Assembly: GCF_003002825.1 (NCBI RefSeq)
Contig: NZ_PVTE01000009.1
Span: 62,001-126,000 of the forward strand
Source: Spirosoma oryzae
GTDB taxonomy: Bacteria > Bacteroidota > Bacteroidia > Cytophagales > Spirosomataceae
DNA: 64,000 nt
Direction: 5' to 3'
Shown here: positions 1 to 64,000 of the stretch, one piece after another
How the letters are laid out: the number at the start of each line of letters is the position of its first letter
Position numbering within the stretch: position 1 is the first letter of the stretch
Notes under the pieces: model-generated
Told to the model about the DNA's origin: nothing
The model's database searches: none
The model's input: the letters and a program-made list of their open reading frames with translations, nothing else
Position numbers and translations under genes: made by a program

Positions 1-1
1 T

Positions 2-298
2 ATGACGGTCGAACAGGCTTCTATCGAGCAGGTATTTCAGAAAGCGGGCTACTCATCGAGTACTGACTACGCCATCAAGAAAATGCAGGAAGAATTGCTG
101 CGGGAACTCAAGGTGTGCAGCGACCGGATCGATGCGTTTGAAGCGAAATACGGAATGCGCTACGAGGAGTTCGACAAGCGTTTCAATGACCTGACCCAGT
201 TTGGTTTATTCGAACGGGAAGACGACATCATGGACTGGCGGGCTGAACTTGTCGTATTGAGAGGTGTTGAAAAACGACTGGCGAAACTGGTAAAATGA
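2..298 (+). CDS. Putative antitoxin of first TumE-type pair
   Basis: A 98-residue acidic, mostly helical protein. It shares a C-terminal block with the protein at 696-1013: a KYGM-x-x-x-EF segment followed by FG-x-x-E-x-EDD-x-x-DW. It overlaps the TumE-like toxin gene by 4 bases (ATGA), so the two are almost certainly co-translated. In TumE-type loci a small partner gene of this size acts as antitoxin; that role is inferred from position and pairing, not from a DNA-binding motif, and I see none. The start ATG lies at the very edge of the window, so an upstream extension cannot be excluded. Confidence 0.7.
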   Translation: MTVEQASIEQVFQKAGYSSSTDYAIKKMQEELLRELKVCSDRIDAFEAKYGMRYEEFDKRFNDLTQFGLFEREDDIMDWRAELVVLRGVEKRLAKLVK

Positions 299-648
299 AG
301 CACGACCTTACTGAATTCCACGCCATCATTCATGTCACCACGCCCCTCGACCCGACCGAACGTCCTGAGCTGACTCAAGTTCGTGGAAGCATTACCTTCA
401 CAGACTCGTCGGTGCTCCACGTCCGTGAGAACTACGTAACGGTGTCCGGCTGGATCGACTATTCTTACCATTGGCAAACCGCCGATCATCAGCTTATTCA
501 CCGCTGGGACAACGCCCACGAGGTACCGTTTCCCTCTTCGCCCCATCATCAGCACGTTGGTTCGGAGGACAATGTGCAGCCCTCGGAGCCGATGACGCTG
601 ACTGACGTGCTGACCATTATTACCCAGCGATTGACTAGTGAGCGTTGA
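295..648 (+). CDS. TumE/DUF6516-like toxin, first copy
   Basis: A 117-residue protein with the pattern of the TumE (DUF6516) toxin family: a central 'G-x-I-x-F-x-D-S' strand, then YSYHWQ, RWDN near residue 75 and a histidine-rich PHHQHVG near residue 88, ending in a DVLTII helix. The family is described as the toxic half of toxin-antitoxin pairs; its cellular target is not evident here. The gene begins inside the stop codon of its partner and ends one base into a possible TTG start of the next cassette. It is paralogous to 1010-1357 but clearly diverged. Confidence 0.75.
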   Translation: MKHDLTEFHAIIHVTTPLDPTERPELTQVRGSITFTDSSVLHVRENYVTVSGWIDYSYHWQTADHQLIHRWDNAHEVPFPSSPHHQHVGSEDNVQPSEPMTLTDVLTIITQRLTSER

Positions 649-695
649 CTGAATCGGGTGCATCTTCGTTACCTTTGAAAAAACAGATTTTGGAT

Positions 696-1013
696 ATGAC
701 GGCTCCTCTTTCAACAGACCAGCTTGACAGCCTGGCCCAGTCGCTGGGTTACCGAAGTGTATCTGATTTTACGCGCATTCAGCTTCGTCATGCCGTCGAA
801 CAAAAGATGGCCTATTATCAGAGCCGTATCGACTATTACCAGCAGAAATACGGTATGGACTTCGCTGAGTTTCGCCGTCGTGTGGTCGACAAAGCTGATC
901 CACAGTTACTCAAGTTTGGTATCATCGAGAAAGAAGATGATGACAATGATTGGGAAGACGCCATTGACTTTCTCGATGATTATCTGGCCGCGTTGACCCA
1001 TATCCAGCCATGA
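696..1013 (+). CDS. Putative antitoxin of second TumE-type pair
   Basis: A 105-residue paralogue of the protein at 2-298, with the same QKYGM-x-F-x-EF and FGIIEKEDD blocks followed by a helical tail. Two starts are possible. ATG at 696 gives an N-terminus that aligns with the first copy. TTG at 645 adds 17 residues and would overlap the preceding toxin gene by 4 bases. I prefer 696 because of the alignment. It overlaps the following toxin gene by 4 bases (ATGA). The antitoxin role is inferred from pairing. Confidence 0.7.
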   Translation: MTAPLSTDQLDSLAQSLGYRSVSDFTRIQLRHAVEQKMAYYQSRIDYYQQKYGMDFAEFRRRVVDKADPQLLKFGIIEKEDDDNDWEDAIDFLDDYLAALTHIQP

Positions 1014-1357
1014 GTCTGACAGTTTCTGACTTCTCTTCTGTCATTGTAGAATACACCACAACAACGGAAGACAGCCCAGGACAAAAGCGTGTCGAGCGGG
1101 GCAGAATCACCTTCATCGATGGATCTCGATTAGTTACGTACGAATCCAGAAAAGGCAGCCGATTCAAGTATGGTTACCAGTGGATGAACCCTGCGGCTGA
1201 AACCATCTTTCGTTGGGACAATACACCACATTTTCCAGAATTCGCCACGTTTCCTCATCACCGTCATGTAGGTGCCGACGAAGTTGCCGAACCACACGCA
1301 TTTGTAAGTCTTGTTGACGTGCTGACTATCATTGCCCAGCGCATCACTTCAGGCTGA
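1010..1357 (+). CDS. TumE/DUF6516-like toxin, second copy
   Basis: A 115-residue protein that fits the TumE/DUF6516 pattern better than the first copy: RITFIDGS, YGYQW, FRWDNTPH, then FPHHRHVG and a terminal DVLTIIAQ helix. Its last 14 bases overlap the 3' end of kdpA on the opposite strand, so the cassette abuts the potassium transporter gene without any spacer. Copies 1 and 2 share architecture but differ at many positions, which suggests an old duplication or two acquisitions rather than a recent copy. Whether the two pairs cross-neutralise cannot be judged from sequence. Confidence 0.8.
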   Translation: MSLTVSDFSSVIVEYTTTTEDSPGQKRVERGRITFIDGSRLVTYESRKGSRFKYGYQWMNPAAETIFRWDNTPHFPEFATFPHHRHVGADEVAEPHAFVSLVDVLTIIAQRITSG

Positions 1358-3059
1358 AGTACTCGGCCAGCGGACCCAGCGTAAGAGCCGGGAAGAACGA
1401 CAGGGCGGTGATAATCATGATGACCGCGAAGACCATCAGCCCGAACGTACCATTATCCGTTGGCAGCGTACCACTCGACTCCGGCACGTATTTCTTCCGG
1501 GCCAGCAACCCAGCAATCGCTACCGGGCCGATAATGGGTAGAAAACGACCCAGCAACAGCACGATCCCCGTCGCGTAGTTCCAGAAAAAGTTATTGTCGC
1601 CCAGCCCTTCAAAGCCCGATCCGTTGTTAGCATTGGCCGAGGTGAACTCGTAAAGCATCTCCGAGAACCCGTGGTAACCGGGATTATTGAGCCAGGCCGA
1701 CGGCTTCACCGTCCACGCAGCTTCGGGATAATTGACGAATAGCCAGGCTGCCAGCGCCGTCCCGCCTTTCACGAGCAGCGTACTAACGAGCGCCACAATC
1801 GACGCGATCTTGATCTCCCGCGCTTCCACTTTCCGACCGAAAAATTCCGGCGTTCGGCCTACCATCAGCCCCGAAATGAAGACCGCGATAATCAGGAAGT
1901 AATAGAAGTTCAGAATACCGACCCCGCAGCCACCGTAGAACGCGCCGGTCATCATGCCCAGCAGTTGCATCATACCCGATACCGGCATCGATGAATCGTG
2001 CATGGAGTTGACCGATCCCGTCGAAATAACGGTCGTCAGGATACTCCAGTAACCCGATGCCACCGGCCCGAAACGAACTTCCTTGCCCTCCATCGCGCCG
2101 GTTGGTTGTGCCACGCCCATACGGGCAATCGCCGGGTTGCCGTGCAGTTCGCTGATGAGCGTTGGTACCAGCAGCATCAGCACACCGATGGTCATGACCC
2201 CGTAGATCATCAGGGCAAATTTCTTCCGGTTAATCAGAAAGCCCAGCGCGAAAATCATCGCAATTGGAATGATGACCTGCGCGACCATCTCGGCCATATT
2301 CGTCAGGTAGTTGGGATTCTCAAGTGGGTGCGCGGAGTTGGCACCGAAGTAACCGCCCCCGTTGGTACCGATGTGTTTGATACCGATCATGGCAGCCGCC
2401 GGACCACGCGATACCCCGACCGTGTCGCCCTGCATCGTAACGACGCTGTCTTTGCCGTCGAAGCTGGCGGGTGTACCGTTGAATACCAGTACCAGCGATA
2501 GTACCAGCGACAGCGGCAGCAGAATCCGGGTTATGGCTTTCACGAAGTACACGTAGAAATTACCAACCGTGTCAACGCTTTTCGGCAGAAACGACCGGAC
2601 AATCAGCATCAGCGCGGCAATACCCGTTGCGGCTGAAACAAACATCAGGAAGTTGAACACGCCAAGCTGCGTCAGGTACGTAGCCCCCGACTCGCCGGAG
2701 TAGTGCTGCAGGTCGCAGTTGACCAGAAAGCTGATGGCCGTGTTGAACGCCAGGTCCGGGGTCATCGAGGGGTTACCATCGGGATTGAGCGGCAGACTTC
2801 CCTGCACCAGCAGCAATACAAAGGCGTAGATCAGCCAGACGGCGTTAATTGTCAGCAGGGCCAGCAGGCTGGCTTTCCAGCTCATCTCCTGCGTTTCGTC
2901 GACACCGCCGAGCCGGTAAATCAGCCGCTCGATGGGTCGCATAAAGTCAAGTAGGTTGGGCTTGTCGGCGAACACGTTCGCGATAAACTTGCCCAGTGGA
3001 ATCGCCAGCAGCACGGTTAGCCCGTACATCACTGCGATACCTGTCCATTCAGAAAACAT
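1344..3059 (-). CDS. kdpA: Potassium-transporting ATPase subunit A
   Basis: KdpA is the potassium-binding, channel-like subunit of the high-affinity KdpFABC P-type ATPase in the inner membrane. The 571-residue product has the usual length, about ten hydrophobic segments, and selectivity-filter-like stretches such as NGGGYFGAN (about residues 233-241), NNGSGFEG in the second half and GGCGVG between them. kdpF lies just upstream. Downstream, where kdpB normally follows, the plus-strand toxin-antitoxin cassettes begin at once, so the ATPase subunit gene must lie beyond the window or elsewhere. The C-terminus looks intact. Confidence 0.97.
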   Translation of the reverse strand: MFSEWTGIAVMYGLTVLLAIPLGKFIANVFADKPNLLDFMRPIERLIYRLGGVDETQEMSWKASLLALLTINAVWLIYAFVLLLVQGSLPLNPDGNPSMTPDLAFNTAISFLVNCDLQHYSGESGATYLTQLGVFNFLMFVSAATGIAALMLIVRSFLPKSVDTVGNFYVYFVKAITRILLPLSLVLSLVLVFNGTPASFDGKDSVVTMQGDTVGVSRGPAAAMIGIKHIGTNGGGYFGANSAHPLENPNYLTNMAEMVAQVIIPIAMIFALGFLINRKKFALMIYGVMTIGVLMLLVPTLISELHGNPAIARMGVAQPTGAMEGKEVRFGPVASGYWSILTTVISTGSVNSMHDSSMPVSGMMQLLGMMTGAFYGGCGVGILNFYYFLIIAVFISGLMVGRTPEFFGRKVEAREIKIASIVALVSTLLVKGGTALAAWLFVNYPEAAWTVKPSAWLNNPGYHGFSEMLYEFTSANANNGSGFEGLGDNNFFWNYATGIVLLLGRFLPIIGPVAIAGLLARKKYVPESSGTLPTDNGTFGLMVFAVIMIITALSFFPALTLGPLAEYFSLK

Positions 3060-3108
3060 ATTGAGCGAATGAGTGAATTGTGAATGAGCGAATTGATGGC
3101 TTCACTCG

Positions 3109-3189
3109 TTAGAACTGTTCAGGTTTGATGAGGACGTAGAGCATGTAAGCGAATACCAGTAGCGCTACGACAAACAGAAGCGTAATCAT
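3109..3189 (-). CDS. kdpF: KdpF-like small membrane subunit (26 aa)
   Basis: A 26-residue open frame with ATG at 3189 and TAA at 3109, beginning MITLLFVVALLVFAYMLYV and ending KPEQF. It has one hydrophobic span and a short basic-acidic tail, as in KdpF, the lipid-like stabilising subunit of the KdpFABC complex. It lies 49 bases upstream of kdpA on the same strand, the standard operon position. The match rests on size, hydropathy, the terminal residues and location. Confidence 0.85.
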   Translation of the reverse strand: MITLLFVVALLVFAYMLYVLIKPEQF

Positions 3190-3196
3190 GGGGAGA

Positions 3197-3283
3197 TCAG
3201 ATTTTTTCGAACCAGTCGATGGTTTTGTAGAAAGCCCAGAAGCAGATCAGGGCTGAAACGATAAGTACGAGCAGGGTTGCCAT
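3197..3283 (-). CDS. 28-residue membrane microprotein upstream of kdpF
   Basis: ATG at 3283 to TGA at 3197 encodes 28 residues: a hydrophobic helix starting MATLLVLIVSALICFWAFY, then a short charged tail (KTIDWFEKI). It ends 7 bases before the kdpF start, so it is probably the first gene of the kdp transcript. I cannot name it. A second membrane microprotein in the kdp leader suggests another small subunit or regulator of the pump; this is inference from position. Confidence 0.65.
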   Translation of the reverse strand: MATLLVLIVSALICFWAFYKTIDWFEKI

Positions 3284-3676
3284 AGTGGGTGATATCAAGT
3301 TGTCGAACCACCTATGCCAAGAAGCACACCAATCTGACAGGCAGCAGCAACACCACCCGTAACCTATTGATTTATAGATTCTTAAAATAAGTTAGTAGCG
3401 ACAAGCCGCAGGAAGTCCCAGATCATCCTTTCCAAAATGGTAGGGTTGGTTTTTCATTTTGACACGCCCAGAAGAGCCATTCGGCAGTCTGATCGATTGC
3501 ACGGTAGTTGCGTTCATCGCCGGAACGGGACGGCTCAAGAGCGAAATTTTTCAGGAACAGGCGATTGTGTGCGTATTTTTTACGCGATTGATTCTTTATG
3601 GTAAACACGGAAAAGCCACCCACTCAACTGGACAGTTCGTTCCGTTCATCTGACCATCCTAATCGCTTACATCCGA
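3284..3676. other. Intergenic region between kdp leader and sugar isomerase
   Basis: These 393 bases separate the divergent kdp operon and the isomerase gene and should hold both promoters. The stretch near 3370-3400 is A+T-rich. I could not match a complete TTG/TAnnTTTG pair or a clean sigma-54 -24/-12 element on either strand, and I see no convincing short gene. Confidence 0.5.
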
Positions 3677-4699
3677 ATGCATACCCGTCGACAATTTCTC
3701 CATCAGCTTGGCCTGGCCACCGCCGGTCTGGGTCTGCTCCCCCATCTACCCATACAGGCCATGGCCGGATCAGCGACTAAACCGCTGAGTTTCGACATTT
3801 CGATGGCAGAGTTCTCATTTGCCGGCGACCTGTTTTCCGGCAAGATGACCAACCTCGATTTCGCGTCACGGACGAAGAACGAGTTCGGTGTCAACGTACT
3901 CGAATACGTGTCGATGTTCTTTAATGACAAGCACACCAATTCGGCTTATCTGAAAGACCTGAAGCAGCGGAGCGACGATCTGGGCATGAAAAACCACCTC
4001 ATCATGGTCGACGGAGCGAACATTGCGGATCTGGACGCAGCAAAGCGGCAACAGGCGGTGACTGCGCACCATGCCTGGGTCGATGCGGCAAAATACCTCG
4101 GGTGCAGTGCGATTCGAGTAAACTTGGGGGATAGCAACCGCGCGTTGTCGGGCGCGGCCGACGATCCGGCTGATGAGGCCGCCAAAGCCGCTGCCGACGG
4201 CTATCACAAACTGCTGGAATACGCAGCCAGGCATCAGCTAAACGTGATTGTCGAAAATCACTTCGGCAACTCCACCAACGTCGACTGGCTGATTGGCATT
4301 TTAAAGCAGGTGAACATGCCCAACGCCGGCCTGCTACCCGATTTCGGCAACTTCTGTGCGCAACGCAGCAAAGCCGCCACAGCCGACATCAAAGGCGCGC
4401 TGAGCACGACCTGCGTCCGCGAATACGACCGGTATGAGGGGGTAAAGAAAATGATGCCCTACGCCAAGAGCATCAGCGCCAAGACGCACAAGTTCGACGC
4501 GAAAGGCAACGAGACAGAAACCGACTTCCGGCGTATCTTCCAGATCATCAAAGATGCGGGTTTCAGCGGCTACGTAGGCATCGAATACGAAGGCGGCATC
4601 ATCGGTATGTACAAGCCTGACGCCGGCTACCTACCCACCGCCGACGGTATTAAAGCCACGAAAACGCTGCTTGAAAAAACACGCGCGGAGTTAGCCTGA
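3677..4699 (+). CDS. Tat-exported sugar phosphate isomerase/epimerase-like protein
   Basis: A 340-residue protein of the xylose-isomerase-like TIM-barrel group. It opens with a twin-arginine signal (RRQFL, then a hydrophobic run ending near AMA at about residue 30), so it is probably exported folded to the periplasm. Barrel features include NLGDS near residue 155, VENHFG near 195, DFGNFC near 222 and GYVGIEYEGG near the end; the acidic and histidine residues there are candidate metal ligands. The true substrate is unknown. A similar Tat-tagged protein is encoded at 20639-21508. It converges with the response regulator gene across a hairpin. Confidence 0.85.
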   Translation: MHTRRQFLHQLGLATAGLGLLPHLPIQAMAGSATKPLSFDISMAEFSFAGDLFSGKMTNLDFASRTKNEFGVNVLEYVSMFFNDKHTNSAYLKDLKQRSDDLGMKNHLIMVDGANIADLDAAKRQQAVTAHHAWVDAAKYLGCSAIRVNLGDSNRALSGAADDPADEAAKAAADGYHKLLEYAARHQLNVIVENHFGNSTNVDWLIGILKQVNMPNAGLLPDFGNFCAQRSKAATADIKGALSTTCVREYDRYEGVKKMMPYAKSISAKTHKFDAKGNETETDFRRIFQIIKDAGFSGYVGIEYEGGIIGMYKPDAGYLPTADGIKATKTLLEKTRAELA

Positions 4700-4705
4700 T
4701 CGCAC

Positions 4706-4737
4706 AACCTAAAAGGTCTCTAAAAACCTTTTAGGTT
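4706..4737. terminator. Bidirectional hairpin between convergent genes
   Basis: An 11-base perfect inverted repeat (AACCTAAAAGG at 4706-4716, its complement at 4727-4737) lies between two gene ends that face each other. The stem is A+T-rich and has flanking T/A tracts, so it may end transcription from both sides. Confidence 0.6.
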
Positions 4738-4739
4738 TA

Positions 4740-6086
4740 TTAATCCGCTTCCATTTCGGTCAGTTTGCGGTAGAGGCTTGTCAGGCCGATGCCGAGCAGG
4801 CGGGCGGCTTCGGTTTTGTTGCCGTTGGTGTGTCGTAATGCCCGTCGGATAAGCTGTCGTTCGTGCGTGGCCAGATCAAATGTATCACTGCCATTGGTCT
4901 CCGCTGTCGTTGTACCATGCTGCATATCATAAGGCAACAGATCAGGCGTCAACTCGGGTGAATCCGACAGGATAACGGCCCGCTCGATGATGTTCTTCAG
5001 CTCCCGGATGTTGCCCTTCCACTGATGCTTCTTTAACCGCTGAACGAATCCCTCGCTGAGTCGTACGTCGCGCCGACCGATCTTGGCGGCTTCCTGCCGG
5101 GCAAACTGTTCGGCCAGTATAGGCACATCATCAAGCCGCTCGCGGAGCGGGGGCAGGTCGATACTGAATACCGACAGCCGGTAGTATAAATCGAGCCGAA
5201 AATGACCCGCTTCGGACGCCTGTGCCAGTTGCCGGTTAGTAGCCGCCACAACCCGAACGTCGGTGCGGGTCGGCTTTGTGTCGCCAACGCGCAGAAACTC
5301 GTGGGTTTCCAGCACGCGCAACAGCTTGGCCTGTAAATCGAGCGGCATCTCCCCGATCTCGTCCAGGAAGATCGTGCCTTTGTCGGCTTCGGCAAACAAG
5401 CCTTTCTGGTCGCGATTGGCCCCGGTGAACGCCCCGGCCCGGTGGCCGAACAGCTCGCTTTCCAGAATATCCTTGCCCAGTGCGCCACAGTTGATCGCCA
5501 CAAACGGTCCGTTGCGCCGGGGACTGCCGCCGTGGATGGCCCGCGCAAAAACCTCCTTACCCGTACCGGTTTCGCCCATCAGCAGGACGGTCGTGTCGGT
5601 AACGGCTACGCGCCGGGCCAGATCGACGGCCTGTTGAATCGCCCGCGACTGCCCGACGATGGGGTCGAAGCTGTACTGTTTGTTGACCTGCGCTTCCAGT
5701 CGCTGAATGCGAAACTGAAGCTGTGCTTTTTCGACGGCCCGGCTTACCAGCGGAATAATGCGGTCGTTATCGTCGCCTTTGGTGATGTAGTCGAACGCGC
5801 CGTTTTTGATCGCCAGCACACCATCGGCAATGGTACCGTAGGCTGTAAGAACAATGATCTCAGTAGCCGGATAGCGCTTTTTGATTTCCTCAGCCAGCGC
5901 GATGCCGTTCTTGTCGGGGAGTTTGACATCGCTGATGACCAGTTCGACGGTTTCCCGTTCCAAGATTTTCAGCCCGCTGCGGGCATCTTCCGCTTCCAGC
6001 ACGCGGTATTCTTCCAGACTTAATATGCGGGCGAGCAGGCTACGCAGCCGGGGTTCGTCATCGATGAGCAAAATAGTAGCTGCCAC
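4740..6086 (-). CDS. Sigma-54-dependent response regulator (NtrC family)
   Basis: A 448-residue three-domain activator. The receiver domain covers residues 1-120, with acidic residues at 9-11 and phosphoacceptor Asp53. The AAA+ domain covers about 140-370, with Walker A GETGTGKE at 171-178, the sigma-54-contacting GAFTGA loop at 218-223 and a Walker B region ending LDEIGEM near 241-247. A Fis-type helix-turn-helix forms the last 45 residues. Phosphorylation should drive ATP-dependent opening of sigma-54 promoters. No kinase partner is adjacent. Regulators of this type do sit near kdp operons in some relatives, so control of kdp is possible but not shown; the two loci are separated by a divergent gene. 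Confidence 0.93.
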   Translation of the reverse strand: MAATILLIDDEPRLRSLLARILSLEEYRVLEAEDARSGLKILERETVELVISDVKLPDKNGIALAEEIKKRYPATEIIVLTAYGTIADGVLAIKNGAFDYITKGDDNDRIIPLVSRAVEKAQLQFRIQRLEAQVNKQYSFDPIVGQSRAIQQAVDLARRVAVTDTTVLLMGETGTGKEVFARAIHGGSPRRNGPFVAINCGALGKDILESELFGHRAGAFTGANRDQKGLFAEADKGTIFLDEIGEMPLDLQAKLLRVLETHEFLRVGDTKPTRTDVRVVAATNRQLAQASEAGHFRLDLYYRLSVFSIDLPPLRERLDDVPILAEQFARQEAAKIGRRDVRLSEGFVQRLKKHQWKGNIRELKNIIERAVILSDSPELTPDLLPYDMQHGTTTAETNGSDTFDLATHERQLIRRALRHTNGNKTEAARLLGIGLTSLYRKLTEMEAD

Positions 6087-6379
6087 CTGTACTTCGTTTT
6101 AAGGTATCCAGTAGTTGAGTTATACAAACCGATACGGGCCACGGTCGGTTAGACAGGGCCGTGTTGCCGCTTTTCGGCCCGAAAACTACCGCTTTTACGA
6201 ATGCGCTCGCTGCTTTTTGTTGGCGGGCCGATCGCGCCCCGGTTGTGATTCAGTGTGTTCAGTTGTCTCTATAAACGAACCGATCTCTTTCCTGAGCCAT
6301 TCGCTATCGACAGCTGTCTCAGAAAAGAGATCGGAAAGCACTAAAAACCGAATACGGCAACCCGTATGCCGCCTGTCGC

Positions 6380-7000
6380 TTAACGGCCAGCCAGGTAAAT
6401 CACGGTGACAACGGTGGCGACAATACCGAGTACCAGCCCGGCAACAGCCATACCGCGCCCGGACACCTCCGGGTTTTTCCGAATTTTCGACAGGGCCACA
6501 CCGCCGAAGATAATGGCCAGAATACCGAGCACGATTCCGAATACGAAAAAGGCCAGAATACCGCACACCAACGAGGCAATCGCCAACCCACTAACGGTAC
6601 CCGCCGGCTGACTCTTCCGCTGACGCCATTGCCGCTTCAGCTCCTTCCGTGTCGCTTTATCGATGGATGGGGCAGTGGTAGTCTGCTTAACGTCCGGTTG
6701 GGGCAGGGTCGATTGCACCAGACTATGACGCCCAGCTACGTTCAGCTGCTGGTATGGTCTTACGTCAGTCGCCGTGGTAGCCAGCACAGTAGCGGGTTCC
6801 GCATCAACGACGGGCGTTATCGGGGTGATGGTTTCGGCTGCCTTTGCGGGTACGTGCTCGGCAGATGGCGTAGCTGTTGCGCGGGCTGCGGCCAGGTGTC
6901 GGTCGGGCATGAACAGCGCCTGTGAGCGCCGTTGGCAGGCAGATAAGCTGACCAGTGCGATAAGGATTGCAAGGCTAAGGAATCGTGTAAACATGTTCAT
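6380..7000 (-). CDS. Lipoprotein with C-terminal DUF4190-like membrane hairpin
   Basis: A 206-residue protein with a lipoprotein signal (LVSLSAC, lipidated Cys near residue 22), a low-complexity Ala/Thr/Pro middle, a basic stretch (RKELKRQWRQRKS) and two hydrophobic helices rich in Gly at about residues 138-204. The two-helix end resembles DUF4190. A lipid anchor plus C-terminal membrane helices is an odd combination; the protein may span the periplasm. No function can be assigned. Upstream, 6087-6379 holds no gene that I can support. Confidence 0.7.
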   Translation of the reverse strand: MNMFTRFLSLAILIALVSLSACQRRSQALFMPDRHLAAARATATPSAEHVPAKAAETITPITPVVDAEPATVLATTATDVRPYQQLNVAGRHSLVQSTLPQPDVKQTTTAPSIDKATRKELKRQWRQRKSQPAGTVSGLAIASLVCGILAFFVFGIVLGILAIIFGGVALSKIRKNPEVSGRGMAVAGLVLGIVATVVTVIYLAGR

Positions 7001-7171
7001 AAAAAGAGAATTGGTTGATTGGAGTGTGTCACCAAAATAGGACGGGAAAAAGTAAGTCAGAAAATTTACTTCACCAATCCTGCGCTCTGTTTTTATAGAA
7101 GTTTACACAGATAAAAAGAATAGCACTCCTTGCTGCGGCACCATTTCCCTATCGATGCCGAACAACAGCAT

Positions 7172-7199
7172 AAAAAAAGGCCAGCTCCGTAAGCTGGCC
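7172..7199 (-). terminator. Rho-independent terminator after argC
   Basis: On the minus strand an 8-base perfect stem (GGCCAGCT/AGCTGGCC, 7179-7186 and 7192-7199) with a 5-base loop is followed by seven T residues. It lies 6 bases past the argC stop codon. Confidence 0.9.
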
Positions 7200-7205
7200 C
7201 CTTGG

Positions 7206-8186
7206 CTAGAATGCGACGGCTTTCAGTCGCAGGCCCGTATCTTCGGGTAGGCCGACTACCAGGTTGAAGTTCTGAACGGCTTGTCCGGCGGCTCCTTTCA
7301 CCAGGTTATCGATGACGCTGGTGATGAGCAGTTGCCCATCGTGTACCTCCAGATGCAGCAGACATTTGTTGGTGTTGACTACCTGCTTCAGATCGATAGG
7401 GGCGTCGCTGACGTGCGTAAACGGGTGTTCCGCGTAGAAGCGTTTGTACAGGTCGTTTGCTTCCTCAAGCGTACCGGTAAACGGCGTGTACACGTTGGCC
7501 ATGATCCCCCGTGTAAAGTCGCCCCGGTACGGAACGAAGTGGATGGGCGCGTTGAACTCCGGATCGAACTGGGTCAGGCTCTGCCGGATTTCGCTCAGGT
7601 GCTGGTGCGTAAACGCCTTGTAAATCGACACGTTGTTGTTACGCCAGGTAAAGCCCGTCGTCGGTACGAGCGCCTGTCCGGCACCGGTACTGCCCGTAAT
7701 AGCGCTTACCTGTACCGCATCGTTGAGCTTACCCGCTTTAGCCAGCGGCAGCAACGCCAGCTGAATACTGGTTGCGAAACAGCCGGGATTGGCCACCCGC
7801 GTCGTTTCACGAATACGATCCCGTTGCAGTTCGGGCAGGCCGTAAACGAAGTCGTCGTGTTCGTCGCGGAAGTCGGTGCTCAGATCGATCACGGTAATGT
7901 CGTCCGACACCTCGTATTCGTTCATGAACGTTTGCGACGCGCCATGTCCCATGCAAAGAAAGATCGCATCGAGCCCCTCCTGCGCCAGCAGACCGGTCAG
8001 GTCATCGCCGGTAAACGTCAGGTCGGTATCACCCAACAGATCGGTATGCGTCGACCAAACGGGTTTGCCCGCCTGACTGTTACTGTGGATGAAGGCAATG
8101 GTTACGAATGGGTGGTTCAACAGAATACGCAGGAGTTCCCCCCCCGTGTACCCGGCCCCACCGACGATGCCGATAGTCAATTTCAT
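7206..8186 (-). CDS. argC: N-acetyl-gamma-glutamyl-phosphate reductase
   Basis: ArgC reduces N-acetylglutamyl phosphate to the semialdehyde with NADPH, the third step of arginine synthesis, in the cytoplasm. The 326-residue product starts at ATG 8186, not at the upstream in-frame start, because the nucleotide-binding strand begins at once (IGIVGGAGYTGGEL, residues 5-18). The catalytic cysteine lies in VANPGCFATS (Cys136). Length is typical. It is the last gene before a strong terminator; argD, argB and argF do not follow here, so the pathway is split over several loci or is reached through argG upstream. Confidence 0.95.
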   Translation of the reverse strand: MKLTIGIVGGAGYTGGELLRILLNHPFVTIAFIHSNSQAGKPVWSTHTDLLGDTDLTFTGDDLTGLLAQEGLDAIFLCMGHGASQTFMNEYEVSDDITVIDLSTDFRDEHDDFVYGLPELQRDRIRETTRVANPGCFATSIQLALLPLAKAGKLNDAVQVSAITGSTGAGQALVPTTGFTWRNNNVSIYKAFTHQHLSEIRQSLTQFDPEFNAPIHFVPYRGDFTRGIMANVYTPFTGTLEEANDLYKRFYAEHPFTHVSDAPIDLKQVVNTNKCLLHLEVHDGQLLITSVIDNLVKGAAGQAVQNFNLVVGLPEDTGLRLKAVAF

Positions 8187-8240
8187 ACGGTTACAACCAG
8201 CCCTGGGCCGGCCTGTCAAATTGGTTAGTTGATACCCTGA

Positions 8241-9503
8241 CTAAGCGCCATCGGCCCGCATACGTTTGTACAACGCCACGTGCTCTGCGACAAACTTGTC
8301 CCACGAAAATTGCCGGGCCTGCTTCAGCGATTTTTCGACCATCTCGTTTCGTACGGCTGCTGAGTTGGCAACGGTCAGCATGGCCTGGCAAAGGGTGTCT
8401 GCGTCGGTCGGCGGCACCTGAATGGCGGCATCCCCCACCACCTCCGGCAACGAAGACACGTTAGAGGTAATGACGGGTAATCCGCACTGCATCGCTTCCA
8501 GGGGTGGCAGGCCAAAGCCTTCATACAGCGACGGAAACGTAAACGCAAGCGCGCCGGCATACAGGGGCGCCAGGTCGTCGTCGGGAACGTACCCCGTAAA
8601 CACCAGCCGCGATGCCAGATCCGTGCTACGCGACGACTCTGCCATGATAGCGTCGAACTTCCACCCCTTTGTACCAACTAGCACCAGTTTGGTGTCAGAA
8701 GCGATAGCATGACTATCAACCAGTTGCCCGAAGCAGCGAATCAGATGATCGATATTCTTGCGCGGCTCCAGCGTGGCAATACTCAGAAAATACGGTCCTT
8801 CGCCCAGCCCGAATCGCTGCCGGACGGCCTGTTTGCGGGCTTCGTCTGCCACAGGGTGGAACAGGTCAGAGGCAGCCGCCAGCAGGATGGGCACGACCCG
8901 GTCAGGGTTGAAGCCGGTATACGAACAGAAGTCATCTTTGGTCGCCTGTGAGATAGTGGTTACCCACGAGTCGGGCGATAGCGTAGCCAGCACTTTTTTA
9001 ACCGTCTGCTCCCCATCCGTGAACCACTCCGGATGCATAACCGGAATCAGATCGTAGATGCTCTGCACCGTCTGAACGGCCCGTGCCTGCTGCACGGCGG
9101 CCGGCACGGGAAAAAACGTAGCGTGGTAGATGGCCTGCGCCGGAAACTGATCGGGCTGTAGACGCGCATGCGCCCGGTTGGTCCGCTGACGCAGCTGATA
9201 ACCCACCTGCCGGATCGCTTTCGATGGAATGCCCGACAGCGCAAATGGGGCCAACAACCGGTTTTCAAACCGGGCTACAGCCTGCTCCGCCCGGCTGTTG
9301 GCAAAGGGAATCGCCGACTGGTAATGCTCGTCGGCATACCGCATGGTCTCCGGCAGGTTCGTCGGCGCAACCAGCGTTAGCTGGCACTCAGGCGATTGAT
9401 GGATTCCCTTGACCAGTTTTTCGATAACCCGACTGATCCCCGTACGAGCCTGCCGGTGGTACAAACTCATCCCCAGCGAACTCGCATCAAGAATTATGTT
9501 CAT
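8241..9503 (-). CDS. GT4-type glycosyltransferase
   Basis: A 420-residue glycosyltransferase of the GT-B fold, family GT4. The donor-binding half shows [10 protein letters not shown] (around residue 227) and the [11 protein letters not shown]-x-CGLPV block with [10 protein letters not shown] near residues 325-355, whose glutamates bind the sugar nucleotide. The N-terminus (LDASSLG, then TGISRV) is typical of mannosyl- or rhamnosyltransferases acting on cell-surface glycans; the substrate is not predictable. The gene sits between argG, whose 3' end it overlaps by 17 bases, and argC, 54 bases downstream, an unusual position for a surface-glycan enzyme. Confidence 0.9.
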
Positions 9504-10686
9504 TGATCTTCTCGTAAATCATTACCTGATTCGACGCCACCTTCGAGAAGCCGCGTACATCGTCGCCAGTCCAGGCATTGTTCATTTCGCCGTACGAACC
9601 AAACTTCGACGACATCAGATCGTGGTCCGATTCGATGCCCAGTACCTGAAAACGATACGGTGCCAGCAGCACGTGAACCTTGCCGGTTACATAGGCCTGC
9701 GTGTCGCTCAGGAAGGTTTCGATGTTCCGCATGATGGGGTCCATGAATTGGCCTTCGTGCAGCATCGTGCCGTACCAGTTGGCCATCTGCTCTTTCCAGT
9801 ACAGCTGCCATTTGCCCAGTACGTGCTTCTCGATCAGGTGGTGTGCCTTAATCAGAATGAGCGGAGCCGGTGCTTCAAAGCCAACGCGGCCTTTGATCCC
9901 GATGATCGTATCGCCCACGTGGATGTCGCGGCCGATACCAAACGGACCCGCCAGTTCGGTCAGCTTCCGGATCGCGTCGACGGGGTTGTCGTAGCGATCG
10001 CCGTTGATACCTTTGATTTCACCGTGTTCGAAGGTCAGCGTAATCGTTTCGGGTTCGGTTTTGGTTACCTGTGTTGGCCAGGCCGACTCAGGCAGAAACT
10101 GATCGGAGGTCAGCGTTTCTTTCCCGCCGACCGACGTACCCCACAGGCCTTTATTGATCGAATACGCGGCTTTGTGCCACTCCTGATCGACGCCCTTCGA
10201 CTTGAGGTACTCGATTTCAGCTTCGCGCGACAGCCGCAGGTCGCGAATGGGCGTAATCACTTCCGCGTCGGGCGCAATGATCCGGAACGCCATGTCGAAA
10301 CGCACCTGATCGTTACCGGCTCCGGTACTGCCGTGCGCAATGGCCGACGCACCGATCTCACGGGCGTACTCTGCCGCAGCGATGGCCTGAAAAATCCGTT
10401 CAGCACTGACGCTCAGCGGGTATGTATTATTTTTCAACACATTACCGAATACCAGAAACTTCAGGCATTGCTGGTAATAGTCGTCGGTTTTCTGGATGGT
10501 CGTGTGCGATTTCACACCCAGTGAATAGGCCCGTTCTTCGATGGCTTTCAGTTCGTCATCCGAGAAACCGCCCGTGTCGACCAGTACGGAGTGTACCTCC
10601 ATATCCCGGTCTTCAGACAAATATTTTACGCAGAAGGAGGTATCGAGACCTCCGCTAAAGGCAAGAACTACTTTTTTCTGGGACAT
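9487..10686 (-). CDS. argG: Argininosuccinate synthase
   Basis: ArgG joins citrulline and aspartate with ATP in the penultimate step of arginine synthesis. Starting at ATG 10686 gives 399 residues, the normal length; the upstream extension would add an unrelated N-terminus. The PP-loop ATP-binding motif SGGLDTS lies at residues 11-17. GSTGAGNDQVRFD, near residue 115, is characteristic of the family's nucleotide and citrulline site. It heads the cluster argG, glycosyltransferase, argC on the minus strand. No ARG box can be recognised with confidence upstream. Confidence 0.96.
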   Translation of the reverse strand: MSQKKVVLAFSGGLDTSFCVKYLSEDRDMEVHSVLVDTGGFSDDELKAIEERAYSLGVKSHTTIQKTDDYYQQCLKFLVFGNVLKNNTYPLSVSAERIFQAIAAAEYAREIGASAIAHGSTGAGNDQVRFDMAFRIIAPDAEVITPIRDLRLSREAEIEYLKSKGVDQEWHKAAYSINKGLWGTSVGGKETLTSDQFLPESAWPTQVTKTEPETITLTFEHGEIKGINGDRYDNPVDAIRKLTELAGPFGIGRDIHVGDTIIGIKGRVGFEAPAPLILIKAHHLIEKHVLGKWQLYWKEQMANWYGTMLHEGQFMDPIMRNIETFLSDTQAYVTGKVHVLLAPYRFQVLGIESDHDLMSSKFGSYGEMNNAWTGDDVRGFSKVASNQVMIYEKINEHNS

Positions 10687-10887
10687 TATGCGAAAGACGC
10701 CGGGCAACTGCCTGCCGTCGGGATAGTGTTGGCGGGGCAAATATCGGGCTTATCGGCGGATTTCTGCCAACGAATTGCCGATCTCCTGTTCGGCTCGAAC
10801 CAGCAATCGACCGCGCCCCCGTACAATTGACACTATCGGGTGGCCGATTGTAGCGGCCTTGTCTGGCCAGGAGGCTTATTCCCAGCC

Positions 10888-11307
10888 CTACTCGCCTTCG
10901 CTGAAGTATCGACTGGCAACGGTGAGCAACGATTCGACCCGGAGTGGCTTTTGCAAAAAATCGACTATGTGGCCATTCTGCTGCGCCCGCTGGTAATCGT
11001 CGGGGTTGAGGGAGGTCGTTAGCATAACCACAACGGCGTTGGCCTTATACCGATCGTCGAGCTGATTGTACAGGTTCATAAAATCCCAGCCGGTCAGGCC
11101 GGGCATGTTGATGTCGAGGAAAATGATCCCCGGCTGCTCCGTTGCAGGCTTGTCTTCCGACAGGTAGGCAATCGCATCGGGAACATTGTTGATCGCTTTA
11201 ACGGAGACACCCAACCCGGCCCGTTCGACCACTTTTGTGTGGATCAGGTTGGTAAATTTATCGTCGTCGATCAACAGTATACTATGTAGACCACCGCGCG
11301 TTTTCAT
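10888..11307 (-). CDS. Single-domain response regulator (Rcp1-like)
   Basis: A 139-residue stand-alone receiver domain. The acidic pocket is DDD at residues 14-16, the phosphoacceptor is Asp65 in FLDINMPG, the switch Thr lies in VVMLTTS and the conserved Lys in FLQKPL. There is no output domain, so it acts by protein contact, as in CheY- or Rcp1-type proteins. Its start overlaps the stop of the histidine kinase gene upstream by 4 bases, so the two form a two-component pair. Confidence 0.93.
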   Translation of the reverse strand: MKTRGGLHSILLIDDDKFTNLIHTKVVERAGLGVSVKAINNVPDAIAYLSEDKPATEQPGIIFLDINMPGLTGWDFMNLYNQLDDRYKANAVVVMLTTSLNPDDYQRAQQNGHIVDFLQKPLRVESLLTVASRYFSEGE

Positions 11308-12401
11308 AATGTGTGTACAGGAATTGTGAAAACAAACCTACTCCCCTGCCCTGGCGTGGACTCGACCCACAGCGCACCACCGTGCAATTCTACAATCTTT
11401 TTGCCATGCGCCAACCCAATACCGTTGCCTTCGTACGCATCCCGGTCGTTTAACCGCTGAAATATCTTAAAAATTTTCTCGCTGTGCGACGGATCGATAC
11501 CGATACCGTTGTCGGCGACGGTAAACTGCCAATGATGATCGTGCAGCCGGGCGGAGATGGTAACCACCGGTTTTCGGTCGGCCGGCGTAAACTTGATGGC
11601 ATTACTGATGAGGTTCTGTAGCAGCTGTCGTAGTTCGATGGCGTACGCGTTGACCGTCGGCAGCGCCCCGCACTGAATCACAGCGCCCGTTTGTCGCAAC
11701 TGCGTTGCGAGGTCTTCTTTCACCGTGTCGACAAGATGCTGACAATCGACCGGTACCAATGCTTTCCTGCGCCCGATGCGGGAGTAATCCAGCAAGTCCT
11801 TGATCAGATCGCGCATCCGATGCGTACAGTGGTTGATAACGCCCAGGTACATTTCGGCTGTCTCATCCAGTTTGTCGCCATATTCAAGCTGCAGCAGTTC
11901 GACAAAATTACTTACGTTGAGCAACGGCTCCTGCAAATCGTGGGACGCGATGTAGACAAACTGTTCGAGTTCCTTGTTCTGGCTTTCCAGATTTTGCGCA
12001 TGTAGCTTGATGGTCGTTTCCGCTTCGATTCGTTCGGTCAGGTCGCGGGTAATTTTGGCGAACCCGATCAATACGTCCTGTTCATTGTAGGAAGCGACGA
12101 TCGTAACGGCTCCCCAGAACCGGCTTCCGTCTTTTCGCAGCCGCCACCCTTCGTGATATACCTTACCAGCGGTAGCCGCTTCGGCCAGGAGTTGAGACGG
12201 CAACCCGGCCTGCCGATCGGCTTCGGTGTAGAAAATTCTGAAGTTCTGGTTAATAATTTCCCCAGCCTGATAGCCTTTAATCTTCTCAGCGCCTTTGTTC
12301 CACGTTTCTATGTACCCCTGCCGATCCAGCAGAATGATGGCGTGATTATCAATCTCATCCATCATTTTGAGTAATCGCAGTTGCTTCGCATCTAGCTCCA
12401 T
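11304..12401 (-). CDS. PAS-domain sensor histidine kinase
   Basis: A 365-residue kinase without membrane segments. A PAS domain covers about residues 10-125 (ending ITRDLTERIEAE), followed by a coiled-coil linker, a HisKA box with phosphorylated His154 in IASHDLQEPL, and an ATPase domain with N-box NLISNAIKF and G-boxes DNGIGI and GNGIGLAHGKK. It senses a cytosolic cue of unknown nature and should phosphorylate the receiver encoded directly downstream (4-base overlap). The architecture matches phytochrome-type kinases that lost the GAF/PHY part. Confidence 0.93.
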   Translation of the reverse strand: MELDAKQLRLLKMMDEIDNHAIILLDRQGYIETWNKGAEKIKGYQAGEIINQNFRIFYTEADRQAGLPSQLLAEAATAGKVYHEGWRLRKDGSRFWGAVTIVASYNEQDVLIGFAKITRDLTERIEAETTIKLHAQNLESQNKELEQFVYIASHDLQEPLLNVSNFVELLQLEYGDKLDETAEMYLGVINHCTHRMRDLIKDLLDYSRIGRRKALVPVDCQHLVDTVKEDLATQLRQTGAVIQCGALPTVNAYAIELRQLLQNLISNAIKFTPADRKPVVTISARLHDHHWQFTVADNGIGIDPSHSEKIFKIFQRLNDRDAYEGNGIGLAHGKKIVELHGGALWVESTPGQGSRFVFTIPVHTL

Positions 12402-12605
12402 CTCAAAAATAACTCAATCCATACTAACCAGTGGTGGACGTGTATCGGCGACCGCACACTGAAATTGCATCAATCTTATAGCCAAATTATCACATAGGAT
12501 TACTTTTTTAATCTACCTTATTATCCGGCAACTAACAGCACCGGTTGTGCCGGAAACGGCTATGTAGCCAAAAGCGCACCGCGTAAAAACGCTTAGGTAA
12601 CGACG

Positions 12606-14039
12606 TCAATTCGTTACGACGTTGGTATCATCGAGCGTGACCGACGCTCCGTTTATGGTGATCGAACTACCCTGCATCGAAAACGTCCCGACGATTTCCA
12701 GATTCAGACAGGCGGCAGCAGGCATCGTAGCGTCAAGACGAACCGTATGTGTGTCGCTGATCGTCACGTTCTGCCAGGCAGCTGGTACGCAGTTACAAGA
12801 CCACACCGACGGGTCATTCCAGTTACCCGACTTGACCGAGTAAACGTTATTGGATACTGGCCCTACCTTGACAAGCCATACTTCAGCGTCCGTATTTGTT
12901 TTACCCTGTATATCGCCGTCGGTTGAAGTGGTTGTACCAATCACCAGGAAGCCACCATCGGCTCCCGCTACGGCATCCGTAACCGTTTCGGTACCGGAAC
13001 CACCCAGCTTCTGCTGGTAGCTCAGCGTCTGCCCCACAACCGTCTGCAACCGGATATCCCCCTGCCGCTCGCTGACGACATCGACGATAGTATGACTGTT
13101 CGGATTAGCACCGGCAACCAAAAATGACGTAGTGAAATTCGCGCGGTTGGCAAGCGTGACGCCGTCAGTTATATCACCATTGGCACTGATCATCAGGCTG
13201 CGAGTGTCTGTTCCCGTCGCAGACCCAACGGCAAGAACAGCAGTATTGTCATACGGGCTTACGATCACGCGATCGAGTCCACGACCACCCTTGTTCTTCT
13301 GCCAGACCACAGCCAGTTGGGAATCCAATTTAACTACCCAATCGGCTGGTGAAGAGGACGCTCCATTCGCCCTTCCCACTAGTGTATACGTACCGTCTGG
13401 CATCTGTACAATTTGTCGTACACTGGAATAAGTCCGTGGCTCATTTCCAGCGGGTATGTTGACAGAACTCGTTATCGTGTTATTTCCAGCCGCGTCAAAC
13501 TTATACAATTCCGTTCCGAACGAACTTCGTGAATAGCCCATGGTGGCAGCTGCCAAAAAACCACCGTCAGCTGTGCAAATTAGCCCGGCGAACTCTCGTG
13601 TTGCCGAAGTCGATGTTTCTGTGCTCTCAACGAACGTTTTATTCCAGCGAATACTACCGTCTGCATTTAACCGGAACAACGACCATTTGAATCGATTATA
13701 GGCTAATACGCCAAAACCGCCATCAGGCGCTGCGGCAATGTGAGTCGTGATAGTATAATAGCCGGGATATTCGGGCGGATCGGGAAGTATAGTCTCCCAA
13801 ATCGTGTTACCTGAATCGTCCAGGCGAATCACTTTTCGGTGCAGAACGGCATACCCGTCACTGTTGGCGCGAACGACCCGAGGCTGATAGGGACTTGACC
13901 CATATGACCTGCCCAGCAGCCGCTGCCATTGAATTATCGGTGTTTGTGTAGTCTGGGCGTGGGCGGCTGTTGCGCTGACGAATAGCAGCCATACGCGCAA
14001 CCAGTAAAGTCTCGTTTCTCGTTGGTAATTTTTCTTCAT
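12606..14039 (-). CDS. Secreted beta-propeller-like protein with G8-like C-terminus
   Basis: A 477-residue exported protein. ATG 14039 gives a signal peptide ending at AHAQ near residue 29; an ATG three codons upstream is also possible. The middle contains repeated units with D-G-G-F-x-V/A motifs (AAPDGGFGVLAY, TADGGFLAAA, GADGGFLVIG), as in bacterial WD/kelch-like or delta-60 propellers. The last 90 residues, with SGNWNDPSVWSC and ISDTHTVRLD, resemble the G8-like domain of secreted Bacteroidota proteins. I see no clear type IX sorting domain at the end. A function in surface binding is only a guess. Confidence 0.75.
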   Translation of the reverse strand: MKKNYQRETRLYWLRVWLLFVSATAAHAQTTQTPIIQWQRLLGRSYGSSPYQPRVVRANSDGYAVLHRKVIRLDDSGNTIWETILPDPPEYPGYYTITTHIAAAPDGGFGVLAYNRFKWSLFRLNADGSIRWNKTFVESTETSTSATREFAGLICTADGGFLAAATMGYSRSSFGTELYKFDAAGNNTITSSVNIPAGNEPRTYSSVRQIVQMPDGTYTLVGRANGASSSPADWVVKLDSQLAVVWQKNKGGRGLDRVIVSPYDNTAVLAVGSATGTDTRSLMISANGDITDGVTLANRANFTTSFLVAGANPNSHTIVDVVSERQGDIRLQTVVGQTLSYQQKLGGSGTETVTDAVAGADGGFLVIGTTTSTDGDIQGKTNTDAEVWLVKVGPVSNNVYSVKSGNWNDPSVWSCNCVPAAWQNVTISDTHTVRLDATMPAAACLNLEIVGTFSMQGSSITINGASVTLDDTNVVTN

Positions 14040-14095
14040 AGGCAGCACAAAAAATTGTCCGTTTGCCCATAAAGATATAAGTCGCTAGGTATACT

Positions 14096-14974
14096 TCATA
14101 AGAGTACTAACAGACTACCCGGCAGGATGCGTACGTCGGCTTTCCCGTCGGCGAGGGTCAGCGGTTCGCCGTCGGCGTGGATGAGCAACGGACGATCGGC
14201 CTGAACGGTTGCGTGGGTAACACCCGTTCCCTGCCAGTAGGGCGATTGATCGATGCTTTTGTTGAACAGCCGCCACGCTAGCATCCCCCCCGCCTGCATC
14301 GGAAAGGGGCGCAGCTCACACTGTTCCAGCCGCCCGTCGGCGATGTTAGCCGTGGGGGCCATCCAGGCATTGTTACCAAACTGCCCGGCGTTAGCAAACG
14401 TCAGTGAGAACAGCGTTTTCTCGATCCCATTCACCGCATACAGCTCCGGTTTGTAGCGCATGAACGCATTTACCGACGTGCGTACGTACGTCGGTAAACC
14501 CCGGACAGGCTGTTTGGCGAAGGCGTGCGCGACGTAGGCTTCGAAGCCGAAGCCAGCCGTACAGAAAAATGGATGCTCATTGATCATCGCGCTGTCGACA
14601 ACGACGGGCCGGCCCGCCAGCGCCGACTGCACCGCCCGCTCTGGATTAAGCGGCACACCCAGATGGCGCGCAAGCCCGTTGCCCGACCCGAGCGGGACGA
14701 TACCAAGTGCGGTGTTCGACTGCCGCAGAGCGCGGGCCGTTTCATTGATGGTCCCGTCGCCCCCGACAGCCAGCACACGGGTAATACCCCGACTGACGGC
14801 CTGTGTGGCCAGTTCAGTCGCGTGGCCGGGCCCTTCGGTGACGACTAGTTCGGGGGTGTAGCTACTCGCTTCGGCCTGCCGGGCGATATACTCACTCAGC
14901 CGCGCCTTGGCTCCCGCCGACGCCGTGCCGGACAGCGGATTGATGATGGCCAGAACGGCCGGTAATGCAGCCAT
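14096..14974 (-). CDS. Diacylglycerol kinase family lipid kinase (YegS/DagK-like)
   Basis: A 292-residue soluble lipid kinase. It shows the IINPLSG strand at residues 10-16, the nucleotide-binding GGDGT motif at 71-75 and the PLGSGNGLARHLG segment near 96-108, all features of the DAGK catalytic domain. It should phosphorylate diacylglycerol or a similar lipid at the inner membrane; substrate choice is not predictable from sequence. The start codon lies directly after the stop codon of a 37-residue membrane protein gene, so the two are likely co-transcribed. Confidence 0.9.
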   Translation of the reverse strand: MAALPAVLAIINPLSGTASAGAKARLSEYIARQAEASSYTPELVVTEGPGHATELATQAVSRGITRVLAVGGDGTINETARALRQSNTALGIVPLGSGNGLARHLGVPLNPERAVQSALAGRPVVVDSAMINEHPFFCTAGFGFEAYVAHAFAKQPVRGLPTYVRTSVNAFMRYKPELYAVNGIEKTLFSLTFANAGQFGNNAWMAPTANIADGRLEQCELRPFPMQAGGMLAWRLFNKSIDQSPYWQGTGVTHATVQADRPLLIHADGEPLTLADGKADVRILPGSLLVLL

Positions 14975-15088
14975 TCAGCTGAAGAAAATAAAGAGCACCA
15001 GAATAAAAATCAGGATAAACACGTAGTACCAGCCATCGGAAAAGATGTACGGCTTGTACTCCTGGTAGAATTTGCGAATGCGGCTCAT
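14975..15088 (-). CDS. 37-residue single-span membrane protein
   Basis: ATG 15088 to TGA 14975 encodes 37 residues: a basic, Tyr-rich N-terminus (MSRIRKFYQEYKPY) followed by one strongly hydrophobic helix and ending FFS. The stop codon touches the lipid kinase start, with no spacer. A membrane partner that brings the kinase to its lipid substrate would fit the arrangement, but that is inference. I cannot name the family. Confidence 0.6.
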   Translation of the reverse strand: MSRIRKFYQEYKPYIFSDGWYYVFILIFILVLFIFFS

Positions 15089-15242
15089 GGGTCGGTGTGC
15101 AGTTTACGGTAGCTGGTTTTCAGGGCTCAGCCACGATCTGACTGATCCTGTTTGCAAAAATAGCGCTATAGTTCGTCAGATGGTATGTACCAACCACCCG
15201 ACACCAGCAACAGCCTACCGAAAACCGTACATCCGACACCGA

Positions 15243-15980
15243 TTAGATAGCCTGTCCGCCGTTGACTGCCAGCACGTGTCCGTTGACAAAGGACGATTCT
15301 TCGGACGCCAGAAACAAGTACGCATTGGCAATATCAGCGGGTTGACCGATACGGCGAACCGGAATGGCTGCGACGGCTTTTGCTTTAACGTCGTCCGGCA
15401 TGGCATCGGTCATCGCCGTCTGGATAAATCCGGGTGCCACGGCATTGGCTGTAATGCCCTTCGGTCCCAGCTCTTTCGCCCACGAACGGACCATGCCGAT
15501 GATACCCGCTTTGGCCGCTGCGTAGTTCGTTTGTCCGAAAGCGCCGTGCACCCCATTGATCGACGAGGTGCAGATGATCCGGCCATACTGCTGCTCGACC
15601 ATGTACGGCGCAACGACCTTTGTGCAGTTGAATACGCCGGTCAGGTTGACGTCGATGACCTGCTGCCACTCGTCGTACGACATCTTCAGCAGGGTTTTGT
15701 CGCGCGTGATACCGGCGTTGTTGACCAGAATGTCGATTCGTCCGTAGCGGTCGACAACGTCGCGGGCGGCCGCTTCGATGCTGGGCACGTCGGTCGTGCT
15801 GACGGTCATAAAGTCGCATCGATAGCCCTGGTCAGTCAGTTCACGGGCGGTGGCTTCTCCTTCGGGCAGAACGTCCCAGATAATAACTGTGGCCCCTTCC
15901 TGGCAGAACCGTTCGGCGGCTCCGCGTCCGATGCCGCGTGCCGCACCGGTAATGATCGCTACTCTGTTCGCAAGTCTCAT
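15243..15980 (-). CDS. SDR-family 3-oxoacyl-ACP/acetoacetyl-CoA reductase
   Basis: A 245-residue classical short-chain dehydrogenase. The NAD(P)-binding TGAARGIGRG motif is at 11-20, NNAG at 87-90 and the catalytic triad is Ser139/140, Tyr153, Lys157. The overall pattern (NNAGITRDKTLLKM, PGFIQTAMTDAMP, FVNGHVLAVNGG) is that of FabG/PhaB enzymes, which reduce 3-oxoacyl thioesters. The start overlaps the stop of an MDR oxidoreductase gene by 4 bases. The pairing with a quinone-reductase-like enzyme rather than fab genes suggests a specialised acyl or alcohol pathway rather than the housekeeping FabG. Confidence 0.9.
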   Translation of the reverse strand: MRLANRVAIITGAARGIGRGAAERFCQEGATVIIWDVLPEGEATARELTDQGYRCDFMTVSTTDVPSIEAAARDVVDRYGRIDILVNNAGITRDKTLLKMSYDEWQQVIDVNLTGVFNCTKVVAPYMVEQQYGRIICTSSINGVHGAFGQTNYAAAKAGIIGMVRSWAKELGPKGITANAVAPGFIQTAMTDAMPDDVKAKAVAAIPVRRIGQPADIANAYLFLASEESSFVNGHVLAVNGGQAI

Positions 15981-16960
15981 GGTGTATCAATGATTACAAC
16001 CGCCTTGCCGATGACCTTCCGATCGAGCAGATCGCGGAGGGCAACGGGGGCGTCAGCCAATAAATACTGTTTATGGATATGTTGTTTCAATTGCCCGGTC
16101 GTAATCCACTGAAGCAACTGCTCAAAATTCTGCCTACTCCGCTTCGGTTCACGTTGCGCGAAGGCTCCCCAGAATACCCCCACAATAGACGCGCCTTTCA
16201 GCAAGGCCAGGTTCAGCGGAATACTCGGAATACTGCCAGCCGCAAAGCCAACGACAAGATAGCGGCCTCGCCACGCCAGCGACCGAACAGCCGGCTCGGC
16301 AAAGCGATCGCCGACGGGGTCATACACGACGTCGACGCCTTTGCCGCCCGTTAGCTCGTTGACTCGCGTGCGCAGGTCTTCGGTCGTGTAGTTGATCGTT
16401 TCTGACGCACCCAGTTCACGGCAAACCGCCAGTTTCTCCTCGGAAGACGCAGCCGCGATGACCCGAGCGCCCATCAGCACACCCAGTTGCAAAGCAGCCA
16501 GCCCCACGCCCCCGGCGGCTCCCAGCACCAGCAGCGTTTCGCCCGCCTGTAGGTTGGCCCGGTCTTTCAGCGCATGGTACGACGTGCCGTAGGTGTACAT
16601 GGTCGATGCTGCCGTGACGAAGTCCATCCCGGCGGGCATAGGCAACGTTGTCGTAGCATGCGCAACCACCTGTTCAGCAAATCCGCCGTAGCCCGTCAAG
16701 GCAAAAACGTGATCGCCCGGTTTGAGAGTCGTCACGCCCTCGCCTACCGACAGGACGCGACCGGCGACTTCGCCCCCCGGCGCAAATGGCATGGGTGGCT
16801 TCACCTGGTATTTTCCTTCGATGATGAGCGTATCCGGAAAGTTGACGCCACAGGCGTTCACACCGATCAGCACCTGTCCGGCAGCGGGCTGCGGCTCAGG
16901 AACCTCGGTCAACCGTAGCGTTTCCGGCGGACCGTACTGTTGGCAAAGAATGGCGTTCAT
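15977..16960 (-). CDS. Zinc-independent quinone oxidoreductase-like MDR enzyme
   Basis: A 327-residue medium-chain reductase of the NADPH:quinone oxidoreductase group. ATG 16960 is chosen because MNAILCQQYGPPETLRL is the typical family start; the upstream ATG adds residues derived from the intergenic repeat. Motifs are a catalytic-domain GVNFPDTLIIEG segment, PFAPGGEVAGRV, and the Rossmann motif GAAGGVGLAALQLG near residue 147. The structural-zinc cysteines are absent, as in quinone reductases. It is co-translated with the SDR gene (4-base overlap), so the two probably act on the same metabolite series. Confidence 0.9.
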   Translation of the reverse strand: MNAILCQQYGPPETLRLTEVPEPQPAAGQVLIGVNACGVNFPDTLIIEGKYQVKPPMPFAPGGEVAGRVLSVGEGVTTLKPGDHVFALTGYGGFAEQVVAHATTTLPMPAGMDFVTAASTMYTYGTSYHALKDRANLQAGETLLVLGAAGGVGLAALQLGVLMGARVIAAASSEEKLAVCRELGASETINYTTEDLRTRVNELTGGKGVDVVYDPVGDRFAEPAVRSLAWRGRYLVVGFAAGSIPSIPLNLALLKGASIVGVFWGAFAQREPKRSRQNFEQLLQWITTGQLKQHIHKQYLLADAPVALRDLLDRKVIGKAVVIIDTP

Positions 16961-16970
16961 AGTAAGTTGG

Positions 16971-16998
16971 TGTACGGTTTTCGGTTTACAGTTTACGG
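16971..16998. repeat. Intergenic TTTTCGGTTTACAGTTTACGG-type repeat
   Basis: A short motif of the form ACGGTTTTCGGTTTACAG followed by TTTACGG upstream of the quinone reductase gene. Closely similar sequence forms the arms of the hairpin at 21508-21573, and a fragment in inverse orientation lies at 15215-15230 (CCGAAAACCGTAC). These are dispersed, non-coding copies. Confidence 0.5.
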
Positions 16999-17129
16999 CG
17001 GTCACCGTTGCGCGCTAGCTAACGAATGCACTAATCTACGCGGAAAAGCAGTAGCGTTCCCGGCAAACAGCCATTGGGAGTGTTTCGCCGAATAAGCCTG
17101 TAGCGTAGCTTTACCGAAAACCAGATCCT

Positions 17130-17579
17130 ATGCGTTACTTCTCTATTCTCGCTTTTGTTTTCCTGTCGCTGACAACGTTTGGTCAGCAAAAAGAAACCAC
17201 CGCAGACAAAGACCGGCGGGCCATTCTTCTGATCCTGAAACAACAGACTGCCGACTGGACAGCCGGTCGGGTCGAGCGGTTTATGAACGCCTACTGGCGA
17301 TCGGACTCGCTGACATTCGTTGGCAAAGCGGGCATTACCTATGGTTACAAAGCGACACTGGCTAATTACAAAAAACGCTACCCCAGCCGGGCAGCTATGG
17401 GAAAACTCAAATTCGACATTCTCCAGATCGACTTCCCGGCCCCCAACCTTGCCTACGTTATCGGCGCGTATCACCTGACCCGCCCGCAGGTAGGCAACGC
17501 CAACGGTCATTTCACGCTGCTCTGGCGCAAGATCAGGGGACAGTGGCTCATCGTCAGCGACCACAGCAGTCAGGATTGA
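17130..17579 (+). CDS. Secreted DUF4440/NTF2-like protein
   Basis: A 149-residue protein with a signal peptide (cut after about residue 18, TTFGQ) and one cone-shaped NTF2/SnoaL-like domain of the DUF4440 kind: helical start ILLILKQQTADWTAG, then YWRSDSLTFVG, and a strand-rich second half ending GQWLIVSDHSSQD. The fold binds small ligands or acts as a non-metal enzyme; no catalytic residues can be assigned. It stands alone and converges with the ThuA gene across a 31-base perfect hairpin. Confidence 0.85.
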   Translation: MRYFSILAFVFLSLTTFGQQKETTADKDRRAILLILKQQTADWTAGRVERFMNAYWRSDSLTFVGKAGITYGYKATLANYKKRYPSRAAMGKLKFDILQIDFPAPNLAYVIGAYHLTRPQVGNANGHFTLLWRKIRGQWLIVSDHSSQD

Positions 17580-17584
17580 TATTG

Positions 17585-17660
17585 AGATGAAAGAGAAAAG
17601 ACGCAAGAAGAAAGACAGTCGGTGAGCCATCTTTCTTCTTGCGTCTTTTCTCTTTCATCT
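17585..17660. terminator. 31-base perfect hairpin between convergent genes
   Basis: The arms 17585-17615 and 17630-17660 are perfect complements of 31 bases around a 14-base loop. One arm is almost pure purine (AGATGAAAGAGAAAAGACGC at its start). The right arm reaches into the stop codon of the ThuA gene. Part of the sequence (AAGAAGAAAGACAG and CCATCTTTCTTCTT) recurs at 29291-29346. It is likely a bidirectional terminator. Confidence 0.75.
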
Positions 17661-18477
17661 ACTTCCCACCCAGCCACAGCAGTCCGTTCAGGATCAGCTG
17701 ATTTTGGTCGGGACTGCTGAAGGTCGACGATAGGGCTTTGCCGGTGCCGTGTTCGTAGTCGATGTCGTTGTGGCCCATGTTGAGGTACAGCATTCGGTAA
17801 CGCTTGTTCGTCCAGACAACGGGATAGTAGCCACTGTGCCAGATTTCGTGCGGTTTAGGCCCGGTACCGAGCGGAAAGCTGGTTGAGTCGATGGCCAGCA
17901 GAATGTCGATGTCGGGATTCTTCCGCAGATCATTCGACCAGCGATACCACTCATTCGGAGCCGTTTTAAACGTGCGCGGCAACGAACGTGTAACGGGGTG
18001 CTTCCGGTCTTCAACACGCAGCACAGCCGATGTGGGTCGCCAGGTATTGCTGCCGTACTGCCCCGACCCCAGAAACTGATTGTGATACCAGTCCCAGTTT
18101 TGCGGGTAGGTCGAAGGCGTCAGGGCGAAGGCGGCAAAATGAAAACCCATCCAGCGCCCGCCCCGCTCCATGTACTGCTGAAAAGCCGCCCGTTGCGCCG
18201 GATCATCAGGACGCGTGTCGAGAAACAGGACGACCTGATAACGCGACAGAAAATCAGTGTTCAGATTCGTCCAGTCGCTGGTTGAGTCGTACTGAAAGCC
18301 GTGCTGAGCCGCCAGTTGAGGAAACCAGCGGTTGGCTTCCTGCACGAAGCTGATGTGCGCCTGATCGTTTTTGGCCGTAAAAAAGGCAATGACCCGGAAG
18401 GCCGGTTTTTGCTGCGCCTGACTACAAATCGACAGCAGCAACAGCAGCAAACACAACAGAAATCGGCGTAGTCTCAT
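17659..18477 (-). CDS. ThuA-domain secreted protein
   Basis: A 272-residue exported protein with a leucine-rich signal peptide (to about residue 21, SQAQ) and a ThuA-like glutamine-amidotransferase-fold domain: RVIAFFTAKNDQAH, a VVLFLDTRPDD strand, GGRWMGFHFA, and a C-terminal NMGHNDIDYEHGTG. Many Bacteroidota ThuA proteins are linked to sugar or glycan use, but the family's reaction is not settled. The next gene upstream on the same strand (stop 3 bases before this start) encodes an outer-membrane barrel, so the pair may be transcribed together. Confidence 0.88.
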   Translation of the reverse strand: MRLRRFLLCLLLLLLSICSQAQQKPAFRVIAFFTAKNDQAHISFVQEANRWFPQLAAQHGFQYDSTSDWTNLNTDFLSRYQVVLFLDTRPDDPAQRAAFQQYMERGGRWMGFHFAAFALTPSTYPQNWDWYHNQFLGSGQYGSNTWRPTSAVLRVEDRKHPVTRSLPRTFKTAPNEWYRWSNDLRKNPDIDILLAIDSTSFPLGTGPKPHEIWHSGYYPVVWTNKRYRMLYLNMGHNDIDYEHGTGKALSSTFSSPDQNQLILNGLLWLGGK

Positions 18478-18480
18478 CAG

Positions 18481-19155
18481 TTAAAACGTATAAAACAGCT
18501 GCGTTTGCAGACTGGCCCGCCCCGAAAAGTACGACGAATACGTTCCCTGCGGCAGATAATAATTGAACGTTGGCTGAACGGACAGCGACAGGTGATTGCT
18601 CATCCGGTAGATAGCCCCTACCCCAACCGTCGGCACGACCGTCACCCTGTGTTTATCTGTTTCAAGCCGTATTTCCTGGTCATTACCGATGTTGAGATAC
18701 GTTGGTGAGCGAAAACTGAACAAAGTTCCAACTGAAAAGTAAGGCGACAAGCGCCGGGCCGACGATTGAAAATTGACCAGTATCGGTACCTGGTAATGAC
18801 GCGAACGAGTTCGACCAAAGGGTGAGTGATCAACAGGCATACTAGTCTCGAAAGTAGGCACGTCGGTCTGATTATAGCTCATCCAGATGCCCGTCGATAC
18901 TGACCATTTAGGCTGAAGAGCATACCGTCCCAGCAGCCCGATTGTATAACCTCGTCCGGTTGACCGGCTGGCAAGGTCAAGCGGAATGAAACCGCCTTTA
19001 CCAATATCTGGTATCAGAACACTCTGCTTGGTTTTTGAATAACTGTACGTTGGTGCCCCACTGATCGACAGCGAGAATTTGCCCTGAGCAAAGCCACCGT
19101 ACGCCGAAAGCAGCACGCAGCCATACATGACAACAATGCCGAAGACAGTTTTCAT
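18481..19155 (-). CDS. Outer-membrane beta-barrel protein (PorT-like)
   Basis: A 224-residue protein. Starting at ATG 19155 gives a clean signal peptide ending near residue 24 (GGFAQ); the longer upstream frame has no signal. The mature part alternates polar and aromatic residues in strands (FSLSISGAPTYSYS, YTIGLLGRYALQ, HYQVPILVNFQSS, YFSVGTLFSF) and ends with an aromatic residue (LFYTF), the usual outer-membrane barrel signature. Eight or so strands fit the PorT/OmpW-like class. Its cargo or partner is unknown. Confidence 0.82.
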   Translation of the reverse strand: MKTVFGIVVMYGCVLLSAYGGFAQGKFSLSISGAPTYSYSKTKQSVLIPDIGKGGFIPLDLASRSTGRGYTIGLLGRYALQPKWSVSTGIWMSYNQTDVPTFETSMPVDHSPFGRTRSRHYQVPILVNFQSSARRLSPYFSVGTLFSFRSPTYLNIGNDQEIRLETDKHRVTVVPTVGVGAIYRMSNHLSLSVQPTFNYYLPQGTYSSYFSGRASLQTQLFYTF

Positions 19156-19318
19156 AAGTTGGGCGGAGCAGGAAGGTGGACGGAGCGGAAACGAGCAGGC
19201 CGGGTTCGTGCCCGACTCCGAATTTTCGGATAAACAGACAAGCACCCGGCCTGGTTGTAACGTCTCGTCTGGTTTAACAGCATCTTAACAAAGCCGCTGA
19301 CTTACAGACCGTTTCCGC

Positions 19319-20467
19319 TTACTTTGCTGAAAATGTGTAGATCGTTGTCGTCTGATACGTCTGCCCCGGACGCAGTACCGTCGATGGGAACTTGGGTTGG
19401 TTCGGCGAGTCAGGATAGTGCTCGGTTTCGAGGCAGAGCGCGTAGCGTTTTTTGTACGTCGCGCCCCGGCCCGACAGCGTTCCGTCGAGGAAGTTACCCG
19501 TGTAGAACTGCACCGCCGGCTCGGTCGACTGCACCTCCATCACCCGGCCGCTCGTGGGTTCCATCACGGTCGCCACTTTTTTCAGGCTCTTGCTGCTGTC
19601 GGTCAGTACCCAGGCATGGTCATAGCCACCGCCGTTCTTGATTTGCACGTCGGTCGAGTCGTTGATGCTCTGACCGATCACGCGCGGTTTGGTGAAGTCG
19701 AAGGGCGTACCGGCAACGGGCTGCAACTGCCCGGTCGGAATCAGGTCTTTGCTGACCGGGATGAACTTGTCGGCGTAGATCGTTACGACATGATCAAGGA
19801 TATCGCGTTTGACGCCCCCCGTCAGGTTGAAATATGTGTGGTTGGTCAGGTTTACGACCGTCGGCTTGTCGGTCGTGGCCTTGTAGTCGATCTTCAGGGC
19901 GTTGTCTTTTTGCAGCGTGTAAGTCACTTCCACGTTCAGCGCACCGGGGTAGCCTTCTTCGCCGTCCTTCGATACGTAGGTCAGTTTCAGCGCCGGTTCC
20001 TCACCCTCGACCGGCGTCGCCGTCCAGACGCGTTTGTCGAAGCCTTTCGCCCCGCCGTGCAGGCTGTTTGGGCCGTTGTTGGTCGGCAGCGTATACGCCT
20101 TACCGTCGAGCGTGAATTTGCCCCCGGCGATCCGGTTACCGTAGCGGCCAATCAGCGCGCCAAAAAACGGAACGCCTTTTTCGTAGCCCGCCAGCGAATC
20201 CATTCCCAGCGTCACTTCTTCGAACTTACCGTCTTTGTCGGGGGCGGTCAGCGACACGATCGTACCGCCGTAGTTGGTGATTTTAGCGGTCATACCGGCC
20301 GCATTGTGGAGGGTGTAGAGGTCGACGGCCTGTCCATCGGACAGCGTTCCGTAGGCCGCTTTTTCAATACCGGCTTTCTGCTCGGTTTCTTTTTTCGGAG
20401 AACAGCTATTCATCATCAGTAAGCCGCCGGCCAGTACGGCAAACGCCAATCGGGTTGAAACAAACAT
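19319..20467 (-). CDS. galM: Aldose 1-epimerase lipoprotein
   Basis: A 382-residue mutarotase that interconverts alpha and beta aldoses. ATG 20467 gives a lipoprotein signal (LLMMNSC), so the enzyme is probably membrane-anchored and faces the periplasm, as in many Bacteroidota. Family motifs are NYGGTIVSL, NSLHGG near residue 135 (a catalytic histidine region), NLTNHTYFNL near 205 (second conserved His) and YDHAWVL, with a catalytic Glu expected in CLETEHYPDSPNQP. It is divergent from the Tat-exported sugar isomerase at 20639, sharing a 171-base promoter region, so both may serve one periplasmic sugar pathway. Confidence 0.93.
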   Translation of the reverse strand: MFVSTRLAFAVLAGGLLMMNSCSPKKETEQKAGIEKAAYGTLSDGQAVDLYTLHNAAGMTAKITNYGGTIVSLTAPDKDGKFEEVTLGMDSLAGYEKGVPFFGALIGRYGNRIAGGKFTLDGKAYTLPTNNGPNSLHGGAKGFDKRVWTATPVEGEEPALKLTYVSKDGEEGYPGALNVEVTYTLQKDNALKIDYKATTDKPTVVNLTNHTYFNLTGGVKRDILDHVVTIYADKFIPVSKDLIPTGQLQPVAGTPFDFTKPRVIGQSINDSTDVQIKNGGGYDHAWVLTDSSKSLKKVATVMEPTSGRVMEVQSTEPAVQFYTGNFLDGTLSGRGATYKKRYALCLETEHYPDSPNQPKFPSTVLRPGQTYQTTTIYTFSAK

Positions 20468-20638
20468 ACGAACTTGCGTTAAGAACGCACCGGTACGCGG
20501 TGTGTTATTGGTTTTTTGCCTGATTAAAGGCAATTGCGCGATGAATGTACTCAACCGCTTCGGCGAATTTCTGCGATAACGCATAGCGGTAGAAAAGCCG
20601 TACTTTCGCGTTTTACCCTAGTATTCCCAACTTTTATC

Positions 20639-21508
20639 ATGCAACGACGCGATTTTATCCGGCAGTCGGCCCTCCTGACAGCCGGTGCTTTTGCCCTCAG
20701 CCAGACCAACTTACTGGCCAATGCTCCCGCCAAAACCATTAGCCCATTTGGCGTTCAGCTATACAGCGTACGCGACGTTATCGGTAAAGACCCCAAGGGG
20801 GTGATGACGCAGCTGGCGCAAATGGGGTACAAACAGTTTGAAAGCTACAGTGGCCAGCAGGGCTTTTTGTGGGGCATGACACCCGCCGAAATGAAGTCGT
20901 TTCTGAACGGCATCGGCGTGAAGATGGTCAGCACGCACTTCAACTTCGGGCAGCAGATGGACAAGCCCGACGAGCTGCAAAAAAGCTTCGATATGGCGAA
21001 GGGCGCTGGCCTGACCTATATTCTGTGCCCGTATATCGGCCCCCAGAAGTCGATGGACGACTGGAAACGGATCGCCGATCGCTTCAACAAAGCGGGTGAG
21101 CAGGCTAAGAAAAGCGGGATGAAGTTCGGCTACCACAACCACGATTATTCGTTCAAACCCCTCGACGGTCAGATTCCGCAGGAGTACCTGTTGGCTAACA
21201 CCGACCCTAAAAACGTGATGTTCGAGCTGGACCTGTGCTGGATCGACGTAGCGGGTCAGGACACCGAAGCGCACCTGAAAAAATACGGCAAGCGCTACGA
21301 ACTCTGCCACATCAAGGATTACAAGAAAGTAGATGGTAAACCTGTGCAGAACGACCTTGGCAAAGGGGCCGTCGACTTTAAAAAGACGTTGCGTGTTGCC
21401 ATGGAAAACGGCATGAAATACTACATCGTCGAGCAGGAAGAGTACCCAACCGACGTGCTGACGAGCATGAAAAACGATGCTGAGTACATGAAGACGTTGT
21501 CAGTGTAG
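20639..21508 (+). CDS. Tat-exported sugar phosphate isomerase/epimerase-like protein
   Basis: A 289-residue TIM-barrel protein of the xylose-isomerase-like group. ATG 20639 puts a twin-arginine motif (QRRDFIRQS) at the N-terminus, with the signal ending near NAPAK. Barrel motifs are FGVQLYSVRD, GYHNHDYSF near residue 165 (His and Asp ligands), FELDLCW near 200 and CHIKDYKKV near 223, all typical of a metal-binding epimerase. It is shorter than, and only loosely similar to, the protein at 3677-4699. A -7-like TACTTTCG lies at 20601, without a clear -33 partner. Confidence 0.88.
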   Translation: MQRRDFIRQSALLTAGAFALSQTNLLANAPAKTISPFGVQLYSVRDVIGKDPKGVMTQLAQMGYKQFESYSGQQGFLWGMTPAEMKSFLNGIGVKMVSTHFNFGQQMDKPDELQKSFDMAKGAGLTYILCPYIGPQKSMDDWKRIADRFNKAGEQAKKSGMKFGYHNHDYSFKPLDGQIPQEYLLANTDPKNVMFELDLCWIDVAGQDTEAHLKKYGKRYELCHIKDYKKVDGKPVQNDLGKGAVDFKKTLRVAMENGMKYYIVEQEEYPTDVLTSMKNDAEYMKTLSV

Positions 21509-21573
21509 TTTTCGGTTTTCCGTATACGGTTTACAGTTGCGTGGCCGTAAACCGTATACGGAAAACCGAAAAC
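21508..21573. terminator. 27-base perfect hairpin between convergent genes
   Basis: The arms 21508-21534 and 21547-21573 are exact complements around a 12-base loop; the arm contains TTTTCCGTATACGG. It separates the sugar isomerase from the metallo-hydrolase gene. The arm belongs to the dispersed repeat seen at 16971. Confidence 0.75.
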
Positions 21574-21580
21574 CAGATAG

Positions 21581-22240
21581 CTACAAGCTTACCCCGTCCC
21601 CCGGCTGTTCGGGTCGGTGGAAGTTGATACCGCGCTTGCCGAAATACTGCTCGTAGTTGGTATAGCGCTGGGTAACAAAAAACGGCTTCGCGTACCCGTC
21701 ATGCAGCGGTAGAATTGCCTTCGGCTGCATCTTTTCGACAAATCGGGCAACGATCAACTCCGTCAGGAACGGTGCCATGACGGGCAGCATCAGCAGGTCG
21801 ACGCCACGGAACGCCAGCAGCTTATCGGAGAACGAATCGACGGTGTTCAGCACCTTCCCGTCGATCAGAAACGCAAACATGCCGGGAATGTGATCGGCCA
21901 GGATGGGTTCGTGCGCCACCGCGATCGCCTGCAACGCAAAGCGTCCCACCTGTAAGCTACCCTCCGCAATTTCCTGCACCTTGATACCAACAGGTGCCAG
22001 TTTCTCCACCACTTCCTGCGTCGACCAAACGGTAGCCTTACTCAGGGCCACAATTTTCGTCAGCGCATCGATGTCCAGATGATCGGGATGACTGTGTGTG
22101 ATGACGATGTTCGCAACCTGACTGAACGTCTCAGGTTTGACCAGTCCTTCAACAAACGAAAACGTACCGGGATCGAATAAAAGCTGTTCGCCTTCTTTTT
22201 CGAGCAGCAGGCAGGAATGCAGGTATTTCTTGATGTTCAT
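21581..22240 (-). CDS. MBL-fold metal-dependent hydrolase (UlaG-like)
   Basis: A 219-residue metallo-beta-lactamase-fold protein. The metal-binding motif is H49-S-H51-P-D53-H54 (ITHSHPDHLD). Further ligands are probable at His114 region (AVAHEP), Asp136 (LNTVDSF) and His199 (LPLHDGYAKP). The N-terminus HSCLLLE...LLFDPG matches UlaG/RomA-like hydrolases that cleave phosphodiester or lactone bonds in the cytosol. The substrate is unknown. It converges with the sugar isomerase and is divergent from the exchanger gene. Confidence 0.88.
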   Translation of the reverse strand: MNIKKYLHSCLLLEKEGEQLLFDPGTFSFVEGLVKPETFSQVANIVITHSHPDHLDIDALTKIVALSKATVWSTQEVVEKLAPVGIKVQEIAEGSLQVGRFALQAIAVAHEPILADHIPGMFAFLIDGKVLNTVDSFSDKLLAFRGVDLLMLPVMAPFLTELIVARFVEKMQPKAILPLHDGYAKPFFVTQRYTNYEQYFGKRGINFHRPEQPGDGVSL

Positions 22241-22369
22241 GGTTGTGCAACGCGGATGACATAGCGATAACTTATCGACACCGGTCAGGGTTATTGGCTA
22301 CGTACCAGCGCGACGGCTGATGACATTGGCTCCGTCGTTACTGTCGGCCAATGTCTTTCCGGCTTCATC

Positions 22370-23404
22370 ATGTTTGCTTCGTTATCACTACCCGTTCTTC
22401 TTCTCATTTTTGGCGTAGCAGCAGCCGTTGTCTGGCGGGCGGGCACGGCGCTCTCCAATACAACCGATAGCCTCGACAAGCGTTTCAAGCTTGGCGAAGC
22501 GCTGGGTGGTACCATCGTACTCGCTATCGTGACCAACTTGCCGGAGATCGCGATCACTGTCAGTGCTGCCCTTGGCAACAAGATCGGCCTGGCCGTCGGT
22601 AACATTCTGGGAGGTATTGCCCTGCAAACGATCGTGCTGGTGCTGCTCGATGCCTTCGGTGTCGGCAAGCAGGACACACTGACCTCCCGCCAATCGTCGC
22701 TGACACCTGTCCTGGAAGCAACGCTGGTTATCGCCATGCTGACAATAGTTGTCATGGGGCATCAGCTTCCCGAAACCATGCTCTTCGCTCGAACGACACC
22801 CGCGAGTATTGCACTGATCGGTGTGTGGCTGGTGGGCGTATGGCTCATCGGAAAATCGCACAACGCCTTACCCTGGCACACGGCTAGCACTCCGCAGTCA
22901 ACTAACCAAGGGAAGTCGGACGATGAGAAGCGAAGCACGGGCAAGACGCTGCTTATTTTCGGCGTCGCTGCGCTGGCGACGCTGCTGGGCGGGGTCGCCC
23001 TGGAAGAAAGTGGCGATGCCATGTCGAAGCTGCTGGGAATGGATGGGGTCATCTTCGGAGCTACCATCCTGGCTGCAGCTACGTCGTTACCCGAAGTATC
23101 GACTGGCCTGACTTCGGTTAAACTAAAGGATTATACGCTGGCTGTCAGCGACATTTTCGGAGGTAACGCCTTTTTGCCGGTACTGCTGGCGCTGGCAACA
23201 ACAATATCCGGCAAGCCGGTATTGCCCAACGCGCAAAAAAGCGACATCTACCTGACGGGGCTGGGCATACTCGTTACGATTCCGTACATCTACGGTATGC
23301 TGTTTCGGCCCAAACGTCAGCTAGCACGCATGGGCATCGACTCCTTTGTCGCGCTGATCGTTTATCTGGTCGGAGCCGCCGGCTTATTCATGATTGCGAA
23401 GTAG
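22370..23404 (+). CDS. Sodium/calcium exchanger-family membrane protein
   Basis: A 344-residue inner-membrane protein of the CaCA superfamily. Two inverted alpha-repeats are visible: GEALGGTIVLAIVTNLPEI near residues 42-60 and GVIFGATILAAATSLPEV near 223-240, each with the acidic residue that binds the cation. About ten hydrophobic spans and a cytosolic loop (residues 165-190, charged) separate the halves. It should exchange Ca2+ or a similar cation for H+ or Na+. It is monocistronic. Confidence 0.9.
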   Translation: MFASLSLPVLLLIFGVAAAVVWRAGTALSNTTDSLDKRFKLGEALGGTIVLAIVTNLPEIAITVSAALGNKIGLAVGNILGGIALQTIVLVLLDAFGVGKQDTLTSRQSSLTPVLEATLVIAMLTIVVMGHQLPETMLFARTTPASIALIGVWLVGVWLIGKSHNALPWHTASTPQSTNQGKSDDEKRSTGKTLLIFGVAALATLLGGVALEESGDAMSKLLGMDGVIFGATILAAATSLPEVSTGLTSVKLKDYTLAVSDIFGGNAFLPVLLALATTISGKPVLPNAQKSDIYLTGLGILVTIPYIYGMLFRPKRQLARMGIDSFVALIVYLVGAAGLFMIAK

Positions 23405-23436
23405 CTCGATACCACAGCAACGATCGCGAAGTCGAC

Positions 23437-23754
23437 CTACCGATTTGCGTTCCAGACCAGAATGGTACAACCGCTGGGGCTGGTAGCGTGGTGCTCCGTA
23501 CCGACCGGATAATAGACATAAGCACCCGGCCCGAACGCTTTCCCATTTTCGACCTGCGGATCGACATACACCCCGTCGACCACAAATACCTCGTCGGGAA
23601 CGGCATGTGCATGAACGGGAAACGCTTTCCCGGCCCCGATACGGATCAGTGTTCGTTTTTCACCCGGCAGGCTACGCAGCATGCATTTTTCTACCCCCTC
23701 CGTCACCGTCTCCCACGGCAGCTCCGACGCGTTTACAGCCTCTATCATAGTCAT
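23437..23754 (-). CDS. Small cupin (ChrR-like) protein
   Basis: A 105-residue single cupin. Motif 1 is HAHAVPDEVFVVDGVY near residues 48-63, with H48, H50 and E55 as ligands, and motif 2 contributes H87 in GTEHHATS. The pattern resembles ChrR-type and quercetinase-like cupins that bind zinc, iron or another metal. An ATG two codons downstream is an equally good start. It may be transcribed with the repressor gene at 23850, which is on the same strand 95 bases upstream. Confidence 0.85.
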   Translation of the reverse strand: MTMIEAVNASELPWETVTEGVEKCMLRSLPGEKRTLIRIGAGKAFPVHAHAVPDEVFVVDGVYVDPQVENGKAFGPGAYVYYPVGTEHHATSPSGCTILVWNANR

Positions 23755-23849
23755 AGGTTTTGTAATTCGTACCTGTAACCAACGACACGCGCGGATAATT
23801 CGAATTACGCGATTGCGTCACCAGTGGTGATCGAATTATACGGTGCATG

Positions 23850-24080
23850 TTATTCCAGTTCACTCAGACTATGGTCGCGTTCAGCAATTGGAACCGGACC
23901 GGCTTCATGATTAAACAGACGCAACACCTGATTGACTTTATCGAGTCGTAAGGTCGCTTTTCCCTGCTCCAGATCACGTATAAATCGCAGCCCAACACCC
24001 GCTTTGTACGCCAGTTCCTCCTGCGTCAGGCCCGTCTGCTTACGACGTTGTTTGATAAATTGACTTAACGTGCTGTGCAT
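23850..24080 (-). CDS. Orphan HipB/XRE-type repressor
   Basis: A 76-residue HTH_XRE protein with the helix-turn-helix LTQEELAYKAGVGLRFIRDL at residues 18-37, closely following the y4mF/HipB pattern (RFIRDLEQGKATLRLDKVNQVL). ATG 24080 is preferred over ATG 24092, because the latter would place the start inside an operator. HipB proteins normally repress a hipBA operon, but no hipA kinase gene is nearby; downstream is a cupin gene. Three copies of a TATACC-N6-GGTATA palindrome upstream point to strong autoregulation. Confidence 0.88.
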   Translation of the reverse strand: MHSTLSQFIKQRRKQTGLTQEELAYKAGVGLRFIRDLEQGKATLRLDKVNQVLRLFNHEAGPVPIAERDHSLSELE

Positions 24081-24083
24081 AAC

Positions 24084-24182
24084 TATACCCAAACAGGTAT
24101 AAATAAGTGTCTACAAACAAATATATACCTTATCGGGTATATTTATCACAATACCGGGCAATACTATACCCGATAAGGTATA
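24084..24182. promoter_or_regulatory. Three phased operator palindromes
   Basis: Three 18-base sites of the form TATACC-N6-GGTATA lie at 24084-24101, 24124-24141 and 24165-24182. Their centres are 40 and 41 bases apart, near four helical turns each. Sites 2 and 3 are exact complements of each other. Site 1 sits 3 bases before the repressor start codon, and site 2 overlaps its -7 box. The form echoes known HipB operators, which are also spaced palindromes. Confidence 0.8.
24118..24151 (-). promoter_or_regulatory. Promoter of the HipB-like gene
   Basis: On the minus strand TATATTTG at 24118-24125 matches the Bacteroidota -7 consensus TAnnTTTG, and TTG at 24149-24151 lies 23 bases upstream as a possible -33 element. 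The -7 box overlaps operator site 2, which fits repression by occlusion. Confidence 0.5.
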
Positions 24183-24385
24183 CAAGCGCATACTATTATC
24201 GGCTTGGTTCAGGTAAAAGCGAGTCTGTTTTACTGGCGGCTTATTGATTACTTTCTGATTTCTTTGTACCCATTGTCAACAACCGGTTCCATAGACCACG
24301 CTGTTAGACTAGTAGTACTGCTCTACCCCACCAGTCGCTACCGGTATTGTGTACTACTTCATCGGGTCTGTATTCCCCCTCCCCC

Positions 24386-25282
24386 ATGTTCGATTTTCGA
24401 CTGACCGTTTTTTATACCGTTGCCAAGCGGCTGAGTTTCACCAAAGCAGCCGCCGAACTGTTTGTGACGCAGCCTGCCATCACCAAGCATGTTCAGGAAC
24501 TGGAAAGTCAGCTCGGCATGGCGCTGTTCGACCGGCGGGGGAATCAGATCAGCCTGACCACGGCGGGGAACGTGTTGCTGCGCCATGCCGAAACGATTAT
24601 GGGCGTGTACAGGCAGATCGAGTTCGACCTGAATGCGCTGAAGGGACAACCCGGTGGACGATTGCGGCTGGGTGCCAGTTCGACCATTGCGCAGTATGTG
24701 ATTCCGGCCGTACTGGCCCGGTTTCAGGACCATTCGCCGGAGGTGAGCCTGTCGCTCCTGAGCGGCAATACCGATCAGATTGAGCAGGCGCTGCTCAACA
24801 ACGACATCGACCTGGGACTGGTCGAAGGGCGCACGCACCACAGCGACATCCGCTACACGCCTTTTGTGAAAGATGAGCTGGTGCTGGTTTGCCGGGCCGA
24901 TCACCCGCTGGCCGGGCGCGATGAAATCACGCTCGACGAACTCAAGACGGTACCCATTGCGCTACGGGAACGGGGGTCCGGCTCGCTGGAAGTGGTCGAA
25001 CATGCCCTGCGCGGAGCCGGTCTGCGCCTGAACGACCTGAACCTGGCCATGCAGCTAGGCAGTACGGAGGGGATCAAGTCGTACCTGACCAACTCCGCCA
25101 GCATCGCGTTCATCTCCATTTTTGCCGTACAGAACGAACTGAAAAACGGCATCCTGCGCGTGCTCGACGTAGCAGGCCTGACGATTCAGCGTGACTTCTA
25201 TTCGGTGCAGCTACAGGGTGTCAGTGAAGGCCTGGCCGACACGTTCATGCGCTTCGCCCGGCAGCAGTACAATCGCCGGTGA
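24386..25282 (+). CDS. LysR-family transcriptional regulator
   Basis: A 298-residue LysR regulator. ATG 24386 begins the winged HTH directly (FDFRLTVFYTVAKRLSFTKA), and the recognition segment AAAELFVTQPAITKHVQELE lies at residues 24-43. The effector domain from about 90 contains LRLGASSTIAQYVIPAVL and ends at residue 298. The family usually activates nearby genes with a co-inducer. The protein resembles the CysB/CbbR/YeiE group; in enterobacteria YeiE is encoded beside yeiH, and a yeiH homologue lies 3 kb downstream here, so a sulfur-linked role is plausible. Confidence 0.9.
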   Translation: MFDFRLTVFYTVAKRLSFTKAAAELFVTQPAITKHVQELESQLGMALFDRRGNQISLTTAGNVLLRHAETIMGVYRQIEFDLNALKGQPGGRLRLGASSTIAQYVIPAVLARFQDHSPEVSLSLLSGNTDQIEQALLNNDIDLGLVEGRTHHSDIRYTPFVKDELVLVCRADHPLAGRDEITLDELKTVPIALRERGSGSLEVVEHALRGAGLRLNDLNLAMQLGSTEGIKSYLTNSASIAFISIFAVQNELKNGILRVLDVAGLTIQRDFYSVQLQGVSEGLADTFMRFARQQYNRR

Positions 25283-25550
25283 TGAATGATCTGAATTAGC
25301 CATACTTGCCGAATCCGGCTTTGCGTTTACCACGGCACGTATACCCATGCGCGCGCTGATAGTCTCGCGGACCTGTCGATCTGGATAGCCCGGTTAGTGA
25401 ACATGGCGAACTACTAAGTCGACAGATTTACTCATCCAGTTAATAAACAGCCGTGCGACTATATCGCTGTTTAGTCGGTACTTTGTAGCCACTTTCTCGT
25501 ACTCCGGTACAGTCACCGCTACTGGTTTGCATCTCGCTTTCGCTCTGCCC

Positions 25551-27050
25551 GTGCCTACTTTTCTGCTCACCCGTCGTTTAAGCTGGCTACTGATTCTTGG
25601 CCTGTTAGGTTACAGCCAACGAACGTCGGCCCAATCGGTTACGCAGGATTCTATTCAATGGTATAACACCCAGCTGGCTGAACAGCAGCAACCACTGGCG
25701 CGGGCCCGGACGCAGGTAGCACTGGCCTGGCACCTCACCTCGGCTGGCGAAACGGAACGCGCAGCGAATCTCCTGCTAACGGCAATCGACGTTTTCAGGA
25801 AATACCGGCGTTACAACGATCTACGACAGGCTTACGTCAGTCTGGCGCAGCTGTTTCAGTTCCAGCATAATCTGCCCAAATCGGTCGAATACAGCAAACA
25901 GGCGCTCGACTATGCCCGATTGGCAGGTGACAGTAGCAAGCTTTGCCTGACCATGCACGACTACGCCATGATTCTGGGCGAGAACCGCCAATTCGGCCCT
26001 TCACTGGCCTATTTTGATGATGCCATTCAGCTGGCAAACCGGCTCAACGACACGAATAACCTTATGCTGGCAAATCTGAACATGGCCAGTATTCTGATTG
26101 AAAAAGGCGACTACCTGCAAACGATCAGCCGTGCTCAGCGAGCGCTACCTATTGCCGGTCGGCTAGGTGACAGGGATGCGGTATTTCGGGCCGATGCGAT
26201 CATCGGTGCTGCGCTGACCAAACTAAACCGGTTCGCCGAAGCGGATCAATACTACAAACGGGCAGAAGCGTATCTGCCCATAGTTGGGTCGCGCTATTAC
26301 GACCGGGAAATGGCACTTACCCGTACCGAATGGGCCGAACGACAGGGCGACTATCGGGCGGCTTTTCAGTACCAGAAAGCTTATTTCACACTCGACACGC
26401 TACTAGCCAATCAGCAAAACAAAGAGCATGTAGCCGAGTTGGAAATTCGCTACCGGACCCGGGAGAGCGAGCAGGAAAAAGCCCGACTACAACGTGATCT
26501 GACGTATCAGCGGTGGTTGTTTGCAGGGGGAGCCTTATTGCTGTTGCTGATTGTCGTAGCCATCTATCTACAACGCATTCAACTGGCCCAGCGCAATCAA
26601 CTACTCGAAGTACAGGCGCAGTTGGCTAGGGTACAACTACAGACCGCCACCGATCAGCTGGCCGTATTTGCCGACTCCGTAGTACGGAAAAATGCATTTA
26701 TCGACCAGATACAAAATGAACTCGATAGTCTGAAAGGACAGCAGTCGGCCGGTAGCCAGCAACTCATCGAACAGCTCAACCAGGCCCGGCTGCTGACCGA
26801 TGCGCAGTGGAATGATTTCCGGCTGAAGTTCGAGCAGCTCCATCCTCAATTTATCGACCGCCTGCGCCAGTCGGTGCCCAACCTGACCGATACGGAATTG
26901 AAGATGGCCTGCATGATCCGGCTGAATTTCTCGACAAGTCAGATTGCGGGGATGCTGGGCATTTCGGCCGACAGCGCGACCAAGAACCGGTACCGACTGC
27001 GCAAGAAGATTAACACGGAAGATATAAACAGCTACTTATCAAATACTTAA
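25551..27050 (+). CDS. TPR-domain sensor with C-terminal LuxR-like HTH
   Basis: A 499-residue protein. GTG 25551 is preferred to TTG 25527, since it starts just before the signal sequence (LLTRRLSWLLILGLLGY). About six TPR-like helix pairs span residues 40-310, followed by one membrane helix near 320-342, a coiled coil, and a helix-turn-helix near 445-490 (DTELKMACMIRLNFSTSQIA, then MLGISADSATKNRYRLRKK). Such periplasmic-TPR, single-span, cytosolic-HTH regulators are common in Bacteroidota and bind DNA from the membrane. Targets are unknown; the lipoprotein gene next downstream is one candidate. Confidence 0.85.
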   Translation: MPTFLLTRRLSWLLILGLLGYSQRTSAQSVTQDSIQWYNTQLAEQQQPLARARTQVALAWHLTSAGETERAANLLLTAIDVFRKYRRYNDLRQAYVSLAQLFQFQHNLPKSVEYSKQALDYARLAGDSSKLCLTMHDYAMILGENRQFGPSLAYFDDAIQLANRLNDTNNLMLANLNMASILIEKGDYLQTISRAQRALPIAGRLGDRDAVFRADAIIGAALTKLNRFAEADQYYKRAEAYLPIVGSRYYDREMALTRTEWAERQGDYRAAFQYQKAYFTLDTLLANQQNKEHVAELEIRYRTRESEQEKARLQRDLTYQRWLFAGGALLLLLIVVAIYLQRIQLAQRNQLLEVQAQLARVQLQTATDQLAVFADSVVRKNAFIDQIQNELDSLKGQQSAGSQQLIEQLNQARLLTDAQWNDFRLKFEQLHPQFIDRLRQSVPNLTDTELKMACMIRLNFSTSQIAGMLGISADSATKNRYRLRKKINTEDINSYLSNT

Positions 27051-27105
27051 TTAATTGTCCATTTTTTGTCCATCCCAGTTTTATCGCTTGACAGACGTCT
27101 GTTCA

Positions 27106-27113
27106 TAGGTTTG
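27106..27113 (+). promoter_or_regulatory. Possible -7 box for the lipoprotein gene
   Basis: TAGGTTTG matches TAnnTTTG about 50 bases before the ATG at 27165. The nearest TTG (27088) leaves only 15 bases, shorter than usual, so only the -7 part is supported. Confidence 0.35.
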
Positions 27114-27164
27114 TTCTACAACTAGTTATCAGTAGACATACCCTCGTTATTTAACCAGACGCGA

Positions 27165-28010
27165 ATGAAGCTCATTGCCTATTACTGCCTGATTTCACTG
27201 ACCTTTTTGCTATCCTGCAAATTTAGCGAAGGCCCCGGACCGGACGCATCGTCGACCAATCCCGACGATTGCGTGCTCACCAAGGCTGTCTACGGACAGG
27301 GTGAGTACGACGAGTTTACGTACGATTCGCGGGGCCTGATTACCTCCATTCAGTCGTATCAGAATAATGCAAAATCCGGTCTCTATACGAATACGTACGA
27401 CGCCGACGGTAAGCTCACTGGTCAGAATCTGAACGGGTTCACGGTCCAATACGTATACTCCGGCAGCACGCTGACCAAGATTCAGCTGGTAGACAGCGGT
27501 GTCGTGCTGGGTGAATACGCCGTTACCGTTGACGGTTCGGGCCGAATCAGCAACCTCAAGGTACAAAATGCCCAATCCCCCTTCGACACGTACGCGGGGT
27601 ATAATTCGACCTTTACCTACGATGGGCAAGGCAACTGCACGCTGGTCGAGTTAAAGGATACGCAAGGCCGTGTATTGAGCCGGACCGTATACAGCAATTT
27701 TGTGGCGGTACGGTCCCACGTAACAAAGTTCAAGAATCAGTTCATCAACCCATACACGGCCACGATCACCGAGAATTTGCAGTACGCGCTGCTGTACAAA
27801 TTCCCGAATACGTCCCCCAATAAAGTGGAACTGTACTCAGCGATCGACCTTAACGGCAACTACACCGGAACGTTGAGTAAACAATCCGAAGACGTTTACC
27901 AGCGAACCGCCAACCAGAGTGGCATGCAGACGCAGCGCGTGGCGACCTCCACAACCAGCGGTGGCACCCGGACCAGTACGACCACCTTTGAATACACCGG
28001 TTGCCAGTAG
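27165..28010 (+). CDS. Lipoprotein with YD/RHS-like strands
   Basis: A 281-residue lipoprotein (lipobox TFLLSC, Cys18). The mature part has repeats of the type EFTYDSRGLITSIQSY, NTYDADGKLTGQ and FTYDGQGNCTLVEL, resembling RHS/YD repeats or the DUF4595 family of Bacteroidota surface proteins. Only about four units are present, far too few for a toxin-encapsulating RHS shell, so a small beta-sheet domain is likelier. The end is rich in Thr/Ser (SGGTRTSTTTFEYTGC). Function unknown. Confidence 0.8.
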   Translation: MKLIAYYCLISLTFLLSCKFSEGPGPDASSTNPDDCVLTKAVYGQGEYDEFTYDSRGLITSIQSYQNNAKSGLYTNTYDADGKLTGQNLNGFTVQYVYSGSTLTKIQLVDSGVVLGEYAVTVDGSGRISNLKVQNAQSPFDTYAGYNSTFTYDGQGNCTLVELKDTQGRVLSRTVYSNFVAVRSHVTKFKNQFINPYTATITENLQYALLYKFPNTSPNKVELYSAIDLNGNYTGTLSKQSEDVYQRTANQSGMQTQRVATSTTSGGTRTSTTTFEYTGCQ

Positions 28011-28206
28011 ATTGCCTGAGATCAGGTTGCCTTATTGCTGCCGTTACCGCATTACTCCTCTTTATTTTTCCGTCAACCACAACTACGTTCAATCTTTCCC
28101 GAACCGCCCGGTCTGGCACCGACTTAGGTCGCTGTTGGTACCGGGCGGTTCGCCGTTTAGACTACGCTACGCATTACCGCCGGTAATTGGGCATCAGTAG
28201 CGGTGA

Positions 28207-28238
28207 TTGGTCCCGGCGGAGGGCGGCCGGTACCTTTG
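28207..28238 (+). promoter_or_regulatory. Promoter of the YeiH exporter gene
   Basis: TACCTTTG at 28231-28238 matches the Bacteroidota -7 consensus, and TTG at 28207-28209 lies 21 bases upstream as the -33 element. The ATG at 28262 follows after a short leader. Confidence 0.55.
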
Positions 28239-28261
28239 TTCTACGCAAAGCAACACAGGCT

Positions 28262-29260
28262 ATGAACACCGCGCATCCGACTACCACGCCCCCCCAACTA
28301 CGTTCCCGGCAGCACCCGGCACAACGGCTGCTCGCTTATCGCTTTACCACGCGCCAACTGCTGTTTATCGGGGCTTCACTTCTCTGCCTGACGCCCTTTC
28401 TGTCGCCCCCGCTGGCGCTGCTGCTGGGGCTGCTTGTCGCGCAGTTTATCGGTCATCCGTATCTGCACCTCAACAGCAAGGCTACCCATTGGCTGTTACA
28501 GGCGTCGGTGGTTGGGCTGGGCTTCGGCATGAATGCCCACAGTGCCATGCAGGCGGGCAAGGAAGGTATCTTACTAACCGTCGCGTCGATTGCCGGAGTG
28601 CTCACGGTCGGCGTGCTGCTGGGGAAATGGTTGAAGATCGATGCCGTAACGGCCCACCTGATCGCGGCCGGTACGGCGATTTGTGGCGGGAGCGCCATTG
28701 CCGCACTGTCGCCGGTCGTGAAGGCCGACGAAAAGCAGGTATCTGTCGCGCTGGGCACGGTCTTTATCCTCAACGCTGTCGCCCTGCTGGTTTTTCCGGC
28801 TATCGGTCAGGGATTGCAGCTGACGCAGCATCAGTTCGGTCTGTGGTGCGCGCTGGCAATTCACGATACGAGTTCGGTAGTTGGGGCAGCAACCCGGTTC
28901 GGGCCCGAAGCGTTACAGGTGGCTACGACCGTCAAGCTGGCGCGGGCTCTCTGGATTATTCCCGTTTCGCTCGGCACGGCGGCCCTGTTCAACACCGGCA
29001 GCGGCAGGATTACCATACCTTATTTTATCGGTCTGTTCGTACTGGCCATGCTCGTGCACACCTACGTCCCCGCCAGTCAGCCCATTGCCGACGTAGCCGT
29101 AACGCTGGCACACCGTGGCCTGACGTTGACGCTGTTTCTGATCGGCGCAGGGCTGTCGGGCAACGTAATCCGGGCGGTGGGCTGGCAACCGCTGGCGCAG
29201 GGCATTCTGCTCTGGCTGCTGATCTCGGCCGCATCGCTCTGGGCGATTCTGGCGGTCTGA
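28262..29260 (+). CDS. yeiH: YeiH-family putative sulfate/sulfite exporter
   Basis: A 332-residue inner-membrane protein of the conserved family often annotated as putative sulfate exporter. About ten hydrophobic helices follow a short polar N-terminus. The hallmark AAGTAICGGSAIAALSPV lies near residues 137-154 and AIHDTSSVVGAATRFG near 199-214. ATG 28262 fits the promoter at 28207. The next two genes downstream encode a molybdenum sulfite oxidase and a c-type cytochrome, which supports a role in moving an oxidised sulfur anion. Transport itself has not been shown for most members. Confidence 0.88.
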   Translation: MNTAHPTTTPPQLRSRQHPAQRLLAYRFTTRQLLFIGASLLCLTPFLSPPLALLLGLLVAQFIGHPYLHLNSKATHWLLQASVVGLGFGMNAHSAMQAGKEGILLTVASIAGVLTVGVLLGKWLKIDAVTAHLIAAGTAICGGSAIAALSPVVKADEKQVSVALGTVFILNAVALLVFPAIGQGLQLTQHQFGLWCALAIHDTSSVVGAATRFGPEALQVATTVKLARALWIIPVSLGTAALFNTGSGRITIPYFIGLFVLAMLVHTYVPASQPIADVAVTLAHRGLTLTLFLIGAGLSGNVIRAVGWQPLAQGILLWLLISAASLWAILAV

Positions 29261-29268
29261 TTTAATAG

Positions 29269-29398
29269 AAGAAAGATGTGAGAGGAAAGAAGAAAGACAG
29301 GTACGATGAACGGGAATGGATTGAGTGAACCATCTTTCTTCTTTTCTCTATTCTCTTTCTTCTCGCACCTCTCCTCTTTCTTCTCGCATCTTTCTTCA
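29269..29398. repeat. Purine/pyrimidine-rich imperfect hairpin with tandem units
   Basis: The left half (GAAGAAAGATG, AAGAAGAAAGACAG) is largely purine and the right half carries repeats of CTTTCTTCTCGCA. The arms pair imperfectly. Its core shares AAGAAGAAAGACAG and CCATCTTTCTTCTT with the hairpin at 17585-17660, so both belong to one repeat family. It lies between yeiH and the sulfite oxidase gene and may attenuate read-through. Confidence 0.55.
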
Positions 29399-29437
29399 TA
29401 AGAAAGTAAATTGCATAGACCTTTCGCTTCATTTTGC

Positions 29438-30685
29438 ATGGATAGTACGCAACCCACGTCTTCGCTGTTTAACCGGCGGGGCTTTTTGAAAACATCATCG
29501 CTGGCAACGTTGACAAGTCTGCTAGGCACGAACATCGTTTTCGCCGACCGGATGCCGAAGAATTACCTGCCGCTGGTGTTCGACGGACAGATCGACCCGA
29601 TGGCAAGCAAGCATAAAAACATGGTGGTGCTGAACGACAAACCCTGGAACGTCGAGACGCCCGCTTATCTGCTCGACGACGCCGTTACTCCTGCCGACAA
29701 AATGTTTATCCGGAACAACGGTCTGATTCCCGAATCGATCGACGTAGCCAACTGGAAACTGACGATCAACGGCGAGTCGGTGAAAGCGCCGAAAACGTAT
29801 ACGCTCAACGACCTCAAAACCAAGTTCAAACCTTACACCTACCAGCTTGTGCTGGAATGCGGGGGCAACGGTCGGGCGGGCTACTTCCCCAAAACATCGG
29901 GCAACCAATGGACCGAAGGGGGCGTTAGCTGCGCCGAGTGGACGGGTGTCCGGCTGAAAGACATCCTGGCCGACGCTGGCATCACCGACACCGCCGTCTA
30001 CATCGGCTATTACGGCCAGGACCTGCACCTCAGTCGCGACCCCAAACAACCAGTTATCTCACGGGGTGTCCCCATTACCAAAGCCCTCGAAGACGAAACC
30101 CTCATCGCCTGGGCTATGAACGGGCAGGACATCCCACTCGTTCACGGCTATCCGCTGCGGCTGGTCGTTGGCGGCTGGCCCGCGTCGGTATCGGGCAAGT
30201 GGCTGCACACGATTGCGGTCCGCAACAAAGTCCACGACGGGGCCAAGATGACCGGCAAAAGCTACCGCGTCCCGATTCATCCGGTACAACCGGGCGTCGA
30301 CCCACCGGCGAGTGAGTTCAGGATCATCGAGTCGATGCCCATCAAATCGGTGATTACCTTTCCCCAGTCGGGGCTGGAACTGCCGATGGGTCAGCAGCTA
30401 TCGCTGCGGGGGCATGCCTGGGCGGGCGACCGAGTGGCGAAGGAACTGCACGTCTCGATCGACTTTGGCGAAACCTGGCAGAAAGCCGATCTGAAAGCAC
30501 CCAAAAACCGGCTAGCCTGGCAACACTGGGCCGCCGACGTAAGCTTCCCGACGCAGGGCTATTACGAAGTATGGGCGCGGGCCACCGACGACAAAGGCGT
30601 ATCGCAGCCGATGGTGATGCCCCAATGGAACCCCGAAGGATATATCAACAACGCCTGCCACCGTATCGCGGTGAAGGTGGTGTGA
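29438..30685 (+). CDS. sorA: Tat-exported molybdopterin sulfite oxidase/dehydrogenase
   Basis: A 415-residue enzyme of the sulfite oxidase fold. ATG 29438 gives a Tat signal (RRGFLKTSS) for export of the folded, cofactor-loaded protein. The Mo-coordinating cysteine is probably Cys141 in LVLECGGNGR, as in other family members; a second conserved-looking Cys165 is in GGVSCAEWTGV. HGYPLRLVVGGWPASVSGKW is the cofactor pocket, and the last 120 residues form the Ig-like dimerisation domain, ending NNACHRIAVKV. It should oxidise sulfite or a related substrate and pass electrons to the cytochrome encoded at 31023. SoxC is an alternative assignment. Confidence 0.88.
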   Translation: MDSTQPTSSLFNRRGFLKTSSLATLTSLLGTNIVFADRMPKNYLPLVFDGQIDPMASKHKNMVVLNDKPWNVETPAYLLDDAVTPADKMFIRNNGLIPESIDVANWKLTINGESVKAPKTYTLNDLKTKFKPYTYQLVLECGGNGRAGYFPKTSGNQWTEGGVSCAEWTGVRLKDILADAGITDTAVYIGYYGQDLHLSRDPKQPVISRGVPITKALEDETLIAWAMNGQDIPLVHGYPLRLVVGGWPASVSGKWLHTIAVRNKVHDGAKMTGKSYRVPIHPVQPGVDPPASEFRIIESMPIKSVITFPQSGLELPMGQQLSLRGHAWAGDRVAKELHVSIDFGETWQKADLKAPKNRLAWQHWAADVSFPTQGYYEVWARATDDKGVSQPMVMPQWNPEGYINNACHRIAVKVV

Positions 30686-30716
30686 ATTACCGGGCAGCAG
30701 CCGACCGTCCCCCCCC

Positions 30717-30985
30717 CCTTCAGGGCAGGGCTATTAAGTTCTTGAATTGACGCTGACGGTAGCCAAATTCACTTCGGCCCATCTACCCCCCAGCCCCCTG
30801 AAGGGGGAGCGTTCCGCGAAGAAATAACTCCCCCTTCAGGGGGCTGGGGGTAGATAGACTAGAACTTAACAGCCCTGCCCTAAAGGGGATGAAATTTGCA
30901 CAAGAACAGCTCCCCCTTTAGGGAGTTGGGGGGGGGTAAACAGGCTAGAACTTAACAGTCCTGTCCTTCAAGGTGTTGAGAGTAC
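30717..30985. repeat. Composite GC-rich palindromic intergenic repeat
   Basis: A near-perfect hairpin (arms 30781-30809 and 30828-30855) carries CCCCCAGCCCCCTGAAGGGGG. It is flanked by three copies of a shorter unit: inverse at about 30721-30741 (GGGCAGGGCTATTAAGTTCT) and direct at 30860-30882 and 30945-30970 (CTAGAACTTAACAG, then CCTGCCC or CCTGTCC). A further C-tract/G-tract pair lies at 30910-30938. No coding frame is credible. It resembles a mobile REP/MITE-like intergenic element. Confidence 0.65.
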
Positions 30986-31022
30986 TCGAATGTGAAATGA
31001 TTCGCGAATACGACTTTATTCA

Positions 31023-31538
31023 ATGAACAGACCAACGAAGTACCACTGGCTGATCGCCAGTTTATGTGTGTGGTTGCTGTGCGCGTGGGTGACCCGACAC
31101 TCGGTGGCCCAGCAACCTGTACCGGGCCGAAAAGGCGCACCAAAAGCCCGCACAACGCACAGCACAGCTCCAAAAGCCGTAAAGCCGGTCAAGGCAACTA
31201 CAGCCGTTGCCGAAACAGTACCTATGGCCGCTACAGTCGTCAACCCGCAGGGCGTGGTGGTCGATGCGGAGACGGGCCTGACGGTCGACGATAACATGGT
31301 GCTGGTGAAAGGGCAATGCACCGTCTGCCATACCAGTAAGCTGATTCTGCAAAGCCATTTCGACCGCGACAAGTGGGTCGAGCGGATTCGGTGGATGCAG
31401 CGGACGCAGAAGCTGTGGGACCTGGGTGAAACCGAAAAGCCGATTCTCGATTATCTGGTAAAAAACTACGGCCCCCTTCCCATCCAGTTCGACGGTCGCC
31501 GACTCCCCCTCGACCCGCCCCGCTGGCATACCCGCTAA
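31023..31538 (+). CDS. Secreted c-type cytochrome (SorB-like)
   Basis: A 171-residue protein with an N-terminal hydrophobic signal (to about residue 35, HSVAQQ), a Lys/Ala/Thr-rich linker and one haem-c motif, C99-T-V-C102-H103. The following segment (SHFDRDKWVERIRWMQRT, ILDYLVKNYGP) matches small cytochromes fused to or encoded beside sulfite dehydrogenases, where Met or His provides the distal ligand. The position right after the molybdenum enzyme suggests that it takes electrons from sulfite oxidation to the respiratory chain. A GC-rich repeat separates the two genes. Confidence 0.85.
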   Translation: MNRPTKYHWLIASLCVWLLCAWVTRHSVAQQPVPGRKGAPKARTTHSTAPKAVKPVKATTAVAETVPMAATVVNPQGVVVDAETGLTVDDNMVLVKGQCTVCHTSKLILQSHFDRDKWVERIRWMQRTQKLWDLGETEKPILDYLVKNYGPLPIQFDGRRLPLDPPRWHTR

Positions 31539-31566
31539 ACCGTTACGTCCTAAAATTTAATGCCAG

Positions 31567-31604
31567 AAAAGGCCCTGAACATGCACGAAAGTTCAGGGCC
31601 TTTT
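31567..31604 (+). terminator. Rho-independent terminator after the cytochrome gene
   Basis: A 14-base perfect stem (AAAAGGCCCTGAAC at 31567-31580, complement at 31591-31604) with a 10-base loop; the stem base supplies an A tract and T tract, so it can act in both directions. Confidence 0.85.
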
Positions 31605-31684
31605 CCGTATCATTACCCGTATGTACAGCGCCTAACGAATTAGCGCCAGCAGCTGATAATCAGCCCATCAACCCGACCACACCG

Positions 31685-33013
31685 ATGAAAAACGCCCTAC
31701 GTCTATTCTGCACAGTACTAGTCCTGGCGAGTTGCAACAGGCAGCCGGAACAAGCGCCAACCACAATCCGATTACCCATCACAATCAAAGAAGGCTACGG
31801 ACCGTTTTACCCCGGATTTGGCATCCTTAGCGCAGATTGGCCAACCGATCCAATATGGGGCAAAACATACTATCCTGTTCGTGGGATTCCCCGTCACTGG
31901 AGCAGCCCGGTACGGACCAGAGTTATCGTAAATTTCCAGCAGTTCGTTTATCAGCATGTCAAAACGGGGAATTTAGAGCAGGCCCTTTACGATACGTACA
32001 GCAAAGCACCTGGCTGGACGTCCAATACGAATTCTCTGTCGACGAAGCCCATAAAATGCTACGTGAACGTTGTACGCGGCTTCGATGAGCACATTGGTAA
32101 ATGGGCCATTCTAGTCGACACAGACAATGACCTCGATTTCGCTGACGAAGCACCTGTCTATCCTGAGTTTCTTCACCCGAAGGAAATCGATTATAAAATC
32201 AAGGATCAACGCATTATCCAGTACGAACTATACAAGAACGGACGGGTAGAAACGGCTCGCACGCCCGTAGTTTTTCGGTACACCAACACTCATTTTTTGT
32301 ATAGTTTCCCCCGTTACGCAACGGCTATAGCCCAGGTAGCTGGTAAGCAGTATGACCTCCTTATTGACCCTCATTTATCACGCCTTGATTTCGAAGCATC
32401 AAAAATTGCACTGGCATCATCCATCGGGAGCAACGGCCGGATCGACGGACAGAAGATGGTCGAGATCGGTGATGAAATTGAATTGGGTGGTATCGCTTAC
32501 CGTAACAATGGTATTTCACCCAGTGATAATACGTTGGAACTTGAGCCAGTCAGCGCTGTGTCAGCTCAGACAAATCCACTACAGAACGGACGGGTATTTC
32601 AGCCATTTACTGACACCGAGTTTATCAGCGGTAAACCAATCGATTTGCAGAAGCAACGGGGTAAGTACGTCTTTATCGACTTCTGGCATACCGGCTGTCG
32701 AGGCTGCGTCGAAGATATGCCCAACCTGAATGCGATCTACCAGCGTGCCGACAAGCGTAAGCTTGCATTCATCGGCATCAATTGTGGCGACTCCCCCGAA
32801 CGACTGCGTACTTTCCTACAGAAAAAGCAGGTGAAATGGCCGCAAATTCTGTCGACCGACAAAAACAATTACTACCAAAAATACCGCGTTTCCGGCTTTC
32901 CGACGTCCGTGCTACTCGATCCGCAGGGAAAAATCATTGCTAGGGATTTACCCAGTCACGCGCTGGACGATAAGTTGGCTGCGTTGTTTTACGAGAAACG
33001 AATTGCCAGATAA
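31685..33013 (+). CDS. Lipoprotein with C-terminal thioredoxin-fold domain
   Basis: A 442-residue lipoprotein (lipobox LVLASC, Cys near 17). Residues 20-290 form a strand-rich domain I cannot name. From about residue 300 there is a TlpA/AhpC-TSA-like thioredoxin domain: YVFIDFWHTGCRGCVEDMPN with active-site C338-R-G-C341, FIGINCGDSPE, and the cis-proline region VSGFPTSVLLDPQG. Such proteins keep periplasmic thiols reduced or help in cytochrome maturation. The Arg-Gly pair between the cysteines is unlike the usual Gly-Pro or Pro-pair dipeptides, which would shift the redox potential. Confidence 0.85.
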   Translation: MKNALRLFCTVLVLASCNRQPEQAPTTIRLPITIKEGYGPFYPGFGILSADWPTDPIWGKTYYPVRGIPRHWSSPVRTRVIVNFQQFVYQHVKTGNLEQALYDTYSKAPGWTSNTNSLSTKPIKCYVNVVRGFDEHIGKWAILVDTDNDLDFADEAPVYPEFLHPKEIDYKIKDQRIIQYELYKNGRVETARTPVVFRYTNTHFLYSFPRYATAIAQVAGKQYDLLIDPHLSRLDFEASKIALASSIGSNGRIDGQKMVEIGDEIELGGIAYRNNGISPSDNTLELEPVSAVSAQTNPLQNGRVFQPFTDTEFISGKPIDLQKQRGKYVFIDFWHTGCRGCVEDMPNLNAIYQRADKRKLAFIGINCGDSPERLRTFLQKKQVKWPQILSTDKNNYYQKYRVSGFPTSVLLDPQGKIIARDLPSHALDDKLAALFYEKRIAR

Positions 33014-33147
33014 GCTAAAAAACAATTATTCTATTGCATTTTTCACATAACACCATCTATTCGTTGGCATAGACCCTTAGATTAGGCTGATACAATCCGT
33101 TTTCGACCACTGTGTCGGATCGCCTACCGCCTATACTTGCCGACTTG

Positions 33148-34722
33148 ATGAAAAGACGACTACTACTTGTTCTGTTTACCGCCCTGGTCGTCACCACGTA
33201 CGGGCAATCATTTAAGCCGAAACAACTGCGCGAAGCCACCGTCGACCAGTTGCACACAGCCATGCGGGCGGGTAAGCTCACGGCCGTTCAATTGGTTCAG
33301 CTTTATCTCGACCGGATCGAAGCTTACGACAAACAGGGGCCTTTCATCAACGCGCTGATTATGGTCAATCCGAAGGCACTGACCGAAGCCCGACGGCTCG
33401 ACTCACTGTACAAAGCGACGGGCACGTTTGTGGGGCCGCTCCACGGTATTCCGGTGATCGTGAAAGACAATTACAATACCGCCGACATGCCCACTACCAA
33501 CGGGACACTGGCGATGAAGACATCGATACCACCCCGCGATGCATTTGTCATCAAGCGGATTCGGGATGCAGGAGCCATCATCATTGCCAAATCAAATCTG
33601 GCCGAGTTTGCTACATCGGGACACTTTTCCGTGAGTTCGATTCTGCCGGGCTATTCCCGTAATCCGTATGACACCCGCCGAACGACGGCCGGGTCGAGCG
33701 GGGGAACGGCAGCAGCAGTGGCTGCCGATTTTGGCACCATCGGGCTAGGCACCGATACGGGCAGTTCTATCCGGGGACCTTCGTCGCATCAGAGCCTGGT
33801 CGGATTTCGGCCGACGCTGGGTCTGGTCAGCCGGGATGGCATTGCCCCGCTTGCCATGACAAACGACACCGGTGGACCAATCTGCCGGACCGTCGAGGAT
33901 GCCGTTCGACTGCTCGACGTCATCGCAGGTCAGGACGAAGCTGATACCGTTACCCAGCGGAGTAAAGGAAACAGTCCCGTGTCGTATCGGCAGTTCCTGG
34001 ATAAAAACGGGCTGAAAGGGGCCAGAATCGGTGTATTTCGCCAGTTAGTTACCCCGAAAAATGCTGATCCGCAGGTGTATGCGCTTTTCAACAAGGCACT
34101 GGATGAACTGCGAATGGCCGGCGCTATCGTTATCGACTCCGTGCGGGTTCCGGAGCTGGACACGATCAATAAGTCGTTCGACACCATTCCGCAACTCCGG
34201 CGCGATTTCAACGTGTACCTGGCTAACCTGGGGCCTAATGCACCGCATAAGTCGCTGCGTTCGATTATCAAATCACGGCAGTTTCACCCGTCTATCGAGA
34301 AGACACTACTCGATGCCGACGCCGATACCCTGTCTCCTGAAGCGCACAAAGGCTGGGCTAAAAACATGGCCTTACGGGCGCGACTGCGGCAGCTACTGCT
34401 GCGCGCCATGGACTCGACGGGCGTCGATGCACTGGTATACCCGTCATTCAGCTACCCGCCCCGGCTGATCGGCGACCTGAATACGCCCTCCGGTACGAAT
34501 AATAATGCGCTGTCGCCCCCTACTGGCTTTCCTGCATTTACGGTACCGATGGGCTTCACGTACAACGATTTACCCGCAGGCTTACAGTTCTTCGGACGTC
34601 CGTTTAGCGAACCGACACTCGTTCGGCTTTGCTATGCCTACGAGCAGGCTACGCACCACCGGCATCCGCCCGCCACTACGCCGGTTCTTCCCAAGAACAA
34701 ACGAAAAATGGCGACTATGTAG
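33148..34722 (+). CDS. Secreted amidase (amidase-signature family)
   Basis: A 524-residue amidase. ATG 33148 yields a signal peptide (RRLLLVLFTALVVTTYGQ) and so a periplasmic location. The Ser-cisSer-Lys triad is visible: Lys106 in VIVKDN, cis-Ser near 183 in AGSSGGTAAAVA, and the nucleophile near Ser207 in GTDTGSSIRGP. Members cleave or form amide bonds in varied substrates; the preferred substrate cannot be told. The gene converges with the TPP-enzyme gene. Confidence 0.92.
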   Translation: MKRRLLLVLFTALVVTTYGQSFKPKQLREATVDQLHTAMRAGKLTAVQLVQLYLDRIEAYDKQGPFINALIMVNPKALTEARRLDSLYKATGTFVGPLHGIPVIVKDNYNTADMPTTNGTLAMKTSIPPRDAFVIKRIRDAGAIIIAKSNLAEFATSGHFSVSSILPGYSRNPYDTRRTTAGSSGGTAAAVAADFGTIGLGTDTGSSIRGPSSHQSLVGFRPTLGLVSRDGIAPLAMTNDTGGPICRTVEDAVRLLDVIAGQDEADTVTQRSKGNSPVSYRQFLDKNGLKGARIGVFRQLVTPKNADPQVYALFNKALDELRMAGAIVIDSVRVPELDTINKSFDTIPQLRRDFNVYLANLGPNAPHKSLRSIIKSRQFHPSIEKTLLDADADTLSPEAHKGWAKNMALRARLRQLLLRAMDSTGVDALVYPSFSYPPRLIGDLNTPSGTNNNALSPPTGFPAFTVPMGFTYNDLPAGLQFFGRPFSEPTLVRLCYAYEQATHHRHPPATTPVLPKNKRKMATM

Positions 34723-34734
34723 CATCAGCCAGAT

Positions 34735-34775
34735 ACAGGCAATGCCGCTCCCGTTTACGGAAGGGCATTGCCTGT
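34735..34775. terminator. Hairpin between convergent genes
   Basis: A 12-base perfect stem (ACAGGCAATGCC at 34735-34746, complement at 34764-34775) with a 17-base loop and no T tract. Its place between two converging gene ends suggests a terminator. Confidence 0.55.
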
Positions 34776-34797
34776 CGACGCGATTGCGATGCCTCGT

Positions 34798-36594
34798 CTA
34801 CGTGCCCGGAATAAGGTCGATCAGGCTGCGGCCCTTGGTGGCGACGGCTTCCTTCACCTGGTTGCGGATGAAATTTTTGATGATACTACCCCGGTCGGCT
34901 TCGCCACGAATCATGGCTTTCGTGAACTCCAGCGCCTGTTCCGTCGTGATTTTTCCCGGCATCGGCGGCTCGTTCTGATCGACGATACAATCAACCAGAA
35001 CGGGACCATCGTGGGCCATGACTTCGCGAATGATACGCTCGGCGTCTTTCGGTTCGCTGATCGTAAAGCCGGTAGCCCCACAGGCACGGGCAAATTGGGC
35101 ATAGTCGATCGATTCCAGTTCGACGCCGTATTCGGGATTACCTTCCATCACGATCTGCTCCCACTTGATTTGCCCGTAGGAGTTATTGTGGAAGATAAAC
35201 AGCTTGATTGGCAGCTTGTACTTGACCGCCGTTGCCAGTTCGCCCATCAGCATCGTAAAGCCGCCATCGCCGACCATAGCAACGACCTGCCGATTCGGGT
35301 ACGCCACCGATGCAGCAATGGCATACGGAAAACCAGAGGCCATGGTCGCCAGCAGGCCGGACGTTGAAAAGAGCATGTTCTCTTTCATCTGAATATGCCG
35401 GGCTACCCAGGTCGTGTTGTTGCCGCAGTCGCAGGTAACGATGGCATTGTCGGCCAGCATCGGACTGACTAGGTGCGGAATCACCTGCGGTTTCATGGGC
35501 ATGGTATCCTGCGTTCCCCGCTGCGTCAGCAGCTCACGCCAGTAACCCATTCGCTCCTGCGCTTTTTTCAGAAAACTTCGGTCTTCTTTACGCTGAATCA
35601 GTGGTAACAGCGCTTGCAACACCGTTTTGCCGTCGCCCAGCAGGCCCACTTCGACGGGGGTACGCAACCCGATGTGGGCCGCGTCGAGGTCGATCTGTAT
35701 GGTTCGGGCCTGTCCCGGCTTAGGGTAAAATTCGAAATACGGGAAGTTCGTGCCGACCATAATCAGCGTGTCGCATTCTTCCATGGCATCCTGCGACGGT
35801 GCCGTGCCGAGCAGACCCAGTCCACCCGTCGTATACGGATTATCGTCGGGTAGCACGGCTTTACCCAGTAGCGCTTTTACGATGGGGCCACCTACCGCTT
35901 CAGCCAGTTGAATGACCTCATCACGAGCACCCAGCGCCCCCCGGCCTACCATGACCACGACTTTCTCGCCAGCGTTGATTACATCAGCCGCCTTCCGTAG
36001 CTGATCGACTGAAGGTGCCACTGAATACGCCGTTTTCGTCACGCTGCTGTGATCGGCGACGTTCGACGACGAACGTGTATCGTCGCTGACAGTCCAGTCC
36101 TGGTAATCTTTTGGAAACGAAATATGGGTCACCGTCCGCTGCCCTAACGCCGTCCGAACGGCCTGATCGAGCACATTGACCACATGATCGGGCCCCATCA
36201 CCCGCTCATTGTACGCAGCCAGATCGGTAAATACTTTCACCAGATCGAGGTCCTGCTGGTAGAACGTACCACTGATGTCGTGCGCGGCACTTCCCGTGAT
36301 CGCCAGCACCGGCTGTCCGTCGTACTTGGCGTCGTACAGACCGTTCATCAGGTGAATGCCACCACAACCCGACGTCGCGATACAAACCCCCAGCTTGCCG
36401 GTAAACTTGGCATAGCCGCAGGCCATAAACGCAGCCGCTTCCTCGTGCCGAACCTGTATCAGCCTGATTTTGTCTTCGTGCGTCCGCAGCGATTCGTAAA
36501 TTCCGTTGATACCGTCGCCGGGCAGGCTAAACACCGTATCGACTCCCCATTCCACTAATCGTTCGACCAATAGGTCAGCTCCTGTTTTAGCCAT
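34798..36594 (-). CDS. TPP-dependent pyruvate oxidase/decarboxylase-like enzyme
   Basis: A 598-residue cytosolic thiamine-diphosphate enzyme of the PoxB/acetolactate synthase superfamily. The catalytic Glu lies in VRHEEAAAFMACGYAK near residue 50. A middle FAD/nucleotide-type domain spans about 195-330. The TPP/Mg motif is GDGGFTMLMGEL, followed about 25 residues later by HNNSYG, in the last third. Close relatives are annotated as thiamine pyrophosphate-requiring proteins or pyruvate dehydrogenase (quinone). Which acid is decarboxylated cannot be decided. No subunit gene lies nearby, so it is unlikely to be acetolactate synthase. Confidence 0.88.
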   Translation of the reverse strand: MAKTGADLLVERLVEWGVDTVFSLPGDGINGIYESLRTHEDKIRLIQVRHEEAAAFMACGYAKFTGKLGVCIATSGCGGIHLMNGLYDAKYDGQPVLAITGSAAHDISGTFYQQDLDLVKVFTDLAAYNERVMGPDHVVNVLDQAVRTALGQRTVTHISFPKDYQDWTVSDDTRSSSNVADHSSVTKTAYSVAPSVDQLRKAADVINAGEKVVVMVGRGALGARDEVIQLAEAVGGPIVKALLGKAVLPDDNPYTTGGLGLLGTAPSQDAMEECDTLIMVGTNFPYFEFYPKPGQARTIQIDLDAAHIGLRTPVEVGLLGDGKTVLQALLPLIQRKEDRSFLKKAQERMGYWRELLTQRGTQDTMPMKPQVIPHLVSPMLADNAIVTCDCGNNTTWVARHIQMKENMLFSTSGLLATMASGFPYAIAASVAYPNRQVVAMVGDGGFTMLMGELATAVKYKLPIKLFIFHNNSYGQIKWEQIVMEGNPEYGVELESIDYAQFARACGATGFTISEPKDAERIIREVMAHDGPVLVDCIVDQNEPPMPGKITTEQALEFTKAMIRGEADRGSIIKNFIRNQVKEAVATKGRSLIDLIPGT

Positions 36595-36857
36595 CGTCGT
36601 CGTGCGTTACATTCGTCAAAGTCGGTTTGGTAGTCATCACAAACCAGTTCTCATCGTAAAACAGGCAACACACCGACTTGTTGGTCCGGCACCCGGTCAG
36701 CGGTTCTACGCCAATGGGGAATGGCTTCCCCCACCGTTCTACGCGCGGTTTTGACCGGGTTTAAAAGTGATTAATGTGTAGAGACGCGATCCTTCGCGTC
36801 TCACCTACCGGATGGTTATCAGGCTGGCGAACAATGTAAAATGACACATAGATGCCA

Positions 36858-37628
36858 TCACACACGCGCCTGCCCGCGCAGGAAACCCGTTTCGTCGTGA
36901 GCGAAATGATAGAGCTTGGCGACGTCGTTGCGGAGCCAGTTGAGAATCGGCGAGGCAAACAGCAGCAGCGCCAGGCCCGTACCCGTAAATGGAGCCAGCC
37001 AGTACAGCCAGTGATCGGTCCAGATGCCGGTGACAAGGGCAGGACCGAAACTACGGGCCGGGTTGGCGCTACACCCCGACAAGGGCGCTTCCAGTCCAAC
37101 CAGCCCGGCAAACAAAATCGGAATCGTGTATGGGGTGTACGGTTTGAGCCGATCGTGCGCCGTAAATAGCAGAATGGTGCAGACCAGCAGAAACGTCGAC
37201 AGCACCTCACCGGCAAAGGCAGCTACGATGTTATCGCCGGGCACCGTAACCCCCTCCCGCTGACTCGCGCCCATTGCGCCCCAGACGGCCGTCAGTACCC
37301 ACGCACCCACTACCGCCCCGATCAGTTGCGCCAGTACGTAACCCAGCAACCCGCGCCACGGCATCAGCCGACGACAGAAGAAGGCCAGTGTCACGGCCGG
37401 GTTCAGGTGTGCCCCACTGATCCGGCCCAGCGGTGACAGCGTGATCAGGCAACCGGTTGACCCGAATAGAAAGCCCGTGAGCACCCGACGCCAGACCGGA
37501 TCGGGTAACCAATCGGCGACGGGACTTCCGGTCCCAAAATCATAAATCACCGCCGACAGCCCGCCAAATAGCAACAGCGCCGTACCTACGCACTCAGCCG
37601 CCAATGCCTTCCACTCGTTCTGCTTCAT
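36858..37628 (-). CDS. MIP-family aquaporin/glycerol channel
   Basis: A 256-residue channel with six hydrophobic helices. The two half-helix signatures are N76-P-A78 in GAHLNPAVT and N189-P-A191 in CSANPARSFGP. The Arg after the second NPA is the selectivity-filter residue. A charged C-terminal tail (KLYHFAHDETGFLRGQ) extends into the cytosol. Whether it passes water or small solutes such as glycerol cannot be read with confidence. The gene is monocistronic. The 263 bases upstream of the TPP-enzyme start hold no gene. Confidence 0.93.
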   Translation of the reverse strand: MKQNEWKALAAECVGTALLLFGGLSAVIYDFGTGSPVADWLPDPVWRRVLTGFLFGSTGCLITLSPLGRISGAHLNPAVTLAFFCRRLMPWRGLLGYVLAQLIGAVVGAWVLTAVWGAMGASQREGVTVPGDNIVAAFAGEVLSTFLLVCTILLFTAHDRLKPYTPYTIPILFAGLVGLEAPLSGCSANPARSFGPALVTGIWTDHWLYWLAPFTGTGLALLLFASPILNWLRNDVAKLYHFAHDETGFLRGQARV

Positions 37629-37710
37629 GATTTCTCTGCTCTTTTCCGATAACGTACTTGCGGTAGAAGACTTGGGCAGGACCGGATTGCTTACCCTGCA
37701 CTCACGATAC

Positions 37711-38124
37711 TCACAAAATCAGCACAAGCGTACCGCCGATGATTAGCGTTGCACCCAGAGCCACCTTCCAGGTCAGTACTTCACCCAAAAACAGTACCGA
37801 CAGCACAATGGCAATGGCGACGCTGAGCTTGTCGACCGGTGCTACCTGCGACACGGTTCCCCGTTGTAATGCCTTGAAATAAAAGATCCAGGAAAACCCC
37901 GTCGCGATACCCGACAGCACCAGAAACAGCCAGTTCTGACGCGTTAGATTAGGCACCGTTTCGATACCGCCACGCCAGAAAACCAGCCCCCACGCCACTA
38001 CCAGGATTACGACCGTACGGATAGCAGTGGCCAGATCCGTGTTGACGCCCCGAATACCCACTTTCGCCAAAATGGCCGTCAGTGCAGCAAACAGGGCCGA
38101 GAGTAGCGCATAAATCCACCACAT
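37711..38124 (-). CDS. Single-domain EamA/DMT transporter
   Basis: A 137-residue membrane protein with four to five hydrophobic helices and a single EamA unit (WWIYALLSALFAALTAILAK at the start, PVDKLSVAIAIVLSVLFLGE near residues 99-118). ATG 38124 is chosen, since the longer frame adds a hydrophilic start. Full DMT permeases have two such units, so this half-size form probably dimerises, as SMR-type proteins do. Substrate unknown. Confidence 0.88.
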   Translation of the reverse strand: MWWIYALLSALFAALTAILAKVGIRGVNTDLATAIRTVVILVVAWGLVFWRGGIETVPNLTRQNWLFLVLSGIATGFSWIFYFKALQRGTVSQVAPVDKLSVAIAIVLSVLFLGEVLTWKVALGATLIIGGTLVLIL

Positions 38125-38298
38125 ATGTTGACCGTTTGACTTGGTTAACCTTTGGCCCAAAGGCCCCCTTCCTATTTCGGCACAATCTTGCATTTGAAGA
38201 CTACACCATACTTTCTGGCACTGGTTTTTTTTGGGGAGCCTGGCAGGTTTTGAAAACTGGTCAGGTCTACGCCGATGTTAACGGTTGATGGCGTGTCG

Positions 38299-40791
38299 TC
38301 AGGCCGGCAAATACACGCTGAACGTAGCGCCCTGCCCCGGCTGACTGTGGGCGGTAATGGCCCCGCCATGGTTCGCAACGACCTTCTGACAGATAGCGAG
38401 CCCGATGCCCGTCCCGACGTATTCACCTTTCCCGTGCAGGCGCTGAAAGACCTGAAAGATACGGTCGACATACTTCTCATCGAAACCGATCCCGTTGTCG
38501 ACCACATCGATGCGGTGAAAAACGGGCGTAAATCGGCCGGGGCGAACGTCGGCCGGCAATTGCTCGGCGCGCACGGTTTGCACCTGTATTCGAATTCGGG
38601 GAGTCACGTCTTTTTGCCGGAACTTGATGGCGTTACTGAGCAGGTTCTGAACTAACTGAGCCAGTTGCGAGAAGTCCCCCGTTACCGTTGGCAGGTCGGC
38701 GACCTCCAGTTGCGTGTCGGTTTCGGTCAGTAGCAATTCCAGGTTGGTACGCACGTCCGCAATCACGTCGTTGAGCGGAATGGGCTGACTGGCTTCGCGG
38801 TGCGTATCGATGCGGGAATACGTCAGCAGGTCGCGAATCAGCGTCGACATGCGACTGGCGGCCAGTTGCATGCGCTCGATGTAGTTGTTCGATTCGTCGT
38901 CCAGTCGGTTGGCCCCCTGCCGTAATTGCAGCAGGTTGCCAAACTGTTGAATCTTACGCAGGGGCTCCTGGAGGTCGTGGCTGGCGACGTACGCAAACTG
39001 TTGCAGGTTATCGTTCGAGCGAATCAGCAACTGGTTTGCTTCCTCCAGTTCTTCATTACTGGCCGCCAGTTCCTCATTGGTCGCAGCCAATTCTTCGGTT
39101 CGCTCGTCGACCTGTTGACGTAGCGCGAGTTGGGCCGCTCGTTCGTGCGTAACATCACGACTGAATCCACTCATGTTGACCGGCTTACCCTGCGCGTCGA
39201 AATGCGTCTGACCAATGGAGTGAATCAGCCGGACCTGCCCGGTACTCACGTTTTTGAGCCGGTATTCCACTTCCAGCCGACCACCCGAATCTACCTGCTG
39301 CGCCCGTTGGTAGGCTTCGACAAAGACGGGCAGGTCGGCGGGAATAATCGCGTCGACAACATCGTCCAGCGTCAGCGGCTCTTTGTACTCGATCCAGCTA
39401 TGCATCCGCCCGGAAAATGTAGCGGACTGCGTTGGGAGGTCGATCTGCCAGATGCCGAGTTGCGCCAGATCGACAGCCTGTTGCAACGACTCCCGCGCCC
39501 GCTGCACCTGCCGGTTCGACTTTACGGTCGGCGTAACATCGATGGCCATGTTCATAATCGCATACACCTCACCGGCCGCATTACGCAGGGGCTTATACGT
39601 GTAGTCGAAATAGTAGGTACTCAGTACGCCGTCGACTTTCAGATCGGCCGGAGCCTCCCGCATTTCGTGCAGCCTTCCGGTCGCAAATAAGTCGTCCAGC
39701 AAACCCAGAAAAGGCTGTCCTTCCAGCTCAGGCAAGGCTTCCGCCAGCGGCATCCCGATAACAGAGGCATCTTTACCCCAGTAGCGAAGCATCGTTTCGT
39801 TGGCGACCTGCACGCGCATGTCTTTCCCTACGTACAGGGCCGTGGCTACGGGCGCTTCTTCGATCAGACTCCGAAAACGGGCCTCGCTATCTTCAACGGC
39901 CCGGCGGGCCAGCACCTGCTCCGTCACTTCGTAGGCCACACTAACGACGCCCGTTATGTCGCCACTACTACTACGCATCGCTTCGTAGATGTAGTTGTAG
40001 TAGCCTGTGTACGGCTGTCCGTACCGGATCAGGTCGAAACGCGCTTCGGTACGTCGAAACGGCGCGCCGGTTGCCATTACCGCGCGTAACCGCTCGATTT
40101 CTCCGGTTTCGATCAGTTCAGGAAGTACCTCCAGGAACGGTTTACCGATGGCCGACTCATCCCGTCCCCATATCGCCAGCATAGCGTCATTGGCCATCCG
40201 GACCGTCATATCGTTCTCCACGAAGACGGCGTTGGAGATGGGCGAGTGATAAAATAAACTTTCCGTAAACTCCTGACTGGCCTTCAGTTGCTGGATACCC
40301 TCAACGGTTTTCGTGGTTTCGCTACAGGTTACCAGCACGCCATTGACGGCCCCCTCATCGTTTGTAATCGGGCTGAAGCAGTATGTCCAGTAGGCATAGC
40401 CCATCTGCCCCTCCCGGTAGATAGGTAGCTTTTGATCCTCAAACCAGACAGCATCCCCGCCCTGCATGATAGCACCGATCATGGGACCGATAACGGGCCA
40501 GGATTCGGCCCAGCTCACCGGACCAGGCTGCCCCAGTGAGGCTGGATGCTTCCCATCATTCCCCAAACTGGGCCGGAAGGCGTCGTTGTAGAACGTGATC
40601 AACTCGTCGCCCCAGAAGATAAGCGAGGGGAAACGGGAGGTAAGCATCATCCGCACAAGCGTACGCAGGCTAAGGGGCCATTCCGCCAGATCGCCAACGG
40701 ATGTATCGGACCAGTCGAACTGGCGAATCAACCCGCTCATTTCACTATCAGTAGGCCAGAACGACGCAGGAAACTCAGAATTGGTACGCAC
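38299..40791 (-). CDS. Multi-PAS hybrid-type sensor histidine kinase
   Basis: An 830-residue soluble kinase. The N-terminal part (IRQFDWSDTSVGDLAEWPLSL, then LIFWGDELITFYNDAF) is the GAF/PAS-like input found in many Bacteroidota phosphorelay kinases. Two further PAS domains follow at about 170-290 and 300-420, and a fourth (PAS_3-like) at about 440-560. A coiled coil with repeated ELAATNEELAASNEE leads to the HisKA box (ASHDLQEPLRKIQ, near residue 615), then N-box NLLSNAIKF and G-boxes DNGIGF and GTGIGLAICQK. There is no receiver domain in the protein and no regulator gene beside it, so its partner is encoded elsewhere. Confidence 0.92.
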   Translation of the reverse strand: MRTNSEFPASFWPTDSEMSGLIRQFDWSDTSVGDLAEWPLSLRTLVRMMLTSRFPSLIFWGDELITFYNDAFRPSLGNDGKHPASLGQPGPVSWAESWPVIGPMIGAIMQGGDAVWFEDQKLPIYREGQMGYAYWTYCFSPITNDEGAVNGVLVTCSETTKTVEGIQQLKASQEFTESLFYHSPISNAVFVENDMTVRMANDAMLAIWGRDESAIGKPFLEVLPELIETGEIERLRAVMATGAPFRRTEARFDLIRYGQPYTGYYNYIYEAMRSSSGDITGVVSVAYEVTEQVLARRAVEDSEARFRSLIEEAPVATALYVGKDMRVQVANETMLRYWGKDASVIGMPLAEALPELEGQPFLGLLDDLFATGRLHEMREAPADLKVDGVLSTYYFDYTYKPLRNAAGEVYAIMNMAIDVTPTVKSNRQVQRARESLQQAVDLAQLGIWQIDLPTQSATFSGRMHSWIEYKEPLTLDDVVDAIIPADLPVFVEAYQRAQQVDSGGRLEVEYRLKNVSTGQVRLIHSIGQTHFDAQGKPVNMSGFSRDVTHERAAQLALRQQVDERTEELAATNEELAASNEELEEANQLLIRSNDNLQQFAYVASHDLQEPLRKIQQFGNLLQLRQGANRLDDESNNYIERMQLAASRMSTLIRDLLTYSRIDTHREASQPIPLNDVIADVRTNLELLLTETDTQLEVADLPTVTGDFSQLAQLVQNLLSNAIKFRQKDVTPRIRIQVQTVRAEQLPADVRPGRFTPVFHRIDVVDNGIGFDEKYVDRIFQVFQRLHGKGEYVGTGIGLAICQKVVANHGGAITAHSQPGQGATFSVYLPA

Positions 40792-41499
40792 CAGGTATTC
40801 GTATTAGACAATACAATTCGCCTAAAATAAGCCAGAAAGTAATGCGGACTAATGATCTGCCCACCCGCGCATCACCAAATCTTATCTACCTGCCCAGCAG
40901 ACGTCCAGTCGGGCAGGTAAGGGTATTAACGGGTATCAGGCCGTACAGCAATCAGGCAACCAACTCACTACAAAGTCGTAGCCTGTTCATCGCATTCTGA
41001 TCAGACCGTAGTGACATCCTTTGTAACAGCCAGGAATGACGTGTAGCGTATCAGCCCGAATCCAGAAGTTTCCAGCTAAGAAGGGATTCCCAGTTGGCTC
41101 AGCCGATAACGTTAGCGGTTATTTTCCACTGGTTGAATCGATGCACTCGGCCGACGAATCGGATCGACCACGTAGCTTCTTCACCAACTCTAGCTGGTCT
41201 TTAGTCATAAAGCATTCAACCCTACCTACCGACTACGGCCCCTGAGTGCAGTTGCCAGCTACGTTCGTCAGCAAGACCACCAGTGTTAGGGCTTTTGTTG
41301 GGTAACTTTCGAGCGTTCCATGCCGATTTTTGAATAAATAAAGCTTCTAGCAGCTTGTCCGCTTCGGTACGGCACCTGTCCGATTGCGGACGAGCTTCCA
41401 CTCCCCTAGTATTATAAAGCCACGCTAGAGAGCTGCTAGGACCCTATCGACACTCTGGCCGATAATTTGATCGACAAAATCACATTAAATGCACCGGTC
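40792..41499. other. Long intergenic region without a supported gene
   Basis: About 700 bases between the kinase start and the padR start. Short frames exist (for example 41036-41245) but show no family pattern or hydrophobic segment, and I do not call them. No strong hairpin or promoter pair was recognised. Decayed coding sequence is possible. Confidence 0.4.
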
Positions 41500-41838
41500 A
41501 TGAAACGAGCGTTTTTAGGAGAGTTTGAAGAAATCGTACTGCTGACGGTTGCCGGGCTGGGAGAGCAGGCCTACGGCGTAACGATCACCCAGACCATCGA
41601 AGTAAAGGCTGGGCGAGCCGTCGGCTTCAGCTCGGTTCACACCACTTTGCAGCGGCTAGCCGAAAAAGGCTACCTAACCTCACACATGGGCGGGGCAACG
41701 GCTGAGCGTGGTGGCCGGCGCAAACGGTTTTTCAGCCTTACCGCGCTGGGCCAACAGGTTATACTGGAAGTACGGCGGGTGCGGGAACAGCTTTGGAACG
41801 CTATTCCACCCCAGACCTGGCACTTGAGCGGGGGATAG
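41500..41838 (+). CDS. PadR-family transcriptional regulator
   Basis: A 112-residue winged-helix repressor. ATG 41500 gives the usual Bacteroidota start KRAFLGEFEEIVLLTVA. The recognition part is YGVTITQTIEVKAGRAVGFS followed by VHTTLQRLAEKGYLTS, and the wing is RGGRRKRFFSLTALGQQ. It probably controls the permease gene that follows 38 bases after its stop codon. Effector unknown. Confidence 0.92.
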   Translation: MKRAFLGEFEEIVLLTVAGLGEQAYGVTITQTIEVKAGRAVGFSSVHTTLQRLAEKGYLTSHMGGATAERGGRRKRFFSLTALGQQVILEVRRVREQLWNAIPPQTWHLSGG

Positions 41839-41876
41839 TTGCCAGCCGTATCATCACGTCCGTTTCAACCAACCCA

Positions 41877-44564
41877 ATGACCCTTGTACGTATGGAGACG
41901 CCACCCCGCTGGGCAACTTGGCTATTGACCACATTTAGTCATCCCGACACCCAAGAAGAAGTCGAGGGAGACATGCTCGAACTGTACGCACACTGGTTCC
42001 AGACCATTGGGCGACGCCGGGCCAACTGGCGCTACGGGCTCAACGCGCTACGGCTACTACGACCCCGGGCCAGGTTTCGCGCCCACGCTGATTCATCTCA
42101 CTCCTTACTACGTCCCGCTATGATTCGTAATTATCTCACGGTTGCCCGGCGCCAACTTTGGCGTAATCGAGTGTTCACCCTACTGAACGTCGTTGGCTTG
42201 TCGATCGGCCTATGTACCAGCTGGATCATTTACCGCATTGTCAGTTACGAGTTGGCCTTCGATCAACACATACCGGCCAAGGAACAGATCTACCGGGTTG
42301 TTACTCACTTCAAGCCCGGCTCATTTATGCCCACCTCACCAGGACTGCCCGTGCCCTTGCTTGCGGCTATTCCCAAACAGGTACCCGGCATAGAACACGC
42401 CGTTCCGATTCGTACGCAATGGAATGAGTCAGTGTACGTGCCACAGCCAGCGGGTAAACCCGAACGCTTCCGAGCCAATGATCAACTGGTGGCCACTAAC
42501 CCTGATTACTTCGAGCGAATCCCTTATCAATGGCTAGCCGGTCATCAACGGCGGGCGTTGGAAGAACCCAACCAAGTCGTGCTGACCCAGGCCCGGGCGG
42601 CTCGCTATTTCCCACGCCTGTCGCCCCAACAGGTGCTGGGTCGTCGATTGATCTACTTCGATACGCTCTCGGTTCAAGTCGTTGGTGTAGTGGCCAACCC
42701 TACCCGCCCCTCTAGCTTGGGTGCCCAGGAGTTTCTATCGCTGGCTACCGTGTCCGCTCGCGATCCGAACCGGGACCAATGGGATAACATCAACTCCGCC
42801 GATCAGCTCTTCGTCTGGTTAACCCCTCAGGCTAATCCAGCCCGCCTGGCCGAGCAGATCAATCGCCTAGCTGCCGTACACTCGAGCGGTGTCCGGTTGA
42901 AGAACGGTCAACGGGAACGATGGCATTTGCTGCAACCGCTGGCAGACGTACACTTCGACACCGAGTACGCCGACAGCAGCCATCCTGTCGACAAGGCGGT
43001 ACTATACAAATTGATGGGTCTGGCCGCGTTTATTCTGTTGCTGGCCATCATCAACTATATCAACCTAACCACCGCCCTGACGCCGGGCCGGGCCCGGGAG
43101 ATCGGCATCCGCCGTACGCTGGGGAGTCGATCGGGAGCCATCATTGGTCAGTTTCTGGGCGAAACAGTTCTAGTCACGCTATTGGCTTTAGGATTATCAT
43201 TTGCACTGGCTCCGCTGTTCTTCACCCAATTTGGCGACTGGGTGCCCGCTGGAGCTGAGCAGTATTTAGACTGGTCGTCAGCCAGCTTGTTTGTCATCGG
43301 TCTGCTTGTTAGCGTAAGTTTGCTGGCGGGACTCTACCCGGGCTGGCTGGCGACCCGTTCACAGACCATCGGAACCCTAAAGGGTGCACCCCTGGAGACG
43401 GCTCATCCGCTCTTGAGGGGACTAACCCTGCGGAAGGGATTAATCGTCTTCCAGTTTGGGCTGGCTCAAGTCTTCATCGTCTGCGCCTGGCTGTTAGGCC
43501 AACAGTTACGCTACGCTCTGCACAAAGACATGGGTTTTGAACGACAGGCGGTCGTCGTTGCTCTACTACCCATCAATAACCAGACCCCGCCGGAGCAGAT
43601 AGGCAAGCGGGTGGCCCTGCGACAGGCGATTAATCAACTACCGGGGGTGGCCTTGGTTAGCCTGGGGAGTCTGCCGGCCAATCAGTCCATATCGCGAAGT
43701 GAACTGAGCCTTCCCCGCGATAGTGGTGAAGTGACCCTTGGTGTGCAGTTCAAATTTGTGGACTCCAATTACATTCACCTCTACAAACTTCCCATCTTGG
43801 CCGGCCGTAACCTGCAACCCACGGACACGATGCGGGATTTCGTCCTGAACGAAACGGCCGTTCGCCGGTTAGGCTTCAAGCGGCCCCAGGACGCCATTGG
43901 GAAGCAGCTCAGTACAGGGACTGTCAGCTACCCAATCGTAGGGGTGGTACGTGACTTTCAGACTAACTCAGTACGCCACGCGATCGAGCCACTAGCGCTG
44001 ATCAGTTATCAGTACCATGCGTCTTACATCAGCATTCGACTGGCGGCTGGCCGGCCCGACGATTGGGCATCAACCTTAGCCAACATCGGCAACTTATGGC
44101 GTCGCTTTTATCCTGATGAACCGTTTAATTCCCTGTTTTATGACGAATCAGTGCAGGCCTTCTATGAGCAGGAACGAGCGCTGTCGCGCATCATCAACTT
44201 GGCTACCGGTATCGCCGTACTCATCTCCTGCCTGGGCCTGTTTGGCTTGGCGATGCTGACCAGTCAGCAACGAACCCGCGAGATTGGAGTACGTAAAGTG
44301 TTGGGGGCGTCGGTGAGCAGCATCTTGCTATTACTATCCAGTGAATTTATCAAGCTGGTGCTGCTGGCCATTCTGTTAGGCTCACCGATTGCTTGGTACT
44401 TGATGGAGCAGTGGTTAGCTGACTTCGTCTACAAAATTGATGTCGACTGGTGGGTATTCATGCTGACTGGCTTACTGGCCCTGTTAGTAGCCCTGTTGAC
44501 TGTCAGCTATCAAAGCCTACGGGCCGCTCTGGCAAATCCGGTGGATAGCCTACGCAACGAGTAA
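41877..44564 (+). CDS. MacB/FtsX-type ABC permease with N-terminal prefix domain
   Basis: An 895-residue ABC permease. Residues 1-80 (PPRWATWLLTTFSHPDTQEEVEGDM, broken as PPRWATWLL and EEVEGDMLELY) form a permease prefix domain. Two MacB-like periplasmic domains and two FtsX modules follow, with membrane helices near 100, 390-470, 520-540 and 765-880; the last module has the signature TREIGVRKVLGAS. No ATPase gene is adjacent, so it must use one encoded elsewhere. In Bacteroidota, padR plus prefixed permease is a recurring stress-response pair. ATG 41892 is an alternative start. Confidence 0.9.
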   Translation: MTLVRMETPPRWATWLLTTFSHPDTQEEVEGDMLELYAHWFQTIGRRRANWRYGLNALRLLRPRARFRAHADSSHSLLRPAMIRNYLTVARRQLWRNRVFTLLNVVGLSIGLCTSWIIYRIVSYELAFDQHIPAKEQIYRVVTHFKPGSFMPTSPGLPVPLLAAIPKQVPGIEHAVPIRTQWNESVYVPQPAGKPERFRANDQLVATNPDYFERIPYQWLAGHQRRALEEPNQVVLTQARAARYFPRLSPQQVLGRRLIYFDTLSVQVVGVVANPTRPSSLGAQEFLSLATVSARDPNRDQWDNINSADQLFVWLTPQANPARLAEQINRLAAVHSSGVRLKNGQRERWHLLQPLADVHFDTEYADSSHPVDKAVLYKLMGLAAFILLLAIINYINLTTALTPGRAREIGIRRTLGSRSGAIIGQFLGETVLVTLLALGLSFALAPLFFTQFGDWVPAGAEQYLDWSSASLFVIGLLVSVSLLAGLYPGWLATRSQTIGTLKGAPLETAHPLLRGLTLRKGLIVFQFGLAQVFIVCAWLLGQQLRYALHKDMGFERQAVVVALLPINNQTPPEQIGKRVALRQAINQLPGVALVSLGSLPANQSISRSELSLPRDSGEVTLGVQFKFVDSNYIHLYKLPILAGRNLQPTDTMRDFVLNETAVRRLGFKRPQDAIGKQLSTGTVSYPIVGVVRDFQTNSVRHAIEPLALISYQYHASYISIRLAAGRPDDWASTLANIGNLWRRFYPDEPFNSLFYDESVQAFYEQERALSRIINLATGIAVLISCLGLFGLAMLTSQQRTREIGVRKVLGASVSSILLLLSSEFIKLVLLAILLGSPIAWYLMEQWLADFVYKIDVDWWVFMLTGLLALLVALLTVSYQSLRAALANPVDSLRNE

Positions 44565-44840
44565 GCGACTTAGTAAGGATATCCCCGGTCAGCGGACCAT
44601 CAGAATCTCCTTTTGATCCGTGGTTGACTGCATCGATCACCGCTATTAGTTTACCCTGACCCCATCGGGATTATTGGCGAACAAATGCCGTTGTGAGTGC
44701 GTGTCGAGCACCAGACTACTAAGCATGACATGCACCTACTGATACTTGTAGCCAAACTCGAACACAGCTTGCAATTAGGTGTGGGCATAGCTGACCAGTT
44801 CGGCGATAGCGCAAGCAAATCACCTTTATCGGCTATCGTC

Positions 44841-45704
44841 CTATCGGTTTCTCCTGCCTTCATAAAGGATCATATGGTTATTGCGATTTCTTATGAAGGA
44901 ATATGTACTGTAACCAATGGTGTCTTTGGGGGTATTGTAAATGAACAAATATTGCTCCTCCTCTTTGTCTCTGTTAAACCAGCGACTACTATCCCTGTAA
45001 TCATCCATACCGTACGGATATTTCCAGTCAGGGCCATCATGTATGACACCTCTAACCTGATTACGGTTTAGAAATTTCAGCAGTGACAGCATTCGTATTA
45101 CAGTGTCTTTTTTAATCGAATCAAAGCCACTGTTTGCTGATGTAACCGTATCGATTCGACCCAGATATACTCCCAATGATGCCGTCAACCGTGTTCTGGG
45201 CACATTGTGCAGCGAAAGGCTATCTTGACGATGGTGAGTCAGATACCTACTGAAAACTAAGGTACTATCTGGTCCTACGTAATAGCCATAAAAGTGCTTT
45301 TTGTCGACTGACTCACAAAGCTGTCGTAGTACACGCATAGAGTCCCTGACTGCGATGACCGGGTCTGTAAACGTGAGCCGAGTTGGTCGAGGATGAGGAC
45401 GCAGTAAACAATGGGCGGTACCATCGAAGGCTATCAATGAAAGCAGTATAGTGAATCTTGCCTTTATCTTTTTAGGTTCGACCGCATCGAGTTGTGGCTC
45501 GTACGCTACAATTAGCCAGAGCAGAGAAAGCAGATAGACTACCCCAGCTCCGATACCAATCAGCATAGTCGGGAAACCAATCAGCATAGTGGTTAGAGGA
45601 AGCGCCCATTTGGCCGGCACCACATCACCAAATCTCATAATCAGAAAGCCTGAATAGGCTACTGCCAGTGAAGTGAGTACGTGAATTAGCCGAAGTAGCT
45701 TCAT
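44841..45704 (-). CDS. Hypothetical membrane protein with long C-terminal domain
   Basis: A 287-residue protein with three hydrophobic helices in the first 100 residues (LTSLAVAYSGFLIM, LPLTTMLIGFPTMLIGIGAG, then a weak third ending near AFDG) and a polar C-terminal domain with no recognised motif. I cannot assign a family. It lies on the chromosomal side of the mobile element. The 276 bases before it (44565-44840) show no supported gene. Confidence 0.6.
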   Translation of the reverse strand: MKLLRLIHVLTSLAVAYSGFLIMRFGDVVPAKWALPLTTMLIGFPTMLIGIGAGVVYLLSLLWLIVAYEPQLDAVEPKKIKARFTILLSLIAFDGTAHCLLRPHPRPTRLTFTDPVIAVRDSMRVLRQLCESVDKKHFYGYYVGPDSTLVFSRYLTHHRQDSLSLHNVPRTRLTASLGVYLGRIDTVTSANSGFDSIKKDTVIRMLSLLKFLNRNQVRGVIHDGPDWKYPYGMDDYRDSSRWFNRDKEEEQYLFIYNTPKDTIGYSTYSFIRNRNNHMILYEGRRNR

Positions 45705-45989
45705 GCCGGGAGAAGATGTGACTGACTCATATAGTAGGTCTGGTTTTTCCGGTGGTCAGTTGAGCGTGTGCCAGCAAAAGTAGGTGATATGCGTGTCCCA
45801 TCGGTCTCAGTAGGCATTCTCAAATGCGCTGGTAAAGCGTCTATATATCGACCTCTGTTGCGGAAGCGTTTTGAATAAACTGTTTACTTGGTGGTGCACA
45901 CCATGCCTCCTGGCGAAACCACCGGCTACGGACGGTTTTACCCCGACAATAGAAACGGCTATCTGTACATTGAATTACGCGCAACTAAA
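45705..45989. other. Chromosomal flank of the mobile element
   Basis: Between the hypothetical gene and the tRNA terminator I see no convincing gene. Plus-strand frames here and across 45871-46130 read through the terminator and tRNA fragment and are not credible. Confidence 0.4.
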
Positions 45990-46021
45990 AAGGGGTCACG
46001 CCATTTTCGGCATAACCCCTT
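45990..46021 (-). terminator. Terminator of the interrupted tRNA-Arg gene
   Basis: On the minus strand a stem AAGGGGT/ACCCCTT with an inner GCC/GGC pairing is followed by a run of five T. It lies 12 bases past the tRNA 3' end and was probably the natural terminator of the tRNA gene before insertion. Confidence 0.75.
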
Positions 46022-46033
46022 CCTTATCAGTTG

Positions 46034-46078
46034 TGACCCCGAAGCGATTCGAACGCTTGACCGTCTGCTTAGAAGGCA
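46034..46078 (-). tRNA. Displaced 3' half of tRNA-Arg(UCU); attachment site
   Basis: On the minus strand this holds a tRNA 3' half: anticodon loop CTTCTAA (anticodon TCT), variable region CGGTC, a perfect five-pair T arm AAGCG-TTCGAAT-CGCTT, acceptor strand CGGGGTC and discriminator A at 46034. The anticodon stem pairs only in its three inner base pairs, and no proper D arm follows, so identity stops near 46078. This is the pattern left when an element integrates into a tRNA gene and displaces its 3' part. It is not a working tRNA. CCA is not encoded. Confidence 0.8.
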
Positions 46079-46244
46079 TATGGATTGCTCTACAAATGGT
46101 TTAAACGGGGTTTTTACGGGGTCAAACTAAGTGATTTTAGACTATAAAATTCTACCTATTCCGTACCCGGTTTACGCTCTGCCTGATTGACAACCGAGTT
46201 AAACCGGCTTAGTTTCGCTGCTGATCCACTACAGGGAGTATCTA

Positions 46245-47468
46245 ATGTTACAGCAGGTAAAATCGATTCTACAGAAGAAAAAACGGGCCACCGGACTTTA
46301 TCCGATCATGCTACGGATCCGGCCCGAGGGAAAGGAACAGCTTATTTCTACTGGCTTTACCAGTAAACTGACCGACTGGGATCAGAAGAAAGGCCGGCCG
46401 AAGAAGTCTCATCCGTTATTCGAGGAAATGATGCTCAAGCTGCCCGAACTGGAACTATCGGTAGCCAAGGGCTTAACCAACAGTCAGACGGGTCAATCCA
46501 GCCGGCAGATACTGGAAAAAGCCGTCAATAAGGCTTCAACGGGAAGCCAGACCGGGGTACTGGAATACACCCGGGAAACGATCAAGCGGCTCAAAGCCGA
46601 GAACCGGCATGGTTATGCCAATGCTTTCCGGGGAATGGAGCTGAGTCTGGAAAAGCAGTTAACCAAACGACAGACGGATTTCCAGTTTTCCCAGCTAAGC
46701 CCCCAGTTCATCCGGGCCTGGGAAAGCAGTCTCCGCCAGAAAGGATGTAAAGACACGACTATCTCAGCTTATTTCCGGGCTTTCCGGACGATGATCGGTT
46801 ACGCCCGGTTGGAAAAGCTGACCACGGTTAATCCCTTTTCCGGGGAGGATAAATTCAATATGAGTCCATACGGCAGTATCAAGACGGCCAAACGGGCTAT
46901 TGAACGGGACAAGATCGAGCTACTCCACCAACTGGAGCTGGAAGAAGATAGTCCGGAGTTTCACGCCCGTAACTTTTTTATGTTTTCCTTTTTCACCCGG
47001 GGCATGAACCTGATCGACATTGCCCGGCTGGAACCCAAGCAGAAAGTCGGGGACTATTTGGAATACCGCCGGGCCAAGACTCATCAGTGGCAACGGGTGT
47101 TTATGCTAGATCCGGCCAAGGATATCTGGAACTATTACCTGGAACGGATGAAGAAAGGTCAGCAAACGGTCTTCTGGTTTATCTTCTGGCCCAGGCATAA
47201 TACACCGGAACTACAACGAACCCGGATGCAGACGGTACTCAAACAGATCAACAAACTACTACGGAAACTGGCTAGTCAGGTTGGGATTGAAACCCACCTG
47301 ACGACCTACGTAGCCCGGCATTCGTTTGCTTCCAGTCTGAAACACCTGGGTATTCCCACGGATCAGATCTCGGAGCTACTAGGTCATGACTCGGTAGAAA
47401 CGACCCGGATTTACCTGGAGAGTTTCTCGGACGAGACCCTCAACGAAGCCGTTCGAAAGCTACTGTAA
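46245..47468 (+). CDS. Tyrosine-family site-specific recombinase (integrase)
   Basis: A 407-residue integrase of the Bacteroidota type. The N-terminal arm-binding domain (to about residue 100; LYPIMLRIRPEGK, LISTGFTSKLTDWD) is followed by a SAM-like core-binding domain (about 105-205) and the catalytic domain. Catalytic residues are Arg252 in FTRGMNLIDIARL, Arg358-His359 in YVARHSFAS (a Tyr replaces the usual first His of HxxR, common in this group), His in LLGHDS and nucleophile Tyr390 in TTRIYLESF. It should catalyse integration and excision at the adjacent attachment site. It converges with the array and overlaps its last gene by 9 bases. Confidence 0.95.
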   Translation: MLQQVKSILQKKKRATGLYPIMLRIRPEGKEQLISTGFTSKLTDWDQKKGRPKKSHPLFEEMMLKLPELELSVAKGLTNSQTGQSSRQILEKAVNKASTGSQTGVLEYTRETIKRLKAENRHGYANAFRGMELSLEKQLTKRQTDFQFSQLSPQFIRAWESSLRQKGCKDTTISAYFRAFRTMIGYARLEKLTTVNPFSGEDKFNMSPYGSIKTAKRAIERDKIELLHQLELEEDSPEFHARNFFMFSFFTRGMNLIDIARLEPKQKVGDYLEYRRAKTHQWQRVFMLDPAKDIWNYYLERMKKGQQTVFWFIFWPRHNTPELQRTRMQTVLKQINKLLRKLASQVGIETHLTTYVARHSFASSLKHLGIPTDQISELLGHDSVETTRIYLESFSDETLNEAVRKLL

Positions 47469-47744
47469 CTGAATAATCTTTTTGGCTTCATAAACCTTTA
47501 ACTGGAATGGATCTAGCAACTGAAAACATTTAAGATAAACCGAGATAGGTCTTTTACGATCGAACCGATCGTCTATATAATAAAGGTTTTCACACTTAAT
47601 CCAAGGACTTGAAACGTTGTTAATAGGACCTAATTCAACAATCCTGTAAATTTTACCGATTCGGTAATTAGAACCAAGTAAATCTGGATCTTGTCGATTA
47701 ATCAGTTGAACCAAATCTCCTATGTTTAGCTCTTTAAGATTCAT
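47460..47744 (-). CDS. Array paralogue 16 (promoter-distal)
   Basis: This 94-residue member is the last gene of the operon, next to the recombinase. Motifs: I8-G-D-L-V-Q-L14, YRIGKIYRIVELG at 27-39, and LLDPFQLKVYEAKK with DPFQ at 78-81. Trp of the first motif is replaced by Leu. The ELGP-x-x-x-x-SSW-x-KC stretch is shared with paralogue 14 (48026-48301), suggesting that they are close relatives. Its first 11 bases overlap the end of paralogue 15. Confidence 0.8.
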   Translation of the reverse strand: MNLKELNIGDLVQLINRQDPDLLGSNYRIGKIYRIVELGPINNVSSPWIKCENLYYIDDRFDRKRPISVYLKCFQLLDPFQLKVYEAKKIIQLQ

Positions 47745-48036
47745 GGTTTTTCAGTTTCTTTTTGGCTTCTAGTATTTTGGCTTGGAAAGGATCAATGGGT
47801 ATAAAACAGTTTTTTTCAATCCAAACCTGGTTACCATATCTCTTTGTTTTCGGATCATCATTGGAGTTTATTCCGGCTACTTTTATCCATTCTCCATTAG
47901 CCGAATCGTTTGAGGTATAAATTTGGGTTATTCTGTAATGAGCCAGCCGAGTCCAATTAGTATATAGTTGAAGCCATTGACTATCCGTATTGACTAGCTG
48001 AACCCAATCACCGGGTTTTAATCTGTTAACTTCCAT
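47734..48036 (-). CDS. Array paralogue 15
   Basis: A 100-residue member with GDWVQLVN at 9-16 and DPFQAKILEAKK from residue 82. The middle differs strongly from its neighbours: the usual Y-x-x-G-x-x-Y-x-V is rewritten as WTRLAHYRITQIY, and an insertion containing NSNDDPKTKRYGNQVW carries extra charge. ATG 48036 overlaps the stop of paralogue 14 by 11 bases. Confidence 0.78.
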   Translation of the reverse strand: MEVNRLKPGDWVQLVNTDSQWLQLYTNWTRLAHYRITQIYTSNDSANGEWIKVAGINSNDDPKTKRYGNQVWIEKNCFIPIDPFQAKILEAKKKLKNHES

Positions 48037-48301
48037 GTGTCAACTGGTTACGTGCCTGAAGAACTTTAACCTGAAATGGATCGAGTAATCTGAAATTCCG
48101 AAGATAAACAGCTGTCAATGTAACAGAAGGATTTGAATATGGGTCTATACAGTTAATCCAAGAGGACGGGATACCCATATAAGGTCCTAGTTTTGTTACC
48201 TGATAAAGTTTACCAATTTCATAACCAGTTCCATCCAAATAGTCATCCTCAGCTTTAACCAACTGGACCCAGTCACCTACTTTTAGATCTTCAGGATTCA
48301 T
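48026..48301 (-). CDS. Array paralogue 14
   Basis: A 91-residue protein that is close to the family consensus: GDWVQLVKAEDDYLDG at 9-24, YEIGKLYQVTKLGP at 27-40, and LLDPFQVKVLQARNQL, with DPFQ at 74-77. It makes a good query for searches of the family. It shares the KLGP-x-MG-x-P-x-SW region with paralogues 9 and 16. Confidence 0.82.
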   Translation of the reverse strand: MNPEDLKVGDWVQLVKAEDDYLDGTGYEIGKLYQVTKLGPYMGIPSSWINCIDPYSNPSVTLTAVYLRNFRLLDPFQVKVLQARNQLTHGS

Positions 48302-48584
48302 GATTTAATCGGTTACGGGCTTCTAAAACCTTGAGTTGAAACAGATCTATTAGCCGAAAACAATCCAGGTATATCTGAGCGAGGTTACCGTCTACGGTTG
48401 TGGAGATTGCCTTGGTAAATAGAAGACCCTCACAGCTAACAATTGGACGAGGAGCTGTTGGAGCATATACCCGAATCACTTTGTAAATCTTACCCATTTC
48501 ATAATTGGTGGCTTTCAGATCGTTATCATCATCGGTGATAAGCTGAATAAAATCACCAGGTTTCAAGGTTTGAGCATTTATCAT
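48291..48584 (-). CDS. Array paralogue 13
   Basis: A 97-residue member with PGDFIQLITDDDNDL from residue 9, YEMGKIYKVIRVY near 27-39 and a C-terminal DLFQLKVLEARNRL at 80. The Pro of DPFQ is Leu here, one of few departures at that position. Its C-terminal NHES also ends paralogue 15. Overlap with paralogue 12 is 32 bases, the longest inside the array. Confidence 0.8.
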   Translation of the reverse strand: MINAQTLKPGDFIQLITDDDNDLKATNYEMGKIYKVIRVYAPTAPRPIVSCEGLLFTKAISTTVDGNLAQIYLDCFRLIDLFQLKVLEARNRLNHES

Positions 48585-48852
48585 TAGCTTTCAGTTGATT
48601 ACGAGCTTCCAGAACTTTTACCTGGAACGGGTCCAGTTTTTCAAAACAGCAGTTATAAATCCTGGGGAATTTTCTATAGGTTTTCCAGGGATCAAGATCT
48701 TTTTTGAACGGTAGTCCGAGTACTTCAAACCAGTCAGGTTGAACTACTTTTCCAACCGTGTATATACGATTTAACTGGTAGTCAGTATCGAACAGTTGGT
48801 TATCCTCTTCCCGAACCAATCGTACTTTATCACCGGTCTTAAACTGGGTCAT
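48553..48852 (-). CDS. Array paralogue 12
   Basis: ATG 48852 gives 99 residues that begin TQFKTGDKVRLVREEDNQL, aligned with the family; an ATG 78 bases upstream would add an unrelated tail lying inside paralogue 11 and is rejected. YQLNRIYTVGKV replaces the Y-x-IG motif and DPFQVKVLEARNQL starts at 74. A 12-residue extension after the last helix (KANDKCSNLETW) is unique and comes from the long overlap with paralogue 13. Confidence 0.78.
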   Translation of the reverse strand: MTQFKTGDKVRLVREEDNQLFDTDYQLNRIYTVGKVVQPDWFEVLGLPFKKDLDPWKTYRKFPRIYNCCFEKLDPFQVKVLEARNQLKANDKCSNLETW

Positions 48853-49105
48853 GATTGGACTGGGTTTGTTGCTGACGAATTTGAAGTACTTTGGCTTGAA
48901 AGGGATCGAGCTTTCTGAAACACCGATCAAATAGTAAGATTGGACGTCTACTGTGTCTATAACTAATTCCGTCTACCTTGATAAATTCAGATTCAACTTC
49001 AACGACCCGATAAATCGTTCCGATTTGATAAGAATGAGCTTTATTTAACCAATTATCATCGTCATTGACTAGTTGAACCCAGTCACCAATGGCAAAGTCA
49101 CTCAT
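48839..49105 (-). CDS. Array paralogue 11
   Basis: An 88-residue member with IGDWVQLVNDDDNWLN at 6-21, YQIGTIYRVVEVE at 26-38 and KLDPFQAKVLQIRQQ (D67). The middle is short, with a basic patch YRHSRRP. Its own start overlaps the stop of paralogue 10 by 8 bases, in the form ATG-AG-TGA. Confidence 0.8.
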   Translation of the reverse strand: MSDFAIGDWVQLVNDDDNWLNKAHSYQIGTIYRVVEVESEFIKVDGISYRHSRRPILLFDRCFRKLDPFQAKVLQIRQQQTQSNHDPV

Positions 49106-49415
49106 AAGTCGGTTGGTTTAACTGGTGAAGAGCCTGGGCAACCCGGGCCTGAAACGGGTGAATCCGTTCAAAACAACGGCTATAAATCCGGGGATGGGTG
49201 TGATAACTGGTTACTCCGTCGAGCCATACAAGACCATCTAATTCGATGTAATGATTGAACCAGAAAAAGGTGGGTCCCGTAGCCCCTATTTCAGGGATTT
49301 TCTTTACCCGGTAAATCCGCCCGATTTGATAGTTGGTTTTTTCTAATTCCTCATCCGTTGTATCGACTAGTCTGACAAATTCACCCACCTGTAGATCGGT
49401 TAAATCATTGTACAT
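49098..49415 (-). CDS. Array paralogue 10
   Basis: The longest array member, 105 residues. GEFVRLVDTTDEELE replaces GDWV (G11-E12) and HPFQARVAQALHQL replaces DPFQ (H86), so both key acidic positions are changed. The middle has an aromatic insertion (GPTFFWFNHYIELDG). It may be a specialised or decaying copy, although the frame is intact. Confidence 0.75.
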   Translation of the reverse strand: MYNDLTDLQVGEFVRLVDTTDEELEKTNYQIGRIYRVKKIPEIGATGPTFFWFNHYIELDGLVWLDGVTSYHTHPRIYSRCFERIHPFQARVAQALHQLNQPTYE

Positions 49416-49683
49416 TGGTCAGGAGTTGATTACGGGCCTGGAAGACTTTAAGCTGGAATGGGTCTAGTTTTCGAAAGCAATGAACATAAATTCCAGGTTC
49501 ACCGGTACCATTACTAAAAACTGAAATCAGATCTTTACATCGGATAAAACTGTACGGTCTTCCCATTACCGGGCCCAATTCGGATACCTGGTAAACTTCA
49601 TTCAATCTACCTGTAGAACCGTTCAAATCTCGATCATCCATACTCACCAGTTGTACCCAATCCCCTACCTGAATATTATCCAT
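49405..49683 (-). CDS. Array paralogue 9
   Basis: A 92-residue consensus-like member: VGDWVQLVSMDDRDLNG at 6-22, LNEVYQVSELGPVMGRP near 27-43, and KLDPFQLKVFQARNQLL (D74). It is the first, in order of transcription, of the VQLV group and lies directly downstream of the WVVC group, so the boundary between sub-groups is at about 49,680. Confidence 0.82.
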   Translation of the reverse strand: MDNIQVGDWVQLVSMDDRDLNGSTGRLNEVYQVSELGPVMGRPYSFIRCKDLISVFSNGTGEPGIYVHCFRKLDPFQLKVFQARNQLLTNVQ

Positions 49684-49921
49684 TGGTTTTGGTAGTTAAG
49701 AGTTTGTCGCGGGTTAGTCTAACTTTCGTTTGAAACGGGTCCTCGAGCCGGAACCAGGATTTAGGTAACCAGACCGAACTGATTCCGTCGTCCCATTCGG
49801 CTTGGATTAACAAATTACTTGAGTTACTTATCCGGTAACTTAAACCAGTGGTAACTAATCCTTTAGTGTATAAAGCTGACTCACACACCACCCAATCACC
49901 GACTTCAAAGGGTCTATCCAT
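49676..49921 (-). CDS. Array paralogue 8
   Basis: The shortest member, 81 residues, of the WVVC sub-group: VGDWVVCES at 7-15, a G-L-S-YRISNS core, and RLEDPFQTKVRLTRDKLL (D61). The C-terminal TKVR helix differs from KVLEAR of the downstream genes. It overlaps paralogue 7 by 8 bases (ATGGATAG). Confidence 0.8.
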   Translation of the reverse strand: MDRPFEVGDWVVCESALYTKGLVTTGLSYRISNSSNLLIQAEWDDGISSVWLPKSWFRLEDPFQTKVRLTRDKLLTTKTNG

Positions 49922-50201
49922 TTTCCTGTAGTTGTTGAAGGGTTAACCTGACTTTCGTCTGGAATGGATCTTCCAGCTCAAAATTCTTTGACTCTAACCA
50001 AAAATGAGTATATCCATTACTTGGCTTTAAATCAGTTTCTGAATTAAGGCCCTTTACAGCTAAATGCCATTTAGAGTCTTTGTCTAATTCAGTTATCTGA
50101 TAAACATTTTTAAGTTGGTAACTAGGATAGTACTTTTTTAATATAAAATCATCGTCAGCCACCAGTATAACCCAGTCTCTTACCTTAAACCGATTATTCA
50201 T
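49914..50201 (-). CDS. Array paralogue 7
   Basis: A 95-residue member with VRDWVILVADDD (Gly of GDWV is Arg8), YQLKNVYQITELD, NGYTHFWLES and ELEDPFQTKVRLTLQQL (D78). The segment ILKKYYPSYQL recalls LRKYYPGRYQI in paralogue 3, and KGLNSETD recalls EGINSTKD there, so these two are probably duplicates separated by three genes. Confidence 0.8.
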   Translation of the reverse strand: MNNRFKVRDWVILVADDDFILKKYYPSYQLKNVYQITELDKDSKWHLAVKGLNSETDLKPSNGYTHFWLESKNFELEDPFQTKVRLTLQQLQENG

Positions 50202-50451
50202 TATACCTCTGGATTTGAGAAAGTGTGTTCCTTATTTTGGTTTGAAAGGGGTCTTCCAGTTGAAAACGGGAAGCGGCCAACCAAATCCCATCCCCGTTGT
50301 GATCTTTTTCCCAGGTTCCTTCTATAGAATCATCGATCACATCAGTTACCCGGTAGGCTTTACCTTGCTGAACCTGGGACTTTTTAAAATCCCCCGTGTA
50401 CATAAAATCTATACAGACTACCCAATCTCCTTTCTTAAACGGATTGTCCAT
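50194..50451 (-). CDS. Array paralogue 6
   Basis: An 85-residue WVVC-type member: KGDWVVCIDFMYTGDF at 7-22, QQGKAYRVTDV near 28-38, GIWLAASRFQLEDPFQTKIRNTL (D67). The W-L-x-x-S-x-F-x-L-EDPFQTK block is nearly that of paralogue 8, suggesting direct kinship. It overlaps paralogue 5 by 17 bases. Confidence 0.8.
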   Translation of the reverse strand: MDNPFKKGDWVVCIDFMYTGDFKKSQVQQGKAYRVTDVIDDSIEGTWEKDHNGDGIWLAASRFQLEDPFQTKIRNTLSQIQRYNE

Positions 50452-50698
50452 GCTGCTGACGGGTTTGGTAGATTTTGATTAGAAACGAATCAACGGGTTC
50501 AAAACAAGCAGCCAGTAACGGAATCCGGGTATTTTGAAATCCCGGTTTTGTGTTAGTTACCGTTAGATACTGGGACGAGACAAGAGTAGCTACCTTTTCG
50601 ATCTGATGATAGGAACCAATGCTAAGACCTGCCATTATAGCTAGTGAATCTGTCAGGGATACACAACGAACCCAGTCTCCGACTTGAAAATTAGCCAT
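50435..50698 (-). CDS. Array paralogue 5 (divergent)
   Basis: An 87-residue outlier: VGDWVRCVSLTDSLA at 6-20 is normal, but the C-terminal motif reads PVDSFLIKIYQTRQQ (D70), so DPFQ has become DSFL. The middle is rich in Thr, Val and Ser. It and paralogue 4 interrupt the WVVC sub-group. Confidence 0.75.
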   Translation of the reverse strand: MANFQVGDWVRCVSLTDSLAIMAGLSIGSYHQIEKVATLVSSQYLTVTNTKPGFQNTRIPLLAACFEPVDSFLIKIYQTRQQHGQSV

Positions 50699-50951
50699 GT
50701 TGGTTGGATGAATTTAACCGGTGAGCTTCGAGTACCTTGAGCTGAAACGGTGTGATTGGACGGAAATAACTGGTTGGGTGATAAAAGTTTTTCTCGGTAA
50801 ACTCATACCAGCTTTTTATACCAACAGTAATAGATACTACCTGGTAAATTTGACCAAGCTGGATGGAATCCTGTTTAAAGTAATCGTCATCCTCTTCTCC
50901 CTCTTCAGGTAAAGCTGTGCATAGTACCAGTTCTCCTTCTTCGGGCAACAT
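50691..50951 (-). CDS. Array paralogue 4 (divergent)
   Basis: An 86-residue outlier with EGELVLCTALPEEGEEDDD at 5-23: a long acidic run in place of the short acidic patch. IQLGQIYQVVSI keeps the second motif. The end is PITPFQLKVLEAHRL (T67), a KVLEA-type tail inside a WVVC-type neighbourhood, so it may be a mosaic. It is separated from paralogue 3 by 4 bases, the only gap in the array. Confidence 0.75.
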   Translation of the reverse strand: MLPEEGELVLCTALPEEGEEDDDYFKQDSIQLGQIYQVVSITVGIKSWYEFTEKNFYHPTSYFRPITPFQLKVLEAHRLNSSNQHG

Positions 50952-50955
50952 TAGA

Positions 50956-51237
50956 TTATTTATCAGTTTTCATAGTTTGTAAGGCTTCCCGAACCTTGGT
51001 TTGGAATGGATCCTCGATTCGAAAGTTGGAAGCTAATAGGTAATAATGACCGTGAGACAGGCTGGGTAATGGATCTTTGGTTGAATTGATACCCTCTACC
51101 AAAATGTAGTTTGCCGCTGGCTCTACATGACTGATTTTGTAGGCTTTACCAATCTGGTATCGTCCTGGGTAATATTTCCGCAGTACCTGATCCTTATCAT
51201 TCAGCAGGACTGCCCATTTTTCAACTGGATCAGTCAT
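50956..51237 (-). CDS. Array paralogue 3
   Basis: A 93-residue member that lacks the GD pair: PVEKWAVLLNDKD at 4-16, then YQIGKAYKISHVEP, GHYYLLASNFRIEDPFQTKVREAL (D76). It shares the KYYPG and GINSTKD regions with paralogue 7. It overlaps paralogue 2 by 4 bases (ATGA). Confidence 0.78.
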   Translation of the reverse strand: MTDPVEKWAVLLNDKDQVLRKYYPGRYQIGKAYKISHVEPAANYILVEGINSTKDPLPSLSHGHYYLLASNFRIEDPFQTKVREALQTMKTDK

Positions 51238-51500
51238 GGTTGATTGAGTTGATCCCGGACTTGTCGAACCTTTGTCTGAAACGGATCTTCCTTGATAAAA
51301 CAGTAGGAATAAATCCAGAAATCAAAGTCCATGTTAGGATGCTTTTTAAACTGTCTACAACGAACACACTGTGTATATCCTAATCCCCAATTAAGATCAG
51401 TTACCTGATATCGGTTTCCAATTTCAAGTCCTACGGCTTTTGAATACGGATCATCCAGATTGACACAAACAATCCAGTCACCTACTTCGAAATCAGTCAT
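51234..51500 (-). CDS. Array paralogue 2
   Basis: An 88-residue member: VGDWIVCVNLDDPYSK at 6-21, LEIGNRYQVTDLN near 26-38, CFIKEDPFQTKVRQVRDQL (D72). It has five cysteines (13, 45, 48, 67 region), including C-V-R-C in the middle, unusual in this family and a possible metal-binding pair. Confidence 0.8.
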   Translation of the reverse strand: MTDFEVGDWIVCVNLDDPYSKAVGLEIGNRYQVTDLNWGLGYTQCVRCRQFKKHPNMDFDFWIYSYCFIKEDPFQTKVRQVRDQLNQP

Positions 51501-51756
51501 GGTTCAGTAGTTTATTCCGGGCTAGGCGGACTTTGGTTTTGAAGGGATCTTCCGCTTCAAATAGGAAAGAATTATGAAACGTTTTATGACCTATTATAAG
51601 TCCTTTACATCGAATAAATGTACCAAATAAAGTAACTTCCTCTACTTGAAATACCTGCCCTAACAGATCCGTTATATCGGGAACTTCCTGATTTTCGGGA
51701 TTAGTTAAAACAACCCAATCTCCTTTTTTCAGTTGCAAGGCTTCTTTTTTTCTCAT
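51493..51756 (-). CDS. Array paralogue 1 (promoter-proximal)
   Basis: An 87-residue member with a longer basic N-terminus (RKKEALQLKKGDWVVLTN, GD at 12-13), LLGQVFQVEEV near 31-41 and AEDPFKTKVRLARNKLL (D70, DPFK). Its first 56 bases overlap the end of the unrelated membrane protein gene upstream, so the array has been joined to that gene without a spacer. Confidence 0.78.
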   Translation of the reverse strand: MRKKEALQLKKGDWVVLTNPENQEVPDITDLLGQVFQVEEVTLFGTFIRCKGLIIGHKTFHNSFLFEAEDPFKTKVRLARNKLLNHD

Positions 51757-52045
51757 CGAGTATTTCCCTTCCTTGTTTATCCAGTTTTTCCCATAACCCC
51801 CAGACCAGATCGTTCTGATACACCGTTCTGGTCATTAAGCCAATCCGGTTCAGCTTTTCGTAGCAGGCCAGAATCTCGGGAATTGTCCCGGCTTTCCAGA
51901 TTTGATTCTGTAGAGCCAGCCAGTCGTTGACAAACTGATCTTTCTGGGCTCTACGGGGCTTTAGGACAACCGATCTGTACCAGCCGTATCCCAAAGCCCC
52001 CAGTAGCAAACAATTGATTACTGCCCACTTAAAAAGCTCGTCCAT
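51701..52045 (-). CDS. Small membrane-anchored hypothetical protein
   Basis: A 114-residue protein with one N-terminal hydrophobic helix (WAVINCLLLGALGYGWY, residues 7-23), then a basic stretch (KPRRAQK) and a helical charged domain, probably facing the cytosol. It is not related to the array. It overlaps its upstream neighbour by 28 bases and the first array gene by 56 bases. No family recognised. Confidence 0.65.
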   Translation of the reverse strand: MDELFKWAVINCLLLGALGYGWYRSVVLKPRRAQKDQFVNDWLALQNQIWKAGTIPEILACYEKLNRIGLMTRTVYQNDLVWGLWEKLDKQGREILDEKKRSLATEKRRLGCFN

Positions 52046-52482
52046 GCGGATGGTCCGGTTAGTTTCTGTTTATTCTCTTCCTGGCTTTTAGTCAACAGGA
52101 ATGATTCAACCTGCTCTCGGAACGTAAAGGGTAGATCACTCACGTGCTGCTCCAGGTATTGTTCCATCAGATTCACAACCTCAGCCTGGATATAATACGG
52201 TTTGGTCAGTTGCTGAGCCCGGTCATCATTAGTGAAGATACCCAGATAGGAATCCCGGTGATGGCCGTATACGACTTCCAAATCGTCCAGGTAAAACGGA
52301 CTGCTCTGCATTTCGGAAGCTCCACTAACCCAGACATAAGCCCGACCATCGTCGTAGATATGTTTCTCCCGGATGAACAGGTAAAATTCCAGTTTCATCA
52401 TGTACTCTTCCAGCAGACTACTGGGTTGAAAACCTTCCCGGAGCCGGACAATTACATTTTTGGCTACCTCGTCTTTTCTCAT
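52018..52482 (-). CDS. Hypothetical protein (154 aa)
   Basis: A mixed alpha/beta protein with many aromatic residues (LEFYLFIREKHIYDDGRAYVWVSG) and a helical C-terminal third (YYIQAEVVNLMEQYLEQHV). I see no catalytic motif. The start overlaps the end of the next upstream gene by 4 bases, so it belongs to the long operon that runs into the array. Confidence 0.65.
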   Translation of the reverse strand: MRKDEVAKNVIVRLREGFQPSSLLEEYMMKLEFYLFIREKHIYDDGRAYVWVSGASEMQSSPFYLDDLEVVYGHHRDSYLGIFTNDDRAQQLTKPYYIQAEVVNLMEQYLEQHVSDLPFTFREQVESFLLTKSQEENKQKLTGPSAWTSFLSGQ

Positions 52483-52925
52483 GATACCTTGATTTTGTCA
52501 AACTTGATTCCATACCCACCCCAGCCATGTTTTGGCTCGATAGACTTCTCTCCCATCACGGCTTCCCAGATTTCTTCAGACGTAAATTCTACAGCAGCTT
52601 CTTCCAGTAACCAATCAATCAGATGTCTTTTACTTAATGAATATCGGATCAGGTCATAATTGGTATCGTCCCGACCCAGATAGGTGTTGGTAATTAAAAC
52701 CGAGTAGACGTAGGTTTCCTCGTCTGATTGAATACGAGTAAGTTGGTAACCATCCGCTTCCAAGGCTTTCAACATCCGATAAGCCAGGTAGGTAGCATTT
52801 TCGTTATCCGTTGGAAACCAGTCTACGTAAGCTTCTGTCATCAAATCAAGAGCCTGGTTAATTTCATCCCGTTTGTCAACCGAGACGGTTTTATCGGCCC
52901 AATCGGGCAGTGGAAATAGATTCAT
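52479..52925 (-). CDS. Hypothetical protein (148 aa)
   Basis: ATG 52925 is preferred because it forms an ATGA overlap with the upstream stop; the longer frame runs back through another gene. The product is acidic, begins NLFPLPDWADKTVSV and has a helical centre (EINQALDLMTEAYVDWF) with a glycine-rich end (KHGWGGYGIKFDKI). A similar length and composition to its downstream neighbour is noted, without a shared motif. Function unknown. Confidence 0.62.
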   Translation of the reverse strand: MNLFPLPDWADKTVSVDKRDEINQALDLMTEAYVDWFPTDNENATYLAYRMLKALEADGYQLTRIQSDEETYVYSVLITNTYLGRDDTNYDLIRYSLSKRHLIDWLLEEAAVEFTSEEIWEAVMGEKSIEPKHGWGGYGIKFDKIKVS

Positions 52926-53236
52926 AGTTTGCTTAGTTGTTCCTGTAGATAAGCCCGGTACCAGGTATGGCAGAACTCCACGGCCTGATCCAGTTTTTTG
53001 AATTCTTTGGTTGGAATATCTTTGATCCAGGCAGAAACCGATTGGACATCCCATTGAGATGATTTTGTTCGAGGACATACCCACCAATGTTTCTTTCGGA
53101 TTGTTTTTATTCCAGTATCCCTTGGAACATTATCGTGGCCTTTCAGAATATCAAAGGGCATAAAACCCTCCCAGACTACTTCTTGGTAATCATCGGAGTC
53201 CGGGTAATTATCCAGCCGTTTCAGCGTGTAATTCAT
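52922..53236 (-). CDS. Hypothetical protein (104 aa)
   Basis: A Trp-rich protein with a basic centre (TIRKKHWWVCPRTKSSQWD) and a helical end (FKKLDQAVEFCHTWYRAYLQ). It overlaps both neighbours by 4 bases (ATGA in each case). I do not recognise it; the aromatic and basic content would suit nucleic acid binding, but this is only a remark on composition. Confidence 0.62.
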   Translation of the reverse strand: MNYTLKRLDNYPDSDDYQEVVWEGFMPFDILKGHDNVPRDTGIKTIRKKHWWVCPRTKSSQWDVQSVSAWIKDIPTKEFKKLDQAVEFCHTWYRAYLQEQLSKL

Positions 53237-53523
53237 GGGTTGTCAAGTTTAGCTTTAGTCTGAAAGATCTTCCACAGGAATTCAAGTGAGTCTGGTATAG
53301 CGTGTAAGTGATGATCTTTTAACCAGTAGGAAAATTGAATCAACGAAGAATCTTCAGATTGAAGAATCAGTTTACGTCGGCTATCTACTTTGTAATCATG
53401 TTTGACACAATCAGTCCAGTACGAAGCCAAGTTACCCGGAAAGTCATCATAGTACAGATACCAGGTAGTGGGTTTTTCTACGGTTGTTTCAGTTTGGTTT
53501 CCCGGATCAGAAATATCTTCCAT
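53233..53523 (-). CDS. FLWKxF-family paralogue C
   Basis: A 96-residue member of a second duplicated family. The shared C-terminal block is YWLKDHH-x-x-AIPDSLEFLWKIFQTKAKL; the N-terminal part has WYLYYDD, matching YLYYDAD of paralogue A (53692-53937). It overlaps paralogue B by 46 bases. The family is not known to me. Confidence 0.68.
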   Translation of the reverse strand: MEDISDPGNQTETTVEKPTTWYLYYDDFPGNLASYWTDCVKHDYKVDSRRKLILQSEDSSLIQFSYWLKDHHLHAIPDSLEFLWKIFQTKAKLDNP

Positions 53524-53711
53524 AGAAAATCGATGTTAGCAGGTGGTCCGTTTCTATATCTAACTCGTAGGTAGTCCCGAAATAACTTCAGATTTTGTTT
53601 GTCTGAACTCTTTAGTAATACCGGACTTGCAATCCGACTAGCACTGTTGAAAACAGCGTAACCGTTAAACCAAGTCAAACTGTAAAAAAGACTATATTCC
53701 GGAGTTTCCAT
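53478..53711 (-). CDS. FLWKxF-family paralogue B
   Basis: A 77-residue member with the C-terminal block FRDYLRVRYRNGPPANIDFLWKIF, broken here as RDYLRVRY and NIDFLWKIFLIR. Its N-terminal half (LFYSLTWFNGYAVF) differs from the other two. It is the most divergent of the three and the most likely to be decaying, although the frame is open. Confidence 0.6.
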   Translation of the reverse strand: METPEYSLFYSLTWFNGYAVFNSASRIASPVLLKSSDKQNLKLFRDYLRVRYRNGPPANIDFLWKIFLIRETKLKQP

Positions 53712-53937
53712 CGGTTTCCAACTGTTGTTTGGTCAGGAATACTTTCCACAGAAACTCAATCGAATCGGGTACGGCTTGAAAGTGATGTTCGTTCAGGTAA
53801 TGCTTGAATTTCCAGATATTTAGATGATCATCACTTACCAGAATTGATTCCAGAATGTAATAACCCTGTGTACCAATCCAGTACCGGTCAACATCTGCAT
53901 CAGCATCGTAGTAGAGATACCTGAGTTTATCTCTCAT
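53692..53937 (-). CDS. FLWKxF-family paralogue A
   Basis: An 81-residue member: RYLYYDADADVDRYWIGTQG at the start and KHYLNEHHFQAVPDSIEFLW, then KVFLTKQQL, at the end. It aligns well with paralogue C, including HH-x-x-A(V/I)PDS. The start overlaps the HAD-protein stop by 4 bases. Confidence 0.68.
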   Translation of the reverse strand: MRDKLRYLYYDADADVDRYWIGTQGYYILESILVSDDHLNIWKFKHYLNEHHFQAVPDSIEFLWKVFLTKQQLETDGNSGI

Positions 53938-54422
53938 AATCGATTTAGAATTCGACCGGCCCGATAAACATGATTATGGGTCAAACCGGCATACGGATCG
54001 ATCTGAATAAATCGATCGGCCTGCCAGAGTAGAAAGTCAGAATCATCATCGAAAATCACGTAGTCAACCGGTTCAATACCGTACTGAGTATTGGTTCTGA
54101 GCCACATAAGGACCTCTACTCCCCGAACCCGGTGATCGGTCAACGGTGTACAGCCAATAACCCGTTCGTCATAGGCAAACCCGGAATCTCTCAGAACCTG
54201 TAAACACCGTTCTTTTCCGCTGGCCCGCCAGGTAGAACTGATAACCACTTGAAGCTCGGGAAACTGACTCAGTAGCAGATTAAGGTTATCAATGGTCCGC
54301 TGGTCAAAATCAGGTTTATCAGCTGCTACGGCTTCACCAGCTTGTATCCTGGTGTACCAGTCATGATTGAACAGTTCGTGGTTTAGGACTCCGTCAAAAT
54401 CAAGGAACAGGTATTGCTTCAT
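53934..54422 (-). CDS. HAD-superfamily phosphatase-like protein (HAD_SAK_2 type)
   Basis: A 162-residue HAD protein. Motif I is FLDFDGVLN with nucleophile Asp8 and acid/base Asp10, motif II is ISSTWR near residues 81-86, and motif IV is FDDDSDF near 124-130. The length, the FDGVLN start and the lack of a large cap fit the HAD domain of Swiss-army-knife RNA repair-type proteins, found in phages and mobile elements. A 5' or 3' end-healing phosphatase is plausible; the substrate is not shown. Confidence 0.85.
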   Translation of the reverse strand: MKQYLFLDFDGVLNHELFNHDWYTRIQAGEAVAADKPDFDQRTIDNLNLLLSQFPELQVVISSTWRASGKERCLQVLRDSGFAYDERVIGCTPLTDHRVRGVEVLMWLRTNTQYGIEPVDYVIFDDDSDFLLWQADRFIQIDPYAGLTHNHVYRAGRILNRL

Positions 54423-54465
54423 CAGTTATATCTGGACTGGTTTTGGGTTGTTTCTTCGTCTACCA

Positions 54466-54708
54466 TTAATGGCTATTTGCTTTTTTAAGAGCCTGTTTTT
54501 TGTTCCGAGCCATAATCGTTTTACCCCGGATAACAAATGGGTGAAGCTGGTTCGAATTATCATTTTTGTACATATCCGATTGATCCGGAGTCATCGGTGG
54601 CGGGCTATACGGATTACCATTTGATCCAGTATAGGTTCCGTGGGTTACTGAACTCATAGCGGCCATAGCTCCCATCATAGCCATCATTCCTTTTAAACGG
54701 GAAGTCAT
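54466..54708 (-). CDS. Small hypothetical protein with Met-rich start
   Basis: An 80-residue protein: a Met/Ala-rich amphipathic start (MMAMMGAMAAMSS), a Pro/Asn/Gly-rich linker, and a C-terminal HPFVIRGKTIMARNKKQALKK block that may be a small nucleic-acid-binding or docking segment. It is the first gene after the terminator at 54735 and could head the long operon. Family unknown. Confidence 0.6.
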   Translation of the reverse strand: MTSRLKGMMAMMGAMAAMSSVTHGTYTGSNGNPYSPPPMTPDQSDMYKNDNSNQLHPFVIRGKTIMARNKKQALKKANSH

Positions 54709-54734
54709 AAATCAATTAGGTTTGGTTTAAACGT

Positions 54735-54764
54735 AAAACGAGCCGGTCAGCATAACCAACCGGC
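54735..54764 (-). terminator. Terminator after the 162-residue hypothetical gene
   Basis: On the minus strand the stem GCCGGT/ACCGGC (54742-54747, 54759-54764) with an 11-base loop is followed by TCGTTTT. It separates the 54792 gene from the long operon. Confidence 0.65.
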
Positions 54765-54791
54765 CCGAAAGTCAGATAAAGCAAATCGGTA

Positions 54792-55280
54792 TTAAGCCGC
54801 CAGCAGCATAGGTTCCAGACCCAGACTAACCAGGTCAACTTCGGTTACCTTGTCCAGTGAATCCGTCCAGTAACCACTGTCGATGAGTCCCTGGGCCAGT
54901 TCCCGGTTCAGGTTTTGGGAAAAGCCCGGATTGGCAATCAGGTAGATCGTTTTCATCGGAGCCAGATCCTCGGATTTCTGGGTAAGCTGATCCCGCAGCA
55001 GTTTCAGAGCGATAGCCTTGTTGCGGGCATTCTGGGTCCGCTCTTCCATATCAGTTACTTTCTTCAGCTGCTCATCCAGTAGCTCCTGAACAACACTGGC
55101 ATTATCCAGACAACTCTCGAAGGTCTGGGTAGTCAGATCGATTTCCATTCGAACGGTTTTACCCTTGAGTTGATCCGGCAACAGATCCAGGGCTTCCCGG
55201 CGGGCAAATAAACTACGGTTGAACTCCAGAACGGTTACGGCTTCATTCTGTTTTACGCTGATATACTGGTCAGAATTCAT
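54792..55280 (-). CDS. Hypothetical coiled-coil protein (162 aa)
   Basis: The N-terminus YISVKQNEAVTVLEFNRSLF is followed by a helical, heptad-like region (residues 70-110, VVQELLDEQLKKVTDMEERT) and a C-terminal segment with FSQNLNRELAQGLIDSG. Codon use and GC content look higher than in the array genes. It has its own terminator, so it forms a separate transcription unit. No function recognised. Confidence 0.65.
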   Translation of the reverse strand: MNSDQYISVKQNEAVTVLEFNRSLFARREALDLLPDQLKGKTVRMEIDLTTQTFESCLDNASVVQELLDEQLKKVTDMEERTQNARNKAIALKLLRDQLTQKSEDLAPMKTIYLIANPGFSQNLNRELAQGLIDSGYWTDSLDKVTEVDLVSLGLEPMLLAA

Positions 55281-55390
55281 TGGTTAGGTAGAATTTGGTT
55301 GATTGGGAATAAAAACTGAGCGAATGGTCTACAAAGAAAATCGGGTTCGATGAAACTACCAACTGGTACAGTTACATCGATTAACAAATA

Positions 55391-55409
55391 GTTTACATTG
55401 TTAGTAAAC
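55391..55409. promoter_or_regulatory. Possible operator upstream of the 54792 gene
   Basis: A 19-base inverted repeat, GTTTAC-N7-GTAAAC, lies 110 bases before the gene start in an otherwise empty A+T-rich stretch. It has the size of a repressor site; no matching second copy was found nearby. Confidence 0.35.
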
Positions 55410-55516
55410 GGTTTTTGATACCCCATTTAATCCCCTGACCGATCCGACTTTTAATCCGTACTTCCCCCTACCCCAGGGGTACCCCGGCCGGTTGTAAACC
55501 AGCGGTTCGTTTACCG

Positions 55517-55603
55517 TTACTTCGGCAGACTATTCTGAAAACACATCGCCTGCTGGTAGTCCTCGAAGGTATACGGGATACCATCAACAAGAATCTGGTA
55601 CAT
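55517..55603 (-). CDS. Possible 28-residue microprotein
   Basis: ATG 55603 to TAA 55517 encodes 28 residues, starting MYQILVDGIPYTFEDYQQA. It begins with a strand-like 'YQILVDG' that recalls the 22-residue frame at 62917-62985 (SYVLINGVVV). It starts 12 bases after the membrane-protein stop upstream, which supports co-transcription. Evidence is limited to the open frame, position and the resemblance. Confidence 0.35.
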   Translation of the reverse strand: MYQILVDGIPYTFEDYQQAMCFQNSLPK

Positions 55604-55615
55604 AGCTAGCTGGTT

Positions 55616-55852
55616 TTAGTTGAGTTGATAGGTTTTGACTTTTCGGATGGACAGCCACTCGGCTTCTTTCTGGGTAAGTTCCCGTTGCCGGTCCCGGTAG
55701 TATAGGTTTACCTGGGACATGGCCAGCAGGGTCAGGATGATACTGGTTACTCCGCCACAGGCCAAAAGCGATCCGTCGAGCCGGGTATAGCCAATGAGAG
55801 CCGATTCACCCATAAGTAAAGCCACAAAGAAAATAAGCCAGGAAGTTGCCAT
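55616..55852 (-). CDS. Small two-span membrane protein
   Basis: A 78-residue protein with two hydrophobic helices (WLIFFVALLMGESALIGY and GGVTSIILTLLAMSQ) and a charged C-terminal tail (YYRDRQRELTQKEAEW). It has the size and form of a phage holin or small toxin-like membrane protein, but no lysis genes are near. Function unknown. Confidence 0.6.
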   Translation of the reverse strand: MATSWLIFFVALLMGESALIGYTRLDGSLLACGGVTSIILTLLAMSQVNLYYRDRQRELTQKEAEWLSIRKVKTYQLN

Positions 55853-55967
55853 TGGATAAACAGTTGATGGGGTTACCGAGTTGATTACGTAGCTTTACAC
55901 TGTGATGCTGCCGGAAGAGCCGGTCAGGAATACCCCGTGGGTTATCCTGGTCTATCACGAGACTAAA

Positions 55968-56006
55968 AAGCCGGATCTGTTGTCCTTTAAGGATCAGATC
56001 CGGCTT
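55968..56006 (-). terminator. Strong terminator after the YGK-family genes
   Basis: A 12-base perfect stem (AAGCCGGATCTG at 55968-55979, complement at 55995-56006) is followed on the minus strand by a T tract. It ends the operon of the three YGK-family genes. Confidence 0.85.
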
Positions 56007-56030
56007 CACTGTTTAAAAGGTATTTAGGGA

Positions 56031-56381
56031 CTACAGGTCGATGTACTCAATGACTGAACCCGTTGATTCCGGAGTTTTGGTATCAAAGAGACGAATCAAT
56101 TCAGCCTTTCCATACCTGATGGCTTCTTCGGCGGACTTAAACCAGGTATCCGAATCCTGGTATCGGTAGTTTGCCGGACCATTTACATACCCCCAGTCAC
56201 TGGTCAGGGTTTCTTCCAGTAGGTATTGATCTTTTTTAACGAATCGATCGTCTATAAGGCTACCTGATTTTATCGGCAGATAGATCCGACACTGGTAATT
56301 CAGTTCCGGTAATTTAGCTGTATCCAGCAGCGCATGAACAAACGGCTTCAATCCAGTAAATTGATTGTCAACAGGTGGCAT
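56031..56381 (-). CDS. YGK-family paralogue C
   Basis: A 116-residue member of a third duplicated family. The C-terminal signature reads FKSAEEAIRYGKAELIRLFDTK, then SVIEYIDL at the end; the N-terminal half has KPFVHALLDTAKLPEL, and the middle an LLEETLTSDWGYV stretch. It aligns over its full length with 56393-56716 and with the C-terminal half of the fusion protein at 56729. The shared order (KPF, LPE, LL-E, W-G, EA-YGK, VIE) suggests a small alpha/beta domain of unknown role. Confidence 0.72.
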   Translation of the reverse strand: MPPVDNQFTGLKPFVHALLDTAKLPELNYQCRIYLPIKSGSLIDDRFVKKDQYLLEETLTSDWGYVNGPANYRYQDSDTWFKSAEEAIRYGKAELIRLFDTKTPESTGSVIEYIDL

Positions 56382-56392
56382 AACGGGTTGGT

Positions 56393-56716
56393 TTACAGGT
56401 CTACGTATTCGATTACCGATGATTGCTGGGCTGGCTGGGGTGTACCGAAGATGGTCAGGAGTTGTTGTTTACCGTACTCGATGGCTTCCTGGGGTGTGTC
56501 GAAGAGTTGATTAACATCAACACGGTTTCTATACTCTTTATTAGTGAAAGTCCCCCAGACATTATACAAGCTTTCTCCCAGTAGTTTAGTGTTGGGTTTC
56601 TGAAATCTCTCCTCTATCTGACTAATTGAATTTACGGGTAAACCGATTACAGGTATATACTTAATTTCGGGAAGTATTTCCCGGCTGATTTGATAGGTAA
56701 CAAATGGCTTTTTCAT
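56393..56716 (-). CDS. YGK-family paralogue B
   Basis: A 107-residue protein starting KKPFVTYQISREILPEIKY, with LLGESLYNVWGTF in the middle and FDTPQEAIEYGKQQLLTIFG, ending SSVIEYVDL. Its N-terminus corresponds to residue 77 of the upstream fusion protein, where an internal Met is kept. It lies 12 bases after that gene and 11 bases before paralogue C. Confidence 0.72.
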   Translation of the reverse strand: MKKPFVTYQISREILPEIKYIPVIGLPVNSISQIEERFQKPNTKLLGESLYNVWGTFTNKEYRNRVDVNQLFDTPQEAIEYGKQQLLTIFGTPQPAQQSSVIEYVDL

Positions 56717-56728
56717 AACTATCCCGGA

Positions 56729-57280
56729 TTACAAGTTGACAAATTCGATGACGTTGGTGGATTCAGGCTCCGGTTTACCGAACACTCGTTGTAGCTCGGC
56801 TTTTCCGTAGGCCTTGGCTTCTTCGGGGGTATCAAAGATTGCTCTGCTCATTTTGTACCGGTAGGTATCTTTCTGATTCCTTCCACCCCAACGACTACCC
56901 AATCCTTCACTCAATAACGTTTCAACTGAACGGTATTGCTGGACAATCATATTACCGCCGGGTTCAGCTGGAATAAAAATACCAGCCTTGTACTTGACGG
57001 CTTCTGGGAGCTGATCATCATCGATTAAAGCCGAAACAAAGGGTTTGTTCATGGGTTTAACGAGTTTGAAACGGGTGTAACGGAAATTCCAGGTATTTAT
57101 GTCTGTATCACCAATGAGCGTGATGAAATCATTGGCTTTGTTGGAATAGCCATTGTTAGTAATTTGGTCTACCTGATACTCTTTTCCTTCGACCAACTTA
57201 GTTAACGGCTCGGAACAATTGGATGGAGATTTAGCATCAATACAGATGACCTTGTCACCCGGTTTGAACGGATTAGCCAT
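56729..57280 (-). CDS. Fusion of array-type domain and YGK-family domain
   Basis: ATG 57280 gives 183 residues. Residues 1-76 begin ANPFKPGDKVICIDAKS and contain LVEGKEYQVDQI and RYTRFKLVKP, matching the front and middle of array paralogues such as 50194-50451 (NPFKKGDWVVCID). Residues 77-183, beginning at an internal Met in MNKPFVSALIDDD, are a full YGK-family copy, with TPEEAKAYGKAEL and NVIEFVNL at the end. The DPFQ helix is missing; the second domain takes its place. This looks like a read-through fusion of two formerly adjacent genes. The further upstream ATG is rejected, since its extension shows no homology. Confidence 0.8.
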   Translation of the reverse strand: MANPFKPGDKVICIDAKSPSNCSEPLTKLVEGKEYQVDQITNNGYSNKANDFITLIGDTDINTWNFRYTRFKLVKPMNKPFVSALIDDDQLPEAVKYKAGIFIPAEPGGNMIVQQYRSVETLLSEGLGSRWGGRNQKDTYRYKMSRAIFDTPEEAKAYGKAELQRVFGKPEPESTNVIEFVNL

Positions 57281-57305
57281 GGTGTAACGGGGATTTAGTT
57301 GTGGA

Positions 57306-57533
57306 TTACTGTTTAGCTGGGAAGAAGCCGCTACGTCCGTACCGGTTCTTGAGTACTCGTTCACCCTCAACTGTTCGGTAGTAGATTTTCAGAGCCCGGT
57401 ATTTCAGGTTATTACCCAGAACAAAGTCAGAGAAGGTTAAGCTGGCAGCCGGCTTATCAAGTGAGGTATTCAGTAGATCAGTGGTTTCCAGCTCCAGATT
57501 GAAGTTTAACTCATTGATTGGGTGTTGAATCAT
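57306..57533 (-). CDS. Small hypothetical protein (75 aa)
   Basis: ATG 57533 is preferred to the one 33 bases upstream, though both are possible. The protein has an acidic first half (NELNFNLELETTDLLN) and a basic C-terminus (YYRTVEGERVLKNRYGRSGFF) that could bind nucleic acid. It lies between the fusion gene and the 57573 gene in the same direction. Not recognised. Confidence 0.55.
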   Translation of the reverse strand: MIQHPINELNFNLELETTDLLNTSLDKPAASLTFSDFVLGNNLKYRALKIYYRTVEGERVLKNRYGRSGFFPAKQ

Positions 57534-57572
57534 ACGGATTGTTTGGTGGATTGAATAATGGATCAAACAGGC

Positions 57573-57980
57573 TTATTCATCGGTTACAGCCAGTCCTTTT
57601 GGAATCAGGTTACCGACGTCGTAGTACAACGACTGAAGCCAGAGTACGGCTTCGGTAGAGTCACTCAGGTACTCAATTCGTCCAGGGTCCTGATTAAAGT
57701 AGTCAATGATGAAATCGTCCGTATGAGCTGATTCTGGATGAGTCAACCGGAACAGCTCGATAACGTGGCTGATTCGGATCTGGGAGAGTGGTCGAAGAAC
57801 CGGCTTGACAAAGTTGGGATGTACCGTAGTGGTATAATCCGTTTTGCCTGGTTCAGTCACCCGGTACGTAATGTGATGACGGGTTAACTCGGTGATAGTG
57901 GATCGTTCATTAGTCACGCCCATCCCGTTGATCTCGATGGGTTGACCGATGTGGTAATAGGTAATGGGCAGGTAATCCAT
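57573..57980 (-). CDS. Phage-type 'IGQ...LRPL' hypothetical protein
   Basis: A 135-residue protein with YYHIGQPIEINGMG near residues 8-21 and KPVLRPLSQIRISHVIELF near 59-77. This order, a glycine-containing entry strand and then (R/K)P-I/L-x-L before a helix, resembles a small family common in Bacteroidota prophages. The last third is acidic and helical. No activity is known to me. Confidence 0.6.
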   Translation of the reverse strand: MDYLPITYYHIGQPIEINGMGVTNERSTITELTRHHITYRVTEPGKTDYTTTVHPNFVKPVLRPLSQIRISHVIELFRLTHPESAHTDDFIIDYFNQDPGRIEYLSDSTEAVLWLQSLYYDVGNLIPKGLAVTDE

Positions 57981-57990
57981 GGGTTACGGA

Positions 57991-58839
57991 TTAGTTGTGG
58001 TACCCTCTTGAAGGCATATTCACTCGTATCGTTTCGTCTTTGATAATGGGTTTCTTCCCATTTTTCCGGTAATAATCAGTTTTACTCATGAACGTTGAAA
58101 AATCAAGGTTTTCCAATGCCCATTCGACATAGTTTGGATCAATCTTTTTTATTTCAGCTAAGCTTTTCATCCGATGTTTACCAAATGGAATAACTACACT
58201 ATCCTTTACGGTTAAAAGATTGATTCTGTGTAAGTTATCGGGTTGATCTGGTTTACAGAATGTAGCTTCTTTTCGGTTATACGTTTTTAATCGAAGCCTA
58301 CCAATCTGATATTGTTGCCCCCATTCCCCATGTATGAATTCACTCTTCATCGTATCTAGTTTGTACTGAAGCCAAGTGTATAATTTTGAGTAATCTCTGG
58401 TTACAATGTCAAACGTATTTGTTGAAGGATCATAGTGGGTGTAACTCAATGGAGACTTGTTTACACCGTTTAACAGGTAGCTTCCTTTATCTTCAATATG
58501 GATATAGTCTCCAATTATCTGATACAAGTCTCCACCACGAGGTTTGTACTGAATGTTCAGAATGGGTTTGAAATATTCGATTCGTTTTCGTTCGACAGCC
58601 GTCAAGTCTGATAAAAACACTTCTTCATACCGGTACCGGGTAAAGTGTTTATTGGTCGAATGAGCCCCTATCCTTCCCTGTAGATTGGTTGTCTGTCCAA
58701 TGTAGATCAGAATATTATCGTGATACAGATAATAGATGTATCCAATTTCCTTGTGGTTTCTCTGAGGAGCATTGTACCAGTCTGAATAGACAATAAACGG
58801 AGCTTCCGGAGTAGTTTCCGGGGTTTGATCAGCCGTCAT
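57991..58839 (-). CDS. GIY-YIG nuclease with ExoX-like C-terminal segment
   Basis: A 282-residue protein. The GIY-YIG domain covers about residues 30-115: YIYYLYHDN followed by LIYIGQTTNLQGRIGAHS, with Tyr and Arg catalytic residues, and a Glu in ERKRIEYFKPILNIQY as metal ligand. A middle domain of about 100 residues is not recognised. Residues 215-245 (VIPFGKHRMKSLAEIKKIDP, NYVEWAL) match the small C-terminal module of exodeoxyribonuclease X and DUF3820-type proteins. A DNA repair, restriction or recombination role for the element is likely; whether it attacks foreign DNA is open. Confidence 0.82.
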   Translation of the reverse strand: MTADQTPETTPEAPFIVYSDWYNAPQRNHKEIGYIYYLYHDNILIYIGQTTNLQGRIGAHSTNKHFTRYRYEEVFLSDLTAVERKRIEYFKPILNIQYKPRGGDLYQIIGDYIHIEDKGSYLLNGVNKSPLSYTHYDPSTNTFDIVTRDYSKLYTWLQYKLDTMKSEFIHGEWGQQYQIGRLRLKTYNRKEATFCKPDQPDNLHRINLLTVKDSVVIPFGKHRMKSLAEIKKIDPNYVEWALENLDFSTFMSKTDYYRKNGKKPIIKDETIRVNMPSRGYHN

Positions 58840-58905
58840 GAAGGTTGGTGTATTCGGTACGAGTGAGGAAGGAGTCCCGTAGTATCAGGAGTCCTATTAA
58901 TACAC

Positions 58906-58913
58906 CAAAGATA
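58906..58913 (-). promoter_or_regulatory. Possible -7 box of the GIY-YIG transcript
   Basis: On the minus strand TATCTTTG matches TAnnTTTG, 67 bases before the nuclease start. No TTG lies at the right distance, so only this half is supported. On the plus strand a TATCTTTA lies at 58956, next to the RepL-like start. Confidence 0.4.
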
Positions 58914-58967
58914 CACTATTACTGATTAACTGTAGTATTAAAATGGGGATTGTCGTATCTTTAATCT

Positions 58968-59558
58968 ATGGATACTTTACCGGATCAATTAATGAATCAA
59001 ACCAAGAATCAATCTTTTCTCCCTGACCAGAACAAGACCTCAATCAAGGAACACGGGGCTTACTTCAAAAACCCGTTCGATCTCTTTGGTATCAATCTGA
59101 AAGTTGTTCATGAACCAGCCGAAACCTTCGACGGAGTCAATGCGGATACTGGAGAAGTCATCAAAGGCAGCATTTATGGGAAAACCAAAACGATAGCTCA
59201 CGACTCAACTCCGTACATCAAGCTATTCCAACCGGAAATGATGAAGTTTGGTGATTTGGGTGTACCCGGTCTTAAACTGTTATGCTATATCATGTACCGG
59301 CTGAAACCACGGCAGGATTTTATTCAGATGGATATCGAAGACTTTCTCCGGACTGCCGGATACTCCACGATTCCCAATAAACGAGGGCAGGTAAACCGGA
59401 TTCCGTATTACACAGCCGTAGTTGAATTACTAAACAAAAACTACATTGCCAAGAAGACTGGTGGTGATACCCATTTCTTTATCAATGGCAACCGATTCTT
59501 TAACGGAGACCGCAGAACTCACTGGAAACCAGTACTGAGTAGTATCGAAGTAGTGTAG
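58968..59558 (+). CDS. RepL-like replication initiator
   Basis: A 196-residue protein on the opposite strand to its neighbours. The C-terminal end DTHFFINGNRFFNGDRRTHW fits the RepL plasmid-initiator family (the [FY]-INP/NG-x-x-FFNGDR type), preceded by a winged-helix-like part: LGVPGLKLLCYIMYRL, then IEDFLRTAGYS and YYTAVVELLNKNYIAKKTG. RepL proteins start rolling-circle or small-plasmid replication. Its presence suggests that the element can replicate after excision. Confidence in the family is moderate, because only the terminal motif is diagnostic. Confidence 0.6.
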   Translation: MDTLPDQLMNQTKNQSFLPDQNKTSIKEHGAYFKNPFDLFGINLKVVHEPAETFDGVNADTGEVIKGSIYGKTKTIAHDSTPYIKLFQPEMMKFGDLGVPGLKLLCYIMYRLKPRQDFIQMDIEDFLRTAGYSTIPNKRGQVNRIPYYTAVVELLNKNYIAKKTGGDTHFFINGNRFFNGDRRTHWKPVLSSIEVV

Positions 59559-59695
59559 TAAGTAGTATCATCTGGTGATAGTACTTGGTATTAGTAATCA
59601 GTGAGTTACGTCTCGTTCCTTTTTGAATATATTCAACCCGTATTCCAACGGATTCATCCCGGGTTTTCAACGGGTTCAGACGGGTAAAAATTGGC

Positions 59696-59908
59696 TCAAT
59701 CGGGATCCCGGTATTCAGTCCGTAGGACATTCATGGCTTCTTCCCGGGTATATACGGTAGTCCAGCGGCCCAGAACCATCTGATGATCACAAACAGGACA
59801 GGTGGTTGCGATGATAACCCAGGGTTTCCCGTCTTTTTCACCAGGATGGAAATCAACGGATTCAACGGGAATACTGGAAAAGCAACGTGGACAAGGGATG
59901 GAAGACAT
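59696..59908 (-). CDS. Small zinc-ribbon protein
   Basis: A 70-residue protein with two Cys pairs, CPRC at 6-9 and CPVC at 37-40, spaced as in a zinc ribbon, and a helical end (REEAMNVLRTEYRD). It may bind nucleic acid or a protein partner. The following 190 bases upstream and the 137 bases downstream hold nothing that I can support. Confidence 0.7.
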   Translation of the reverse strand: MSSIPCPRCFSSIPVESVDFHPGEKDGKPWVIIATTCPVCDHQMVLGRWTTVYTREEAMNVLRTEYRDPD

Positions 59909-60098
59909 GAGTCAAACAGGTTTATACGGCTATAACTCAGGAATCAACGGGTTTTTGAGGGTTTGGAATGAAGGGCGAAAGGGTGGTTATTCCTTGACTA
60001 TCAAGCAGTTACGTCCTCAGTCCCGTTAATCCCGTCCGTATTCCACCGCTTCCCAGGTATTGTGTTATTCCGGGAATTCATCTGGAATATGTGCGGGT

Positions 60099-60389
60099 TT
60101 ATTCCGATAAACACTGGATTATTCCGGGATATTCAACGGATTCAAATCTTCGTCTGTAATCCGTTTCAACCGCAGCGGCGGACCGTCCATCTCCACCCAG
60201 TACTCCCTGCAGGCCTTCGATACTGGCATTCAGGGAAGCCAGGTCAGCCTGTAATACCGGAAGAGATTCACTGGATACCTGGTCATGTTTACCGGTTAAT
60301 TCGGAGATCATGGTGGTTAATTCATCCCGTTGTTCCAGGTATTGGTTCAACTGGTTGACAAGGGCAGGACGGTCGTCTGGTGTTTCCAT
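60099..60389 (-). CDS. Coiled-coil hypothetical protein (96 aa)
   Basis: A strongly helical protein with heptad-like repeats over residues 8-65 (LVNQLNQYLEQRDELTTMI, LQADLASLNASIEGLQ) and a polar tail. It probably oligomerises. No domain recognised. Confidence 0.65.
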   Translation of the reverse strand: METPDDRPALVNQLNQYLEQRDELTTMISELTGKHDQVSSESLPVLQADLASLNASIEGLQGVLGGDGRSAAAVETDYRRRFESVEYPGIIQCLSE

Positions 60390-60438
60390 GAGTGATTCGA
60401 TTGGTTTACCGGTGTAACCGGGTATTGGTTGTCTGGAT

Positions 60439-60633
60439 TCATACCTGGTTTGGTTTAGGGATTCGACGGAGTTGCTGGAGTACCCACTGTAGTTCCTGAT
60501 TCCGGCTGCCTAGGTTGACGACCTCTTCGTAGCGGCTCTGTTGAACGGCGGACTCAGCCTGCACCAGGTTATCAGCCATCCGTCCCTGGATCAGATCGAC
60601 CAGTTGTTTCCGTAGTCTATTACCTGGGTTCAT
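60439..60633 (-). CDS. Small helical protein (64 aa)
   Basis: A basic, Gln-rich helical protein (RKQLVDLIQGRMADNLVQAE, LQWVLQQLRRI). It overlaps its upstream neighbour by 4 bases, so both are co-translated. Similar in composition to the coiled-coil protein downstream at 60099, but without clear identity. Confidence 0.62.
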   Translation of the reverse strand: MNPGNRLRKQLVDLIQGRMADNLVQAESAVQQSRYEEVVNLGSRNQELQWVLQQLRRIPKPNQV

Positions 60634-60896
60634 TGGTCTAGTTCAGGGTTAAACAGGAAGGCCAGGTGTGGGAAATCGATTCGCATCCGTTCCAGGTAGT
60701 AATCCATGTACCGGTTGTTCCAGTCATTGACGTCCTCTCCTGGCTGTTGATCGAGCTCGGCCGGTACATCCCGTTTGTGGTTTTTGTGTGGATATCCGTT
60801 CAGTTCCGGATACCTGTCGAAATCAAAGCAGTCCTGGCCCAGCAGTCCGGCTCTCCGTTTAAATCGTTCTTCCGGTGCTTCAGTAGTCTGGTTCAT
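60630..60896 (-). CDS. Hypothetical protein (88 aa)
   Basis: An acidic, aromatic protein with a Cys-containing FDFDRYPELNGYPHKNHKRD stretch and the C-terminal WNNRYMDYYLERMRIDFPHL. Thirteen bases separate it from the upstream gene. Not recognised; the composition fits a small accessory protein of a mobile element. Confidence 0.6.
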   Translation of the reverse strand: MNQTTEAPEERFKRRAGLLGQDCFDFDRYPELNGYPHKNHKRDVPAELDQQPGEDVNDWNNRYMDYYLERMRIDFPHLAFLFNPELDQ

Positions 60897-60908
60897 GGTT
60901 GGTAGAGC

Positions 60909-61301
60909 TTACAGTAACAGTTGTTCAAGGGTGTTGATCGATTCCTGGAGCTGATAGATAACTCCGACTCGAAACAGGTACCGTTCGATATTCCCCGATT
61001 CTTCCAATTGATCTCGTTTCAACCGTTCTTCATCCAGTTCGGTCTTCCAGTTAGCCAGTACGGCTTCTTCAGACCAGTTATCAGGTGAATCTCCGTAGTG
61101 AGCTGTGTCGAATCCGATAACCCATCCCTTTCCTTCCTCGAAGTTAGCATAGGTCAGACCTCCGTGAATATCCACTGGTATATGCTCGTAATGAACGTTG
61201 AACCACGGATGTCCTTCCGGTAATTCAACGTAGCCGTTTCCCCAGCCTGTTCCAAATTGTTTGCCCAGGTGTGACTCCATCAGGTGATAGTTCAGTTCCA
61301 T
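60909..61301 (-). CDS. Conserved phage/plasmid-type hypothetical protein
   Basis: A 130-residue protein with a dense conserved-looking core: GHPWFNVHYEHIPVDIHGGL near residues 30-49, then GWVIGFDTAHYGDS near 60-73 and NWSEEAVLANWKTEL. I recall this core from small proteins of phages and plasmids in other bacteria, where its role is unknown. The run of His, Asp and Gly residues could bind metal. The C-terminal third is helical (LFRVGVIYQLQESINTLEQ). Confidence 0.7.
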   Translation of the reverse strand: MELNYHLMESHLGKQFGTGWGNGYVELPEGHPWFNVHYEHIPVDIHGGLTYANFEEGKGWVIGFDTAHYGDSPDNWSEEAVLANWKTELDEERLKRDQLEESGNIERYLFRVGVIYQLQESINTLEQLLL

Positions 61302-61315
61302 AATAGGTCTCGTAG

Positions 61316-61624
61316 TTAGTAATGAGTTTGTATCAGATCATAAAGCTCCGGTTGGTCTTTGTAGTCTTCCAGAGCCTCTCCGTCCACATCGATTCGGTGT
61401 TGTATCTGGGGTGTGTATAGGTAAAACCCACAGCTCTCGGCTACCCGGAAGACATCGTGGTCAGCCGTTCCCAGATCCTTCCAGGATTCAGATTCATCGA
61501 CGGGGAAGTTTGGGTTCTTGTCCAGCAGGCAATCCATTCGGGTGGATTCTACGGTCCAGTTAGAATACCCTTCGTCGAAAAGAGCACAGTGGACACAGGT
61601 GTAACAGCGTTTGTCGGAGCTCAC
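61316..61624 (-). CDS. Cys-rich hypothetical protein (102 aa)
   Basis: Cysteines at 7, 10, 13 (CYTCVHC), 32 (RMDCLLD) and about 65 (ESCGFY) suggest a zinc- or iron-binding domain in the first two thirds; the remainder is acidic and helical (VDGEALEDYKDQPELYDLI). It lies in a run of small minus-strand genes separated by 9-20 bases. No family named. Confidence 0.65.
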   Translation of the reverse strand: MSSDKRCYTCVHCALFDEGYSNWTVESTRMDCLLDKNPNFPVDESESWKDLGTADHDVFRVAESCGFYLYTPQIQHRIDVDGEALEDYKDQPELYDLIQTHY

Positions 61625-61642
61625 AAGGAATCAGTAGTTAGT

Positions 61643-61831
61643 TCACTTGACATAGTTGATTGACAGAAGTACGTGATCGGCTTCAGGTTGGTCCTCGAAG
61701 AACGGAGAACTGTACAGGGTCAGCCCACACTCGATGATCTCGGTAGCCGGATTCTCCTGAATAAACTGGATCAACCGGTTAGCGGCTTTCGTAAAGTCTG
61801 CTGCTTTGTAGATAAGCATGGGATCCGTCAT
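61643..61831 (-). CDS. Small hypothetical protein (62 aa)
   Basis: An acidic, alpha/beta-looking protein: KAADFTKAANRLIQFIQENP, then ATEIIECGLTLYS and HVLLSINYV. It is similar in size and in having a helix followed by a strand to the protein at 61841 (DYLNRESISYHRAPS, VILVLGG), without proven homology. Confidence 0.6.
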   Translation of the reverse strand: MTDPMLIYKAADFTKAANRLIQFIQENPATEIIECGLTLYSSPFFEDQPEADHVLLSINYVK

Positions 61832-61840
61832 AGCCTGTAG

Positions 61841-62041
61841 TTAGTTATGTGAACTGATGGCCTGATTCAATACCTCTTCAGGATACATACCACCTAGTAC
61901 CAGGATCACCGTCTGGGTTCTCGACGGAGCCCGGTGATAACTGATTGATTCCCGGTTCAGGTAATCCAGCATGTTCATCAGATCACTGGCTGAATTGAAC
62001 CGCAGGTAGGTTTGACGAGCACTTATACCTTGGTAGATCAT
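61841..62041 (-). CDS. Small hypothetical protein (66 aa)
   Basis: A short protein with a helical SASDLMNMLDYLNRES segment and a TQTVILVLGGMYP strand. It lies 9 bases upstream of the 61643 gene on the same strand. Not recognised. Confidence 0.6.
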   Translation of the reverse strand: MIYQGISARQTYLRFNSASDLMNMLDYLNRESISYHRAPSRTQTVILVLGGMYPEEVLNQAISSHN

Positions 62042-62084
62042 TGGTCAGTAGTTAGTTGTGGAATCAGGTGAGCAAAGAAACAAC

Positions 62085-62135
62085 GATTCCACCGGATCAC
62101 CAAGCCCCATCAAGGCCTGGATCACCGGTGGAATC
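62085..62135 (-). terminator. Hairpin after the 62151 gene
   Basis: An 11-base perfect inverted repeat (GATTCCACCGG at 62085-62095, complement at 62125-62135), followed on the minus strand by a T-rich stretch (GTTGTTTCTTTG). It may end the transcript of the 229-residue protein gene. Confidence 0.5.
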
Positions 62136-62150
62136 AATTGTCGAATCAGA

Positions 62151-62840
62151 CTAGGCTGCTACGGCCAGCTCTGGAGCCACCGGAATGGTTACACCCGGCT
62201 CGTTCCGCTCATTGTACTGCTGGTTGAGCCAGGCCTGATACTCCGGAGTCTTGTGCTTCTTGCCATCGGCTCCCTCAACCTTGGTTTCCCCCTCGAAGGG
62301 TTCCAGCTTGTACTCGTCGTAAGTCGGCTTGGTCTCCGAAGCTGGCAGGTCTTCCAGCTTACCGAAGCAAAGCTCCGTGTTACGGAACACCAGCTGGTCC
62401 TCCACCAGCATGATTTCACCCGTTTTTGGATTGCTCATCGGATCGATGGTCACGTTTTTGTCTCCGTCCAGACCTGGCCGGCACATGATCGAGACCCCGT
62501 TCACCGTGTAAGCCTGCTTGTTGTCCAGCTTAGCCCGGTACGTCTCCCGGATCGAATAGACGCCACCGTGACCCAGACTGTTGATGTCAACCCCGATGGA
62601 AAACCCACCTTCATCGACGGCCTGCTGGGTCATGTTCACGTAGAACACCAGCTTCTTGGGACCACCACTGACAGATTCATCCCCCTTTCGACGGAAAGCC
62701 AGACTCATCAGGCTGTTGGTGGTGCTGTCCTCGATGATCTGACGAAGACCCACCGATACGTTCTGGACCCCGTTCTTCTCACTGGTTGGACGGATGTCGA
62801 ATACTTCTACTACTGGCTTGGCAATGGCTACTGTGTTCAT
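62151..62840 (-). CDS. Hypothetical protein (229 aa), possible recombination accessory
   Basis: A strand-rich, soluble protein with GVQNVSVGLRQIIEDST near residue 24, KKLVFYVNMTQQAVDEGGF near 62 and a Lys/Glu/Pro-rich tail. A 24-base A/C-rich leader (CCAAACAAACAAACC) precedes the ATG, typical of well-translated Bacteroidota genes without Shine-Dalgarno sites, and its GC content is higher than that of the array. It lies divergent to the exonuclease-like gene at the right edge. A single-strand-binding or annealing role would suit that place but no motif shows it. Confidence 0.65.
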   Translation of the reverse strand: MNTVAIAKPVVEVFDIRPTSEKNGVQNVSVGLRQIIEDSTTNSLMSLAFRRKGDESVSGGPKKLVFYVNMTQQAVDEGGFSIGVDINSLGHGGVYSIRETYRAKLDNKQAYTVNGVSIMCRPGLDGDKNVTIDPMSNPKTGEIMLVEDQLVFRNTELCFGKLEDLPASETKPTYDEYKLEPFEGETKVEGADGKKHKTPEYQAWLNQQYNERNEPGVTIPVAPELAVAA

Positions 62841-62916
62841 GGCTTTTGTTTGGTTTGTTTGTTTGGAAATGATTGGTACTACTGGGCAAAGACTATCTGT
62901 TCAAGATGGTCACTGC

Positions 62917-62985
62917 TCACTTCTTGTCGTAATCCCGGGCATCAGCGGGAGATACAACGACTCCGTTAATCAGAACGTAAGACAT
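62917..62985 (-). CDS. Possible 22-residue microprotein
   Basis: ATG 62985 to TGA 62917 encodes 22 residues, MSYVLINGVVVSPADARDYD followed by two Lys. It precedes the 229-residue gene on the same strand by 76 bases. The strand-like start resembles the frame at 55517-55603. Support is weak. Confidence 0.3.
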   Translation of the reverse strand: MSYVLINGVVVSPADARDYDKK

Positions 62986-63478
62986 GGCTCTACGAAGATT
63001 AGCAGGTGATACCCATCCGTTACCGGTCGATGAGTTTTACCCGACTCCAGCCCGTTTGAAAAACCCTCGGAAACAGACCGGGGGTAGGGGGAAGCCGGTG
63101 GGGAGCTGGGCGGGGTTCATAATCCACGTTCTCACTCCCCTCTATATCAACTACTTATCTCCTATGAGTTTCTCCCCGCTACCCATTCCAGATACTTTAC
63201 CCCCGGGGGTACTTCTCACCAGCCGGATCAACCGGGGGATATATACCGGGAATCCCTACCGGATACACACCCGTATTAAAATTTAGTATTCCTGAACTTT
63301 TTTGGTAAAAAGTTGCCTACTCGTATAGCGGTATATCCGAAGTTCTGTTATCTTTGATACGGTTACTACACGTAACCCTTCCCGGGAACCTCTCCAGTTC
63401 CTTCTTCCGAATCCCGTTTCGGACCTACTACCGGATCGACGGTAGATTTCTTCTCCCCTCTCTTCTTCTGCTATCCCA
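62986..63478. other. Intergenic control region before the exonuclease-like gene
   Basis: About 490 bases without a credible gene. A TATCTTTG box at 63349-63356 matches the -7 consensus for rightward transcription, 123 bases before the GTG at 63479, but lacks a TTG at the right distance. Several CCGGG-rich segments (63215-63260) may form hairpins. Confidence 0.45.
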
Positions 63479-64000
63479 GTGATCGACTACGTCTCGTTCC
63501 GGGAATCCGATCACTCCTACACCTCCCGATCGGGTCATTCCTACATCTCGGTAACCAGTTTACTGTCTGTTTTTAAGCAACCCTTCGACGGAGCTTACTG
63601 GAGTCTATACAAGGCCATCGAGCAGTATCTCACTGATAACGTCTCAGAAGTCTTCTGGCTGACGTTCAAACGACAGGTGATACAATCACTACCCAAGCGG
63701 GAAGATCGTTTAACCTGGGCCATTTCTGAGCATCTGAAAGAGCATGAGCTCTACATCCAGGCAGTCCGCCGGTTGATCCTGGCTCAGTGGGAAGAAAAAA
63801 AGGACAAGGCCTGTGAGAAAGGAACGGCTTACCACCTCAAACGAGAACACCAGGCTTATCAGAACGGCTTCGAGCTACACCCGTCTTTACCTACTGAAAA
63901 AGTTATTTCTACTACCCAGTCAGTATACAGCTTTGATCTGACAGAATTACCTGACGGTTATTATGCCGAACTACTGGTCTACAATCATAACAACTATCTG
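63479..64000 (+). CDS. PD-(D/E)XK exonuclease-like protein (partial, cut at window end)
   Basis: An open frame of 174 codons with no stop before the edge. GTG 63479 is the only likely start after an in-frame TAG at 63443. The N-terminal RSGHSYISVTSLLSVFKQPF, then AYWSLYKAI and WEEKKDKACEKGTAYH-L-KREHQAY, follow the order of phage-type RecB-like nucleases, where Gly-Thr-x-x-His marks the first helix. The catalytic Asp and Glu-x-Lys should come just after the visible end; YYAELLVYNHNNYL is where such proteins continue into the 'AG-x-x-D' acid. The role would be DNA end resection in recombination. Confidence 0.65.
   Translation, partial: MIDYVSFRESDHSYTSRSGHSYISVTSLLSVFKQPFDGAYWSLYKAIEQYLTDNVSEVFWLTFKRQVIQSLPKREDRLTWAISEHLKEHELYIQAVRRLILAQWEEKKDKACEKGTAYHLKREHQAYQNGFELHPSLPTEKVISTTQSVYSFDLTELPDGYYAELLVYNHNNYL

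Follow-up and report, generated by a model that had tools for sequence, protein, structure and literature searches.

Sixteen small genes inside the end of a prophage

The window analysed here is a 64,000-nucleotide stretch of Spirosoma oryzae contig NZ_PVTE01000009.1 (C9). Its right part (46030..64000) is the left 18 kb of a tailed-phage prophage of about 136 kb. Beyond the attachment site attL and an integrase gene lie sixteen minus-strand ORFs (47460-51756), each encoding a paralogue of 81-105 residues, which are together referred to as array 1. The main features are listed below, with positions in the window except for those on C19, another contig of the same genome.

46030..46078, minus strand: attL, the 3'-terminal portion of a tRNA-Arg(TCT) gene, 49 bases identical to attR
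C19:14881-14929: attR, the 3'-terminal 49 bases of an intact tRNA-Arg(TCT) gene, lying between phage genes and chromosomal genes
46245..47468, plus strand: tyrosine integrase (Arm-DNA-bind_5, Phage_int_SAM_5, Phage_integrase)
47460..47744, minus strand: array gene 1, 94 aa, predicted SH3-like domain plus helix; transcribed last, converges on the integrase gene
47734..48036, minus strand: array gene 2, 100 aa
48026..48301, minus strand: array gene 3, 91 aa
48291..48584, minus strand: array gene 4, 97 aa
48553..48852, minus strand: array gene 5, 99 aa from the ATG at 48852 (125 aa with a TTG start at 48930)
48839..49105, minus strand: array gene 6, 88 aa, used for structure prediction
49098..49415, minus strand: array gene 7, 105 aa
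49405..49683, minus strand: array gene 8, 92 aa
49676..49921, minus strand: array gene 9, 81 aa, EDPFQTKVR subfamily
49914..50201, minus strand: array gene 10, 95 aa, EDPFQTKVR subfamily
50194..50451, minus strand: array gene 11, 85 aa, EDPFQTKIR subfamily
50435..50698, minus strand: array gene 12, 87 aa
50691..50951, minus strand: array gene 13, 86 aa, net charge -8, the most acidic in the family
50956..51237, minus strand: array gene 14, 93 aa, EDPFQTKVR subfamily
51234..51500, minus strand: array gene 15, 88 aa, EDPFQTKVR subfamily
51493..51756, minus strand: array gene 16, 87 aa, transcribed first; overlaps the upstream gene 51701-52045
56729..57370, minus strand: 213-aa protein, its N-terminal part an array-type SH3-like domain fused to a second module

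Neighbouring array genes overlap by 4 to 32 bases, the single exception being a 4-base gap between 50691-50951 and 50956-51237. Pairwise identity among the sixteen proteins is 13-46%. A profile built from the sixteen recovers each at E<=3.1e-16. As this profile contains its own members, the independent evidence for a family is the all-against-all BLASTP of the prophage ORFs (E<0.01), in which one cluster takes in nearly all array members. Judged by these comparisons, the relatedness within array 1 is far beyond chance.

The prophage is integrated in tRNA-Arg(TCT). Phage genes run from attL to the end of C9 (228862; window-based position 166862) and resume on C19:1-14929. One ORF runs off C19 at its start and one on the same strand enters C9 at its end; the two contigs may hence be close neighbours, with a putative join. 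The C9 portion is present in IMG/VR as IMGVR_UViG_2728369482_000003. The terminase, portal, and capsid proteins match those of crAss-like phages, including TerL and head-protein PHROG matches. The portal protein shares 37% identity with that of Leptolyngbya phage Lbo-JY46, 28% with csAssE-Sib, 26% with Cellulophaga phi17:2, and about 22% with gut crAss-like phages. By these matches, the prophage is related to crAss-like phages. It encodes a family A DNA polymerase, which is absent from the epsilon crAss-like group (PMC7886860). The literature on the epsilon group describes two prophages only, both incomplete (PMC11054128); the present one is a nearly complete, integrated relative of crAss-like phages with both att ends present. 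Its structural block is on the plus strand, and most small genes are on the minus strand together with the replication genes.

A second array, family motifs, and predicted fold

Searching the genome with the array 1 profile revealed 13 further paralogues at C19:10560-13850, just inside attR. These form array 2 and bring the family to 29 members in the prophage (16 + 13). The gene order of the excised phage would be array 1, integrase, attP, HNH/AP2-like gene, and array 2, and the two arrays thus flank attP in the phage form. The gene between attP and array 2 resembles HNH/AP2 endonucleases by eye and is without a Pfam match. Array 2 follows the host tRNA-Arg on the same strand, and transcription of the tRNA gene could therefore read through into it in the lysogen. 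Together with the integrated state of the prophage, this arrangement would suit a set expressed from the prophage that shields the lysogen from related or other phages by immunity or superinfection exclusion. Terminator-like hairpins on that strand are located between the tRNA and array 2 (14654-14641 and 14581-14565), although shuffled sequences have them at similar frequency; array 1 sits within a longer minus-strand gene block; and inspection by eye revealed no obvious signal peptides or membrane segments. We regard a lysogen-protecting role as distinctly unlikely.

Three motifs are shared by the 29 members. The N-terminal motif has G7 and D8 in 26/29 members each and W9 in 21/29; in the central motif, Y32 is found in 25/29 and V/I34 in 28/29. 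The motif of the C-terminal helix comprises D67 (23/29), P68 (25/29), F69 (29/29), Q70 (24/29), and K72 (28/29). In the 29-member alignment the loops have high entropy and the C-terminal helix low entropy, and no stretch is conserved enough for degenerate-pattern searching. The isoelectric points range from 4.6 to 9.6 and the net charges from -8 to +6, with many members acidic; this charge range rules out DNA mimicry by all members. The second module of the fused 213-aa protein also stands alone at 56031-56381 and 56393-56716.

The structure of array gene 6 was predicted by AlphaFold2 from the 29-row alignment with a pLDDT of 92.5. The model is an SH3-like barrel of five strands (residues 9-12, 31-38, 41-49, 55-59, and 63-66) followed by a C-terminal helix (residues 68-83) that starts at DPFQ. 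At the level of fold, the array proteins are hence predicted to be SH3-like barrels. Foldseek returned no match below E=0.001 among either PDB or viral structures. The viral neighbours, with a best E of 0.005, include many small phage proteins that are uncharacterised. The PDB neighbours are KOW/SH3 domains of ribosomal proteins, NusG, and SH3 domains, the top ones being the KOW-type eL21 and bL19 and also NusG, with E-values of 0.019-0.13, TM-scores of about 0.5, and no sequence match.

These neighbours raise the possibility that the array proteins are KOW-like regulators that bind RNA, DNA, or the transcription or translation machinery and thereby tune phage or host expression. The invariant F-x-x-K helix could touch phosphate, and another SH3-like protein of the same prophage (C19:565-837) weakly matches CarS, an SH3 antirepressor. 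Against this stand the charge range with its many acidic members, the presence of only one near-invariant lysine, and Foldseek E-values of 0.019 or worse; moreover, 29 copies of a single regulator would be odd. Nucleic-acid or ribosome binding is conceivable, yet we consider it rather unlikely.

Database searches and comparable proteins

Searches of Pfam, NCBIfam, PHROG, PADLOC, and PDB sequences gave no family match, but isolated sub-threshold hits only. PADLOC-DB, which holds mostly defence proteins, yielded one isolated hit (BrxHI, E=0.0044, 1/29 members), and the sole PDB sequence match is a 12-residue GDWV stretch of plastid uS17. The BrxHI, E1_FCCH, and Prok_Ub hits each touch 1/29 members and were taken as chance. 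No named anti-defence or anti-CRISPR family in Pfam or NCBIfam was matched by any member. A preliminary description of this DNA, made from the letters and their translations, had reported sixteen consecutive paralogues of one unknown small-protein family with shared motifs. All sixteen ORFs are present on the minus strand, and the clustering, the motif counts across 29 members, and the lack of a database family match bear out the single family. Nor did the profile searches of Pfam, NCBIfam, PHROG, and PADLOC reveal a housekeeping or structural family, the outcome that would have spoken against that description.

Among 222 family-level and 395 phylum-level genomes, the family was found in this genome only. 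Two others of these genomes contain distant SH3-like hits, in one case as part of a protein with a dGTPase-type domain. When single members were searched against viral contigs and phages, only the prophage's own IMG/VR copy or hits at E>=0.03 came back. At E<0.01 the family has no match in the related phage records, many of them fragments and three of them complete or near-complete genomes read whole. This absence bears on whether the proteins are subunits of a hetero-oligomeric assembly, such as a shell, a nucleoid, or a virion-associated lattice, with the shared helix as assembly interface. Such an assembly would fit a fixed helix on a varying barrel and genes all in one block, and SH3-like proteins can oligomerise, as a report on DfrB describes (PMC9835603). 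The array is nevertheless apart from the plus-strand structural block, and 29 divergent subunits would be extraordinary. Taken with the absence from related phage records, these points make an assembly role very unlikely in our judgement.

Literature searches on tandem paralogue arrays in phages found nothing apt. A similar arrangement is a five-gene SH3-like array in two closely related crAss-like phages distant from the prophage, G105 and G106 (IMGVR_UViG_3300045836_000189 and IMGVR_UViG_3300044684_000278). In G106 the five tandem genes are at 96911-98357. Like the prophage arrays, they are small, tandem, and overlapping, have an N-terminal GDxV motif, and show a similar predicted order of strands and helix with the helix at the C-terminus. 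They differ in number (five versus 29) and in the helix motif, which is IEDLxxALDxxIERM, and they adjoin a uracil-DNA-glycosylase-like gene (named by eye). The model of a G106 array gene (pLDDT 83.8) has some structural neighbours in common with that of the prophage member, and in a small set of ORFs the A2 profile hits one G105/G106 array gene at E=0.0038. Homology to the prophage family is borderline. Between G105 and G106, array gene 3 has 48% identity, against 93-99% for the genes next to it. One breakpoint falls within gene 2, towards its 3' end, and the other where genes 3 and 4 meet; the tract between them, which takes in gene 3 entirely, has been replaced, and the DNA adjoining it is nearly identical. 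Hence, among the arrays discussed here, cassette turnover is shown only for the G105/G106 type. As the two phages are mosaic along the whole accessory region, the swap is not special to the array.

Small SH3-like proteins are already familiar in phages. Those in BFVD (e.g. the 'SH3-like domain protein' of Myoviridae sp. ctQve5) occur in many unrelated phages and have the same predicted fold and size as the array proteins, but no detectable sequence family match to them; no comparable 29-member repertoire was seen among these structure matches. The SH3-like extension of phage dATP/dGTP diphosphohydrolase and DUF3310 proteins carries a similar short GDxVxC...YxV signature with weak profile or tblastn similarity. 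That domain is fused to another module, whereas the array domain is standalone with its own helix. Nip of Bacillus phage phi3T is made early and counters host defence: it has predicted SH3-like domains, inhibits a defence NADase, and shares an early operon with Gad1 (PMC11984713). The likeness to Nip is one of description only, Nip being encoded by a single gene and, at 279 aa, combining two SH3-like domains with an HU-like one.

Evolution and proposed role of the arrays

Within each array, members become slightly less alike the farther apart they lie (p 0.030 and 0.026 by permutation), as expected from old in-place duplication. The members of arrays 1 and 2 intermix in the tree, in which long branches are present, and array-2 monophyly is rejected (p-AU 0.01); two separate expansions are therefore not favoured. 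The E(D/H)PFxTK(V/I)R subfamily is placed upstream in both arrays (rank test p 0.0075 for array 1 and 0.10 for array 2). This shared order of two subfamilies suggests that a whole ancestral array was duplicated. With median pS at 0.77 and pN at 0.52, synonymous sites have reached saturation; dN/dS is thus unreadable, and the strong diversifying selection proposed in the preliminary description stays hypothetical. At helix positions with identical residues, the codons are identical at a frequency of 0.445, compared with 0.452 expected from codon usage. This agreement indicates that the helix is kept by selection at the protein level and not by recent DNA exchange, and it rules out recent recombinational homogenisation of gene ends in the prophage. 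The conserved positions are under purifying constraint.

The same data bear on whether the arrays are mostly neutral, that is, duplications piled up in a tolerant small-gene region with few copies that matter. Related phages turn over such regions fast, and the remaining order signal is weak. Reading frames are nevertheless intact in 29/29 members despite synonymous saturation, and the key residues are kept in nearly all copies while codon choice is randomised. A mostly neutral origin is highly improbable.

The reading that we prefer, to which we give about an even chance, is that in-place duplication gave the phage a repertoire of diversified SH3-like binding modules aimed at host or defence targets. 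Each gene would encode one five-strand barrel, variable in its middle and loops, and after it the near-invariant DPFQxKV helix. The head-to-tail overlapping genes are probably made together from one translationally coupled message in the minus-strand block of small genes and replication genes. Each protein would most likely grip a different host or defence protein and block or redirect it, and the shared F-x-x-K helix may have a common job, either capping the barrel or docking to one partner. Ancient duplication in place would have built the set, and the two arrays on either side of attP would retain its subfamily order. What the data show is the family, both arrays, the prophage with its att sites, the predicted fold, and the conservation of the helix at the protein level; that the proteins are expressed early, have distinct targets, and act against the host or its defences is inferred. 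The putative role in immunity, anti-defence, or recognition raised in the preliminary description is in keeping with a prophage location and an SH3-like fold, and with a fixed helix beside a variable middle and variable loops.

We counted in favour of the repertoire the phage context, the 29 members in two arrays, the SH3-like model, and the wide charge range, as well as the variable loops versus fixed helix, the protein-level constraint on the helix, the weak neighbour similarity, and the intermixed tree. The cassette replacement in G105/G106 and the precedent of Nip were counted likewise. Counted against it were the lack of a match to a known anti-defence family, the weak structural E-values (0.005 viral and 0.019 PDB), the general mosaicism of G105/G106, and the conserved lysine on a KOW-like fold, which also suits nucleic-acid binding. 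In an unlikely variant, the proteins are adaptors, the same F-x-x-K helix docking to one partner and each variable barrel recruiting a different host protein. If so, the phage would retarget one machine (e.g. a protease, nuclease, or polymerase of phage or host) with a library of swappable baits.

The preliminary description of the locus was right and covered about half of the system; the second array of 13 genes, the fused domain copy at 56729-57370, and the prophage setting come in addition. It had called such an array rare in bacteria; the depth is unusual, and the right scope is that it is unusual in a phage. Within the searches made, a repertoire of 29 members, split over two arrays of one prophage and strictly keeping its helix motif, is to our knowledge new. 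The small-gene regions of phages are rich in unknown small proteins with hard-to-guess targets. Here, 29 natural variants of one compact fold, part of it fixed and the rest varied, form a library that could be screened directly against host and defence proteins.

Prophage extent and contig ends

The integrated prophage spans ~136 kb, running from window position 46030 to the end of C9 (the contig that contains the window) and continuing on C19, a second contig of the same genome, at C19:1-14929. Both of its att ends sit in tRNA-Arg(TCT). The prophage is related to crAss-like phages, a group for which, to our knowledge, there are few records of lysogeny with defined att sites. A short hairpin-like repeat, GGCTTTAGCC, is present at the C9 end and at the C19 end, and may be the cause of the assembly break.

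Further small paralogues on C9

Another small-paralogue family of the prophage comprises seven ORFs at E<0.01, which are partly tandem and have in common a C-terminal LxFLWKxFxxKxxL segment. A different small module with a VIE(Y/F)VxL terminus occurs in three tandem copies, one of which is joined to the SH3-like domain of the array.

Small-paralogue members and module copies (window-based coordinates)
53233-53523, second family
53478-53711, second family
53692-53937, second family
148242, 149336, 158794 and 159029, second family, on C9 beyond the window
56031-56381, VIE(Y/F)VxL module
56393-56716, VIE(Y/F)VxL module
56729-57370, VIE(Y/F)VxL module joined to the SH3-like domain

SH3-like arrays and their neighbors

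In the five-gene SH3-like array of two close crAss-like phages, one cassette is replaced (L158:4650-6300 versus L159:4650-6234, in the respective phage sequences), with breakpoints close to gene junctions. Array 2, on C19, is broken between two members by a 115-aa ORF (C19:11269-11616), which is unrelated to the array family and had no match in a Pfam search. C19:565-837 encodes a further small SH3-like prophage protein, which matches the SH3 domain of the antirepressor CarS below threshold (E=0.0028). Immediately downstream of array 2 lies a gene for a cpYpsA-type SLOG protein (C19:10100-10666; Pfam E=3.9e-28). The product of C19:1967-2455 appears macro-domain-like by eye and has no Pfam match. 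The SLOG and macro-domain-like proteins could have a bearing on nucleotide-signal defence.
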